A stretch of 64,000 nt of DNA. Source: Diprion similis. Taxonomy: Eukaryota; Arthropoda; Insecta; Hymenoptera; Diprionidae. The notes under the pieces were generated by a model. It was not told the DNA's origin, did not search any database, and saw nothing but the letters and a program-made list of their open reading frames with translations. The stretch lies in NCBI RefSeq assembly GCF_021155765.1, contig NC_060109.1, forward strand, positions 893,001 to 957,000. Reading direction: 5' to 3'. The position numbers were made by a program, and so were the translations under genes. Each line of letters opens with the position of its first letter. Position 1 is the stretch's first letter. Of the stretch, positions 1 to 64,000 are shown one piece after another.

Positions 1-280
1 AAAAAAAAAAAAAATCCGTATCGCACTTTACGACACGTCAATAATCCGTTATTGAACGATAAAGTTCCAAAAAAAAAAAAAAAAAAAAAAAAAGAAATAA
101 TTTCCAGTGTTATTTAAACGAAAAATAGAAAATCGCAAATAGGCACCATACCTAACAATAATTTTAAGAACTGAAACTTTGACGGAATTTTTTTTCTTTC
201 CGTCATCTTCAACAATATTTTCATGGTGGCTAACGAAAAAATTTTTTACCTCACTTTTTTCGCCCACCCTTAGGTATACA

Positions 281-305
281 CCTACCTACCTACCTACCTA
301 CCTAC
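281..305. repeat. (CCTA)n tetranucleotide microsatellite
   Basis: A perfect CCTA repeat of about six units ends in CCTAC. It is an ordinary microsatellite. Confidence 0.9.
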
Positions 306-473
306 ACTCTATATTATGATGGTAAAAATGTCCACTTAAAAGGTATAATGAATACACATAATATGAATACGTATTTATCCACAGAATCCGAAAGGCGGAG
401 TGCACGGCAACGGAATGTTCGAATAACATTCACCCATCGTGCACCATCACACGGCAATGCAATATCTCAAAGC

Positions 474-509
<36 letters not shown>

Positions 510-1782
510 TACATATATACACACATGTATGACAGGCATGTAATACACGTTTAAGTGTGTAGGTGAAGTCGACGTGAGAAAACCGGACCGTCTCGCGGTC
601 AATGGCTGTTTAGTGTCGTGTAGTTCACTGCCAACCGCGTTGCTGCAACACAAGAGTGAACAGAGCGAGAGAGAAATATTTTATACCTCAATGTGTGTAT
701 ATGTATATGTATACAGAGTGAATAGATATTGACTGCAGGGTCCGTCGTCTGCTAAAATTTAATGCGCACGCGCTACAATTTTGAGAGCCAGCTGTTTGCC
801 AGGCTGACCAACTGTCTATAACCTGAAATTTTTTTTACACTTGACACACTGACACAGTTTTATGTATACACCTTCAAAGTTTTCGAGGTTACCTTCACGA
901 CGACGGTTGGTCACCCTGGTTAAACAGCCGCTCTTGGATCGCAGCGCGTGCGCATTAACGGCGTCGTATAATGTGACGGTTCTTTTCTTTTTTTTTTTTT
1001 TATATTATTAATATAAATTTTGTGTTCATTCTGTTTCATATCATAGCCAAAAGTCTACAAACAAAAGTGCCGTTTTTTTTTTTTTTTTTTTTTTACCCTT
1101 TTTTATTTCAAATTAGCAGAACAGACGAATTCTTTTCTACACTCGGGCACATTTTTTTTTATTTTCACACACCTTCCTATCAGGCAGTTTACATTGGGTT
1201 ATATATTCGATATTTCATGTCGTAAAAAATTTACCAAGTTTGTTCAAACGTCGTTAACTGTAATTTGAAAATTATGAGAATTTTTTTTTTCCAATGGTTT
1301 GTCTTGAAGATAATAACCCCCCCCCCCCCCCTCCCCCTCCAGACAAAAAAAAAAAAAAACAATAAAAAACCAAACTTTGCAGACCGCAAATTCATTTTGT
1401 ATATTATATTTATACGTACCTACCTACACGTGTTGCGCGGTGTCGATGCGATTGCCTGTCAACAGGCGGTTTACTCTCTACTCACGCGTCGAAGTCACCG
1501 AAATTCGCATAGACTTTCAATTAATTCTCACAGCCATACAGCAAGTGGTGTGTTTTTTTTTTTTTTGTCTTTTTCTTCTTTATTTTTCCCCCCATTATTT
1601 CTAACGAGGAATAGAAATTTTTTTTTTTTAAACAGAACGCGAGAAGACCCGGAAATTTTTTTAAACGAACGAAAGAAAATATATAGATACTTCGTGTTAA
1701 TATTTCATTAGTTTAGGAATATTTTCAACCTCGATTCTTTGAATTTCTTACCAAAATTCGATGACGACAGTACCGATATTAG

Positions 1783-2175
1783 TATTTCACAAATCATGAT
1801 TGAAAGAGGTTGAAAAAAGGCTGAGAAAAAAAGAAGTTCTGAGAGTGTTTGAGAAAAAAACATTTTTTTAAATTCTAATTATCAATTTTTTTTTTTAAAT
1901 TTAAATGTTTGCGAGTCCGAAAAAAGCGGGAAAACATTTCTTTTTTTTTTTTTAACCTCACACTCTATCTAGACGGAAAAAATTTCACGATTTCACAAAT
2001 CATGATTGAAAGAGGAAAGGTTGAGAGAAAAAAGTCCTGAGAGTGCTCGAGGAAAAATTTTTTTTTTTTTTAAATTCGTTTGCGAGTCTGAAAAAAGTGG
2101 GAAAACATTTTTTCTCTTTTTTGTTTTCAACCTCACATTCTATCTAGACGGTAAAAATTCTGAAAATATTTCACG
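1783..2175. repeat. Tandem duplication of a ~205-bp unit
   Basis: Two head-to-tail copies each start with ATTTCACAAATCATGATTG (1783 and 1990). Each passes through a block containing GCGAGTCYGAAAAAAG, then a poly(T) run, and ends at AACCTCACAYTCTATCTAGA before the next unit. The copies differ mainly in the length of their homopolymer runs and by a few substitutions, so the duplication is fairly recent. No coding content was seen. Confidence 0.85.
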
Positions 2176-2238
2176 CGTTGCCCTAGTTTTGATTTCGGTT
2201 GAGAAAAAAAAATTGTAAGAAACGACGATGAAGAGGAG

Positions 2239-2271
<33 letters not shown>

Positions 2272-2536
2272 AGAAAGAAAAAAATCTTTAAATTCCATGC
2301 ATATCATGAAATAATGAGACTTTCGTATAAGAGAGCATATAAAAGCATAATTTTTCGAAAAGGACATACTTTACCCCGAAAAATAACGGTGAAGTTAGGT
2401 CGAACAGGATATACAAAGTCGAGTGTCATGGCTGCTATGCGAGTATACTGTAGATATACAGGACGAATGCATAGGGAAGAGCGAAGATGAAGAATAGGTG
2501 GACGTGTATACGCGGCGTGTGAAGATCTTCGGGATG

Positions 2537-2619
2537 TCAGTCAGTCAGTCGGTGGTTAGCCGTGCTCGAGTGAAGACAGTGTCGATTGCACGAGCGATTT
2601 TCACCTCAACCGGAAAGGT
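2537..2619 (+). promoter_or_regulatory. Possible transcription start and 5' UTR exon of the protease gene
   Basis: Three overlapping arthropod initiator matches (TCAGTCAGTC from 2537) stand at the head of a less AT-rich block. The block ends in GGAAAG followed by GTAAAA at 2620, a plausible splice donor. It lies about 1 kb upstream of the first protease coding exon on the same strand. This is inferred from sequence composition only, with no TATA box or clear downstream element. Confidence 0.3.
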
Positions 2620-3303
2620 AAAATCGTTTAGAAAGAGACACGATGGACGAGAAAAAGAGTGCATAACGATACGATATACATGAGACAAGAATATCGCGAA
2701 AAGTGAATTTTTTTTTTTTAATATAAGAATATTATTAAATATTTTATTTATATTATGAAGAAAATTTAAGAAAAATAAATTTTGGATATTTGAAGATGGA
2801 ATAAAATTTTACGCGAGAGAATATTATCGATAATAAATCATATAATTAAAAAAAGCTCACTTATAATTAACGACTGATTCAATTGCTTGAATATATTTTT
2901 TTAATAAACAACGTTATTCGATGTATTTAATCGTACAAGATACTGAATTTTAATAAATATAATAATAATAATAATTCAGATAAATTTTAGATACTTTAAA
3001 GTATCATATATATATATATACTAAATCGAATATCAAATCATTGCATAACGAAGTTAGTCGAAAAGTTTTCCAAGTGTTTAATTACGTACATTGAAGTTGA
3101 GTATATTACGTGTCTAAATGCATATTTAAAATTCACGGTTATTATATGCATAACTAAATGTGTAGACAGAAAAGGGACGTTAAATTGACATTATCGTGGA
3201 TACGATATACCTGAGTGTTTAGTTAATTACCGTTTCCGAGGGTAAATACATATGGTATGTATATATATGTATAACGAAATGCCCAAGTAAAACTTAAAGG
3301 TGA

Positions 3304-3354
<51 letters not shown>

Positions 3355-3482
3355 GAACTTTGTGCAAACGATTCAATTTGCAAGTTTTAAAGTAATCTTC
3401 GATATATAACAATAACAATAATAATAATCTATGTGAATGAAAAAGAAAGAATAAGAATTCAACGAAAGGATAAAAATTGGGT

Positions 3483-3514
<32 letters not shown>

Positions 3515-3608
3515 ATAGATGAAGATTATGTCACTGATCAAGAACTTCGATACGAAGACTGCGGAGAATTTTTCATCGTGAAAAAGGAGGAGAAAATATT
3601 CGAGAAAT

Positions 3609-6595
3609 ATGGCCTCGATGTGCGGAAGTACCAAAAGCCATCCGGCTTTGACAACGAGCAGTTTTTACAGACCGGGAAGCTACCCTTATCAGGTATTGTT
3701 GAATAGAAATATTAATATTGTTTGAAATTATTGAATATTTTTTTTCTGCCCTTGCATTATTGTGAAATATCATTGAATATTCTAAAATAATATAATTAAT
3801 TTTAGAATAATTTTAATCATATACAATTTTGTAATCGTTGTTAGGTTTCATGTTTGATTTTCAAATTATGTAAACGAGCAGTAATTAAACAAGGTAATAT
3901 AAATAATACAAATATAAAATAAAATTCAGGCAATGCGAAAAAAGGAGTTTAAGGAGGAAAAAAAAGGCGAATCAGGGATAAAAGCGGAAGAAATACGCTT
4001 AGATGAATATCTCGACGGGATGCTGATGAATCAGCGTCGACTGCAGAACCTTCTTGATACTTTACGTACATGTGTGTGTATGTAAAATACGTATATATAG
4101 CTTGCGTAATTTTCATGCGAGCTCAAAGACTGCAAGGCCAAGGCCCAGAGACAACGGCCACTCGTAAATGCATGGGAACAATTATAATCCATGCGAGTCG
4201 AGATTTCCCATTGTTTGCAGATAAATTTTTTAATAACTTTAATCGATTCCATAGACACGATGTTACACTTAATAATAACAATAATAGAATATAAAAAAAC
4301 GATCTTTTCTCGATAAACATTTGATATATCGTTTGAGAAATGATTGTGAGAAAAGTAGTTTAAAAGAAAAAAGAAAATCTCGTTTAATTTTTACAAAAGT
4401 TTTGTAAAATCGAAGGAAAAGAAAGAAAAAAAAAACAAGAAAGAAACGCACAAGAGTAACGATTCTCTGTTAATATTATTATTCAAAACTCCCGAATACT
4501 GCTGCAGGGAAAGAAAAGGCTGGAGATGCTGCACGTTGATGATTAGATTAAAAAAAAAGCAAAAAAAAAAATGTTAAGAAAAACGATCCTTCGATATATA
4601 TACGAGATAAAATAACGTTGAGAGAAATTCGAAGTGAGACTCGGCTCGGGTCGAATAAATGTTTAAAAATTAAGATGACAATGTTATCGTTAATTTGGAT
4701 AATAAACATCGCGGCTGATGTTAGAATAGGTGTGTATAAACACATACTGCAATATGATTGCATCAACACCGCGGCTCTCGCCTGAGTAAAAGATAAGAAA
4801 TAGGAAATAAGAAATAAGAAAAAGAAGAAGAAGAAAAAGAAAGTCAAATTTTTCGAGAACGGCTCTCTAGGTGTAATCCATGCATGTGACGCAAAAACAC
4901 CGACTGTTTTTTTTTTTTTTTTTTTCGAATCTCGTGTAACAAAATGTTAGTTTTTGATGTTTTAAGAGCCCACTCCAAAGGACAGTTCAAAAAAAAAAAT
5001 TTTCCAGAGATAGCTCCACATTTTTTAAAAGGTCAGAAATCGTCAAAGATCGATTTTTTTTTTTTTTTCTTTTTTAATTTTTTTTTCTCTCGTCACGGTA
5101 TAATTTTATAGACAAAAAAAAAAAAAATAAGTTTCCGAAAGTTTCAGTTCAAAATTTGAAATTTGAAAGATCGTTCATAATTTTTTTTCAACTTTTTCGT
5201 GCATTTCTTTAAATCCTTTCGAGCAACGTTTTTGGTATTCGTATGAAAAATTCATAAATTTTTTTTCTTCTATTTAGTAAGAAAGAAACGATAACAATAC
5301 ATCACGACATGAATTAAAAATCAAACAGAATACAGAAAATATATTTTTTTTTAATTCAATTTTTTTGACGATTTTTGACATTTTAAAAAATTTGGAGCGA
5401 CCTCTTGAAATTTTTTTTTTGAGCCGTCCTTTGGAGTGGGCTCTTAAAACATCAAAAACTAACATTTTGTCGGACGAGACTCAAAGAAAAAAAAAAAAAA
5501 TAGTCGGTTTTCTGCGCCACCCTAATATATATACATATATAGTATATCTGGTCGGAAGAAGAAAAACGGATGAAAAAAAAATGAGAAGAAGTTTAAAAAA
5601 AAAAAAAAAAAAAAAACCGAAAAGAAGACGAAGAAGAAAAAAAAAATAAAAGGAAAACGGAAAGAAAGGAAGAAACACGCTCGACTTCACCTGTCCGACG
5701 ATGTTGACGTAGGCGGGGCGCACAACACAAGACTCTTTTGTAGTCTGTCTACTGCTGATCAAACGTTTACTCAACGACTCGAAAATATAAAATCTCGAGA
5801 CCGCTGTCCCAACTCACAATGCAATCCTTGAGACAACATCGCGGGAACCCGATTTTATTTTTTACTTTTCATTTTTTCTCTTTTAAGGTGTTTTTTTTTT
5901 TTTTTTTTTACGAAGGAAGCAAAATTTGTGTTTTTCCTTTTCTTTTTTAGTTTTTGTTGTTTTCTGTCTTCAAATTGTCTGCACAAGTATACAGTTACAA
6001 TGAGATTGTAATGAATGAATGAAAAAAAAAAACAAAACAACAAAAACAACAGCAACAAAAAGAAAACCCTCGAAAAAATTGTTCGTTTACTTTTTCCGCT
6101 TCGTCTCTTCGTTCGAACGGTTGAAAATCATTATCGTTCAAAAATTTCACACCAACGGAACGAATTTTAGAAAAAAATGATTACGATGAACATAACGTAC
6201 CCGTCAAAAACGCCTTTCTGGTAAATTTTGAGATTTGTTTGATTGTTCGTTAACAAACAAAAAAAAAAAAAACAAAAATCAAATTTCGAGTAAAACTCGG
6301 TAGGTACACACGCTTTGAAAAACACGATTTAAAATGTCAAACTCAAAATCTTGATCAAAAACACTTTGAATATTTCTATTGTTGTATTTTTTTTTCTCTG
6401 CAAATGGCGTCTAAAAACAAGGATTAACAGAAAAAAAAAGAAAAAAAAAGGCAGCTTCAACTTGGAGCATTGTTAATAAAGTTGTGAAGAAAAAACGAAA
6501 AAATTTGATACTTTTTTTCTTCTCAAACAAGTAATCAAAAAAAAGTCAAAAAATGTACCAGAAAATGTTCTGTCGATGGGTAATTGAAAGAATAT

Positions 6596-6630
<35 letters not shown>

Positions 6631-8217
6631 ATAAAAAAAAAAAAAACAATCGAGGAAATCAAAGATGAAAATTTTTCAAACCGTACGATTTGGCGCGGAA
6701 CGCCCCGTATACATATATGTTTTCAGTCTATACCGGCTGCGTGTAATACTATTTGGTATTCGATCGGAAGTATGTCAGTGACATAACAGTACTTGGGCGT
6801 AAAGAACGGTCCTCTTCTCCGTAGGCTTGGGCGAGTTGTGTTACGCGGGTGGGCGCGGAATCCTAGACTCCTAGACCCTAGACTCGTGGCATATGATATA
6901 TGCAGCGTGTAGAGCTGCTAGGTCAGTGTCAGTAGATTTTTCATGACCAAACAGCGCCGAAGGAACTCGTAGTTATTTCGAGAGAGAAGAAAGAGAAAAA
7001 AAATTGGAAGTCATATAAGGACGTGTTTACGTGAAAGATTGAAATTTTATTTCTCTGATTCAATTTGATTCGAGCAAAGAAGGAAGAAAAAAATTTGGAA
7101 ATTTTCAAATTACGAATTTCAAATCCCGACAACGAATTCTATCAGTTCAAAGTTACGGGAAAAAGATAAAAAAAAAAATTCGAACTAGTCGGTATAAATA
7201 AAGTAACACAAGTAGAATACCGAAACGATGTGAAGAATAAAAAAACTACTTTCAACTCGTAATTTTTTATTGTTCAACTTATATACTTGTTACTTTTAGT
7301 AGCTCGAAGAGAACGCGTTTCTTCTGTTTCTTCATATCGTACCTACACAGCTCGGACAGTGCGATTCGGGATCAGAAAGTCTTGAGGAATTCGATGTTCA
7401 ATCTGATGATGAACTCGAACCTCTGATTGAACCTTTCATCACATTCCGTTCTCCAGCTGCAGCGCCGTCACAAAAATTCTGAAAAGCTACCGCTATTTCC
7501 TCATCATTTTTACCTTCTGAACAAAGTTAGAAAAAAAAAATTTTTAAAAAAAAAAACAAAAAATTGTTCTCACCGTACGAAACTTTGATCTGAATTTTAA
7601 ACTCGTCGTATCGTATAATTTTTTTTTTCAGTTACAAAATGAAAACAAAACATATTTCGTTATTAGAATAACAAAGCTTTTGGTTTATACAAAAAACAAA
7701 AAAATAAAAAAACTATACATTTTACAGCGATATTCGATATCGGTGAGCAAAAATCTGTGATTGAATTTCAAATTATCTTTCCAAAGATTTGAAATAAAAA
7801 TCATTATTTCGTTGAGAACAGCTGCTTAGAAAGAGCAGCGTTAAAACGGTGTTAATATATTTCGATAAAAACGTTCTCAATTCGTGCAAATAAATGAAGG
7901 GAGGAATGGAAAAACCAAGACAGGGTGGCCACAAATTTTTGAAAAAAAAAAAAATTCCACGACATTTCCAGTTTTTCCACGACCTAAAACCTAATAAGTT
8001 TTCCCTGAAATTTTCCAAGTTTTAGTAAGTTTCTAAAACCTGAATCTTTTTTAGCGTACGAATTTTATATTCGGTTAAAATTCAATTCGAATTGAGGAAA
8101 AATATAACGTAAAAAAGAGTCAGTTTGAGCCAATTTGTTTTCTCGATGAGAAAAAAAGTAGAATAATGAAATTTTCAGTTTTTTCCATCACCAAATTAAA
8201 AATCCCCCAACATTTCC

Positions 8218-8258
<41 letters not shown>

Positions 8259-9229
8259 ACCATACTACAACAAACTGGGATAAATGTTTAAATAAATTTA
8301 CGACTCGTACGTATAGATGAATCTTCGCGATTTTCTTTTATCAAGAAAAGAATATGGCGGACATCAAAATCAGTTTTATCGAATTTTAATTGATGAAAAA
8401 TCGATTCGAGGACCAAAGAAATAAAAAAAAAATGATAAAAACTAGCAAAAACCTCATTTCTCAAAACTCGATATCCCCAAAATTTCCCTAAAACTAGTCC
8501 TCCTTGAACGGCCCTTTCTAGTCCATCATAAAAATGATGGCAACGCGCGCTACTCGATATAAAAACTAGAGAAGAACAGGAAAAAAAAACCAAAAAAAAA
8601 AAAAAAAAATAAGAAAGAAATAAAGAATTTAAAAAAACAAAAAAAAAAAAAAACCGTGAACAGAAATAAAAATGTTCGAATTAACACACATTCGAGTTGT
8701 ATTTTTTTCTATTTCAACCTCAATAGCCGTGAAAAACTAGTCGCCTGCCATGCCGGTCTATTGCAGTCCGGTTTATCGAAAGCAGACGACAAGAGTGTAA
8801 GTGTAAGAGAATGTAAAGTATAGTGTTGTGTATATATATATATATATATATAATAGTGTAATGGCATAGTGCAGGCCAGCTATAAATAGAGAAAAGAAGT
8901 ACATAAGAGCAGGAGTAGGAAAGAGGAGCAGGATAGGCAGGACAAGGTAGGGGAAACCCGGTACTGTGGGAACCCACGACCTCTTACGGAGTCGAACGGA
9001 AGAAAGACACGAGGTCGAAAAAAAGTTCTACTGCCCGATCATCATTCCTCGCTCTCGTTCATGCTATATACCTACGTTCTCGAGTCGATGGTCGACACTT
9101 GATAGATGAGAGAGAGGAAAAAAAAAAAAAAAACAACAACAATAATAATAATAATAAAATAAGACAACGCTGTGTGATACCCATGATGTAAAAAAACAAT
9201 GATCGATATAAAACGAATGGAAATATGTG

Positions 9230-9260
<31 letters not shown>

Positions 9261-10304
9261 CGACAGGATATGACGTCGATTTACCTCAAACTTCGATTAT
9301 TTTTTCTTCGTTCCTTCTGTCCAATTTTTTTTTTTTTTTTTTTCTTTCTCTCTTCTCGATAAATCAAAACTGGAAAGAGAAAGAATTCTTTCGGAATTGT
9401 CGTCTCGTTTTTTGTATTCTCTTATTTCGTTTTCTTGTTCGGAAATCCTTTTTTGCTTGTTTTTATTTTCTTTCTTTCTTTCTTTATTTTTTTCTTCTTA
9501 ATTATATTGCATTCAACTTTGAATAGAAGAAAAAAAAAAAAAACTACTACGAATAATAATTTCGTGTATAATATGTTACGATGTGTGGTTAATTCATGTG
9601 ATTAAGTTCTGGACGGTTGTTAGTTTACAATGTATTGTACGAAGAACAGAAGAAAAAAAAATTGTTAATTGGATATAATCTCAATTTTTTTTTTTTTTAC
9701 TTCCTCTTCTTCTTCTTTTTTTACAAACAAAACGAAAGTATGACTGCTTCCTCCGATCACTTGACCAATTATCCAGTCATCATGAATACCAGAACTAAGC
9801 CTGAATGAATATAAATCTTGTATTAAGATAAATAAAGCAAAGCTTTTCATATTGATTTTTCGATCGTTCGAGATGAGTAAAAAAGTAAAAAGAAAGAAAA
9901 AAAATATATATATATCTATTATAACATACTCGAATGGAAGTTAATCTTGGTACATAAAAATATCGATTGATTACACACTCTAAATTCTACAACATATTTC
10001 TGACTCAATTTTACATCGATTCAAATTTTATTCTATTGTCTGTCTAGAATATGATTTAAAGTTTGAAAATGGAAAGAAAAAAAAATTACAAATATATTAC
10101 GAATTGGCCAATTGAGTTCGTGAACTTGCGGGAAGACCCAGCGATTCGTATTCTCGTATTTATAAGATGAAATATACGTATAGGCATGTAATGCTTTTTG
10201 TCTAGCGATGAATATCCCACAATACGATTCACAGTTAGGTTAGGTTCAACGTACCAACTTTTGTTACACTATATCTATGACGTGAATGTGTCTGTGCGCA
10301 CATA

Positions 10305-10346
<42 letters not shown>

Positions 10347-13300
10347 TGCAATGAGAGATTAGCGGGAGTTTAATCGGGAATCGTGCGCTCGTTTCAATAA
10401 ATGCATTACAATGTATGGACGAGTAAAATTTCTTCGTTCCTTCAATTTCTCTCTGACAGTTATTTTTTTTTTTTTTTTTGTTCTTTGCGTTTGATCAGAT
10501 CTTTAAAAACGTTTGAGTAAGAAATTGACGAGTTCATCTTTGGTCAAGTACCTAATTAAATCGATTACTTTTTCGCGATTAATCGAGTGTGATCGATTAC
10601 TTTTGCAAAGCTTGATCAATCGAGCGACTCGATTATTTTTCTAAACTCGATTAATCGAGCGACTCGATTGTTTTACGAAACTCGATTGTTTTTCAAAGCT
10701 CGATTGATCTATCGACTCGATTATTTTTCAAAACTCGATTAATCGACTTGCTCGATTATTTAATTTAATTTAATTTTTTTTTTTTTTTTTTTTCTTCACA
10801 ATTAGTTTTTTCTTTTTGATCCCATCAACGATGCAACACGATATGAATTTATGTGATTAAAATATTAATTGTTATCACTGCCTTATTTACTAAGTGAAAT
10901 ATAAATGAATATTTTTTAACTAAAATTGAAAAATATTGAGTAATATTTATAAATTATCGAAATTTACGAGATTTTGCTTTCAAATGCACCTTTGAAAAAA
11001 AACACCAGATAATCGATTAATCGATTATTCGATTAATTTTTACCAAATCAATCGAGTCGTGTTCGATTATTCTTTTGGACTCGATTAATCGATGCATCGA
11101 TTACTTTGATCTCACGCCTGTTTAAACGGCGTTAAATATTTTCTGTATAGTTTTACGATAGGCTGAACTTGATTTAAACTTCGATTAACGATGGAGGAAT
11201 CCTAACCTTAGTGGTCATCGTTTTTGCCGAGTTTCCTGACCTGACCTAAGGTAACATAACCTAAACTAGTTCCCTCCGAAAACCGCGCGAAAGTTTGAAT
11301 TCTGATTTGACCACAATTTCATTATTTCCAATGGATAATAATAATAATAATAATGACTTGAGGTTTACAACGATCTATGATAAATTTTCTCTTGGTTTCG
11401 CAATCAGTTCGAGATTAGAAGTATTAAAAAAGTATTACAAATAGTGCAGCTGATTTGATAACCGTGAATAAAGTATATAAACATTATCAAGCCTCAAGTA
11501 CAGATATAAAGTGCATAAAGGGATGCAATGCAAATGAATTGACAATCATTGCATATATTATATCTATAAATAAATTTTCTGCTCTGCGTGTGACAATTAT
11601 TAGTTACATTGCAATACAAATTCTGAATAGTGTATAAAGTATGGAAATGCATAAGTATACATATAATATAGAGTCCGCGTCGCTGCAGTTTTCCATATAA
11701 AATTGTGTATATATATATATATATATGGGGGATTCCATGTCAACTCCCCGAATGAAAAACCATTTTTAATTCGCTTCACGATTTTTTATACGATTCTACG
11801 GTCTTAAAAAATCACTTTTGAATTTGTTCTGATTTTTTCCTCCAACCGTCAGTATTATACGATCATTCAAATCCATCTAAGAATTGGTATCTTTATTAAA
11901 TTTGAAAAAAAAAAATCAGTTGCATTTTATCGAGACAGTAAAATCGTATAAAAAATCGTTAAGCTAATCAAAAATAGTGAGGATCTTTCATTGCTCGAGT
12001 TTCCGTGGAATGCCTCATGTATATATATATAAGCACAGATTATACGCATATTATTACAATTACTGTAATAATCCTCGGCGTTTTATAACCGCCACAAGTC
12101 CATTATGAATATCACATCCGTGTGTAATATCTACGTATATACATATATATATATATATATATATACTGTATATAGGTATATATAATAATTCCCACATGCA
12201 AATTCTTAAAAGCGTCTTCGTCGGAGATCGACGTGTCCGATAAAACGTTATAAGTGATGCGTTGCACAAGTCCTATACATGCATATATTATATACGTATA
12301 TATTGGTACATATAAGATATCACGCCGTAAAAGAAACAACCGGAAATTGTATCGTTTCGGTATAAACAATAACGTTTGGGTATAGGTGTATATTATATAT
12401 ATATATATATATATACATGTATATATGTATGTATAATACGTGTATTTACCGACGGCGCATTAGCATTTTCATACGTGTTTCCGGTATACGCCTTATTCGT
12501 TACAAACTAATGAAGATTATTTTATTTATACTGATTAGATCGGTCGACAGGAATTTTGAATCTGTAGATTCTCCAGATGTGAAATTTTGATTTATTTCAG
12601 GTAAATGGTGAAAGAAGAAATAATTTCGTTGGATAAAGTTTTACTTTTGTAGAAATCAGAACGATATTTCGGATTTTATGAAATGTTACCTATTTTTCTC
12701 AAAACATTTATTGCGTAAAGAAAAATTAAACAAAACTTCAGTTTTGCATACTATTCAAATTTTTCTAACAAAAGTTATTTAAATTCAAAGCGTGAAAATT
12801 TCGTCTTATGACCGATAATTATTCTACATATACTTCGATTTTATTTGATTTACATGAAATTTTGTAAAATTTTTCTTCAAAGTTTAAAGGGTCAGAAAAA
12901 CGTGAAATTTTCAAGAAATTTTACAAAAAGTTACATAAATAAAAGTAGGTAAAGAAAAAAAAGAGAATAAAAACGAAACTTGATAAAGTGAAGATGACAT
13001 TTTGGAGTTACAATTCACGATTATATCTATCTTTAATTCGCGCCATCCAAGATCGTAGGAGATTAATAATATTTATACGTGATACTAGCTTTGTGCGATC
13101 TCGTTAATTTGACAAGGACGGTGTTACACGCTGCGACGACCTTGTGAGATCTTTGACCTCACATCCAGGCACTCCTTGCACTGCTCTGCCCAGTGCTGCA
13201 CATCTTCAACTGACGGCGGTAAACCGAAGGACGCGCCCAGCATCCCATAGGTCATGGACCACTTCGATACAGCGTGTAACACAGTCACTAAAAATCTGAC

Positions 13301-13955
13301 GATAATAAATTCGAGGGGAAAACGATTCGTCATATTCACGATTCAGATCGATTTTTCCTCATTTTATCAACGTTCGATAATTTTTTTGATTCAATTCTTT
13401 TTATTTACAGAATGAATGTCGATGAGATTATGTCCGAGAATTAGATCGTCTTTCTTTGGTAAAAAAAAAAATTCTAGTTACTCTTCATTATTTATGCAAA
13501 AATGAAATTTTTTAAACTGGGAGAAAAAAAAAATGAAAACGAAAAATGATATCGATCTATGCATATATAAATGATGATAGTTATACGAAACAAAAATCAA
13601 AATTGCTTGTTAGAAGAGTTTGAAAGGACCAAAAAAAAATGTTCATGTAACAAGGGAATAAAGTAAAAATTTTCGAACTAAACATTACTACGATTTTTTT
13701 TTTTTTTAGAAAGAAAAAGAAAGAAAGAAAACCGAAATCGACTAATTTGAAAACTCAAATTTGAAACGAAACTAACTATCTTCACCAGACATTTTTTTCC
13801 CCCCTTTCATTTTGCTGATAAGAAAAAAAAAATTGCGAATCCTAAAATTATTTGGGAAAAGTGTGAAGAAATTTTCAAAAATCCAATGTAACATATAAAA
13901 TTGTTTCAGCAACCATCCATAGTAAAATGACTTTCGCTTTCAATTGTTTAACGTT

Positions 13956-13988
<33 letters not shown>

Positions 13989-14817
13989 GGAATTAGCTCG
14001 AAAACAGTAAGAAAGGAAAAATTTTGATATCTGACGCAGAATTATTCAGAATCTTTTCAATTTTTAATTCTGGTCACGTGTGTATAAATGATAATTATAA
14101 AAAAGTAGAGTAAAAGTAAAAATTTCCATCAAAAGAATTTGAAAAGAAAAATGAATCTAAGCTTTATAATGACTCGACACCGAGATCTTGTTTATAATAA
14201 TATACGTAATTCGTGTCTGCGGCATCAGGATCAGGATCAGTATCAAGAACGCAATGCGGTCGAGTTATTTTAAAGAGGGAATATAGCTGCTCGTGAGCGG
14301 CGGCGTTTTTCTTATGGTAAAAATTCTGAAAGCGTCGTCTGCAAGGCATGAACGCGATGTATAAATTCCCCTCCTCGGTTTACCCCGCGTGTTCTTAGGC
14401 CGTGTAGCCCTTCTGCATGTGCAAAAAATAATCATCCGAACTGCAATGCGCAGCATGCGATTCACCGCGAAATGCAACTGCTACTATGGACTACTGCGAG
14501 AACAAGATGACGAGGCTTCCGAGCTGCAGTCAAGGTGGGATATTTACCACCTGAGAACACTCGGGACGTTCTGTTCTCGTCAAAGCCGCGAATGCAAGGT
14601 CGATTCTGGGACATAGATCTACATTACACGTCATTCTCTAGACACAGTAGAACCTCTCGTAGGATTATATTTCTTCAAATCTAATAACTAACGAGAGATT
14701 ATAAAATTTTCGAAAAAATTATGCATACGTAGTTATAAGAGAACAATTTATTATTGTTTGGTTAAAAAAATTTCGTATAAAAGCTATTTATGTGGCATGC
14801 CCGTAAACCGCCTATTT

Positions 14818-14862
<45 letters not shown>

Positions 14863-17800
14863 GCAAGGATAAAGATTTCAGAACGAGCTTAAGGCGAGCC
14901 GGAAGCGAGTATTCAAAATTATTCGAGCCAAAAAACGGTTTACGGGCATGCCACATACAATATTTTTTACGGTATGGGCATTGAAAAGCATAACGAAGAG
15001 TGAGGTTATGTCGCGATCTGTTCGACGAAGCTACTTTATAAGGCAGTTTGGGATGCGCACCTCGAACTGCGCGTCAAAACTACGGAATAAAGACTTTATT
15101 CCGCAACTTTGTTCGCTGCCGTATAAAGCGTCACTTTACGGAACGAAAACTGCCACAAAAAGTGGACTTTTCGATGCCCATGACGTAAAAAAGAATTTTT
15201 TTTTTACCGAATTCCAAACATTCATTTACTTGATACATCTGCTCTCAATGTTTTTTGTTTTACTTTCTCTTCCTTAAATTCATTTCAAAGATCAATTTTC
15301 CCATCATCACGAGATTTTCGTTTCATTCTTTAGAATCTATAATTTTTTTCCCAAAAGATATAGTTTTCCTGTAAAAAAAAGAAAAAAAAAAAAAAAAACT
15401 TGGGACAATAGCCTGTATGAAATGGATTAAAGTAGAATTATAACGAAAGGTTCTACCGTATGATATTAGATGTAGATAAAATTATATACTCACGATCAGA
15501 GACATAATACCGGCAATAAAAAATGCGAGCCACGCATTCGTACGACGCATAAATTATTCATCACCATCGTCAGCGCGGGTGTATTTTCTTATGCACATTA
15601 CTATGCGGTAATTAATAACCAGCACGTTGTATATAAACGCTGTTGCGCTCATAGATCAATCGCGTAATCATTATTCACACGCTCGATTTTGTCCACCGAT
15701 ATTTTTCATCTCCATTTTATTTTCCCACGCGTTAACTTTGCAAGAAAACAAACGGAAATAAATCAGAATCGTTTGATTTAAATGTGAAAGAAGTTTGAAA
15801 AAAAAAATAAATAAATAAATACATGAAGAAAACTTTCTCAGTCGATTCTTTGCGCCTCTGGATTTGCGGGATTAAAAGAGAGGCAGATAAACTCTGCCGT
15901 ATGTTGGGTTGCCTACCGCCGAGGGGAGCAAATATCGATAAAACAGCTACCTACCAAGTGGCTATCACTTTAGTCAAGTCAAGTCATATAATCACGTCGA
16001 CGTGACTTCGGAATGCGATTACTGAACGCTTCAGGATAAGTTATAAACAATGAAACGACTGTTTGGCCAAATCCCTGCAACTTGACGACACAAGTCATTG
16101 GCGAGAACTTTAAATGCACTACCTACCGATAACTCGGTAGATCTGTATTACCGATATTTATTCCCCTGAGATGTAGGCAAGCCAAGATACCGCGAGGTTT
16201 ACTTAGAAACACCCAGTATAATAAGGATGAAGAGGTGATCTATCAAGGAAGAGAAGAAGCATGATTTTTCAGTTTTTACAAGAGCATGTTCTAGCTGTTA
16301 CCACGCTTTGCGATCCGCGTAGACATAGTTAGTCGGACATGCACGGCGTGACGTTCTAAGTGCCCGTTCGTTACAGCAGGTATAATAAACTTTAAAACGT
16401 GAGACGTTGCGTTGAGCTGCGCAAAAAGGTCCTCCTTTCGCAACGCGTGATAAAACTTTGCGAGTAACTATATAGAAATAAAAGGGCGAGGAAGAAACGG
16501 GGGAGAAAAAATTAGGAGAGCGATGCTAGCAAAAGAGAGAAAAAAAATTGACAACGGTCACACTTCACGTCATACGGAAATTGTTAGGGATACCAACCTA
16601 TTTACTCATATATATATATATACTATAAAACACGGCTCAATGCTTCAGCCATATCTGGGAAGGATTGAACGACTTAGGAATTTATTGTTTTCGTTTATAT
16701 AATGCATAATTTTCCACGACTGTATAATATATAATAACAGTCAATGTTTATTAACTCGAATGTAGAACACTCGGCTTGAGAAATCCGAATTACTTTAACC
16801 CACGTTCTCACCTTGACTTTCTTGAATTTTTCTAATTTATTTACTTTTTTACGTATCCGAATCAGGTTTAATATTATATATAAACAAACTGAAAAAGAAA
16901 TGACGTTTTTTTCAGAAAAATTCATTTTTAAAGAATCTATCCAAGAAAATAAGTTGCAATGTAGTGAAAGTGGGTTTTTGGGGTCGCTGATTAGGAATTG
17001 GAACTCAGATTTTCAAAATTCAAAATGACGACAAAAAATGTAGGAAATTGTGGAATTTTTCTGAAAATTACGCAATCTTGAATCCGCCATTTTGAATTTT
17101 GAAAATCTGAGTTCCAATTCCTAATCAGTGAACCCAAAAACCCCTCGGTGTAAGAATTTTCACGATCATACGATGATTTAAAAACGTATGCTTCAAAGGG
17201 TTAACGATGATCAAAAATGTTGTCATAAACGTGTCAATCAATCGTTTCATCAGTCGTTGTAGATTATTCTACCTCACAAACACGTGCAGAATACTGAATT
17301 ACAACTAATTATAAAAATATTTGTTAATTTAATTATCTATCCACTTATCTGTACATAAAAAAAAAAAAAACTTAAGAACGTGTGTAATATTATCGAAAAA
17401 TAAATTACCAAGTGAAATAATATTTGTGGTTGGTTAAATTCCTCGAGCATGAGTTAACCGCGTTTATGGATTTCACGCGCAAAACAAACGAAGCGTTTTA
17501 CGAAGCGTGTGAGCATGAATACGACGGCCGCGAAAAAAGGGTGTCAAGTAGAATTCCGTTATGGCAAAGAGACACGTACACGCGCGTGTAGATATATAAT
17601 AAACGTGCAATGAAACGTGTATAAGGCTATATCAGCTGAGAATTGGTTCTCGCATCTAGGATAGTCACGGTACATATACGAGCGTCCTTGCGGTTTCACA
17701 TACATTCGTATGCCTACTTATGCCCGTAACTATCTGTGCCAGATATCGATAATCCTTAAAGGTCAGGAAAACTCGATAGAGTAGAAGTCAATTTGAGTAA

Positions 17801-19809
17801 TGAAAAAAAAAAAAAAAAAATGCACACATTACCCAGCATTCCCGCGGCTTTTACGTACAACATGGCGTCGCGCCGGCCGATCAGCTGATCGTTTCGGGCG
17901 AGTTGCGCGAGAGTCGATGCGCATGATAATTCGTGCAAGTTTTTAAACTCTCGTTTTTTAATTGATAAAGGGTTAGAAGTGAGGTAAAATGTCCATTTTA
18001 TAATTATTCAAATACGATATGAGATTCGAGCGATCTATGCGTTAAATCTAAATAAGTGTATCTACTGACAGGTAAATCTTAGAAGAAAAAAAAAAAGACA
18101 AAAGCTGTGAAAGGTTTTTAATTAATCCTGTGCAATATGATAGATTGATAGATGAACGAATGAACGAACGATAAATTGAACCGAATGTCTAAGTGTAAAT
18201 TTTTGCATAATGATTTCATCACGGATTATATCCGGCATATATCGATCAAACTTAGATATATTTATAATAATGTAATAAAAGTCACGACCACGGATATGTA
18301 ATGCAGCGAAAGAAAAGCCTCGGTTCGATTGCGATTGAGGAAGCTTGATGCGAGGATTTGGTGCCTGAACATTGTGAATCGCGACCATGAACTGCCTAAA
18401 TTGACTCACAATTAGACAGTCTCGAGTATAGCTGCAAGTATCGTTTTATCGCTGCATGAATATAAAACCAAATTTAAAAAATTTCTATCAGATATATCCA
18501 CGTTACTTTACATATTCTGAACATAAGTTTTATCTGATTATCGCAAGAAAAAAAGATTTTTGTGGTGACACATTTTCTTTTTTTTTTTATTTTTTTTTTT
18601 TTTATCTCTTTCATATTCAGGAAACTGGAAATAACGTAAAATGAGAAGAAGGAAAAAGAAAGAAAAAATTCATCGCTTATCGAGTCTAACGGATGAATCT
18701 AACGGGAAAACGACTGAAATTTAAAAACAAAAATTTGTTCCACTAATTCCCATACATCGTTTATTATACTGCATAGTATAGGTAATTTATTTGCATGAAA
18801 AAGAAAAATTGAAAATAATGAAAACACAACGCGCGCTGACCGCGTGACTGGAAGGTAATAAAATTACTTAATGACTGCCGAGAAAAAAAAAAAAAAAAAA
18901 AAAAAACACATACCGTAATATTATTATCACCTGTTTTCTTTTTCCCCTTTTGCTCAACCTTGTTGAAATAATATCACGGATAAAAAGAAAGCGATCGAAT
19001 TCACGATTACACTGTATGATATTGTAATGTTGATAGAGAGAAAAAACATTATTTATTTCAAGTATTCTTCGTTTCGTGTCAGGGATGTACAATCATCAAT
19101 TGACTTTGTTTTTTTAATTATTAACCAACGATTTTAATCCCCCGTATGAAATACAAACATTGTAAAACTTTTCAAGAGACTTGGGAAAATAATTTGAAGT
19201 ATATGATACAATAACGCTAGAAAAAAAAAAAAAAAGATAAAAATATATTTCATCAATAATTTTTACCATGTAAAATTCTCCGTGAAAATTCGCATCGTGA
19301 GAAGTGCAAAAACAACGCAAGCGATACGCGTTTAAAAAGATTTTGCCGACGGTATAAGTAGGCACCAATGCCATTACGGTTCGTTACGCACTCATAAAGC
19401 AAAAAATATATATATATATATGTATATTGGAATTGCATTTCGCGTCGCAATGCAGCGCGTCTTATTCTTTGACGTGGTACGGATGCCCGCGTCTCAGACG
19501 CCTGAAACCCTTGAAACGGTTAGTTAAGAATGATGCTTTATTTCTGTATTCAGTTTCATTTTTCAGCATTGTTATTATTATTTTTTATTTTTTTTTCCCC
19601 CAATTTATTCACCTATTTTTTTTTTTCCTTCTTTCTTTCTTTCTTTCTTTTATTCTCTCTTACCGACTGGAAGTACCTCAACTTTTATACACAATCGTAG
19701 ATTTTTTTCATCACGTAATACAATCTTTTCGTCCGATAGTTAGAAGCAATCATCAAAAACTCGTACGATATGAATATTTTATAAGTGATTGTAAGGTTTT
19801 GTGAAGAGA

Positions 19810-19840
<31 letters not shown>

Positions 19841-22800
19841 CGGCTAGATAGAAGAAAATCAAAACAATACGTATTCAAGTATCGAATATTGACAAATTGC
19901 AAATTAAACATTGAAAGTAGTGGAAAAAAAAAAAAAAAAAAAATAATAATAAATAATTACGAAATAAATAAGTGAATTGTATGAAAAAATAATTATAACA
20001 GACAGCTTTTACAAGACCGAAATCTATAATGAAAAATTGAATATGATAATAATAATAGTTTCACACGCATGACGACACGACATGAGTATGAATTAGAACC
20101 AACACGTCACGAACTTAGATCTATTCTGCTTACATAAACATGCGCATACGCGATTATTATTATTCTTACTTATTTTTTTTTATTTTTTTTTTTTTTATTT
20201 CACGATGAATGACGATGTGTGCCGTTGAAACTAATGTGTACAAATAAAACTGCAATAAAGTTGTCACATTGCGTGAAGTATATTTAGTTAAAGGAAGTAC
20301 ATACGTAGCTCTAACCATATTATATATTATACCGTGTGTCCATGATGAAAGTGTTCACCTTAATTAACGCGCGTGCGTCAAGTAGTTCGAATTTTATTGG
20401 CCGGCTGATTGAACAGCTGACGCAAACCGATCGTGACTGTCAGAAAATATTCCTAGGAATCCACCGTTAGCTGCGGTCTCCTAGTGATATTCTCGGACAG
20501 TCGCGATTGGTGACACTGCGTTTGTATGTATATGTACATACATATAGGTATGAAATGACGTGCAAAACTGCTTGCAGCAGCCAGTAATCGCAAAATAATC
20601 GACTATAATAATGCCCGTTTTACTTAATTTTTCGCTTCTTCGTCCGTATTTTTCTGAAAGTTTTTCCCACGGTATTGCTCCCCTCCCCACCATTTTTGTC
20701 TTCTCTTTTCTTTTCTTTTTTTCGTGTCATCGTAATGTCAACATTTTTCTAGTTTTTTTTTTTTTTTTAACGCTTTCCCGTTCATTTTAATCCTAGAGTT
20801 ATTTGTCGGTAGAACTTTTCGATACTTAGCCCCCCCCCCCCCCATCCTCCCTCGTCGCAAAGTTTTTTTTTTTATCATTTTACCATCAATGAAATTTGAA
20901 GACATTCTTTTTTTTATCGTTATCGTTAAAGAAAATCTCTTCGACACAATTTTAAAAGTACTTTTTACTCTTCGATACTTACAAGGTAAATATAGAAAAA
21001 AAAAATGAAACTGCGAAAATACACGAGGATATGATTTACCCATAGAATCAGATGAAATTCTTTCTTTAAAATATATAGAGTTGCATAGCTATAATTTGTA
21101 AAATATTTATACCGCTTGTTGTGTAAGTTATTTGTAATACATATAATAGTTTATAACACATGCGTTGAAACAATATAATACGCGAAGTAAATTTACACAC
21201 GCCGTATGTGTAACTCTAAGTGTGATGCGGAATGAGTTTCTAACGGTAAAACGTTGATAGAGATAATATCTGTGAACGAGCAGCATCTGCAGCAGCACGC
21301 GAGGTGTAAACAAGGATGAAAAAGAAGAAGAAGAAGAAGAAGAAGAAGAAGAAGAAGAAGAAGAAGAAGAGGATGAAAAAGAAGAAATCTAGAGTTCCTA
21401 CTTTTTTCTTCCTTAAACTCATTTTATTCACTTAATCTTCGTTCTCTTCGTCGCCTTATCTCGCGAGATTTTTGAACCTTAGATTCCCTCGTTAAAATAT
21501 ACACTTTTCCCATCACTTAAGCATGACGCAAGTTTTAATGGAAGAAGATTTCGTCACACGGAACAAGAATTTCAAATTTTTTCAATAAAATTCATTTTAA
21601 TACGAAACCAAAGTTTCTTTCTAATTTATTTACAATAAATATTTGAGAAAATAGGTAATTTTGCTTAAAATCCGTAACATCTTAAAACTTTATAAATAAT
21701 AAATGGAGATTTTGGTTATTATTCGATGTATAGAATCAAAAATTTATTTGTTCAAGTATAAAATAAAAAAAAAAAACGTTTTTTTTTTTTTTTTGTTTTT
21801 GTTTTTGTGAACTTGTGTAATCGACTCGGAGATCGTATTATTGATAAAATTCTTCACTGGAGTGCGATTCGTGGGTATATTGTGAAGATAATGTGCAAGA
21901 AATTGAAAGAAAAAAAAGGATAAAGAAACGATATAAAAGAAAAAAATAAATAAATAAAAACAACACGATTTATAAAACTTGTCTTGAAGTTATAAAACTT
22001 TTTCAAAACGTTTACCAAATTTCTGACCATAAAAGGAAAGAAAAGAGTTTCGACTCGCATTAAATGCAAATGAACATTTTGAAAATTGGAAACTTTTAAC
22101 GATAATATTTGAGCAAAATAAAAAAAAAATTAGGATAAAATTGAAAAATTAGTTACAACGAAGAAGGAATTTCAACGAAGAGAAAAAAAAAACCTGCAAA
22201 TTCATCAACTTTGGCTGCTGAATCGAAATTCCTGAAAACTATTATAAACCCAAGTTCTAGCTTCCGGATTGTCAAATTATAACAAATTTCACCAAATTTG
22301 CGTAGAAAAACGACGAGCACAGTGTCGGCATTACGTTTGATTTTATTTGAAAGGAATTCTCAAATTTCGGAAGCAATCAATATAAAGATTAATTTGAAAA
22401 ATTGACTACAGATTTTAGTTGAATCGTTCGAAAGTGTTTATTATAAATTTGAAATTTCGTTTTTTTTTTTTTTCTCTTTTTATAACGATAAATGGAACGT
22501 TTTTTGTACGACAAGCTAACTAAAATAATAATCAAAAGCATTAAATTCGTTCTTACGTTTGCGAAGAAGAAAAAAGCTACAATAATTTATTTGATTAATA
22601 ACGATATTATTATTGAATAAAATACGTGCAATATGCCGTGTAATTATAATCAGCGTTATTATTATTTTTTTTTTTTTTTTGTTACAGAGCGAATATTACC
22701 TGCCGCCAAGATCAGCTTGGTACAGAGTGCCGCCCCACGTTAATAAAAACGGTAAAAACACAACGAAATGGAAAATCGGTAGCGCTGTGCTAATCATTTC

Positions 22801-25800
22801 TGCGATGCTAGTGCTAATTGTCGTTTTAGCCGTTGCTGGTTTAGCTTTATGGATGGGTGGTGAGTGACCTTTAAATTTTTTTACATCACTTCATTCATTC
22901 AATTTTTTCCAATTTACCGATTTATTAATTATTTTTACTTTTTATTAACCGAACACTGGAAAACCGATTGATTGAAAAATATGATCAATTAATTTCGTTT
23001 ATTCGTTTCAATTTGTTACAGCTCTCAGAAATGATCCCAAAAATGGTAAGAACAGTTTAAAAATATTTTTACGCAGAAATTTCTAAAAACTTATAACAAT
23101 CAGTGAAATCACGAATTCGTTAAATAAACTGGTAAAGTGTTGATATACGTGAATAGAATTTTTATTTGTTTAAAAACGACCAAAAGAAAATTTCCCAAAT
23201 AAAAGAATTGGAGTATTTTTTTTCCGTTGCAAAAATAATGGGAAAAACTAATTTTGGTGAAAAGAAAAAAAAAAAAAAAACGTGTGCTGTATATCGATCA
23301 TATTTTTTCGTAGCTGTAACAGGATTTGCGTGCAGTTTTCGAGTGACGAGTGGAGAGCGTTACTATCCGATGTTGAAGCTGAACACGAGTATGGCATTCC
23401 GTGAGAAGGAGCGGAAGTACAAAAACATAGTAAGTGAAAAATGGACTGAAAACAGAACTAAGAATAGTACGAAGGAAGGAAAGAAAAAAGAAAGAAGCTT
23501 GAACGCGTCTTGTAGTTTTTAGTATCTCTGATCAGCGATATGATTGAAAAAAAATGGAAAATCTTTCTATTTCCTTACAGTTCGAGCTACTGTTCAGAAG
23601 AAGCGTGTTGGCTCCTGCGTACAAACAAACGTTTATCGACAAATTTGAAAACGGCACGCTTAAAGTATTCTTCAGAGTTTATCTCGACCGTAGGAAGATA
23701 CCGAAATCCATTAGCAATGTCGAAGACACCATAGCCGATATACTGGCTAAAGAAACTTACTCAACGTCATCTTTGTTCAAAGACATGGAATTAGACTTGA
23801 CGAGCATCACGGTTAAAAGTAAGTCGCATTAATGTTCGAAATTGAGTAAAAAAAAATCATTCCGAAATAGCGAGAAACGATTCTTTAGTTTTTGTGTTTA
23901 CAATTCGTAAAGAGAAATCAGGAATTCGAAAACGAAACGAAGATTGAAATTTTTAGTAGAATCGATTGTATATGAATTACAGAAAAAAAACAAGGATTTT
24001 TATAAACCGATTTTTAGTTTTGTCCAATCCAAATCGTAATAGACTTCTTCCATTTTTTTTTTTCTTTTGTTCTACGAAGAGCTCGATCAAGACGGAGGAA
24101 CAGCAAACAGACCGCAACAGCAACAACAGCAGCAAACAACGCGAAAGAAGAACACGATGATAACGAAAAACGGTCTTCTGCGACCAAGTATCAGAAACAC
24201 TTCATCGACATCATCATCATCATCACCATCATCATCAACGACGACATTGAGTCCGATTAGAACGGATCCAGACGAAGCAAACATCGACTTCAGCAACATA
24301 CCGACGATTCAAGGCACCTACAAAGTGACCAGACTGAACGGAACGAATCGTCCAGAAATCGCGGAGAGAAGTCGAAGCACTTCAACGACCTACATTCCCC
24401 CGGAAACGACCGAGAGAATGATAAAAACAACGCGAAAAGACGTCGAACCAACGTCGAGCAGCACGGAAACGTCGAGACCGGAATCTTCGAGCTCGACATC
24501 TAAAGTAACGGAAGTTCCAACGACGAAGAAGCCCTTTAAGGACTTCATGGATCCGGAATTTGAGACGTCGCCATGGCGTCCGATAATCCCGGAATTTGTG
24601 AACACGGAATTGAAGCTCAAAGTGAACAACGAAACCGTTCCGTCGACGGTACCCGAAGTTTCCAGCGTCACGTCGAAGGTCGACGAACCCTCTTTGCTTC
24701 CGGTGTTCGAAGCGATCGAGGAAACTACGAGCCCAGAGTCCGAGGATTACAAGGACCGAATAGTGCCTCAGGAGATGGTGAACTTCAGGGTGAACGGCAA
24801 GTTCAAAAATAAGATACCGACTCAGCCAGCGGACGAACCGTTGTTCAGGGACGAAGTGGTGAGTCTACCGATCGACAAGGAGCTCAGAGCTGATTCGATC
24901 GAGGTAGCGGACTCGGAACCGATCCAGAAGACGTACAACGTCAGGGTCAGCTCGTTGGGCAACGTCCAGATTCCTGGAACCGAAAGCAGCGCGATTTCCG
25001 GGCTCCAGAGTGAGCCCAAAGTGGCGGGTATCGGAGAGGCTGAGGTTGTCTTGGACATCGATGAGCTCGAGGGGAGAAATCGGTTCTCCGAAATCGAGGC
25101 TAGCCTCGAGGACGCCATGCAGGACCGCAAAGCTGTTCTTCAGGAGGCGATTTCGCGACGAGAACCGATCTACACGAGCTACAAGAGCCCGAACTTGAAC
25201 GGCGAGGCGAAACCGATCCTAGTGGAGAATCCGGGGACCTTGAGACCCTTCAGGCATACGATACCGGTCGACAAGATAGCCGAAGTGGAGAACGAGGATA
25301 AGGATAAGGATAAGGATCGTGATCAGAATCAAGAGGGACCATCAAAGCTGGAGGAGAAATCGAAGCTGGAATTCGAGGAGCAGCGACGACCGATCATCGA
25401 TTTGACGACCTCGATAACGATCGACGATGACAAAACTCTGAAGCACCCAACAACCGAGGTTTACTCGGAGATTCTTCAACCGTTGAACAAGAACGAAGGT
25501 CAGGAGTTTCAGAAGCCAATGGAGAAGCTTCAGCAACGGGAGGATCCGAGTCCTCAGAGCGTCGTTAACATCGGTAGAAATTCGACGTTCGTTGAGATCG
25601 AGACTGTGAAATACACGCCTGGTGGTGTGAAAAACGATTCCCTGGTCAAGAGTGATGTTGACATTGATCAGGATGAAGCGACGAAGGAATCGGAGCTGAA
25701 GTCAAAGGTCTACAACGACACTCTGAGGGCTAACGTCGTTGAGAATCTCGTCACGTTGGCGCCGGCCAAAAGCAATAGTGGAATCGGTAGACCGATTCGA

Positions 25801-28800
25801 CCTCGACCCAGACCTCCAGGGTCTTCGGACAATTATACGGAAGAGAATGACGACAGCGAGAGTGTCGAAGTAGCGATGGAGGATATCGCCGAGGTAACCG
25901 ATCGAAGCTATGAAAACCTGCAAGCCGGTGATGAAGAGAAGCATGAAGAGAGGACGGGAAGTCCGGACGAGTCAAATCAGCCGGATCGGCAAGTCGTAGA
26001 AGTGATAACGTCGATCAGCACGAGGGTATCGGAACCGGAAGTGCGGATTTCGGACTCAAAAATCGGTGGAAGTCAACGAGCGAAGATCGAGGCTCCGGAA
26101 TTTGAAGTAGACCGATCGGAAGAGCCGATTTCTGCCGATTTTAAGAACCCAGGAAACTCCGATAGGAAGATACCAAGTGCTCAGGAAAGCATTATGCTTT
26201 TGGAAAAGTTGAAGCAGTTTGCAAAGGTCAGGACTGACACCTTGACGATATCGACGAAGCAGGATGGCGAGGATCAGGTTAAGGACGATCAGTCGCACGC
26301 TCACTCGACGATACCGAGACCGGAAGTACTGAGCGGGAACCAAGATGAGCAACTGGCTAATTTTGACAAGCTAACTAACCTCGCGACAGTTTTAAGCGAT
26401 GATAAATTCATTTCGAGAAATGATACTAAAGACTTTATACTCAGTCGTGACGGCATCAAGATTCCCACTAAAGTTCTGATCAAAGCCGAGGAAAGGACGG
26501 AGAAAATGCGATCTAGCACCGAGGAAAATCCGGTCGAGAATATCGGTGAGTGATAGATCGAAAAAAATAGTATTAAAAAAACAATAAGATAAATTTTCCA
26601 CCATAGTTTTTCGAAAATACAATTATTCCTTCATTTTTTATTTACTTTGCAATAATTCAAACAAATAATTGGCAAAATGAGGTCAAAAATTGGAATCTGA
26701 AACATATTAGAAAATTGTGTCGAATAAACTGTTATTCAATCTCAAAAATCTCAAAAATCTCAAAATTGATACAACTCGTGATTGTGTATCATCAGAAAAA
26801 AAAAAGAAAACGGTGTGTTATACAAAAAATATAATGAAATATAGACAAATAAACATACATCATTATACCGTTATACATAACATTCATTCGTCACAGGAGA
26901 AACGTGTCAGGGATTTCAATGCAACGATGGTAAATGCCTGCCAGCTGGTGCGAGATGCAACATGCTGAGAGAATGCGCCACGTCCGAAGACGAGTCTAAC
27001 TGTAGATGCGGTGATTTTTTAAAAGCTCAACTACTATACCACAAGATTTGCGACGGTACTCCTGACTGCTGGGACTACTCGGATGAAACCGATTGCGGTT
27101 CGTATTTCACGACTTTATGGTGTAGGTTACGATTATTGAAGGTGTACCGTTGAGGAGCAATTTGATTAAGAAATCCCCCCCATATGTCGCCCCTTACATG
27201 GCACGTAATGTGAATTATTCTGCAATGATGATGAAATCAACTGTCAAATCATTTTGAATTGCTTGTTACCTGATTGCATGAAATTGTCAGACTAATTAGA
27301 GTCTGAAAGTTTGAAATGAGTTGATATCTTGATATCGTTAAAATTAGTTTGTAAAGTTTTGTACAAAATCGTTAGAATTAATGAAATAAAATCAGGGGAA
27401 ATAGTTAAAAACCATTGAAACTTTTAAATCAGTCGAATCACTTGTGAGGTTCCATAAAAAGTAATCATAAGTCGTATCAAATGGTTGAAAATTGTCTTAA
27501 TAAGGTGCTTATAAAGACCCGTTGTACACCTCGAAAACGTGGAGATGCAGAACTCTTATACCGTTCAAGCGATCAGAGTGATACTTGGGCAGTTAATGCC
27601 TTATTTTGGCAAAAAGTAGAGCGTCTTTTTACTTTTTCAAAATTTTGAAAAAAATTTTACAGATCGGTTACCACTCACAGAAATTGGCCAAATTTTCACA
27701 GTTGCACTGAATGGATCCACCTATCCGGTATGATGCCACTCGGCGGTGATAAAACACACATTTTGAGCCCAGTCCCATGAGGTTTGATGGTGAAATGACG
27801 AAATGGCAGCTGATCTGGTTTCCGATTACGAAGTACACCGAAATCTCATTTTGGCGACATTTGTTACCGACATTACGCGCATGCCGGTAATGTATGCGTG
27901 TAATGTCGGTAAAAAATTACCGGCATGCATGAAAGGTCGGTAACAAATGTCGCCAAAATGAGATTTCGGTGTACTTCGTAATCGAGAACCAGATCAGCTG
28001 CCATTTCGTCATTTCACCATCAAATCTCATGGGACTGGGGTCAAAATGTGTGTTTCATCACCGCCGAGTGGCATCATACCGGATAGTTCGATACATCCAG
28101 TGAAACTGTGAAAATTTGGCCAATTTCTGTGGGTGGTAACCAATCTGTAAATTCTTTTTCCAAATTTTGAAAAAGTAAAAAGACGCTCCGCTTTTTGCCA
28201 AAATAAGGCATTAATTGCCCAAGTTTTACTCTGATCGCTTGAGCGGTATAGGAGTCTTGCTTCCCCGCGTTTTCGAGGTGTAAAACGCTTCTTTATAACC
28301 ACCTTAAACATGAAATGAAAAAATAATTCGGGGTGTGATTGGATCGTTGTCTTATTGACCGGAGCCTAAATAAACGCAGAGACTTTTTCTAAACACACAG
28401 AATGGTGCGGGAAGGGTCAATTCGTGTGCGGTAATAGCAGAGCTTGTGTGAACCCAGAAAAGGTTTGCGATGGTCTTCGGGACTGTCCGAGCGGCGAGGA
28501 CGAAAAAAAATGCGCGGCTTTGATCGAGGAGAACATATCTGTCGGCGAGGGTGACGAAGGGGTTGAAATTGCGAGCCTCGAATCAAGGGATGTTGCATCG
28601 GAAGAAGAAGAAGACGATGAAGAAGAAGTTGAGGGGGAGGCGACCACAACGGAGGGCGGGAATTTTTCACAGTGGGAAAAAAATGAGGCTGAAGAGGATT
28701 TTTCGGATATCGGTAAGAACAAAACCGACCAAGAGATGATGGAGTCGTCGGTCCTGGAGACGACGACGTTTCGCATAGTGGTTAAATCCGCGTTGGACGA

Positions 28801-31800
28801 AACGACGACGAGGAAATCGCTGGATTCAAATGATCAGGAAGCGTTGAATTCCGATGGGGGGGTTGTTTCCGGCAGGGAAATAGCAGCGAATTTAAAATCG
28901 GCTGCAATTCACGGGGGAAACTCTTTCCATGCGGTTGATAAAGGCTCGACGAATCATCAGATAAGTTCGGTGATCGGTAATCCGTACGGAAGCGAGATCG
29001 ACGATTATAACAACAAAGGGTTTCTTAGTGTTCGAAAAAACGGCAAGTGGGGCAAACTTTGTCTCACCGGTATGGACAACCTTCTGGAGATGAAAAGGAC
29101 CATTTGGACCATAGAGGATTTGGGACGTGCCGTCTGCAAGGCTATCACTTATCAGTAAGATTAAGATAATCATCTTATTTTGAAGTTTTCTTTTTTTCAA
29201 TCAATTTACCAGCGAAAATTTCCTCAATTACTGAGAGATTCGTTTTTTATTAGAACAATATTCGTTCGAACTTATTTTGGTAATCGTTGGATTTTTTCGT
29301 TTAATTTTCTAAACAGAAAAACTCAATTATAGAAAATTTTTTTTTTATAATTATTCGCTTTTTTCAAATAACGAGACAAAAACATTTTTGGAAGAAAAAT
29401 GTTGCCAATTAGTTCATGAATTGCAATGAGTCGAAAAAATTGCTGAAAAACATATCAACATATAAAAGCGCGTTCGTTTCTGGAACGTGATAAAAATCGG
29501 AAAATCCTAAATTCCCCAATTTTGAAATTTGAAGTGATTTAAACTTCTGAAATTCGAACATAGAAAAGCGAGAATATAAGAAAAGAATGACAAAAGCTTG
29601 ATGAAATGAGTAACTAAAATTGTAAATATAAGCGAAAAGCAATTTTGGTATAAAAAAAAGTACAGTCGAAAAATGAATTATCTATTCACAGGGATTACGA
29701 AAGGGTTGAAAAAGTGAGACTCGAGAGTGCAAAAACGCGGCAACACGATTACTACAGTTTAGTATACAACGAAAAATCGGTGGAAAAAACAAGTCTAACA
29801 TTCAAATCGTCGAACTGCCCAAGCGGAGAGGTTTTAAGGGTGAAATGCAAGAATCTTGAATGCGGTGTTCGAACTCAAACGCCAACGCAGGCCAGGTGAG
29901 AATAAAAAACATAACATTGGATACGTCGAGGAGAAAACTTCGTTCGATTCAACTCGCTTGTTTATAGTAAAAAATGTTAATAACAATTAAGGATTATACG
30001 CAATCGGAATGAAAAATAAATCGCTCACCCAGATGGCCTTTTTATCGGGATTCCAGGATCATCGGTGGCGAAAATTCCGCATCTGGAAGTTGGCCATGGC
30101 AAGTTGCTCTCTACAAAGAAGGTGATTACCAATGCGGTGGGGCCCTCGTAAACGATATGTGGATCATATCTGCAGCACACTGTTTTTATCAGTAAGTTCA
30201 TCATTACAATTCCGATTTTTTCAAAATTCAATACAATACGGTACATCAGCATCAAGTAAAAATATCAAAATTTACAAAGAAACATATCATGCATAAAAAT
30301 ATGACAAAAGTTTCCCAAGTTTGATCCTTTCCAAAGTTTCATGAAAAATGAGAGAAGAAAACAGAAAACATGAGAAAAAGAAACAGAAACATATTTTAAA
30401 TACTGACCTATGTTTTTTTTTTCAGTACCCAAAACGAATACTGGGTCGCAAGAATTGGGACAACAAGAAGGGGTAGTTTTCCGAGTCCGCACGAGCAGCT
30501 GATCCACGTTAATCAGATAATCCTGCACCCAGATTACATCGATAATGGATTCATAAACGATATTGCTCTGCTGAAACTTGAGCGCCCGGTAGTCTTCAGC
30601 GATTATGTGAGGCCCATTTGTCTGCCAAAAACCGAACCAAAAGGTGGCGAAATCTGCAAGGTTACCGGCTGGGGACAATTGTTTGAAGTTGGCAGAGTAT
30701 TTCGTGAGTAAAAAAAAAAAATGGAAGCACTTTATCGTGTCATGAAGAATATTGATGTTTAGAACAATTGGGTGAATAGTAATTGCCGTCACATCAAGGG
30801 CCAGTGAACCCGAAATTCCATCCACGATCTCGAAAGTCATCGCAAACGATTTTTTGCACCGTTTATTCCGTTTGTTTTTCCTAAATTTTGCGTACAATAA
30901 AAATGATTGGTAATTACCTGAACTTTCTCGATCTAGTCCATACTCCGTTCTTCACTCTTGCGCTGTAGATTTTCTATTATTCGTTCTTTCTACTTCTTCT
31001 TCAGCTTTATCTTCATTCTCTCCTTAATTCGCGGAACATGTCGACTGTCTAGTCTCTGGAAACAGCTTGCAGTTCCATATTCCGAGCGGATATGATCTCG
31101 ATGAACCTGTAAATGTACTCGAAAGATGGATGAAACCTTGAATCTCATATATTCAATACAAAACGTTTGTACACTTGGCCACAGTAACGCTGAAACGACC
31201 ATTTTTTTCGACGAGTGAGTTACGTTGGCAATGCCGAATCAGCTCGCAGCGCCACCGTCGGCCGGCCGTAAAGCAGACTCTATATCCGTAAAAGTAACAC
31301 AACTGTCGACTGTTTGTATTTTTAGGTTAGATTCAACGGTCTTGGGTAATGTTACGTTTACAAAGATTGAAGGTTAGCCTGTTCCGCGACCGGCAAGCGG
31401 TGGCGCTGCGAACTGATTCGGTATTGCCAACGTAAACGACTCGTTGAAAAACTTTTCCCATACAGAATTGCTGCGGCCAAGTGTACCTATTCCCTTTACG
31501 TAATTCAGAAAATGGAAAGAGAGCTGTTCCAATTCCTGATCACTTAGGGGTAGCAATATGCAATTAATTTACGATTGCATCAAATTATACACAAAATACG
31601 AAAGTGCACAAGTTTTCATGAGATCATTATTAAGAATCTTCAGTTTTTTTTTTTGAAATATTATAAAAAATTGACGAAAAAGAAACACATATATTATATA
31701 TATATACATTTTGAATCAAGCTGATGATTTTTTCACTTTTTTTCATCCGTGGATAATAATAATCGGAATTTCCTTGCAGCCGACACACTTCAAGAAGTCG

Positions 31801-32632
31801 ACTTGCCGGTCATATCTACGGATGAGTGCCGTAGGAGGACGTTGTTTTTACCACTTTACAAAATAACGTCAGGTATGCTCTGCGCTGGTTTAAAAGATGG
31901 CGGGAGAGACGCTTGCCTAGGAGATAGCGGGGGGCCTCTGGTTTGCCCTGAATCGAACAATAAGTACACCCTGCAAGGTAATTAGCACCTCGGATTAAAT
32001 AAGAAGAAAAAAATTAAGAAACAGTATAACAAAATTCTATTGAAGAAGTGTATTAACTGATTTTTTTCAAAATAATTTGGCCTCGAAAGTAGTCATTGAA
32101 ATATGTACAAAAAGGTTCCTTTAAGGATGTACATGTGTATGGGTCGAAATCGTGCTTTTATTTTAAACACCCGTGTAAAATTTTGAAAACAAATGTCTGA
32201 ATTATACCGAAATTATTTTGCTTTTAGTTTCCCGTGACTTTACATTGAGTCTGACAGTTTCCCACAAGTCATAAATGCAGGATTACAAAAAATAAAAAGT
32301 AGAATAACTCCGATATGGTTCAGACGACTGTTTTCTCAAATTTGACACAGTTATATAAAATAAAAGTAAGGATCATTTGTACAGTTTTCATTAACCTGAC
32401 ACGATTTCTATCTACACACCTGAATATCCTCAAAATGGAAAAAAGAAAAAAAAAATTTGTACTATCGTGTTGGGAAAAAAATTTGAAGGTAATTTGTTAT
32501 CCTGTTTTTCAAGGTATAACGTCGAACGGATACGGATGTGCGAGGCCCGGGAGACCGGGAATTTACACAAAGGTTCACAGCTACGTGCCGTGGATAGAGG
32601 GTGTGATGACAAGCGATGAGTTCACCTCATCC

Positions 32633-32669
<37 letters not shown>

Positions 32670-32785
32670 TGGATTGCAAGGGTCACAGATGCCCCCTGGG
32701 AGAGTGTCTTCCAAAATCGCGTGTCTGCAACGGGTATTTAGAATGTTCGGACGGTAGCGACGAGCTAGGATGCACAATCGACTGA
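3609..32785 (+). CDS. Type II transmembrane mosaic serine protease (SEA-LDLa-SRCR-trypsin-LDLa; corin/enteropeptidase-like)
   Basis: Thirteen coding exons join in phase: 3609-3692, 22688-22859, 23022-23045, 23323-23429, 23581-23818, 24080-26545, 26897-27097, 28401-29154, 29692-29895, 30057-30191, 30426-30703, 31780-31977 and 32514-32785, giving about 1,710 residues. ATG 3609 is the first after an in-frame TGA at 3579. A 57-residue cytoplasmic tail precedes a membrane segment (about 58-84), SEA (about 94-208) and an acidic Ser/Thr-rich linker (209-1030). Then come LDLa-type modules (about 1031-1135), SRCR (about 1300-1417), trypsin (1418-1660), Ser14 and a last LDLa. The activation site is R1417-IIGG. 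Catalytic residues are H1458 (AAHC), D1507 (NDIALL) and S1604 (GDSGGP). D1598 in the S1 pocket predicts cleavage after Arg/Lys. It should be an active, zymogen-type cell-surface protease; the substrate is unknown. Exon 1 is the least certain part. Confidence 0.92.
4888..5520. mobile_element. Foldback element with ~150-bp inverted arms
   Basis: The left arm (about 4888-5055) and right arm (about 5366-5520) are near-exact reverse complements. The left arm contains AACAAAATGTTAGTTTTTGA and AGCCCACTCCAAAGGAC; the right arm contains their complements in reverse order. The outer ends GTGACGCAAAAACACCGACT and its counterpart match too. The 310-bp centre is T-rich and codes for nothing. This is a non-autonomous terminal-inverted-repeat element, and no target duplication was identified. 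Confidence 0.8.
7918..8230. mobile_element. Degenerate transposon fragment with CAGGGTGGCCAC end
   Basis: It begins with CAGGGTGGCCACAAATTTTTG. It then carries repeated motifs of the type TTCCACGACATTTCCAGT and TTTTCCCTGAAATTTTCCAA, and ends in CATTTCCAGT next to a long poly(T). Elements with a CAGGGTGGCCAC terminus and such TTTCC-rich bodies are common non-autonomous transposon remnants in arthropods. The matching right terminus is not visible, so I treat it as a truncated copy. Confidence 0.45.
10555..11110. repeat. Clusters of TCGATTAATCGA-type palindromic minisatellite
   Basis: At 10555-10760 and again at 11005-11105 the motif CTCGATTAATCGAG, or its half CTCGATT, recurs every 12-30 bases, separated by short T-rich spacers such as ATTTTTCAAAA. 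Intervening DNA (10761-11004) is plain AT-rich sequence. The repetition is direct and visible. Whether it is a decayed minisatellite or a cluster of protein-binding sites cannot be told from the sequence. Confidence 0.75.
11726..12020. mobile_element. MITE-like inverted-repeat element
   Basis: The left end carries GGGGATTCCATGTCAACTC and then TTCRCTTCACGATTTTTTATACGATT. The right end carries AATCGTATAAAAAATCG and then TGGAATGCCTCATG, which are the reverse complements with some divergence. The two arms are about 60-80 bp and enclose about 130 bp of AT-rich, non-coding DNA. It is a non-autonomous DNA transposon by structure, flanked on the left by (TA)n. Confidence 0.65.
13124..17863 (-). CDS. 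Probable small nested gene, 64-residue protein of unknown function
   Basis: The two exons are 17863-17833 and 13287-13124 (- strand). Exon 1 lies in a GC-rich island, begins at the first in-frame ATG in a CGCCATG context, and encodes [10 protein letters not shown] before a GTAATG donor. Exon 2 follows a TTTTTAG acceptor. It joins in phase 1 and reads through a GC-richer, protein-like stretch ([20 protein letters not shown]..., [18 protein letters not shown]) to TAA. Total length is 65 codons including stop. The N-terminal half is hydrophobic and could be a membrane or mitochondrial segment; the C-terminal half is charged with a CxxC. I do not recognise the family. The gene lies wholly inside the protease's first intron, on the opposite strand. 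The exon pairing over a 4.5 kb intron is an inference. Confidence 0.5.
14789..14957. mobile_element. 169-bp MITE with 22-bp perfect terminal inverted repeats
   Basis: The ends are TATGTGGCATGCCCGTAAAC(CG) on the left and its exact reverse complement on the right. The interior is a 42-base poly(T) run and about 85 bp of other sequence. The terminal TA could be the target duplication of a Tc1/mariner- or Harbinger-type element. Overlapping open frames on both strands here are only the inverted repeat read twice. Confidence 0.9.
14963..15192. mobile_element. 230-bp MITE, family with TTTTTTACGGTATGGGCAT ends
   Basis: The left end TTTTTTACGGTATGGGCATT is matched by the inverted right end GATGCCCATGACGTAAAAAA. 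An internal perfect palindrome, CGGAATAAAG followed by its complement, would form a hairpin. A second copy of the right two-thirds lies at 55636-55797, which shows that this is a dispersed family. It starts six bases after the previous MITE. Confidence 0.85.
16971..17151. mobile_element. Foldback element with ~57-bp arms
   Basis: The left arm 16971-17027 (TGGGTTTTTGGGGTC..., ending ATTCAAAATG) is repeated as its reverse complement at 17088-17151, with few mismatches around a 60-bp spacer. It has no coding capacity. It is a small non-autonomous inverted-repeat element. Confidence 0.85.
21321..21371. repeat. (GAA)n microsatellite
   Basis: About 17 near-perfect GAA/AGA units form a purine-strand tract in the protease's first intron. 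Confidence 0.95.
24080..26545 (+). other. Single 2.5 kb exon encoding the extracellular linker of the protease
   Basis: This exon supplies residues 209-1030 of the serine protease. It has a visibly higher GC content than the flanking introns. It opens with a Q7 run and Ser/Thr-rich blocks ([13 protein letters not shown]), typical of O-glycosylated stalks. It then becomes strongly acidic, with a [12 protein letters not shown] stretch and a proline/arginine patch ([12 protein letters not shown]). No Cys-rich or catalytic module is visible. It is flanked by phase-1 introns, as extracellular modules often are. Confidence 0.85.
27495..28308. mobile_element. ~814-bp foldback element in protease intron 7
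   Basis: Two arms of about 390 bp (27495-27895 and 27912-28308) are reverse complements at roughly 90 percent or better by eye. The ends are TAAGGTGSTTATAAAG and its complement. The centre is a short GC-richer stem (ACCGACATTACRCGCATG). It contains no transposase frame. It lies between the exons for the second and third LDLa modules and would form a long hairpin in the pre-mRNA. Confidence 0.9.
31169..31487. mobile_element. ~320-bp inverted-repeat element in protease intron 11
   Basis: The left arm (about 31169-31275) begins GTACACTTGGCCACAG and contains TTACGTTGGCAATGCCGAAT. The right arm (about 31380-31487) is its reverse complement, with scattered mismatches. The interior is a short AT-rich spacer. 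It is non-coding. Confidence 0.85.
32627..32668 (+). repeat. Coding TCATCG repeat (Ser14)
   Basis: The last protease exon contains alternating TCA/TCG serine codons, 14 in total. They form the hinge between the trypsin domain and the C-terminal LDLa module. Both codons encode Ser, so the repeat can change length without shifting frame if the change is in multiples of three. Confidence 0.95.
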
Positions 32786-32804
32786 TTAACAAATAGAATT
32801 GAAA

Positions 32805-32810
32805 AATAAA
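32805..32810 (+). promoter_or_regulatory. Polyadenylation signal of the protease gene
   Basis: AATAAA lies 20 bases after the protease stop codon. Further AATAAA-like hexamers occur downstream in the AT-rich flank, so a longer 3' UTR is possible. Confidence 0.5.
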
Positions 32811-34172
32811 GAGTTGAAGATACTCGACGAAAAAAAAATAAAATAAAATACTCGTATCTCATCACTGATCGTACGAGAATAATAACAAATATTATTATTA
32901 TTATTGTTATTATTATTACAATTGTAACGACAATGAACGCGCATACGATTATTAACTACAACTTTTTTTTTTTTTTTTTTTCTTATTCTTAAATCGATTG
33001 AGATACGAGCAAAAATTAGAGGATTGAACAAAAAAACGAATTTTTCTACGATGTAACAAAAGGGAAAAAATAAACCGATACTACTGCTGAACAGGCGAAT
33101 AATAATCGTTTGGGCGAAGGTGCTGCGGTTGATTATAATTTGCATCGATCAACTGAATTACAAGAGCGATAGTTAGTAGAAGCGAAATACTATTTTACAT
33201 CTTTCGTGTTATTTTTTACACGTACGAAGAAAAAGAGAAACGGAAATACTAACGGTGTGCAATGTTAATTGACGACTGTTTTTTTTTTTTTTTTTTCTCT
33301 CTTTCTTTTAATATAATGAAGATTTGCAAAAAACCTTTATAAATGAAAATAACGAAAAATATAATAATTATTATTTGTGTGATACATATAAGATAATATT
33401 AGAAAGGTAATTCTAAATTTCTCACGCTTAGAATTTTACAATAAAATCGCGAGAGAATTGTAGAATTACTTGAATACGATACACGTTGCGATAAAAAAAA
33501 CCTGGCAATTCGGTTTTTTTATTTTCAATTTCTTTTTTTTTTCTATTTTTTTTTTTTTGTCTTTGCAAAAAATGAGAAAACCCTAAGGCCATGTCTATAG
33601 AATTTAGTATAATGATGTTAAGTTTGGTATAAATTCTTGTTCCGTCTCTGTAAATATTATTGTTATATGTAGATAAGTATATTGCATTACGTATAACATG
33701 TATAGTCCGATAAGAATAAAAAAAATTTAATTGACGAGAATAATAATAATAATAAAGATATATATATACGTATAGGTATGTGTATGTACGTGTACGACTA
33801 CGGTGAATACTGACGAATCACGTTTTTAATTATCACAACGTTCAAAAAATCAACGGACAACGAAACTAATACTTAAACTAGATGAGAACAGAAAAAAAAA
33901 AATTGTACGAAATTGTTCAAGAACAAGTGAAAAAAAATTAACGAAAATTTCAAAGTTGGATCGTGGATTGAATGATGGGAGTGAAATTCATTTAGATTGA
34001 TTGATTTTTGTTCTTGTTTTTTCTTTTTTCTTTGTTTTTAATAAAATTACCAGGTTTGCCTTTCAAGTACAGACTTTATATCTATTATAGAGGAATCTGT
34101 TTCGTTCGACGAAAACGTCGAGTGAGAACATTTTTTGTCCACTATGTTGAACGTTGATTTCGTTCGTCTGTG

Positions 34173-34207
<35 letters not shown>

Positions 34208-35862
34208 TCTGCGATTTTCTTACTCACAAGTAAAGTGACATTTTTTCGTTTAGACGTGAAATAAAAGAAAGAAAAGACTTCCGTAAACGCAATTACGATC
34301 CCGATATGAAATTGTTCGCGTTGATGTTTCAGATTTCAAATGGATTGATTTAATTACGGTATGTAATACTTTTGAACAAGCTTGACTAATTAATTAAATC
34401 ATTTTAGTATATCTAGTTGCTGATTTCTTTTTTACCTTCTAATTCTTCAGTTAATTGAATTTTTAAACTTACAAGGTTACGACTAACGGTCTACGATTAT
34501 GTATAATATATATGTATGTATATTTAATAAATATGTATTAAAAAGTTTAAATCACATTACTATATCAATCTGAAAATTATTCGCTACTCTTACTTACTTA
34601 CTATCAATGTTATGATTGTTGATACGGAAATACGATTTGAAGCTTAGTATCTGCAAGATTTTGAAAAAAAAACTGAGAAAAAAAAAAAACAAATCATCTT
34701 TTCATCTTTATTTATCCCGGTCCCATTATTAACAAGCCACGTGTGAATATTTCGTAAAACGAGATGGATAAAAATGAATGAAACAAACAAAAAAAAAAAA
34801 AAAAAAAAACATTTCCCACAAACGTTTTATGATTTTCAAATGTGTGAAAAGAAAATAGAAAAAGATGTAGCGATTGATTTCGATGCGTGAAAGATTCGAA
34901 TTACTGAAAAATGACGCTTTTTTTTTTTTTTTTTTTTTTTTTATTCGTCACATCTGTAGGACGAGTTTTTGAAACATTCACCTGTTTGAATTTCATAAAT
35001 ATTTCTTTCACATACAGGGACATTTTTGGTCTGTACAGTTGATATTACAAGAATAATTGAAAAATCTTGATGCTATTTTCTGATACTACAAATGCATTAT
35101 GAATCAGGCGAATATCAATTTTTCTTAAGAGTATTTATTCATTATTATAGTGTTACTTTCTCTCTCTCTCTCTTCTTCAAATTACTTACGTTTTCACACA
35201 AATTTCAGATTTTTAACTTATCTTCATGGTATCCCGTTCGAATAATTATGGAAGCCACTTGTACATCGGAACAAACGTTGTTGACTATTTTTTTTATAAT
35301 TGTATCGTTAATCTGTGTCTAACAATAAGTATAAAATCAAGGATTGCAAAGTTCTACAGTTCTACAGTTTGGGCAAAAGTTTGTTATCGTACGGTTACAA
35401 AAACGGTGTAAATTTTATAAAACTTTTCTTTTATTTTTCTCTTTTTTTTTTGTTTCTACGGGTAAGGATGACAGCAAAACTCTTGTCCAAACTTGATTAG
35501 TTTTTTTTTTTTTTTTTATGCTTTTTGATTGTTTTCTTCATCATTCACGGAGCCTACGAAACAATGTACCTACTCATGTTTCAATTTGAACAGCGTAAAT
35601 ACATTTGTGGTATTTGTGATTATTAAAAGTATCAATAGTAAGGTAGTAGTAGTAGTAGTTAGGATATATCAAATATCGTCGGTGGAAAATCACGAAACGC
35701 TTGCAACGTTATTAGTACACGCGCTATTAGTTTTATCGGATATTTATTAAATAGATAATTAGCATAGAAACAAACAATGTTTAATGTATACTTCTATATG
35801 TAAGTATTCGTGCAAGAAATATCTTGCATACTGATTTCTTACGATTTCTTATCATCTTTTCG

Positions 35863-35908
<46 letters not shown>

Positions 35909-36786
35909 TATTATTATTCGAATACCAAAAGTCATTCATAATTTTAAATAAGCTGATTATAGTTTTCCTTTTTTTTTCTTTTTTTTTTTTTCTTTAGGTT
36001 ATTTTCCGTTGTTCACGTACTCATGCAAAGAAAGAAAAAAAAAATACACGAACGCATTTCACACACTGTTGTATTAGGTATATTAACCGTAGTAGTTAAT
36101 CGAGAATTCTTTAAACACTATGATATCGTTTCTTTTTCTTTTTCCTCGTAGATTTTTTTTTTTTTTTTTTTCTTTCATTTTTCTTTTTCCATTGAATGGA
36201 TTAAATTTAGCTTAGGTACGAACAAGAAACCGCAGAATGACAGCTTCAATCCTGAATGAAACGAGTGCGACGAGGATTTGTTAGAAAGAATAATATATTC
36301 GTTAGTTAGGTCGATATAATTTATCTGCGTTATTTAGACGAAGAAAAGAACAAAATATATTCATCGTATTTGTGTAAACGTATGTAAAATAATAGGTAAT
36401 AAAAATTTTCTTGCGGTGTGTAAATTTATCCAGTATTCAAATTTTTTTTGAACACAGTCACAAAGTCCCTCTCTTTGCACGATGAAGATTACAGATTAAA
36501 TATGAATGAATGGAATTAATTCGAGTAAATCATTAATAATAAATAATAGTTTGATGATTATTTTTTTTTTCTTTTTCCTATCTCTTCATACCAATAATTA
36601 GGTATTCGCCTAATACTTTACGTTCGCATAAAAGTGACGTCCTTATTTCATTTTATGTAGAGTTCTTTTTTAATCTTCCTCTTCAATACGGTAAACTTAT
36701 GTGAAATTTCATTTCATTAGAAAAATAAAATAAAAATAAAAATTATACATATATATATATATATGTAAATATATATATATATATAT
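32811..36786. other. Intergenic or 3' UTR DNA between the convergent protease and CAP genes
   Basis: About 4 kb of AT-rich sequence separates the + strand protease stop from the - strand CAP stop. It holds many poly(A)/poly(T) runs, a (TTA)n tract near 35866-35905 and (TAG)n near 35641-35658. Open frames are short and low-complexity. Most of it may be 3' UTR of either convergent gene. I see no additional gene. Confidence 0.6.
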
Positions 36787-39700
36787 TTAACCCAGGGAGT
36801 CGACAGCGGTTGTCGATAGGCCCGTCCCACTTATGGTTGTTTTGAATTGCTCGGGTACCGGATACTCCGTCTGTAAGATAAGGAAAAAAAAAAAAAAAAA
36901 AAAACGAGATTAGAAACAATATTGAAAATTTTTATGCATAAGGAAGAAGTAACAGTTTCATCAAAATTCAATACTCACGTAATCCCCATTTCCTTTCGGT
37001 ACCATAACGTTCATTTCGCTAGATTTGCTAGAAATAAGCTCGACTTGAAGCGATTCTGAGTTCAGGTACATCTGGCAGCCATCAGTCTTGTCGATAGAAA
37101 TGGTAGGTACTTTTCCCAGAACCTGTAACGAAACCAAATAAAAAATGGTGATCAGATTACTTTTCTTTACGGTGCAATTCTTTTTTTTTTTTTTTTTTTT
37201 TTCCCCCACATTAACATTTTTCATATCCGTTGTGATACTTGTCGTCTGTACCTGTCATCGCATGTTCACATTTCGTCGCTATGCAATGTGTGACATTATT
37301 TTTTCTTCCGACCTTCATTTGTCTGTGAATAAAGCAACATGTCTCCGGCGTAAAAAGACGTCAAAGAGAATCACAGTTTTTTATCTATTTTATATATACA
37401 CCGTATTAGATAGTTTATCTAGAATTTATGTGATCGAGCTTTTATTATCTGTTTTTATACACATGAAATTGTATTGTTAAGGAAATAATCTTTAGAAATG
37501 AGGTGGAACTTTGGTAAGTTTTAAAATGAACGTGTATAGAGCAATGTGACAAGACAGGTTGTGCAATGAAAAGTAAAAGCACACGAGTTTAACAGCCGCT
37601 ATAATCGATCGAGTACTGATATAATTCAATTGCTTAATGCAGGAGGTAATTTAGAACCGGTTCGAATGATTTGTGAATACGATTGGAAGGAGTGTCCGAT
37701 AGCAGTTGCCAATTACGTATGGACAGAGATAGTTACCGATGTTGTCGACAGTCTGACAAGGGAAATACACTTGTGGCGCGTAAGCAATATTTGAATAATT
37801 TCTTTCCTTCGATCGATTAATTTAACTGACATGAAAATTACTCAAGATATTAGCCGCGATGCTGTTGTGTTCGATGCTGTTTCACACTGTATACCACAAG
37901 ACGAGATGGTTAGACAAAAGTGGCGAAGACACGCTGACCAAAGACGATTTGATAAAAGTCGGCTTTAAAATGCAAGATTTGGAACTAAAGATCAACATTT
38001 TGACGTACAAAATGCAGTACGGAACTTGGCCGATGCCTCACGAAATTCCTACGCCTAGTTTGAACCAGTTAAGAAACGTAAAATTAACACTCTCGAACAC
38101 GAGTAGACGGGACATGTGGACGAAGCATCATTTGCACGGGTGATTGATATTCAAGACTTGATAAAAAAAAAAAACGTTTTTTCTTCAAGGAGTAAAAATA
38201 ATCTAAAAAGATGTAAAATTTTTGCAGATACATATCAAAGTGTATCCAAAGTTCCGAGGATGATAAATCGACTTATAAACACTCGTCGACCGATGATCAC
38301 GTGGAATTGAAAAACGACAAACTGTTGTCGCAGTTTTTGAACCAAAAAAATCTTTACGACCCGGAAAAGTATTCTCGAAAATTGAAATTACTAGGCAGAG
38401 AATATGGCTGCAGGGATTACGAGAGACTCGTGAGAACCGCGGACGAGTGCAGGAGGTATATGGATGAGATAAACGAGAGCAATAAAAGTCTCGGATTGCT
38501 CGACACTTCGTCAGAAGTCAGTGATCAGCATTCGATAAAAGACATATACATGAGAGTTGAGGTAGATATACAATAATTATTATGATGATAATATATTTCC
38601 TCTTCTCGCTTAGTTCTTTTTCTGCTAATTCCCATTTATCGTCTCGTCCCTAAATTTTAGTCGGAGTTAAATAGTCGTCGAAATTTTTTAATGGATCCAA
38701 AAAAGTGGGAAGAAGATTGTGAGAAAAAGAACCAGAAAAACAGAGACGTAGGAGTAAGCGAGTTTACTACGTTAAACTATCGGCAAGAAGAGGCAGCTCT
38801 TTCTACTGCCAACAAAGACCGCCAAGCCTCGGAGGATTCTAAAGCCGTATCGAAGTATTTACCGCCGGGTTTAAGCATAACGTTTTTGTCAGACAAATTC
38901 AAAGGTGTTCCATCGAGAGATAAATTCACTGCAAACAACTACGGCGTGAGAAATGGTAAAAGGATTAAAACAAGAAAGAACGAATCGTTGAACAAAGTCA
39001 AAGATAAGCTTGAAAATTTCCACGACGTCAAACGTAGCACAGAAAATTCCAAATCTTTGAGCAGTATCGAGGGAAGTACGAACGGTAAAAAGAGATCGGA
39101 GATTGTCATGCTGACTGAAACAAACAGCGCAAGTAATTCGTGCAATCGAGACTGGAAGTACGGAGAAAACAATGGAGAGATTTTGGATAATAGAATGCAG
39201 AATAAATTTGGAATTTTTCAAAATGTGGTTTCTACCAGCGCTAACGAAACCAGCGAAGCGGAGTTTGATTCAAAGCCAACCCCAAGAGAAACTCTAGCAA
39301 CTTCTAAAGAGAAAATGAAGGGGAAAAATTTAGGCCTACCGTACTGCGAGCATGAAGGATCTAAAACTAATCGGTCAAACAACCAGAATAAAAAAACTAA
39401 AAGTCTAGTTCTAACGAAGACAGCATCGAAAGTTGAAAATTCAAAGACTGAAAGTGATTCAAGTGCGTCGTTTAAAACAAATGCCGATTATACGCAAGAA
39501 GATGTGGAATATAGATGCGGGCAATTTAATTTGAATGTGAATCAACAGAGACATTTCGATACAAGTGAAAATACTGCTGGTACAAAGTCGGTTGACATGG
39601 CAAGCGATAGTATAAGCATGGAAGATAATATAAACTTGAAAGTGAATAGAATTGATTTCCAGAAAGCGATTACCAAGGCTGAATTGTCGCAGAGAAATGA

Positions 39701-42700
39701 AAAACAATTTCATGAAACAGCGATGGAGACTGACGAAGATCCGACGTATGTTTCACAGACTTCAAGCCAGACGGAAGTTTCCAAGGACAGCGATACGGAT
39801 GGAAAATCGACAACAATGCTGCTCAGAGAGGCATTAGAATTCAAAAAAGCATTACTGATGCAAATTCGTATGGAAAACGAAGAGATAACGAGTGAGGAAA
39901 AATGTGGAACAAATGAAAACAGCGAATGTGACTCCGACGATACAGCAAAATCCAAAACTGACAATCATTTCCGATCTAAGATACTAGATATTATTTCTGA
40001 GGAACAATCTGCCGGCAGTTCAACGGAAAGAACAAGCCGAACTTATATACTTTCGCGAGCAATAAGCGAAACAAATATTTTGGAAAAGGCCGGTAAGTTT
40101 CTTGGAGAAAATAATGATGCTAGGAATTTGGAAAGTAGTAAAAATGTTCCAAATTTCGAGTCCTGTGGGGATTCGAAAAATCCGGTCACCACAACTTCGT
40201 CTGAATACTTTAGCGCGAATAATGTAATAGACAATGAACATGTAAGCAGTCAAAAAATAAATCAGTGCGTTGCGGACGGAGATGGAATCAAAGAAATGGA
40301 AATATCGTACAGCAGAGAAACGCCTGAAGATAAGCTGAAATTAGATGTAGAAAAAAGCGATGAAATCAATCAGCCAACCAAAGATTTAGAATTAGAAATG
40401 AAGAAAAATGAAGCTGAAAAAAAAAATAGATGCCATGAAAACAGCGATATTACTGTGAGAGAAAAAAGCGTAGATATTTGTAAGATTCAAAATACAATTA
40501 TAGGCACAAACTTTCCTATACCTGAGAAAGAAATTAACGAAAGTAGTAAAAGAAATGTTACAGAAAATAATGCAAATAACAATGAACCGTGGGAAAATTC
40601 AAGTGAGAAAATAGAAGAGCTGATAGATTCTATAACCGAGAATGCAGAGAGCAGGAAAGAGGTAGCAAAAATAAAATTTTTCAGAAGTTCGAGTTCGTTA
40701 GATTCTGAACAAGCAATAACGTGGAATTCAGGAAGCCAATCTTCCAGTAATGATAGTATAATACAGTTTGTAAACACACTGGCAAGTATAGAATCAGAAA
40801 GTATCGACGCTATAGCAGAGCAGAAGTTGCTGATGCTAAGCTCAACGGATTACAACGATAGAAGTTTTGCATTAGCTCATGAAAATTCGCATGGAAAAAA
40901 AAGTCCCAGTCTAGTTTCGCTTTTGGAAATAAATGTGTGCGAACGTAGCGACGAGATGGCAGAAGAACTATTGGAGAAGATCGGAGATCCAACAACTTCT
41001 CAATTAACGAAGAATCCTGAATCAAAGAAGACGAATATTACGCAAGATGCGAGTTGTTTTAATTCAGACAGCGCGTTAAATTTGGATCAGCAAAAGTTAC
41101 GGAGAAACCAAAATATATTAGGTACATTGAAAGGACTTGACGCTTTGACAAAGCCCCTCGATTTTGACGAATGTAATTCAGAAAGATGTGAAAACGACAA
41201 AGAAGCCAGGCCCGTATCAGAACGCAACATTAACTCGGCAAAGAACACGGAAAGTTTGGCCAAAATGAAAATTGAAATGTCGAAAAATAGTGTTGAGAAT
41301 TATTCAGCGGCTCAAAACGCATCAACTTCGAGAAGTTTTGATCGTGCTGAAGAAAACTACGAATCTCTGATCCATGTGGAAGAAATCAAAACACTTGAAG
41401 CAGATACTCAGAATTTAATCTTAGGAAATAAGTTTGACGTAATTGAAAAGAGAGAAAAGCAAGCTGATCTGAGTAAAACAAAACTTGAGATAATCGAAAT
41501 TCCGAATATTGAAAGAAATTCTAGAAGTGACAACTCAACTGTGGAAAACAGTAAAAATAATGACGAATATACAAAATGTGAAGTACAATTGCAGAGCAAT
41601 AAGAAAAATGATTTGGCTAGGAAAAAGAGTCAGTTAGCAAAATTGAGTATAACTAATTTCAGTACAGATACATCGGAGTCTTATTTCGACGTGAGCAACC
41701 ACGATTTCGCTGTATCGAGTATAATTTTAGCATCCCAAAATTCGAACTGTAACAATAATCGAAAAATTGGTACAGATAGTAGCGATACGTCGTCCGTTTA
41801 CGTCGACGCCAGAGATAACTCTTCGAATATGCATGTTAATTTATCAAAGAACGATCAAACTGTACCAACAGATGCCAGTAACACTGAGTCAAAACATGAA
41901 TCTTTAACAAAAACGCAACTGCTATCAAAAGGTCCGTCAAGTATACCGTCAAATGGTCGCGCTATACAGAATCAACAAGATCAATCTCCGGAGCTTGAAG
42001 ACAGTTCACTTGGCATAGCGAGCGGCAGCGATTCAAATCAAAATGTTTCAAAATGTAGCCTGAATCTAAATCTGGAAAAATTGTCTCCAAAATTGAACGG
42101 TACATTGCGCAAGGGTAAAACAGCGTCTAAATCATGTATACCGGTTCTGAAATCACGAACTGAACCTCCAAAAAGAGCTAAATCAATGGAGAGCAAAGCA
42201 CGTTCGCAAAGCCCTATCCGTAGATCGAGCACGCCACTGAGCCAGCGCTCTGAAAGTAGTCGTGCAACGGTATCGACTAACGGAACGAATGAAAACGAGA
42301 GACAAGTAAAGCGAATAATTTCTGGGAGTAAAAAATCGTTGAATGGGAAACAATCGTACACGCTGGAACCTAGCAAAAAGGAGACTAGAGAAGAACGCAC
42401 TGCGGAAAGGTGCAAAACTGTGGAATCCGTGTCGACAGAATTGTCTGCCATGCCAGAAAAATGCAATCTCTTAGCTGCTCAAGGAAATTTGACTAAGGAA
42501 TGTACAGTTATATACATAAATATAATATCAGATGCGGATCGTAACGAAATGCAAGTTGCAGATGCGAAGGAATTGATTAAATACGTGAACGAACAGGAGG
42601 CGGTGTTGATTGCAGAGACGGTAGACTCAAAGAGTCAAAGTTTATCTCTGAAACACATGATTTCCAATCCATCTAATGAAGAAGTAAGTTCTAAGGTAAA

Positions 42701-45700
42701 TCCAACTTTGGATGAAAATCTATTTAGAGATTTGACGAAAGAATTGGTTGACGAAAGTGAGCCACTTTTGACGACGAATAAAGGTGTGGAAAATAATTCT
42801 GAAAGAATTTTACCAAAGCCTAAAAGTGTGATGAAAACAGCGAACAAAAGGCTGTCAACGAGTACATTAGAACTTTCAAATTCGAATAAAGTGGAGCGAA
42901 GAGAAATGGAAATTTTGGCAAAACCGTCAGTTAAAAATACGAGCACATCGGTATCAGATTTTCCCGATGCATCGCTGGAGAAAAAAGGCTTGTTTTATAA
43001 TCCAAATAACGAGGTGTTCGACATATCGAAAAAACACGTTAAGAAGGAGCAAATAATTATCTCAGAGATGTTAAATTCAGATACAAATATCTATGAATGT
43101 AAAAAAACGCACAAACTCTTCAATAAACTTGGGCTCGGCTGTCAAGAGCAGCCGGAATAAATGTTTCGACTCGTAAAAGCGAGTCCTTACACATCGAACA
43201 TCATAAAAATTCTCAGTTCACGTTATAAACTTTTTTATAAACGTCTATTTTTATTCTTTTTATCAGTTCTGTACAACAAGTGTTTGTTCGTTAGAACGAA
43301 TATGTTGCTTAATAATATACGATGTTAAAACTAATCGGCATATTTCAATCTTTGTGTCTGTCTATTTGAAATATTAAACATCGTTTTCTAAGATAAGCTT
43401 CTACTTTCAACAGAATGTCAATACAATAAATCGATTCTTTAAAAGCCGACTGTAATGCCAAATGTGAGAATATTACAAGCGACTTGGCGATAACTCGTTG
43501 AAATAACTAGTAAACAAAAACTTTCTCTTGCAGTCGCGATAGCAATAATTATCGAAATAAAATGTGAAACCAACATACCTGCATCTGTACACTTTGGCAG
43601 TTAACGAACTCGATGCTGGACACAAGAGAATCGAACACAACCGATGTCTTGCGGCACGAGTCCAAGACGATAGAATTCACTTTTCCTTTCACTATCAGCG
43701 TGCTGTCCTCGCAACGATAAACGTAGACAACGTTATTCATCTCGGGATTTTCAATCAGCAAATTCTTGTTGCCTTTTTGATACTCCTGTAACAGATTGCG
43801 AATTCAATTTCAGTCGTATTCCGAAATGCGCACTTCAATTTATGCTAGTTTAACGTGTTTTTATGGGTTTTGCAAAAATTCTATGATGAAAACGATACGG
43901 GGAGAAGTTATTTTCTTCTAATAAATGCCCGTATTACTATTGTTTCAAGTATAAGCCAATCCACAATCAATAGAATAAATCTAGTCAAGTATTGTAAATC
44001 GATGACATACAACGAGCCACTTCTTGCCATCGCGTGCAAAGACTGGTGGTTTGTCGATAGGCTTTGCAGGTTTTCCAGAGACGGAATTAGCCTGTCCGCT
44101 AGCAGGTGCCTTGAAAGGAGCGGGTCCAGTTCTGAGTCCAGGATTTTTATGCGTCTGCATATCAGAAGTAACTTTCTTCAAGCCTAAACAGACAGTGAAT
44201 CTACGTAAGTAAATTTCTAAACAAGTTCTACGCAGTAAAGTGGGCAAAAAAAGAAGAAGAAATATATTATTCTCGATTGACAATGCGACGATTTTATTCT
44301 TACACTTACTTCTGGTGATACCTTCCCCTTGATTTATTTGGGCGAAAAGTGCGCTTCTATCTTCTCCGAGATCCGCAGCAACGTCTCCTACCGGCATCGA
44401 AGGCGGCGGTGGTGGTGGAGCACCAGGGGCAGCGGGAACTGCTGGCGTGCCGGTCTTGGCCCAAACCAAACCGGTCGTGTGGTGCTGGCGAACGTATTGC
44501 TGAAGCTCGGTCAGAGTTTGTACCCAAGCTTTGCACCACTCGACGTGATTCTTGTCCCTGTTGAATAAATATTGATGTACAAATCTATGGAAAAAAGGCA
44601 GAAGAAACTCGAAACTTAATCATAATGATCGAACAAACAAATTTACTTTTCTTTCCAGTCTTTTAAGACACGGTTAGTGTAAAATTGTCCCGCGTCATTC
44701 ATTTCCTTGACATAGGGTGCTGGCGTTGGGGATACGGCGACCCATCCGAGCGCCGGGATGCTTTCGCTGATAGCGGAGAGATGATTGAAAAATGAAGAGC
44801 CTCTGTTCTTTTCTCTGAACTCTTGTATATCCTGAATTTGAGTCGAAGTTGGAGCGAGGAGAGCGACTTGTTGCGACTGGTTTGCTGGAGCAGGATGTGA
44901 AGCGGCCGTTTGGATGAACTGCAGCTGAACTCTGCGAAGAGAAAATAAAAAAACAAGAATAGAATGAAAATTCATTGTAACGAGATATCCTGAATTTAAG
45001 AAAAAGAAACAAAAAAACTTTACTAACTGGAAAGCTTTCTCGACCAGTTTGCTGTGCGTCAAAACATCGCCACCGATCTTTTGACTCAGTTGTAAATATT
45101 GAGAAACTGGCCCGGCGATGATATCTTCATAGCCTGCGACAGACATCTTGGCTTGCGGCGATATTGAGGTCGTTTGATTAGCTACCGGAGATTGATTGGC
45201 AGGAGATGGCGTTTTTGTTTGAACGGCGGTTTCCTGGGTCTCTGCTCCCGCTCCAGGAACTCTTTCAAGACGCCTTGTTACGTTCTCCAAACGCGTTACA
45301 AGATCCTCAAGCTGTTCCTCTCTGCTGTCGGGTTCGCAGCCTGTAAAAAAAAAAATAGAGATATTACGAAGTTAATAAATAAATAACGAGTCATACGTAG
45401 CAAATTTTGCATACATTAAAGATCGAAGAGAAAAATAAGCTAGAACTGCATAGAACATGAAAATTAGACATAATTATTATAAACGAGGTTGAAGTTAATA
45501 ACGTTAACGTAACGAAATGTCAGGTAAAAATATCATTATTGGGCAATTTCAGAACGACTTTCGAGGAGTTGTTTTTTAAAAATACATACATATGCATGAG
45601 TATGTTTTGTCTTATAACGGTTTACCTTAAACAATCCTAAAACCATGAAGAAACGATTTTGCCTAAACATCAATCGTTACAATAACGTTGTTAACTTCAT

Positions 45701-48700
45701 TCTCGTTATTATATCATATCTATGAAAGAATCGGTAAATTGCATTCCTCATTCAAGACGACGATCGAATGTACAACAATAACATTCCAATCGACCGGTGC
45801 AAAAGAATTCATATCGACTTCTAGAATTATATAATCCAGCAGAGGTTGGGATTGAATTTCAACGGATATTGCAGCAGATAAGCTTGATCCAATTACTTGA
45901 CAATGACGTGTTTTCAATCGAAACGAGCGTTAAGTGAAAAGGAAAAATAATAAGGATAATAAATATTGAAATTAGTCCACAAAAAGTGAGTAGAATAGTT
46001 ATTAACGATGAGTCGGACGTAAAAATTTCAAAGATTGGCACGGCTGAATTGTAGCAAACGAAAAAATAAAGGTGAAATTAGGCAAAAAACAATATTTTAG
46101 TGAGTATATAATTTTTGCAAATCAATTGTTATGCATTACATTGGAAATCTGATTCTACTGGTTATGTAACAAAAATATCATAATTCTGGACACACCTCTA
46201 TTCACTTTCCAGAATCGACTACTAGTGAGCAGGCCAACTAAGATATCTTTACGGATGATACAAGATGCCAGAATATACCAATTCTATTCTTAGATAAGCA
46301 GCAAAAAGAATGAATTCACGCATGCAATGGATTGGTGTAGGCGTAAGTTAGCACACTTATAGCTTTACACTAAATTCATAGATGACTTATAATTGTTGGT
46401 GAATAATTTTTTTCATTAAACTTTCAATCAAGTATCCTAAATTTAATTCCGTTTATGCATTTGTAAAGTTTAATCGATCTAATATATTCCATGTATTCAT
46501 TCCACCTGTTTAGTCAAGTTTTTTCTATCTTACTATTATTTTCACGGAACAATTATTTTCCACAAATATAATATTTATTAGACTGTATCAAAAAAATGGA
46601 CTATTTTTTTTTTTTGAAAAACATACTGAAAATATTGTTCAGGATAACGAAAAAAGGCGGCGGTTAAAATGGGAGCTCTTAATTTTAATACTAAGAAGTG
46701 CCTCATCGCGATTTTCTACTTTCCATAAGAATAACATTGCAAAAATGGTTCTTGCTCCTTGCGATTTTTATAACTAGATAACGACGCGTCGTACAGAAAA
46801 TTCGTAAACATGTTTTTGTAGGAAATTGAACGTTGTACAAGAAAGGTGTCTTGTCATTTTACGATAAATCTATTCTTTCAAAAGTTATTTGAGGTCAAAC
46901 ATTAACAAAGGACCTCAAATAACTTTTGAAGGAGTAGATTTATCGTAAAATGACAAGAGACCTTTTTTGTACAACGTTCAATTTCCTACAAAAACATGTT
47001 TACGAATTTTCTGTACGACGCGTCGTTATCTAGTTATAAAAATCGCAAGGAGCAAGAACCATTTTTGCCATGTTATTCTTATGGAAAGTAGAAAATCGCG
47101 ACGAGGCACTTCTTAGTATAAAAATTAAGAGCTCCCATTTTAACAGACGCCTTTTTTCGGTATCCTGAACAATATTTTCAGTATATTTTTCGAAAAAAAA
47201 AAAAAAATAGTCTATTTTTTTGATACAGTCTAATATTTATACTACAAAATGAACAAAGTAGTTCCATAATTATGGAATAAGCAAACTTATTGAATTTCCT
47301 CGATTCTTGAATATGGCTTGAAAAAACATCTGGATAATGATTATCGTAATTTAAAAAATGCAAGAAAATAATAATTAGCTTTTATACGATCCGGTGAAAA
47401 CATCAATGACATGTAACGCATGCATCCATTTAATGAATTATGATTTATTTCCATTCCCCTAACCGGCGTGCACTGTTGGTCCTAGTGGATCAAATCGAAC
47501 TCTATGTTCGGAAGTGTTTTGTGCAGCTTCGAGCAAGTCGGAGAAAAACCTGTGCCTGCGAAGCGCTAATTCATCCCTAGCTACCGGCGTGGCAGGCGGT
47601 TCTTGCATTCCGGCGCATCCCTCCGACGTGTTATCGGTCTCTTCTTGGGAAAGCCATCTCGTCAGTGGCGATACTCCTTTTTTATGTCAAATGCGTTCAT
47701 TTACACTCAATTTATACTTCAGTGAGACGATTAAATTACAGCTCAATTCAACTAACGGCCTTCGGTGCTCGTCCGCGATTTTTCCTCACCCCCAAGGGAA
47801 ATTACGATCCTTCGTTATCTCGACGCTGTTTGTATTTTTTCCCAAAGGAAAAAACAAGCTTCGTTAGCCGGTTGAATTGAGTTGCAATGTAACTCTGTTC
47901 GAATGCGTGTGAAGTTAAATTTGCTTTAAATTTACAGTGAATAAGTAAGAAAAAGCGGTGTAAAGAAAAAGCTTTCCGCTTCTCTATTTCAAAATTTCAA
48001 TTTCTCAGCATAACAATCGATTGGGACGAAAAAAAAAAAAAAACCCGTGAATAAAAATGAAAGATTTAATTGTAAAGAAATTCAACTTTATAAATTCACA
48101 AATTTTTCTTTTCATGGTAACTGTTTTAAATTTCTTTTCATTTCTTTCGTCAAATACCTGGCAATGATTTCTTATTCAAATTATTTTCTATGGAAGGCGG
48201 TCCAGCCTCAAAAACAGAGTCGTCTCCCTCCTCTTCGGGTCCATCGTCAATAGTTCTTTCGATATAAGCCGCAGCTCCGTACAAAAAGTTCTTATGCGGA
48301 ATCGGTGCAGTTTTATTAGGCGACTGAGAATGCGGTGAATACAGTAATGTTTCTAAATTTGGCATCTCCTGCGGAACGACTGTCGAAGCTTTATTTTTAT
48401 CGTCAATCGTATCGGATGCATTTATTTTAGTTTCGCGTAGATTATCATCATTTTTGGATCCGACGGTCAGATTATTTGCCTTGTTTTTTTCTTCCGGCTT
48501 ATCGCAGAGACTTTCTTTCCCTGAATCGTTGCTTGATAACTTTTCCTTGCTGTTATCGTCGTTCTTTTTTGTTACACAACGATTTTCTACCTCCTTAGCT
48601 TCGTTAATCTTACTCTGCTTTGATTTCTTCTCCTTTTTTGATATCTCATTATTCGCCTCCTCTTTGTTTGCTTTTTTATTACACACGCAGCATTTAAACA

Positions 48701-48701
48701 T
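36787..48701 (-). CDS. capt: Adenylyl cyclase-associated protein (CAP/capulet), long isoform
   Basis: The exons (- strand, in order) are 48701-48158, 45340-45028, 44931-44647, 44557-44310, 44183-44011, 43785-43579, 37122-36979 and 36870-36787; all phases agree, giving about 665 residues. CAP recycles actin by speeding cofilin-driven disassembly and recharging ADP-actin. Visible in order are the coiled-coil oligomerisation motif ([14 protein letters not shown]), the helical folded domain ([20 protein letters not shown]... [11 protein letters not shown]... [12 protein letters not shown]), a polyproline run ([13 protein letters not shown]), a WH2-type segment ([18 protein letters not shown]) and the C-terminal beta-helix ([12 protein letters not shown]... 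[18 protein letters not shown]... YPVPEQFKT). The 181-residue first exon is specific to this isoform and starts [10 protein letters not shown]. The intron before exon 7 hosts an antisense gene. Confidence 0.96.
37498..43160 (+). CDS. Nested gene in CAP intron: large low-complexity protein of unknown function
   Basis: The exons are 37498-37513, 37643-37779, 37847-38139, 38228-38561 and 38661-43160. All splice in phase, giving about 1,759 residues. The 16-nt first coding exon (MRWNF) is inferred from its GTAAGT donor and matching phase. The first 250 residues look folded: a Trp/Cys-containing start ([18 protein letters not shown]), one hydrophobic helix ([17 protein letters not shown]) that could anchor it, then charged helical sequence. 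The rest, in one 4.5 kb exon, is Ser/Asn/Glu/Lys-rich and probably disordered. It includes a basic Ser/Pro/Arg patch ([20 protein letters not shown]) of a kind seen in microtubule- or RNA-binding proteins. I recognise no family. An alternative is that translation starts at an internal Met. It lies entirely within the CAP intron 37123-43578, on the opposite strand. Confidence 0.8.
43425..43430 (+). promoter_or_regulatory. Likely polyadenylation signal of the nested gene
   Basis: AATAAA lies 265 bases after the stop of the nested gene and before the CAP exon at 43579 on the other strand. This placement would keep the two mature transcripts from overlapping. Confidence 0.45.
45491..45699. mobile_element. 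MITE with GAAGTTARTAACGTTAACG ends (copy a)
   Basis: The left terminus GAAGTTAATAACGTTAACGT and right terminus ATAACGTTGTTAACTTC are inverted repeats about 209 bp apart. Related copies lie at 51687-51855 and 52068-52200, with an end at 61731-61752. It sits in the CAP intron between the shared second exon and the alternative first exons. Confidence 0.8.
46579..47232. mobile_element. 654-bp foldback DNA transposon with 8-bp target duplication
   Basis: The arms of about 320 bp begin TAGACTGTATCAAAAAAAT and end with the exact complement ATACAGTCTA. They are nearly perfect reverse complements around a short centre. The element is flanked by the direct repeat ATATTTAT at 46571-46578 and 47233-47240. 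An 8-bp duplication is typical of hAT, P and Merlin elements. There is no transposase, so it is non-autonomous. Related hairpin sequence occurs at 57531-57650. Confidence 0.93.
47464..47608 (-). CDS. capt: Alternative first coding exon of CAP (isoform starting [13 protein letters not shown])
   Basis: Reading from ATG at 47608, this exon encodes 48 residues ([20 protein letters not shown]... [14 protein letters not shown]). It ends in GCCG|GTTAGG at 47464, phase 1. The shared CAP acceptor at 45340 restores frame and gives ...[13 protein letters not shown], for a protein of about 532 residues. No polypyrimidine tract precedes it, so it looks like a first exon rather than a cassette. GC content and amino-acid composition are clearly coding-like against the AT-rich surroundings. 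The frame is open upstream only as far as a TGA, so this ATG is the first available. Confidence 0.7.
48158..48701 (-). CDS. capt: First coding exon of the long CAP isoform ([10 protein letters not shown]...)
   Basis: This exon encodes 181 residues and ends AAATCATTGCCAG|GTATTT. Its phase-1 end joins the shared exon as ...SLPGCEPDS. The N-terminus has three cysteines within six residues followed by a Lys-rich stretch ([19 protein letters not shown]). That composition is seen in palmitoylated peripheral membrane proteins; membrane attachment is my inference. The rest is acidic and Ser/Asn-rich, probably disordered, ending in an acidic patch ([18 protein letters not shown]). Confidence 0.85.
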
Positions 48702-49739
48702 TGTAACAGATTATACGATTATTTATATTCTTTGTACGAAATCAACAGGCGACTTTTTGTACTGATTATGCATACGCATATATATATATATATTGCAATA
48801 GTATAACGGATTAACAAATTTATTTACATAATAGATTTAAACAACAAGTTTATCTTCATAGGTATTATTATTCAATTGAATATAATAACAACGTCAATCG
48901 ATAAAAATTCTATCAATTGTCAGTTGTTTGAATTGAAATTACAGTTTAAACTTGGTTTATTTTTAGTACCATTTCGATTGATTAAAATAATTATCGAACG
49001 CAGTGTTAGCGAGATTTGAAAAAATTAGGCTATCGATCGTAAGAACATATTCCCGGTAAAACGATTAACAATAATCTCGGCTTTTTTTAGCGTTATCTTT
49101 TGATTATACTTATTTACCTAAACTTTCTAATCTCGTCTAATCAATACTCTAATATTTTTGGCAAAATACAGGAACACAGTTAGTTGAATAAAACGTAATA
49201 CCGAATATATTTATCATATATATTAAAAATATTTATTATCGATTAATAACGACGATGTTAAAAATCACGAAATAGTAAGTATATCAAGAGTCAAGGTCGA
49301 TCCAACGTTTGAATGAAATCAAATCAAACCACCTCAAGTGTATTGCTACAGTTCATCAATGGGAGGGAGATTTCGATCAACGGTTAGTTGATTATCTACT
49401 GTAAATTAAAAGGATGATAACATCGAGGTTCTTTTTTTTTAAAAAAGGTAAAAATTATTAATACATGTAAAAGCACAGGAACCTCGTCTTTTTTCGTCGC
49501 AGTCGTTTATTCTCGAGGATCTATGTCTAAACACAATTCACATCGACATCTTAGTGCTTTGCCGCTCCCCGTCGTCGTCGCCGTCGTCGGTGAAATTGAA
49601 AAAACGAGACGAAGTATATTTTAGAAAGGTTTAAAAAGACGATGCATCGATTAGTTTTCTCCAAATATTATCATCGTTATCGTTATTTATCTAAGTTTAG
49701 TAGCACCCGTAGCACCTAAGGGTGTCGGAATTTAGAACA

Positions 49740-49990
49740 CTTCCAAATTTACACTTGTCAATTCATCGACGCTAATCGTACGACAACCAACCGCACTACA
49801 AAGCCGACGGCCGAATCGTGAATAAACGAACAGCCTGAAGTTGGGCGCGAGTGGAAGGAGGGGGGGAAAGCAGCGCGTAGGTTTCGGGTATTTAACGCAA
49901 CTAGACGGCAGACTCGACGCGAAATTTTGGACACCGAATTGCTGCGAGTCGTGAGTCGGTAACAACGGAGTTCGTTGCTACCGACAGTTA
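49740..49990 (-). promoter_or_regulatory. capt: GC-elevated block, possible CAP promoter or 5' UTR
   Basis: A C/G-rich island with CpG-rich words such as CCGTCGGC and CGACGCGAAAT lies between the second and third alternative CAP first exons, in otherwise AT-rich DNA. The open frames here (77-83 residues, - strand) have no start, splice or domain support. I suspect an untranslated exon or promoter for one CAP isoform, but I cannot place its ends. Confidence 0.3.
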
Positions 49991-50672
49991 TTTTTTTGCT
50001 TATTATCAACGAAATTTGACGCGAGTGATCGATGAATTTTTATTGAAAAACCCGTTATGATGTAACCGTAAGGGGAAGAGAGTTGTTGGTTGAAAAGGAG
50101 AAGCATCAATTGAAATATGTGTTTAAACTTTAACGCTGATGAACGGCGAAACAAGATTTTTTACGATCTTGTACGACGTATGCTATAAAGAGAAAGAGAA
50201 AAACGGTGGAAACTTTCGATTATATTTTTTTGATAGTGTGAAAATTTTTACTTCCGCCTTGCATTGGTGTCTAAAAAAAATCCGAAGTAGCGGTAAACGT
50301 GTCGAAACATTCGGTAAGCTTTAAAGATACAGATTTCTAAATAAACTGAATCAGCCCCCGCTGAGATGAATATGTATCTTGTAAATATACTGCTAAAAAT
50401 GTTGAATATAAATGAGATAGTCATGCAGTAATGTATACATCGGTTCAAGAATTTCAGTTCTATTAAGCCGATAAATTGACTACCTACTTACTTCCTGTTA
50501 ATAACATTTTTGTGTATAAATGTAAAATGGCAACAAAAAAAAACACATGACAAAAGGTAATTTTCATCGTGTCGAATATCGTTGACAAATGAAAAAATTC
50601 GCTTCATAGATTAAATTTCAGGCATGTTTTCACCAAGCAGATAGTCTGAGGATGATGAAAAAAATTACTTAC

Positions 50673-50754
50673 GATTTTTCCAAAGTGTTAACAAGTCTTT
50701 ATAATCCTCGGGGAACATCCTAGAGCCCGAGTCTTTGGTCTGTAGGTGTGGCAT
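50673..50754 (-). CDS. capt: Alternative first coding exon of CAP (isoform starting MPHLQTKDSG)
   Basis: ATG at 50754 opens a 27-residue N-terminus (MPHLQTKDSGSRMFPEDYKD and LLTLWKN). It ends AAAAATC|GTAAGT at 50673 in phase 1. Joined to the acceptor at 45340 it reads ...[14 protein letters not shown], for a protein of about 511 residues. A TATA-like TTATATA (near 50812-50820) and a CCAATCGG motif (near 50900) lie just upstream on the - strand, fitting an independent promoter. This is probably a conventional short CAP. An upstream in-frame ATG at 50868 is less likely because it would lie across the TATA-like box. Confidence 0.7.
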
Positions 50755-51686
50755 AATATCGCGAAAGAAGGACGAATCTATAATAGGCGGGTGTAACGGT
50801 CGCGTATATAAGACGAACCTTATTCGCGATAAAATAAAGGCGTGACGACGTCGAACTAAGTCAATCACGTACTGATAACAAACTTAATCAATTTTCCGAT
50901 TGGTTGCATCCAAGCGCGCGATAATCATTCGCGTCAAAATTCCAAGCAAAAATGAGAGCGCATTTTCACGCGACAATGACTAAGAAACTTATTATTAATA
51001 TCTCGAAGATAGAATTGGCGAAAGAATTTATTCCGCTCTTATCTAATGAATTATCGGTACTGTTTACGTAATCTTAGCTCGACGATCGCACCTCGGTCGA
51101 ATTCTAAACGTAACTAAAAATTTTCAGCAACAGTATAACGTTGTTATCTTCGAGTTCATAGATCCCTCGCCTCGAAAGCACATTTTGCCGTTATTTTTCT
51201 CCCTCTTCTTCGGGGCTCCCGATTGGCCGATCAAGTGCCCAAATTACTTCGCATTAATTATTAGCGCGCATTACAGTGTCGGATATGTTGTAGTCGTAAA
51301 ACCGGTACGTATTTACAGGAGAACTTGTGTACTAATCGAAGAGAAATGCCGAACGATTAATGAGAATAAGTCGACTTTTGTATAGAGTACGTCATCATAA
51401 ATATTGTAAAATAAGTAAATGAGTGACAAAAAATAAGCAAGAAAATCATTCGAACATAATTTAATATAGCTTTGTGTATAGGTGAACCGCGATAACTGTG
51501 AATCCTAGATTGTAGAGAAGAGGAGCTATTAAACGGATTCTACCTAGTCAATTTGCATAATTCTACATATATATATATATATACATAGTTACCGAATAAA
51601 TACGATTTCGGTTTACTCGACGAAATAGATAATTGTTGAAACTTATTTTTCGTCGGGTAGTTAGTGCATTTGTCTCATGAATAAGC

Positions 51687-51855
51687 TGAAGTTAGTAATG
51701 TTATTGGAAAAATTGTTATTTCGCAATTTGAAAAATGTCTAAAAGCGGTTAATTATAATAACGCAAAATATATTTATACTTGGAAAACTCTACAATCTCG
51801 AAGTCGCCATAAAGTTGCAAAACTTGATCTTGTTACGTTAACGTTACTAGCTTCA
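51687..51855. mobile_element. MITE with GAAGTTAGTAACGTTAACG ends (copy b)
   Basis: The left end TGAAGTTAGTAATGTTATT and right end TTACGTTAACGTTACTAGCTTCA are inverted repeats about 169 bp apart. The interior shares CATAAAGTTGCAAAA with the partial copy near 61690. Confidence 0.75.
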
Positions 51856-52067
51856 GACTCATTTCATTTTGCGCGTTCCGGCGCAGCAAGCAGGAAGGAA
51901 TGGAATGTAAAAACGAAACAATCGTGATCAAGCGATAGCCGGAAATAAGGCGGGTTTGTTTATAATCAGTGAGAAGCAGATTTCCGTGAAAAATTGATTA
52001 CTGTTTTACAGGAAGCACAACTCATTGTGTAATTAACTTTGCAGGCTTGAACCTAAAGTAACGAAGT

Positions 52068-52200
52068 TGAAGTTAGTAACATAATCATAACGAAACATTG
52101 AGGAAAAAAAGTCCCTATTTGCTTAATTTTCCAATGACTTTGAAAGAACTAAGATTTCGAAATATGAGTGTGTTTTGTTTTATCAACGTTGCTAACTTCA
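52068..52200. mobile_element. MITE with GAAGTTAGTAACGTTAACG ends (copy c)
   Basis: The left end TTGAAGTTAGTAACATAATC and right end TCAACGTTGCTAACTTCA are inverted repeats around a short AT-rich interior, about 133 bp in all. Confidence 0.75.
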
Positions 52201-52701
52201 GCGTGATCCGGAAGTCGAGCGAGGCAATGAAACAGAAAAAAAAGTAAACAAGCACGAAATTAGCGCTGGGACGTGAGGGCCAGAGATCTGCAAAACTGCG
52301 CGCGATGATTAGTCTAAACGTCATCTGAACTACCTTGACAAACGCCAGGTGCCAGGGTGAGTCATTCGAGAGAATGAGACGGGCATTCTTAGTGGGGGGC
52401 GCGAGACACCCGGACTGCATTTCTGTCTAATGAGATTGTGAGCAAAGCAGCGGCGTTTCCGTTAGCCCCTCTCGTGCTCGCCGGCTCGCGAACACAACGC
52501 GTTTATGATGCAGGATCTAACGGTTTTCGTAACGTGGCGATGATGCTTCGGCCGATAGTTGAATGGCATAAATGATGCATCACACACATGCATATTATAC
52601 GCAAAGAGAGAGGCAGTGACTGACCAGCCACAAGCCGCTACAATTACAGACCGTAATTCAGTAGAGAATCTCGAATATATACGTGGAACGAATTTACTTA
52701 C

Positions 52702-52853
52702 AAAACGAGTTTCTGCTTCGGACTGAAGACACTGACACCTTCTGCCGAAGAACTTGTTTACGCTAAACGGTGGTTGGAAATGTGACAGGGTTAGAGAGAG
52801 AGGAGAAAAAAAAACTCGGACTTTAAATCAACACCGAACTCTCCACTCGGACT
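52702..52853 (-). promoter_or_regulatory. capt: Probable non-coding first exon with initiator, - strand
   Basis: On the - strand an initiator TCAGT (52855-52851) begins a pyrimidine-rich leader. The leader ends CTCGTTTT followed by GTAAGTAAAT, a near-consensus donor, at 52701. It contains no long frame. The nearest downstream coding exons on this strand are those of CAP, so it is probably an untranslated CAP leader, but the partner acceptor was not identified. Confidence 0.45.
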
Positions 52854-53036
52854 GACACAAAGTGCACGGTGACAGGGCGTCTGCCGGATGTGACAACCGC
52901 AGACTTGTCACTGCGCAGACGCGTGACTCTAGCGGCCCTTTTCTGGACGCCATCTGTCGCTGCTTTTTGAGACCTCGGGGATACGTTGTGTCGGTAAGAC
53001 CCACCCAGCTACCGACGTTCCTTTATTACCGACGGA

Positions 53037-53180
53037 GGGTGCGTTCTGATATCAGCTCCTGTACTGTAACCAGTTAACCAGTTAACGATCTTTTATCTCT
53101 TTTGCGCTGCCAAGTGCGTGAGTAGGTCTGCCTCTGTCTAGTGAGTTTTTAGCGTTGCCAGCCAATTTCGGAACGCATCC
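53037..53180. mobile_element. ~144-bp MITE with GGGTGCGTTCYGA ends
   Basis: The left end GGGTGCGTTCTGAT and right end TTTCGGAACGCATCC are inverted repeats. The interior GATCTTTTATCTCTTTT is shared, in reverse orientation, with the element at 62433-62549. Confidence 0.65.
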
Positions 53181-53924
53181 GCAGTTTACTTTGTAAAATT
53201 TAATATGAATTCACTTCAGCCAAAGCTATTACTGTACTGACTCTCTCAGGTATTTCTCTAGACCCTATCAGCGAGACCGTAAGCAATTCAGAGAGTACTT
53301 TACATGATGTAAGAAGATAAGGATAAGATGTATGCAAACGAAGACGGCGATTAAAAATACCCTTTAGGAGTACAATTCCAAATTCAATACCTTTTGGTAG
53401 AAAATACATGACTTAAATTCCCGACCCCTTGGTTGGGCTTGATCGTTTCTTAGTGGAATGCCCCATATGTACGCCAATAAGTGCATGTCATATGTCTGTG
53501 TTCGGAAAAAGAACGACCGAAGGTGATGGAAATTCTTGTTCGAACTGACGATTTCGACGGTGTCAGAAATATGACAGATAATATATTTCGGTTCCCCGGG
53601 CCTGGATCGTATTGATATACGGCTGGAATCAAAGCCTTTTTTATCTATAAACTTACGAAAATGATCAAATGTCGAATTTCGTCATGAGGGGAGAGAAAAG
53701 ATCACGCATCAGCTCGCGTGCATTTATTATCAGTCTTGTTTTTCAGTGAACTGTGCTCAACCTTGATAAATTATAGTTCCACGAGTCCCCTGGGGGCGGG
53801 AGGCAGAGAGGGAAGAAGTAGAGTAGGGTTCTCGACACTCCGCAACTTTCAAATATTAGACAAGAATTTGTTTGTCGGTTCAGTTATTAGAACAACTTGG
53901 ACTCGCGCAGACGGCAGGATTAAA

Positions 53925-55298
53925 ATGCATCTACAAATCGAACTGTTTAGTGGTGAACTGTTGGACCTGATGCGAAAGGTGTACGAGAATCCGAATATTG
54001 GCGAAATGGTAAAATTTGATGGCGTAACAATGCCAGAGCAATATGAAAAGTTGGCGGACGCCGTTGAGAACTTCCAAGTTCGCGACGACGATATCTGGGT
54101 CTGCAGCTTCCCGAAGACCGGTGAGGATGAGGAAGTTTGCAAACTCTCGGACAACGTGACTCAATCAATTCTGATTCCCGTCAATTTTCAACAGGCACAA
54201 CTTGGACGCAGGAAATGGTTTGGTGCATCGCGAATAATTTGGATTACGGACAAGGAAGAGTTCCTCTGACGGACAGGTTTCCTCAGTTGGAGTAAGTTCG
54301 AAAATTCTCCCAATTGGGTTCAATTTACTTCATAACAGCCGTGTTTTTTGGTTTGTACAGAGTTTCGATGCATTCTGACTTCCCTGAAATAGTGGCGTCC
54401 AATCCTGACATCCAGATACCTGAAGCAGTCGTCGACAGTATCAAGTATATAGCTAATTTACCCAGCCCTCGATTCATTAAGACTCATTTACCGTTCCATC
54501 TCCTTCCGCGACAGCTCAGAACCGGGGTGAAGAAGCCAAAAATTGTTTACGTTGTTCGCAACGCCAAGGACACTTGCATCTCTTTCTATCATTACCTTAG
54601 AACCTTGGAAGATCTGCAAGGGAGCTTCGAGGACTGGTGTAATCTCTTTCTTCAAGACGCTGGTTCGTACGAATGATCCCTGCATTACTCTCACTTCGCA
54701 TACTTCATGTATTAATGATTTACTGGCATGTGAGTTAAAAGACAATCATCTTGGAGACGAAACTGTGAGTTTTTAAACGGTTGTCCCAATTTCAATGCAT
54801 TTCAGTTATGTATGGACCATTCTGGAAACACGTGCTTGGTTACTGGGAGAAGAGAACCGAAGGGAATCTGCTCTTCTTGAAGTACGAGGACATGAAACAA
54901 GTAAGACTCGCCGTTTTGTCAGCTACACTCCCATTGAATTACTACGTTTACTGTTTTATCCTCACGTCCAAATTTATCCACTTATTGATAATCCGATTCA
55001 ATAGGATTTACCGGGTGTAATAAAGAAGACTGCGACATTCCTCGGGAAGAATTTTACCACGGATCAGTTGTTATCCCTGACCGAGCACTTGAGTTTTGAG
55101 AACATGAGAGCAAATCCAGCTACAAACAACGAAGATCTCATTCGTAGAATTAAGAAAGTGACACGATCGACAGTCGACGGAAAATTCATGAGGTGTGGTG
55201 AGATGAACCAATGGAAATTCGAGATGAGTCCGGATATCATCGAACGATTCGATCGGTGGACGCGAGAAAATTTGAAGGGAACAGGCCTGTACTTTTGA
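53925..55298 (+). CDS. Cytosolic sulfotransferase, copy 1
   Basis: The five exons are 53925-54120, 54195-54291, 54361-54662, 54806-54900 and 55005-55298, encoding 327 residues. It transfers sulfate from PAPS to a hydroxyl or amine of a small molecule; the substrate is unknown. The 5'-phosphosulfate loop FPKTGTTW (K64) is split by intron 1. The catalytic K138 and H140 lie in IKTHLP. The 3'-phosphate site RNAKDTCIS has R164 and S172 with the family's usual spacing. The C-terminal motif, usually RKGxxGDWK, is here RCGEMNQWK (R293 onward): Lys is replaced by Cys, and the second Gly and the Asp are lost. The start is the first ATG giving a normal SULT N-terminus; an upstream in-frame ATG at 53718 gives atypical sequence. 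Frames running on past 54120 are intron read-through. AATAAA follows at 55387. Confidence 0.92.
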
Positions 55299-58142
55299 GG
55301 GGATGTTAGGTACGTCACATTAGCTTCACATCGTACTTAAAATACGATTGGTGTGAATGTACGACACGTTATACAGCATGTAAAAAAATAAAATTTCAGG
55401 GAATTTTGATGAATGTGTAAGATATCGCAACATCAGTTGTCTATTCTAAATATAAGGTAGATCAAATATTTCGTTAATTTTTTTGGCCACAAAATCTTGG
55501 TGTCTGTACTTTTGAGAAAATTGGTTTGTGTTATTACGTAAGAAAGCGATTTCAACATGCAAATGAAAAATGAGTCAACAAGTTTGCAGAAGAACAAGAA
55601 AGAAGAACTTTTCCTCACATATCTCGATGCTTGTATATGCCCATGCCGTAAAAAGTAAATTCGCACATCGAACTGCGCATGAAAACTGCGGAATAAAGAC
55701 TTTATTCCGCAACTTTGTTCGCTGCCGTATAAAGCGTCACTTTACGGAACGAAAACTGCCACAAAAAGTGGACTTTTCAATGCCCATGCCGTAAAAAAAG
55801 TATTATCCGTCGTTTTACCAGATGATTTTCCATGTCAAGATCGGTGAAGATCCTAAAAGATAAGCCACCGAAAAATCGATCGTGATCTCGATTTCAAACG
55901 TCAAATTGGATTAAAAAACTTTATGATCATAGAAAATTCTACTCGTAGCGAGGAATCAAAGTCTCTGTGGAATACATCGTAAGCGACTCGCCGAGACGCC
56001 TTTCGTACCTGTTAGGTCATAACTCATAGACTGGAGTCGAAAATCCGTTTGTTGACCTAATAGACGACAGAGTTGAGCAAATAATCTCACAATTCAGCCG
56101 AGAGTAAATTTGTAATTTTTTCATAATTTTATCTTCTTTCATAATCAGTTAATGCCAACTAAAATCGCGCAGTTACAGATTTTTTTAACAATATCACTCT
56201 CACATCAAAATTCATACTGACAATTTGTTCCGACTGTCTCTCAAACTATAACGTCACCATAGAATTACGAAGAGAATTACGTAAAGCGATGGATTCACTT
56301 TTCATGGTATGGAAAAATTTACTTTGTCTCATCAAGCATCTCAGAAATTCAAATAGACTAATTTTGTTGGTAGATTTGCGTAGTTTTGGAGTACCATAGC
56401 TTGTAATTACAGAGCTTTGAGGCTCGAAAACAGAAATCAACAGCGTGGATACTGTTTATTGATATTCATGTCTTAAATCATGATTTTTTCGGATTTCAAA
56501 AACACTTCGACGCTGCGTGTGTCGATTTCTGAGCCAAAATACCGACGAAATATAATCTTTTGACTGCTCACAGAAATTGCAGCATTCGTTTGCAAACACA
56601 GTTTGCAATGATCGGAATGAAATGATCTGATCGATCAATCTCTGAGAGTGAATTGGTATGATTTTTGATTACAATCTCGCTTTTAGATGTGAATGGAATT
56701 ACGAAAAATTAGAATACTTGAATATTCAATAAACAAAGATAAAGTGACTTGACTCACACTTCAATGCTTGAGTTAGTACTTTATCAACGAGACCTATTCT
56801 CCATATCGTTGATCCGAGTCTATTGGTAGGTCGGCACTTGAATGGAAGTCCGTCGATTATTTGTATGTTCGTTATTATATATTTTTTCGAAACCCCGGTT
56901 AATATTCATACACTTTCACTTTTCATCACCTTCCATATCTATACAATATGGGGCATTTCACAGAGAAACGACGAAGCAAAACCGATGGAGTCGGGAATTT
57001 GAATTTTGAACTTGGAAATGTACTCGTGAAGGGATTTTTTAACTGCTGCCTTCGTTTGGATAGAAACGCCATTGGTGGATTTGAAAAATTTCACATTCAA
57101 GGCTAATTTTCTAATAGAAAAAATTAGTATTTCAAAAACGTCGTTGAACGTAGTTCCAAGAAACAAGTCTGCGGTATCATAAAAACGAGCATAAACGAAA
57201 ATAATCAATATTTTTTTTCCTCCTCAAAATATGCAATTCTTTCATTGGAAAAAATCAAATCTTGAAACAATCTTTGTCAAATTACGAACGTTAAGCCCTC
57301 ATACACCATGGAATAACGATTTTTCTATTTTTTACACAATATTTTGGAACAAAAAACAATCTAGAAAAATATTACTGAAGAATAAAAAAATTTTCATACA
57401 TTTTAGTTAGGATTGAATATTTATTCACTACATTGTATTAGTATATATAATTATAAATATATTAATATTATTGACTCGTCAATTTAAAATATAAATAAGT
57501 GACTCGCAACAAGACTGTGTCATTCCGTGATAAATCTACTCTTTCGAAAGTTATTTAAGGTCTTTTTGTGAAGGTCAAAGGTCGAGGAAGGACCTTAAAT
57601 AACATAAATAACTTTCGAAAGAGTAGATTTATCATGAAATGAGAATAGAGCCTTTGTAGAGCCTTCAATCCCCTACTAAATTACGTTCTGGTTTTATGAG
57701 TATACTAATGCGTTGACGATTTATAAGACACATCAGATGAGATACATGTTTTGGATATTTGTTCATTTTGAGGTGAGCAAGATTCCATGTATTTTCAGCT
57801 GATATAACAGCTGTGTCATCAGGATAAGCTGTTGAGGTATCAAGATTACGACTGTGAAGCAACTCATTAATATATACAAGAAAAAATGTTCAATTACAAT
57901 GAAAATATATAAGAAAAAATTATTTTTTTCGTTGAAATATGTTTTCAGACATTATTTTTCTAAAATGTTTTTTAAGACATTGAAAAATCGTTATTCCATG
58001 GTGTATGAGGGCTTAAAAGGTTCATAATTTGACGAAGATTAAATTAAGATTTGAAAAAAGTTTTTTTGAAATATGTATTATTTCCATTACAAAATTAACC
58101 TCGAATATGAAATTTTTCAAAATGACCGAGAGCGAATCTGTC
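55299..58142. other. Spacer between sulfotransferase copies
   Basis: It contains the 3' flank of copy 1 (to about 55635), a MITE at 55636-55797, a remnant homologous to 60690-60850, about 1 kb of unremarkable AT-rich DNA, and most of the large inverted repeat 56940-58270. Open frames, including an 89-residue frame at 57208-56939 on the - strand, match repeat arms rather than any protein I recognise. Confidence 0.6.
55636..55797. mobile_element. Partial MITE copy, same family as 14963-15192
   Basis: It shares the core with the copy at 14963-15192: the CGGAATAAAG palindrome, then GCGTCACTTTACGGAACG and AAAAAGTGGACTTTTC, ending ATGCCCATGCCGTAAAAAA. Its left end is rearranged and begins with an end-type sequence, ATGCCCATGCCGTAAAAAG. 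It is absent from the matching place in the second sulfotransferase unit, so it inserted after the duplication or was lost there. Confidence 0.8.
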
Positions 58143-58270
58143 CGAACGAAGACGGCAATTAAAAAATCCCTTTAGGAGTACATTTCCTAATTTCAAACCC
58201 TTTTAAAAAAAAATGTATGACTCAAATTCCCGACCCCATCGGTTGGGCTTGCTCGTTTCTTGCCCTAAAT
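56940..58270. repeat. Large inverted repeat between the sulfotransferase genes
   Basis: The left arm, about 56940-57330, and right arm, about 57980-58270, are diverged reverse complements. Examples are AAGCCCTCATACACCATGGA with its complement at 57993-58014, and CATTCAAGGCTAATTTTC against its counterpart near 58097. The right arm runs into the upstream region of sulfotransferase copy 2 and so also matches about 53330-53470. The centre contains another hairpin (57531-57640) related to the foldback element at 46579-47232. Confidence 0.75.
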
Positions 58271-60850
58271 GTACACCAATAAGTGCATGTCATATGTCTG
58301 TGTTCGCAAAAAGAACAACCGAAGGTGAAGGATATTCATGTTCAAACTGACGATTTCGACGGTGTTGGAAACATGACAGATGATACATTTCGGTTCCCCG
58401 TGCCTGGATCGTATTAATATACGGCTGGAATCAAAGCCTTTTTTATCTATAAACTGATAAAAATGATCAAATGTCGAATTTCATCATGAGGGGAGAGAAA
58501 AGATCACGCATCAGCTCGCGTGCATTTATTATCAGTCTTGTTTTTCAGTGAACTGTGCTCAACCTTGATAAATTATAGTTCCACGAGTCCCCTGGGGGCG
58601 GAAGGCAGAGAGGGAAGAAGTAGAGTAGGGTTCTCGACACTCCGCAACTTTCAAATATTAGACAAGAATTTGTTTGTCGGTTCAGTTATTAGAACAACTT
58701 GGACCCACGCGGACGGCAGGATTAAAATGCATCTACAAATCGAACTGTTTAGTGGTGAACTGTTGGACCTGATGCGAAAGGTGTACAATGATCCGAATAT
58801 TAGTGACATGGTGAAATTTGATGGCGTAACAATGCCAGAGCAATATGAAAAGTTGGCGGACGCCGTTGAGAACTTCCAAGTTCGCGACGACGATATCTGG
58901 GTCTGCAGCTTCCCGAAGACCGGTGAGGATGAGAAAGTTTGCAAACTCTCAAACAACGTGACACAATCAATTCTGATTCCGGTCATTTTTCAACAGGCAC
59001 GACTTGGACGCAGGAAATGGTTTGGTGCATCGCGAATAATTTGGATTACGGACGAGGAAGAGTTCCTCTGAAGGACAGGTTTCCTAACTTGGAGTAAGTT
59101 CGGAAGATCTGCTGATTGGATTCAATTTACTTCATATCAGCCGTGTTTTTTGGTTTGAACAGAGTTTCGGTGCATGCTGACTTTCCTGAAATAGTGGCGT
59201 CCAATCCTGACATCCAGATACCTGAAGCAGTCGTCGACAGTATCAAATACATAGCTAATTCACCCAGTCCGCGATTCATTATGACCCATTTACCGTTCAA
59301 TCTTCTTCCGCGACAGCTCCGAACGGGGGAGAAGAAGCCTAAAATCGTTTACGTTGTTCGCAACGCCAAGGACACTTGCATCTCTTCCTATCATTACCTT
59401 AGAACCTTGGAAGATCTGCAAGGGAGCTTCGAGGACTGGTGTAATCTCTTTCTTCAAGACGCTGGTTCGTACGAATGATCCTTGCATTACTCTCACTTCG
59501 CATACTTCATGTATTAATGATTTACTGGCATGTGAGTTAAAAGACCGTCATCTTGGAGGCGAAACTGTGAGTTTTTAAAGGATTGTCCTAATTCCAATGC
59601 ATTTCAGTTATGTATGGACCATTCTGGAAACACGTGCTTGGTTACTGGGAGAAGAGAACCGAAGGGAATCTGCTCTTCTTGAAGTACGAGGACATGAAAC
59701 AAGTAAGACTCGCCGTTTTGTCAGCTACACTCCCATTGAATTACTACGTTTACTGTTTTATCCTCACGTCCATATTTTTCCACTTATTGATAATCCGATT
59801 CAATAGGATTTACCGGGTGTAATAAAGAAGACTGCGACATTCCTCGGGAAGAATTTTACCACGGATCAGTTGTTATCCCTGACCGAGCACTTGAGTTTTG
59901 AGAACATGAGAGCAAATCCAGCTACAAACAACGAAGATCTCATTCGTAGAATTAAGAAAGTGACACGATCGACAGTCGACGGAAAATTCATGAGGTGTGG
60001 TGAGATGAACCAATGGAAATTCGAGATGAGTCCGGATATCATAGAACGATTCGACCGGTGGACGCGAGAGAATTTGAAGGGAACAGGCTTGTACTTTTGA
60101 AGAGGATGTTAGGTACATCACATTAGCTTCACATCGTACTTAAAATACGTTTGGTATGAATGTACGACACGTTATACAGCATGTAAAAAAATAAAATTTC
60201 AGGGAATTTTGATGAATGTGTAAGATATCGCAACATCAGTTGTCTATTCTAAATATAAGGTAGATCAAATATTTCGTTAATTTTTTTGGCCACAAGATCT
60301 TGGTGTCTGTACTTTTGAGAAAATTGGTTCGTGTTATTACGTAAGAAAGCGATTTCAACATGCAAATGAAAAATGTGTCAACAAGTTTGCAGAAGAACAA
60401 AAAAGAAGAACCTTTCCTCGCATGTCTTGATGCCTGTATAACAAAAATTAAGCACTGCGAGTGATTTAGTAGGAAAGATTCCGTCTTGATAATGTCCGGG
60501 TTATTGGTGGCTCTTCTTTCAGCTAGTCTTTATTTTCTACGTATCACTGAAATCAAATAAATAGGATGAGCAGAAATCCCCACAAAGCACCTCTGGTGTA
60601 AAAACCTTACGCCAAGTATATTAAAGTGAAAACTATCAACAAAACTTCACTTTGCAACCTAGAAACCACCAAAATGACAATGGAAATGCAGGGTGTAAAA
60701 AAATTATTATTCGTCATTTTACCAGATGGTTCTCCAGGTCAAGATCAGTGAAGATCCTGAAAGATATGCTACCGCAAAATCGATCTTGATCTCGATTTTC
60801 AAAGTCAAATTGGCTTAAAAAATGTTATGATCCTACAAAAATTCACTTGC
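58143..60850. repeat. Tandem segmental duplication, unit 2
   Basis: This is the partner of 53330-55940. It differs by scattered substitutions, by lacking the MITE found at 55636-55797, and by carrying about 250 bp of unrelated sequence (60440-60690) at that place. Confidence 0.93.
58727..60100 (+). CDS. Cytosolic sulfotransferase, copy 2
   Basis: The five exons are 58727-58922, 58997-59093, 59163-59464, 59608-59702 and 59807-60100, encoding 327 residues, each exactly 4,802 bases after copy 1. The PAPS loop (FPKTGTTW), R164/S172 and H140 are kept, but K138 of the KTHLP motif is Met (IMTHLP). In human SULT1E1 the matching lysine (K105) lies in the active site and supports catalysis, so activity or substrate choice may differ. 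Other changes from copy 1 (near residues 20-30, 83-95, 101-103, 131, 144, 154 and 173) all fall in exons 1-3; exons 4 and 5 encode identical protein. The C-terminal RCGEMNQWK deviation is shared. Splice sites are intact and there is no frameshift, so I call it a gene, not a pseudogene. AATAAA lies at 60190. Confidence 0.92.
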
Positions 60851-61730
60851 TTGCGAGCACACTTCATATCATTCAGTTGTTCTCAAAAATACATTTTCAA
60901 AATTGGTGTGACACACAGCTAAAAAACTAATCGATTATTTTCGATGAAACTTGGTGGACATCTTCGTAACTTTATAATATAAAATACGAATCTACATATT
61001 TGTGAGATTAGATAAAAACAGAATATTATTTTTTTGCAAAACCACGCAATTCAATGTTTTTGTTTCAAAGTGTACGATTTCTTCAATTTTCAACATTCTT
61101 CACTTTTTGGACGTTAATATTCTGCATTTGAGTATTATTGAAAGAAAGATATTTGTTCATTTAGTTTTAGATTAATCTAGCAAACGCGACACGTCACGCT
61201 GTCTGATTACGTTCTCCTCAACCCGAACAGAAAACCGTGTTTGAATTTTAAGAGACATAAATATCAAAAAAATACAATGCAATAAACAAAAGTAGCAAAA
61301 AAAAAGTACCCGAAGGCTAAAAAAATTTCAACAAGTCTTTCCTTGTCAAAAGTATCGTGAAAATCGATTTTTTCTTTGCCTAAATATATGTCCCGCCCTG
61401 AACGTGATCAAGAGAAGAAATTTCTGCACCAAAGTGAGTGTAGATTTAGTTTACATAGAAAAGCTGCACACGAAATTTGATGGAATATGTACAATTGGAT
61501 AAATACATAATTGAGAATAATTTTATGGCTCCGTCTAGCCTCATAAACCGATGCACCGAATAGAAATAAATATCACATCTATGTGAAAGCGTTGATTGTA
61601 GTTTTACAGCTCTACTTATATGAAATTCGGTAAGCTGGAATAAACAAAAACATACTTATATTAGTAAATACTACTGCTTCAAAATCATGGTAAAGTTGCA
61701 AAATAGTAATTTTTCATTCCAAGATGTAAC

Positions 61731-61752
61731 TACGTTAACGTTACTAACTTCA
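61731..61752. mobile_element. End of a GAAGTTAGTAACGTTAACG MITE (partial copy d)
   Basis: TACGTTAACGTTACTAACTTCA matches the right terminus of the copies in the CAP region. Upstream, GGTAAAGTTGCAAAATAG resembles the interior of copy b. The left terminus was not found, so the copy is probably truncated. Confidence 0.55.
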
Positions 61753-62432
61753 AAATCATATTCCTGTGTGTTGTTGCTTTCGAATAGTGATGGAATAGTG
61801 ATTCATCGTAATTTTATGAACAAAACTAGATTGAATTTAACGATAACAACGTTAAAGGAAATAAATTGACGACGCTGCCATGTATCACCATCAAAACTGG
61901 ATCTGCGTTTGAGAAATTCTGAAAATAATTATTTCAATATTATTTACATGACAGTAAAATTGCTTACTTAAGTGAGAATATTGTAACGGAATATTTTGAG
62001 AGGAGTTTCCGTTATCTCAATATTGGTGCTGGTAGAGGCAAATGGAGTAGTTTTCGTGTCATCGCTCAAGATATTTTATGATAGAGCGGCATCGTCCTTT
62101 GGTTTCCTCCGACGAGTTGTCGAATACTTCAAAACTCGTTAATATAAGTTTCTGGAGAAGCAGTCCCGAGGAAATGTTCCAAGCTTGTTTGCACTAAAAC
62201 CAAAAATATGTATGTCGAAAAACGTAATTATCTTTATAATATATGTATTTCTATTGACGCTACCAATATACTTACTTGTATTGGAAAACGTTTGTTTCCT
62301 GCAAACTTTCAACTATTCCGCAGCACCTTCGGGCTCCTTGGGTGATCGATCGTACCGAATACTTTTACCTGCCCATATCCCACCACGGTTCTCACAGCTC
62401 TTAACTAAACAGTTGAAAGTTTGATTAATTTT

Positions 62433-62549
62433 GGATGCATTTCGAACCTAGCAATAATATTTAAGGCATATATAGCTATTCGTGAACTCGGTAACGAAAA
62501 AGAGATAAAAGATTGTTGACAGTACTAGAAGCTAATTTCGGAACGCACC
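62433..62549. mobile_element. ~117-bp MITE, family of 53037-53180, opposite orientation
   Basis: The ends GGATGCATTTCGAA and TTTCGGAACGCACC are inverted repeats. The interior AAAGAGATAAAAGATTGTTG and CAGTACTAGAAGCT are the complement of matching sequence in the element at 53037-53180. Confidence 0.6.
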
Positions 62550-63553
62550 TTTTTCCGACACGATGCCGACTTACCGAGATTGTTTATGCGTGTTGTTGAC
62601 GGTGTCGTCGAGGTTATGTTGCATTGTGTACGCGTGAATGCGCTTGCGCCAGAGACTCACTGTGATTGGCCATGACGTCACTGTCGAAATGCGCGACCTT
62701 GTACGAAAATTGGTCCTCTATCGAGCACACCTAACTCCCTTAAGCCATGATGGCGGCGATGCGTATTGAACACAAGGAACGGTGGAATTGGACTCATCCT
62801 TCCGCGGACCGCGAGTAATGGAAGCAGCATGCAATAATAATTGAACGACAGCCCTGTCGCGTGATACTTGAACTCAAAATCATAGCTGAAACGTTCGCCA
62901 GGATATCCGTCCAACGATGACTTCTCTTCTGAACAAAGGTAATCAACATCCTCCACTTTATCCGAGTGTGTTATTGTTCGACAAATATTTATCGTCGACT
63001 TTCGTCGGTCGATCAATTCCGGCGTTCGCACGTGCAACGCCGCGGCCCATTTCCGCCGGTCCCTTAGTCAGAGTGGCCAGAGCGTGAACCCGTCGAAACA
63101 ACGTAATGGCGAATGCGTCTGTTCAATCGGGTATTTGACAATTAGTGAGCCTCGACCAGTCCCTCGTCGCGTTAAAACGCGGCACAGTTTTCGCCGGGTA
63201 ATATCGCGCGACTTTTCAGGATCTATAAACCATTATCGAGCTGTGATCGCGGTCGAAAGTTCTCAGATTAATACCGTGGGTGTTGCTGCTCATGACGATG
63301 ATGTTGCTGCTGGTACTGGTGGTGGTGCTGATATGCCAGTGAATCACTGCACAACAAAACTATCGACTATTGTTAATCATCGATAAAATTTCAAAGACTA
63401 ACGACTGTGACAAGTAAATTTTCATCGATCTATTTCCAACAACCAATCATCGTCGTCGTCGTCGTCGTCGTTGCTCAACTGTTTTCACCATAAACAAAAC
63501 AAGTACCGAACAAATACTACATGGAGTAACAGGATTATGTACTTTATTTGAGG

Positions 63554-64000
63554 ATGAAGGTAACCGTTTGTTTTGACAATATAAGGGTGGTCGTTCCATG
63601 CGGAGATGGAACGCTACTTGTCAAAGACCTGATGCGCGAGGCCACATTGAGATACAAAAAAGCAACGGGACGAAGCGATGCCTGGTTGACGATTAACAGC
63701 CTGTCGTCATTGACCGGTGGAGGTCTCCTCGACCCTGACGACAGGCTTTGCGACGTGGCCGACGACCGAGAGCAAATTGTGGCGCATTTTGTCTCCGGAG
63801 AGACTATACACGTCGGTGGAGACGGCGCGAGTTCCGTCGGCACGAATAGTCCGGACTTCTTTCAGACGGATCACAAGGAACAACACTACGTCGTAAATCC
63901 AAGAGCGGCGAATTCGTCGAGCCATATAAAACGGGAGAGCGCCAAGAGATTGTCGATGCATTCCCTATCAACCAAAGAACCCTGCCTCTTGACGCCTTAC
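63554..64000 (+). CDS. baz: Bazooka / Par-3 polarity scaffold, N-terminus (partial, runs off the window)
   Basis: ATG 63554 opens 149 codons to the window edge with no stop. The first 83 or so residues form the Par-3 N-terminal oligomerisation domain (CR1, PB1-like). Diagnostic words are MKVTVCFDNIRVVVPCGDGT, EATLRYKKATGRSDAWLTI, GGGLLDPDDRLCDVADDRE and QIVAHF, followed by the conserved GGDGASSVGTNSPDFF. In insects Par-3 assembles into apical filaments through this domain, and binds Par-6 and aPKC through PDZ and CR3 regions that lie beyond this window. The start is supported by close similarity to the known N-terminus of Drosophila Bazooka. Upstream is a CpG-rich probable 5' UTR. Confidence 0.95.
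   Translation, partial: MKVTVCFDNIRVVVPCGDGTLLVKDLMREATLRYKKATGRSDAWLTINSLSSLTGGGLLDPDDRLCDVADDREQIVAHFVSGETIHVGGDGASSVGTNSPDFFQTDHKEQHYVVNPRAANSSSHIKRESAKRLSMHSLSTKEPCLLTPY

Follow-up and report, generated by a model that had tools for sequence, protein, structure and literature searches.

Results

A plus-strand gene within an intron of CAP

The window, i.e. the 64,000-nucleotide stretch of Diprion similis contig NC_060109.1 analysed here, contains a plus-strand gene coding for 1,759 amino acids, which is nested antisense within an intron of the actin-regulator gene CAP (Table 1). When spliced, the five exons between 37498 and 43160 of the plus strand form a single uninterrupted reading frame, 1,759 codons long before the stop, and the minus-strand host intron (37123-43578) encloses all of them, leaving 375 bp on the 5' side and 418 bp on the 3' side of the nested coding sequence. 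This bears out the first-pass annotation, which had described a complete five-exon antisense gene within one CAP intron. The CAP exons flanking the host intron encode its C-terminal domain (best PDB match 1k8f, E=1.8e-47). The inferred introns of the nested gene measure 129, 67, 88 and 99 bp, and because these four introns are present the gene is not a processed retrocopy, as had also been stated before. Downstream of the stop, ATTAAA/AATAAA occurs at 43556 in addition to the signals in Table 1. The gene is genuine-looking and unclassified and its arrangement is ordinary, antisense nesting being common in insects; among the papers listed by our literature searches, none showed a gene nested in insect CAP.

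Table 1. Positions in the window of the host intron, the coding exons of the nested gene and their sequence features
Feature	Position	Strand	Remark
Host intron of CAP, 6,456 bp, holding the entire coding sequence	37123..43578	-	junctions read from sequence
Coding exon 1	37498..37513	+	begins at ATG; in-frame TAA 12 bases upstream (37486-37488)
Coding exon 2	37643..37779	+	best of six frames
Coding exon 3, hydrophobic helix and heptad segment	37847..38139	+	whole-exon score best of six frames
Candidate membrane helix, about residues 52-68	37847..37897	+	Kyte-Doolittle and low-confidence model
Heptad run L86-M107, candidate coiled coil	37949..38014	+	seven positions spaced 3-4
Coding exon 4, predicted helical region	38228..38561	+	best of six frames; low-confidence model
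Coding exon 5, disordered tail, residues 261-1759, stop codon included	38661..43160	+	1,499 codons open; best of six frames
FFAT-like core EYFSANN, phospho type, residue 775	40203..40223	+	penalty 2.0
FFAT-like core SYFDVSN, residue 1267	41679..41699	+	penalty 2.0
FFAT-like core VYVDARD, residue 1306	41796..41816	+	penalty 2.0
FFAT-like core DFPDASL, residue 1693	42957..42977	+	penalty 2.5; not spotted before scan
SxIP site SSIP, residue 1353	41937..41948	+	satisfies context rule as interpreted here
SxIP site SCIP, residue 1418	42132..42143	+	satisfies context rule as interpreted here
Basic Ser/Pro-rich patch around SCIP, residues 1400-1465	42078..42275	+	17 K/R, 3 D/E, 21 S/P of 66
Candidate polyadenylation signals, ATTAAA 43373 and AATAAA 43425	43373..43430	+	downstream of stop

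Coding potential and splice joins

Six-frame codon scoring, which left out exon 1 as too short, gave the claimed frame the top score in all four exons scored (exons 2-5), and the four introns and two flanks have lower codon scores in all three plus frames; the score penalises stops and therefore favours any open frame. The last exon, previously described as a single-exon tail of 1,500 residues, is far longer than expected by chance: it is open over 1,499 codons, against a mean of 95 and a maximum of 224 codons for the longest plus-strand stop-free run in each of 300 Markov-generated versions of the host intron. GC3 drops to 0.36 in exon 5, with a sharp change between exons 4 and 5.

We ranked the joins among frame-keeping GT-AG pairs, acceptor strength being taken from a scoring matrix. 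Joins 1 (37513/37643), 3 (38139/38228) and 4 (38561/38661) each rank first, among 21, 58 and 66 pairs, respectively; join 2 (37779/37847), which introduces the hydrophobic helix, ranks 13 of 75 and uses the weakest of the four acceptors. The third join is GT-AG, and a shift to 38140/38229 leaves the protein unchanged and is not GT-AG; this join was missing from the list of the first-pass annotation. For intron 2, the alternative acceptor 38069 outscores 37847 by this matrix. The stretch 37847-38068 is open in frame with a GC3 of 0.58, and its codon score is matched by 1 of 1,309 overlapping non-coding stop-free windows; in its first part (37847-37957) a different plus frame outscores the claimed one, 0.15 vs -0.04. 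We prefer acceptor 37847 because 37847-38068 as a whole scores like coding sequence.

The N-terminal region

The one hydrophobic helix claimed earlier is recovered, residues 49-67 giving the best 19-residue Kyte-Doolittle mean (1.53) and a low-confidence single-sequence AlphaFold2 model placing a helix at residues 53-75. This helix is a marginal one, and its inclusion hinges on 37779/37847, the weakest join. It is the candidate anchor of a putative tether, in which the motifs would lie on the cytosolic side. The seven-position heptad run behind it is reached in 5 of 1,000 shuffles of residues 69-150 and in 56 of 1,000 whole-protein shuffles, and by the latter measure is not unusual. The proposal of a folded N-terminal region found weak support in the helices that single-sequence AlphaFold2 predicts, at low confidence, for exons 3 and 4 (mean pLDDT 59.0 and 50.5).

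Relatives and composition of the tail

The profile search suggested for the N-terminal region, run with residues 1-260 against Pfam, returned CNOT11 alone, at E=0.2 and below the cut-off, and exon 5 had no Pfam match. Neither part matched PDB sequences at 0.001; at the weakest limit, phosducin-like protein (0.33) and obelin (0.65) appeared for residues 1-260 and GRB10 (0.91) for exon 5. The gene thus belongs to no recognised family in the sense of none in Pfam or PDB sequences, as had been anticipated, and the same searches revealed no homology to the tether families of RMDN3, MIGA2, ACBD5 and STIM1. Viral and prokaryote contigs were searched with residues 1-260 as query, a search sensitive to close relatives only: none of 4 pattern stretches in viral contigs and none of 9 in prokaryote genome contigs encodes a relative, and we rejected a viral as well as a bacterial origin at that sensitivity. 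The entire window has no RNA family match at gathering score.

The description of the tail as low-complexity stands in part. Its composition is biased and charge-hydropathy reads it as disordered in 9 of 10 blocks; the entropy of 3.96 bits and the repeats, 10 direct and 5 inverted two-copy matches of 20-33 nt which we read as chance, speak against low complexity. N-glycosylation sequons are below expectation (20 vs 29.0).

FFAT-like and SxIP motifs in the tail

FFAT motifs have a defined consensus and a phospho form with Ser/Thr at position 4 (PMC7610837), and upstream Ser/Thr residues were suggested to help VAP binding (PMC8759595). In the disordered tail we found four imperfect cores resembling E-F-F-D-A-x-E after acidic or phosphorylatable tracts, three at a penalty of <=2.0 and four at <=2.5, using a penalty scheme devised for this analysis after three of the four matches had already been seen. 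Position 1 is acidic in 2/4 and position 7 in 1/4 cores, position 2 is Tyr in three and Phe in one, and position 5 is Ala in three. Whole-tail shuffles average 0.07 and 0.24 motifs at the two limits, and the observed counts are reached in 0/500 of these and in 0/500 block shuffles at each of three sizes; a single match equal to the tail's best occurs in 34/500 shuffles. The best penalty is 3.0 in the reversed tail and 4.0 and 6.0 in two further frames of the window. We regard the four motifs as putative VAP-binding sites. Predicted FFAT motifs can fail, as reported in PMC8759595, where co-precipitation of GSK3beta with VAPB did not depend on the motif predicted in GSK3beta.

For SxIP motifs we applied a context rule as interpreted here from PMC4834103, i.e. 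S/T-x-I/L-P within disordered, basic sequence rich in Ser/Pro, with a basic residue within the preceding four and no acidic neighbours. Both SSIP 1353 and SCIP 1418 conform in sequence: the positions from -4 to +8 relative to the Ser are free of D/E, and SCIP has an E at +10. Two context-passing sites are reached in 12 of 2,000 whole-tail shuffles and in 29, 12 and 18 of 2,000 block shuffles; none occurs in the reversed tail. Taken alone, the broad [ST]x[IL]P pattern shows no excess (P 0.29). Since both the FFAT and the SxIP class had caught the eye ahead of any scoring and the scan covered 26 motif patterns, the SxIP excess would fail strict correction. No excess over shuffles at 0.05 was found for LC8, KEN, D-box, NPxY, PxxP, 14-3-3, S/T-P, CDK, CK2, PP1, NLS, LIR, YxxPhi and dileucine patterns, C-terminal signals and two other patterns. 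Judged from their sequence context, the two SxIP motifs are putative EB1-binding sites.

Discussion

The combination of four FFAT-like and two SxIP motifs in a disordered tail is what is new at this locus. In layout, and in layout only, the nested gene without Pfam match resembles SPATA31/FAM75, in which an N-terminal hydrophobic segment from small exons is followed by a giant exon of disordered protein. PTPIP51/RMDN3 and MIGA2 carry a membrane anchor, for which a candidate exists here too, and ACBD5 is a tail-anchored acyl-CoA-binding protein, whereas here the hydrophobic segment sits close to the N-terminus of a protein in which we found no domain. Compared with RMDN3 and MIGA2, our protein has no Pfam domain, a far longer disordered tail and extra SxIP sites, and we found no sequence relationship. 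It shares with these phospho-FFAT organelle tethers a phospho-FFAT-type motif, FFAT-related motifs being in tandem in RMDN3 (PMC7610837), and with the ACBD5-VAPB peroxisome-ER tether an FFAT-like motif among phosphorylatable Ser/Thr (PMC8759595). The ER plus-tip protein STIM1 is a transmembrane protein joining the membrane to EB1 by an SxIP site, and in this is like our candidate, but it has one such site and known domains instead of two sites, no Pfam domain and an FFAT-like set (PMC4834103). As for the nesting, PMC3786989 describes 2mit in a tim2 intron, as here an entire protein-coding gene with its own intron on the opposite strand of one host intron and with a disordered Ser-rich region, but encoding a leucine-rich-repeat protein; the same source reports the nesting as retained in Drosophila species and Apis and not in four Lepidoptera.

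We tentatively propose, as possible rather than probable, a membrane-anchored scaffold whose cytosolic tail uses VAP to connect its organelle with the ER and EB1 to connect it with growing microtubules. According to this model the locus, antisense within CAP, would truly code for a protein, the family being an undescribed one of insects; the product would be a single-pass membrane protein with a short N-terminal segment followed by a short hydrophobic anchor. The segment after the anchor may form a coiled coil pairing two copies, and a small helical region would precede about 1,500 residues of disordered tail on the cytosolic side. There, the FFAT-like motifs in Ser/Thr-rich stretches would serve as docking sites for the ER protein VAP, probably once phosphorylated, and EB1 at growing microtubule ends would be engaged by the SxIP motifs, of which one lies within a basic patch. 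In this way the organelle that carries the protein would be linked to both the ER and the microtubules, the outer mitochondrial or another non-ER membrane being a guess. A further-reaching version, which appears unlikely, is an insect membrane-protein family whose single long disordered tail combines a phospho-regulated FFAT set with EB1-binding SxIP sites, so that one molecule connects an organelle with the ER and with growing microtubule tips simultaneously.

A serious possibility, albeit somewhat short of probable, is a fast-evolving nested gene, e.g. with a testis or neural role, having a generic disordered scaffold tail in which the FFAT-like and SxIP matches are coincidental and any real anchor has a different role. 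The low confidence of the N-terminal models, the low GC3 of exon 5 and the post hoc discovery of the tail motifs fit this explanation, as does the roughly twofold higher testis expression divergence of nested vs unnested Drosophila genes reported in PMC13343718; however, whole-tail and block shuffles alike failed to produce the four FFAT-like motifs.

The other two explanations concern the gene model. If intron 2 ended at acceptor 38069, or if the marginal helix belonged to a folded domain, the product would be a soluble or cytoskeletal protein without anchor, the basic SxIP patch making it a microtubule-tip protein only. The acceptor scores and the hydropathy mean of just 1.53 point in this direction, yet the coding-like score, GC3 and open frame of 37847-38068 argue against it and we consider it rather improbable. 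It seems very unlikely that there are two transcription units, exons 1-4 ending in intron 4 after about 264 residues and exon 5 forming a separate single-exon gene from a Met near 38691: the GC3 change, a stop a few codons past exon 4 in intron 4 and the early Met in exon 5 would suit such a split, whereas the intervening intron of just 99 bp and the first rank of join 4 favour a continuous gene.

Returning to the membrane-anchored scaffold, one search of open-access papers turned up SxIP, FFAT, VAP and EB1 together in a single article, a review of disordered interactions. If the motifs are coincidental, the gene joins the numerous nested genes whose function is unknown, and its interest is modest. 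If they are real, a large insect gene without recognised domain would acquire a testable function, and VAP-based contact sites and EB-based microtubule capture would be joined in one protein.

Gene structure and coding potential

Joining the five exons listed in the table yields 1,759 codons and a stop, bearing out the frame of the first-pass annotation, and the whole frame lies within a single intron of the antisense CAP gene, as had also been claimed. On either side of this host intron, the exons specify the C-terminal domain of adenylyl cyclase-associated protein (best PDB match 1k8f, E=1.8e-47). The introns of the nested gene measure 129, 67, 88 and 99 bp, and its third join (38139/38228), absent from the joins originally listed, is GT-AG. 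An in-frame stop is located 12 bases upstream of the ATG, and ATTAAA/AATAAA hexamers are found 3' of the stop codon within the same host intron. The nested antisense arrangement is ordinary: ~6% of Drosophila genes are nested, frequently in opposite orientation (excerpt of PMC3786989), and ~10% of predicted genes in two mosquitoes show positional overlap (excerpt of PMC3689595).

Coordinates of the nested gene, its host intron and other features of the window
Feature	Position	Strand	Remark
Nested gene, exon 1	37498-37513	+	
Nested gene, exon 2	37643-37779	+	
Nested gene, exon 3	37847-38139	+	
Nested gene, exon 4	38228-38561	+	
Nested gene, exon 5	38661-43160	+	encodes the tail, residues 261-1759
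Host intron in CAP	37123-43578	-	junctions read from sequence, frames checked
Serine protease exons	about 22595-32782	+	
186-residue frame	48153-48710	-	
Sulfotransferase gene, tandem copies	53337-55637 and 58145-60440	+	PF00685
Par-3/bazooka-like gene start	63530-64000	+	PF12053, E=1.4e-27; continues past window end

In 300 Markov copies of the host intron the longest stop-free plus-strand run averaged 95 codons with a maximum of 224, compared to 1,499 observed. A codon score was trained on 1,898 codons taken from elsewhere in the window, where coding sequence is recognisable. It ranked the claimed frame best of six in all four exons scored (exons 2-5), and each of the three plus frames gave lower values in the four introns and the two flanks; as the score penalises stops, this contrast partly reflects openness itself. 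Along 37847-43160 (+), third-position GC is 0.58 and 0.52 in exons 3 and 4 and then drops sharply, to 0.36 in the giant exon 5 (0.44 over its first 150 codons).

Ranking of frame-keeping GT-AG pairs with a splice matrix placed joins 1, 3 and 4 at rank 1 of 21, 58 and 66 pairs, respectively, and join 2, owing to a weak acceptor, at rank 13 of 75. The top-ranked pair for intron 2 connects 37779 to acceptor 38069 instead of 37847, which would remove the sole hydrophobic helix and possibly result in a soluble isoform. Taken overall, the stretch in dispute between both acceptors has a GC3 of 0.58 and a codon score like that of coding sequence, which one window reaches among 1,309 overlapping stop-free windows of non-coding DNA; over the first half of the stretch, a different plus frame outscores the claimed one. 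We retain the original gene model with acceptor 37847, join 2 being its least certain join.

Neighbouring genes

The neighbouring genes are compatible with an insect host. The sulfotransferase copies form a tandem duplication with 94.7% identity over ~2.3 kb. The large serine protease exons encode LDL-receptor class A repeats, pieces of a trypsin domain and an 836-residue Ser/Thr-rich frame. Their layout resembles that of nudel, and a match to DUF1986 fell below cut-off. The 186-residue frame combines a Cys-rich start with a Lys/Glu/Asn-rich body and matched no family in a Pfam search at 0.01; its product is possibly lipid-anchored or a piece of a longer gene.

Protein features and search for relatives

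Residues 49-67 form the most hydrophobic stretch of the protein (mean 1.53), being marginal for a membrane helix. Further on, between L86 and M107, seven hydrophobic positions are spaced 3-4 apart in heptad-like fashion. Shuffling residues 69-150 yields seven in 5 of 1,000 cases, but whole-protein shuffling does so in 56 of 1,000, so the spacing is no more than suggestive of a heptad segment. Single-sequence AlphaFold2 predicted helices 53-75, 83-109 and 123-145 for exon 3 (mean pLDDT 59.0) and five helices for exon 4 (mean pLDDT 50.5), models therefore too poor for a fold search. The tail is disordered by charge-hydropathy in nine of ten blocks.

No relatives were found in Pfam, PDB sequences, viral contigs or prokaryote genome contigs, and within these collections the earlier statement that no family is recognised holds. 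Given that the genomes covered were viral and prokaryotic, the lack of a family is a statement about Pfam and PDB sequences and would not in itself prove that the family is new; in our judgement, other insects are likely to carry orthologues.

Candidate VAP- and EB1-binding sites

FFAT-type (VAP-binding) and SxIP-type (EB1-binding) candidate sites were spotted by eye in the tail before testing. The FFAT-like excess is the strongest functional clue for the gene, though post hoc, our penalty scheme having been written from the consensus in an excerpt of PMC7610837 after three of the four sites had been seen. The scan returned these three at penalty 2.0 and a previously unnoticed fourth at 2.5 (residues 775, 1267, 1306 and 1693 in all), the next best scoring 4.0. 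Shuffled tails contained on average 0.07 sites at ≤2.0 and 0.24 at ≤2.5, and the observed counts were reached in 0/500, as in block shuffles of three sizes (0/500 each); one site at ≤2.0, by contrast, turned up in 34/500. Neither the reversed tail (best 3.0) nor two other window reading frames (best 4.0 and 6.0) contained a site as good. The cores are imperfect, only one of four having an acidic residue at position 7. Ser/Thr-rich stretches precede all four, and an excerpt of PMC8759595 suggests that Ser/Thr residues within and before the tract may help VAP binding; the same excerpt describes GSK3beta associating with VAPB independently of its predicted FFAT motif.

Two SxIP sites, at residues 1353 and 1418, pass the context rule as interpreted from an excerpt of PMC4834103, the latter inside a 66-residue patch with 17 basic and three acidic residues. 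At least two context-passing sites arose in 12 of 2,000 whole-tail shuffles and in 29, 12 and 18 of 2,000 block shuffles; the broad pattern without the context rule showed no excess.

Proposed function

The observation is confirmed; the arrangement is ordinary and the family unclassified. By working principle, not by sequence, phospho-FFAT tethers and STIM1 are the nearest proteins, membership of either family having no sequence support in Pfam or PDB sequences. Three features, judged by eye, lead us to infer a cytosolic tail: the protein does not begin with a hydrophobic segment, the helix is flanked by more basic sequence on its C-terminal side, and the tail contains the motifs described above. 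A tethering function is proposed but unproven, according to which the N-terminal helix would anchor the protein in a membrane other than the ER, the organelle being a guess, and two copies may associate through the heptad segment. Given a cytosolic tail, the FFAT-like sites would serve as docking sites for ER-resident VAP, probably regulated by kinases, and the SxIP sites as docking sites for EB1.
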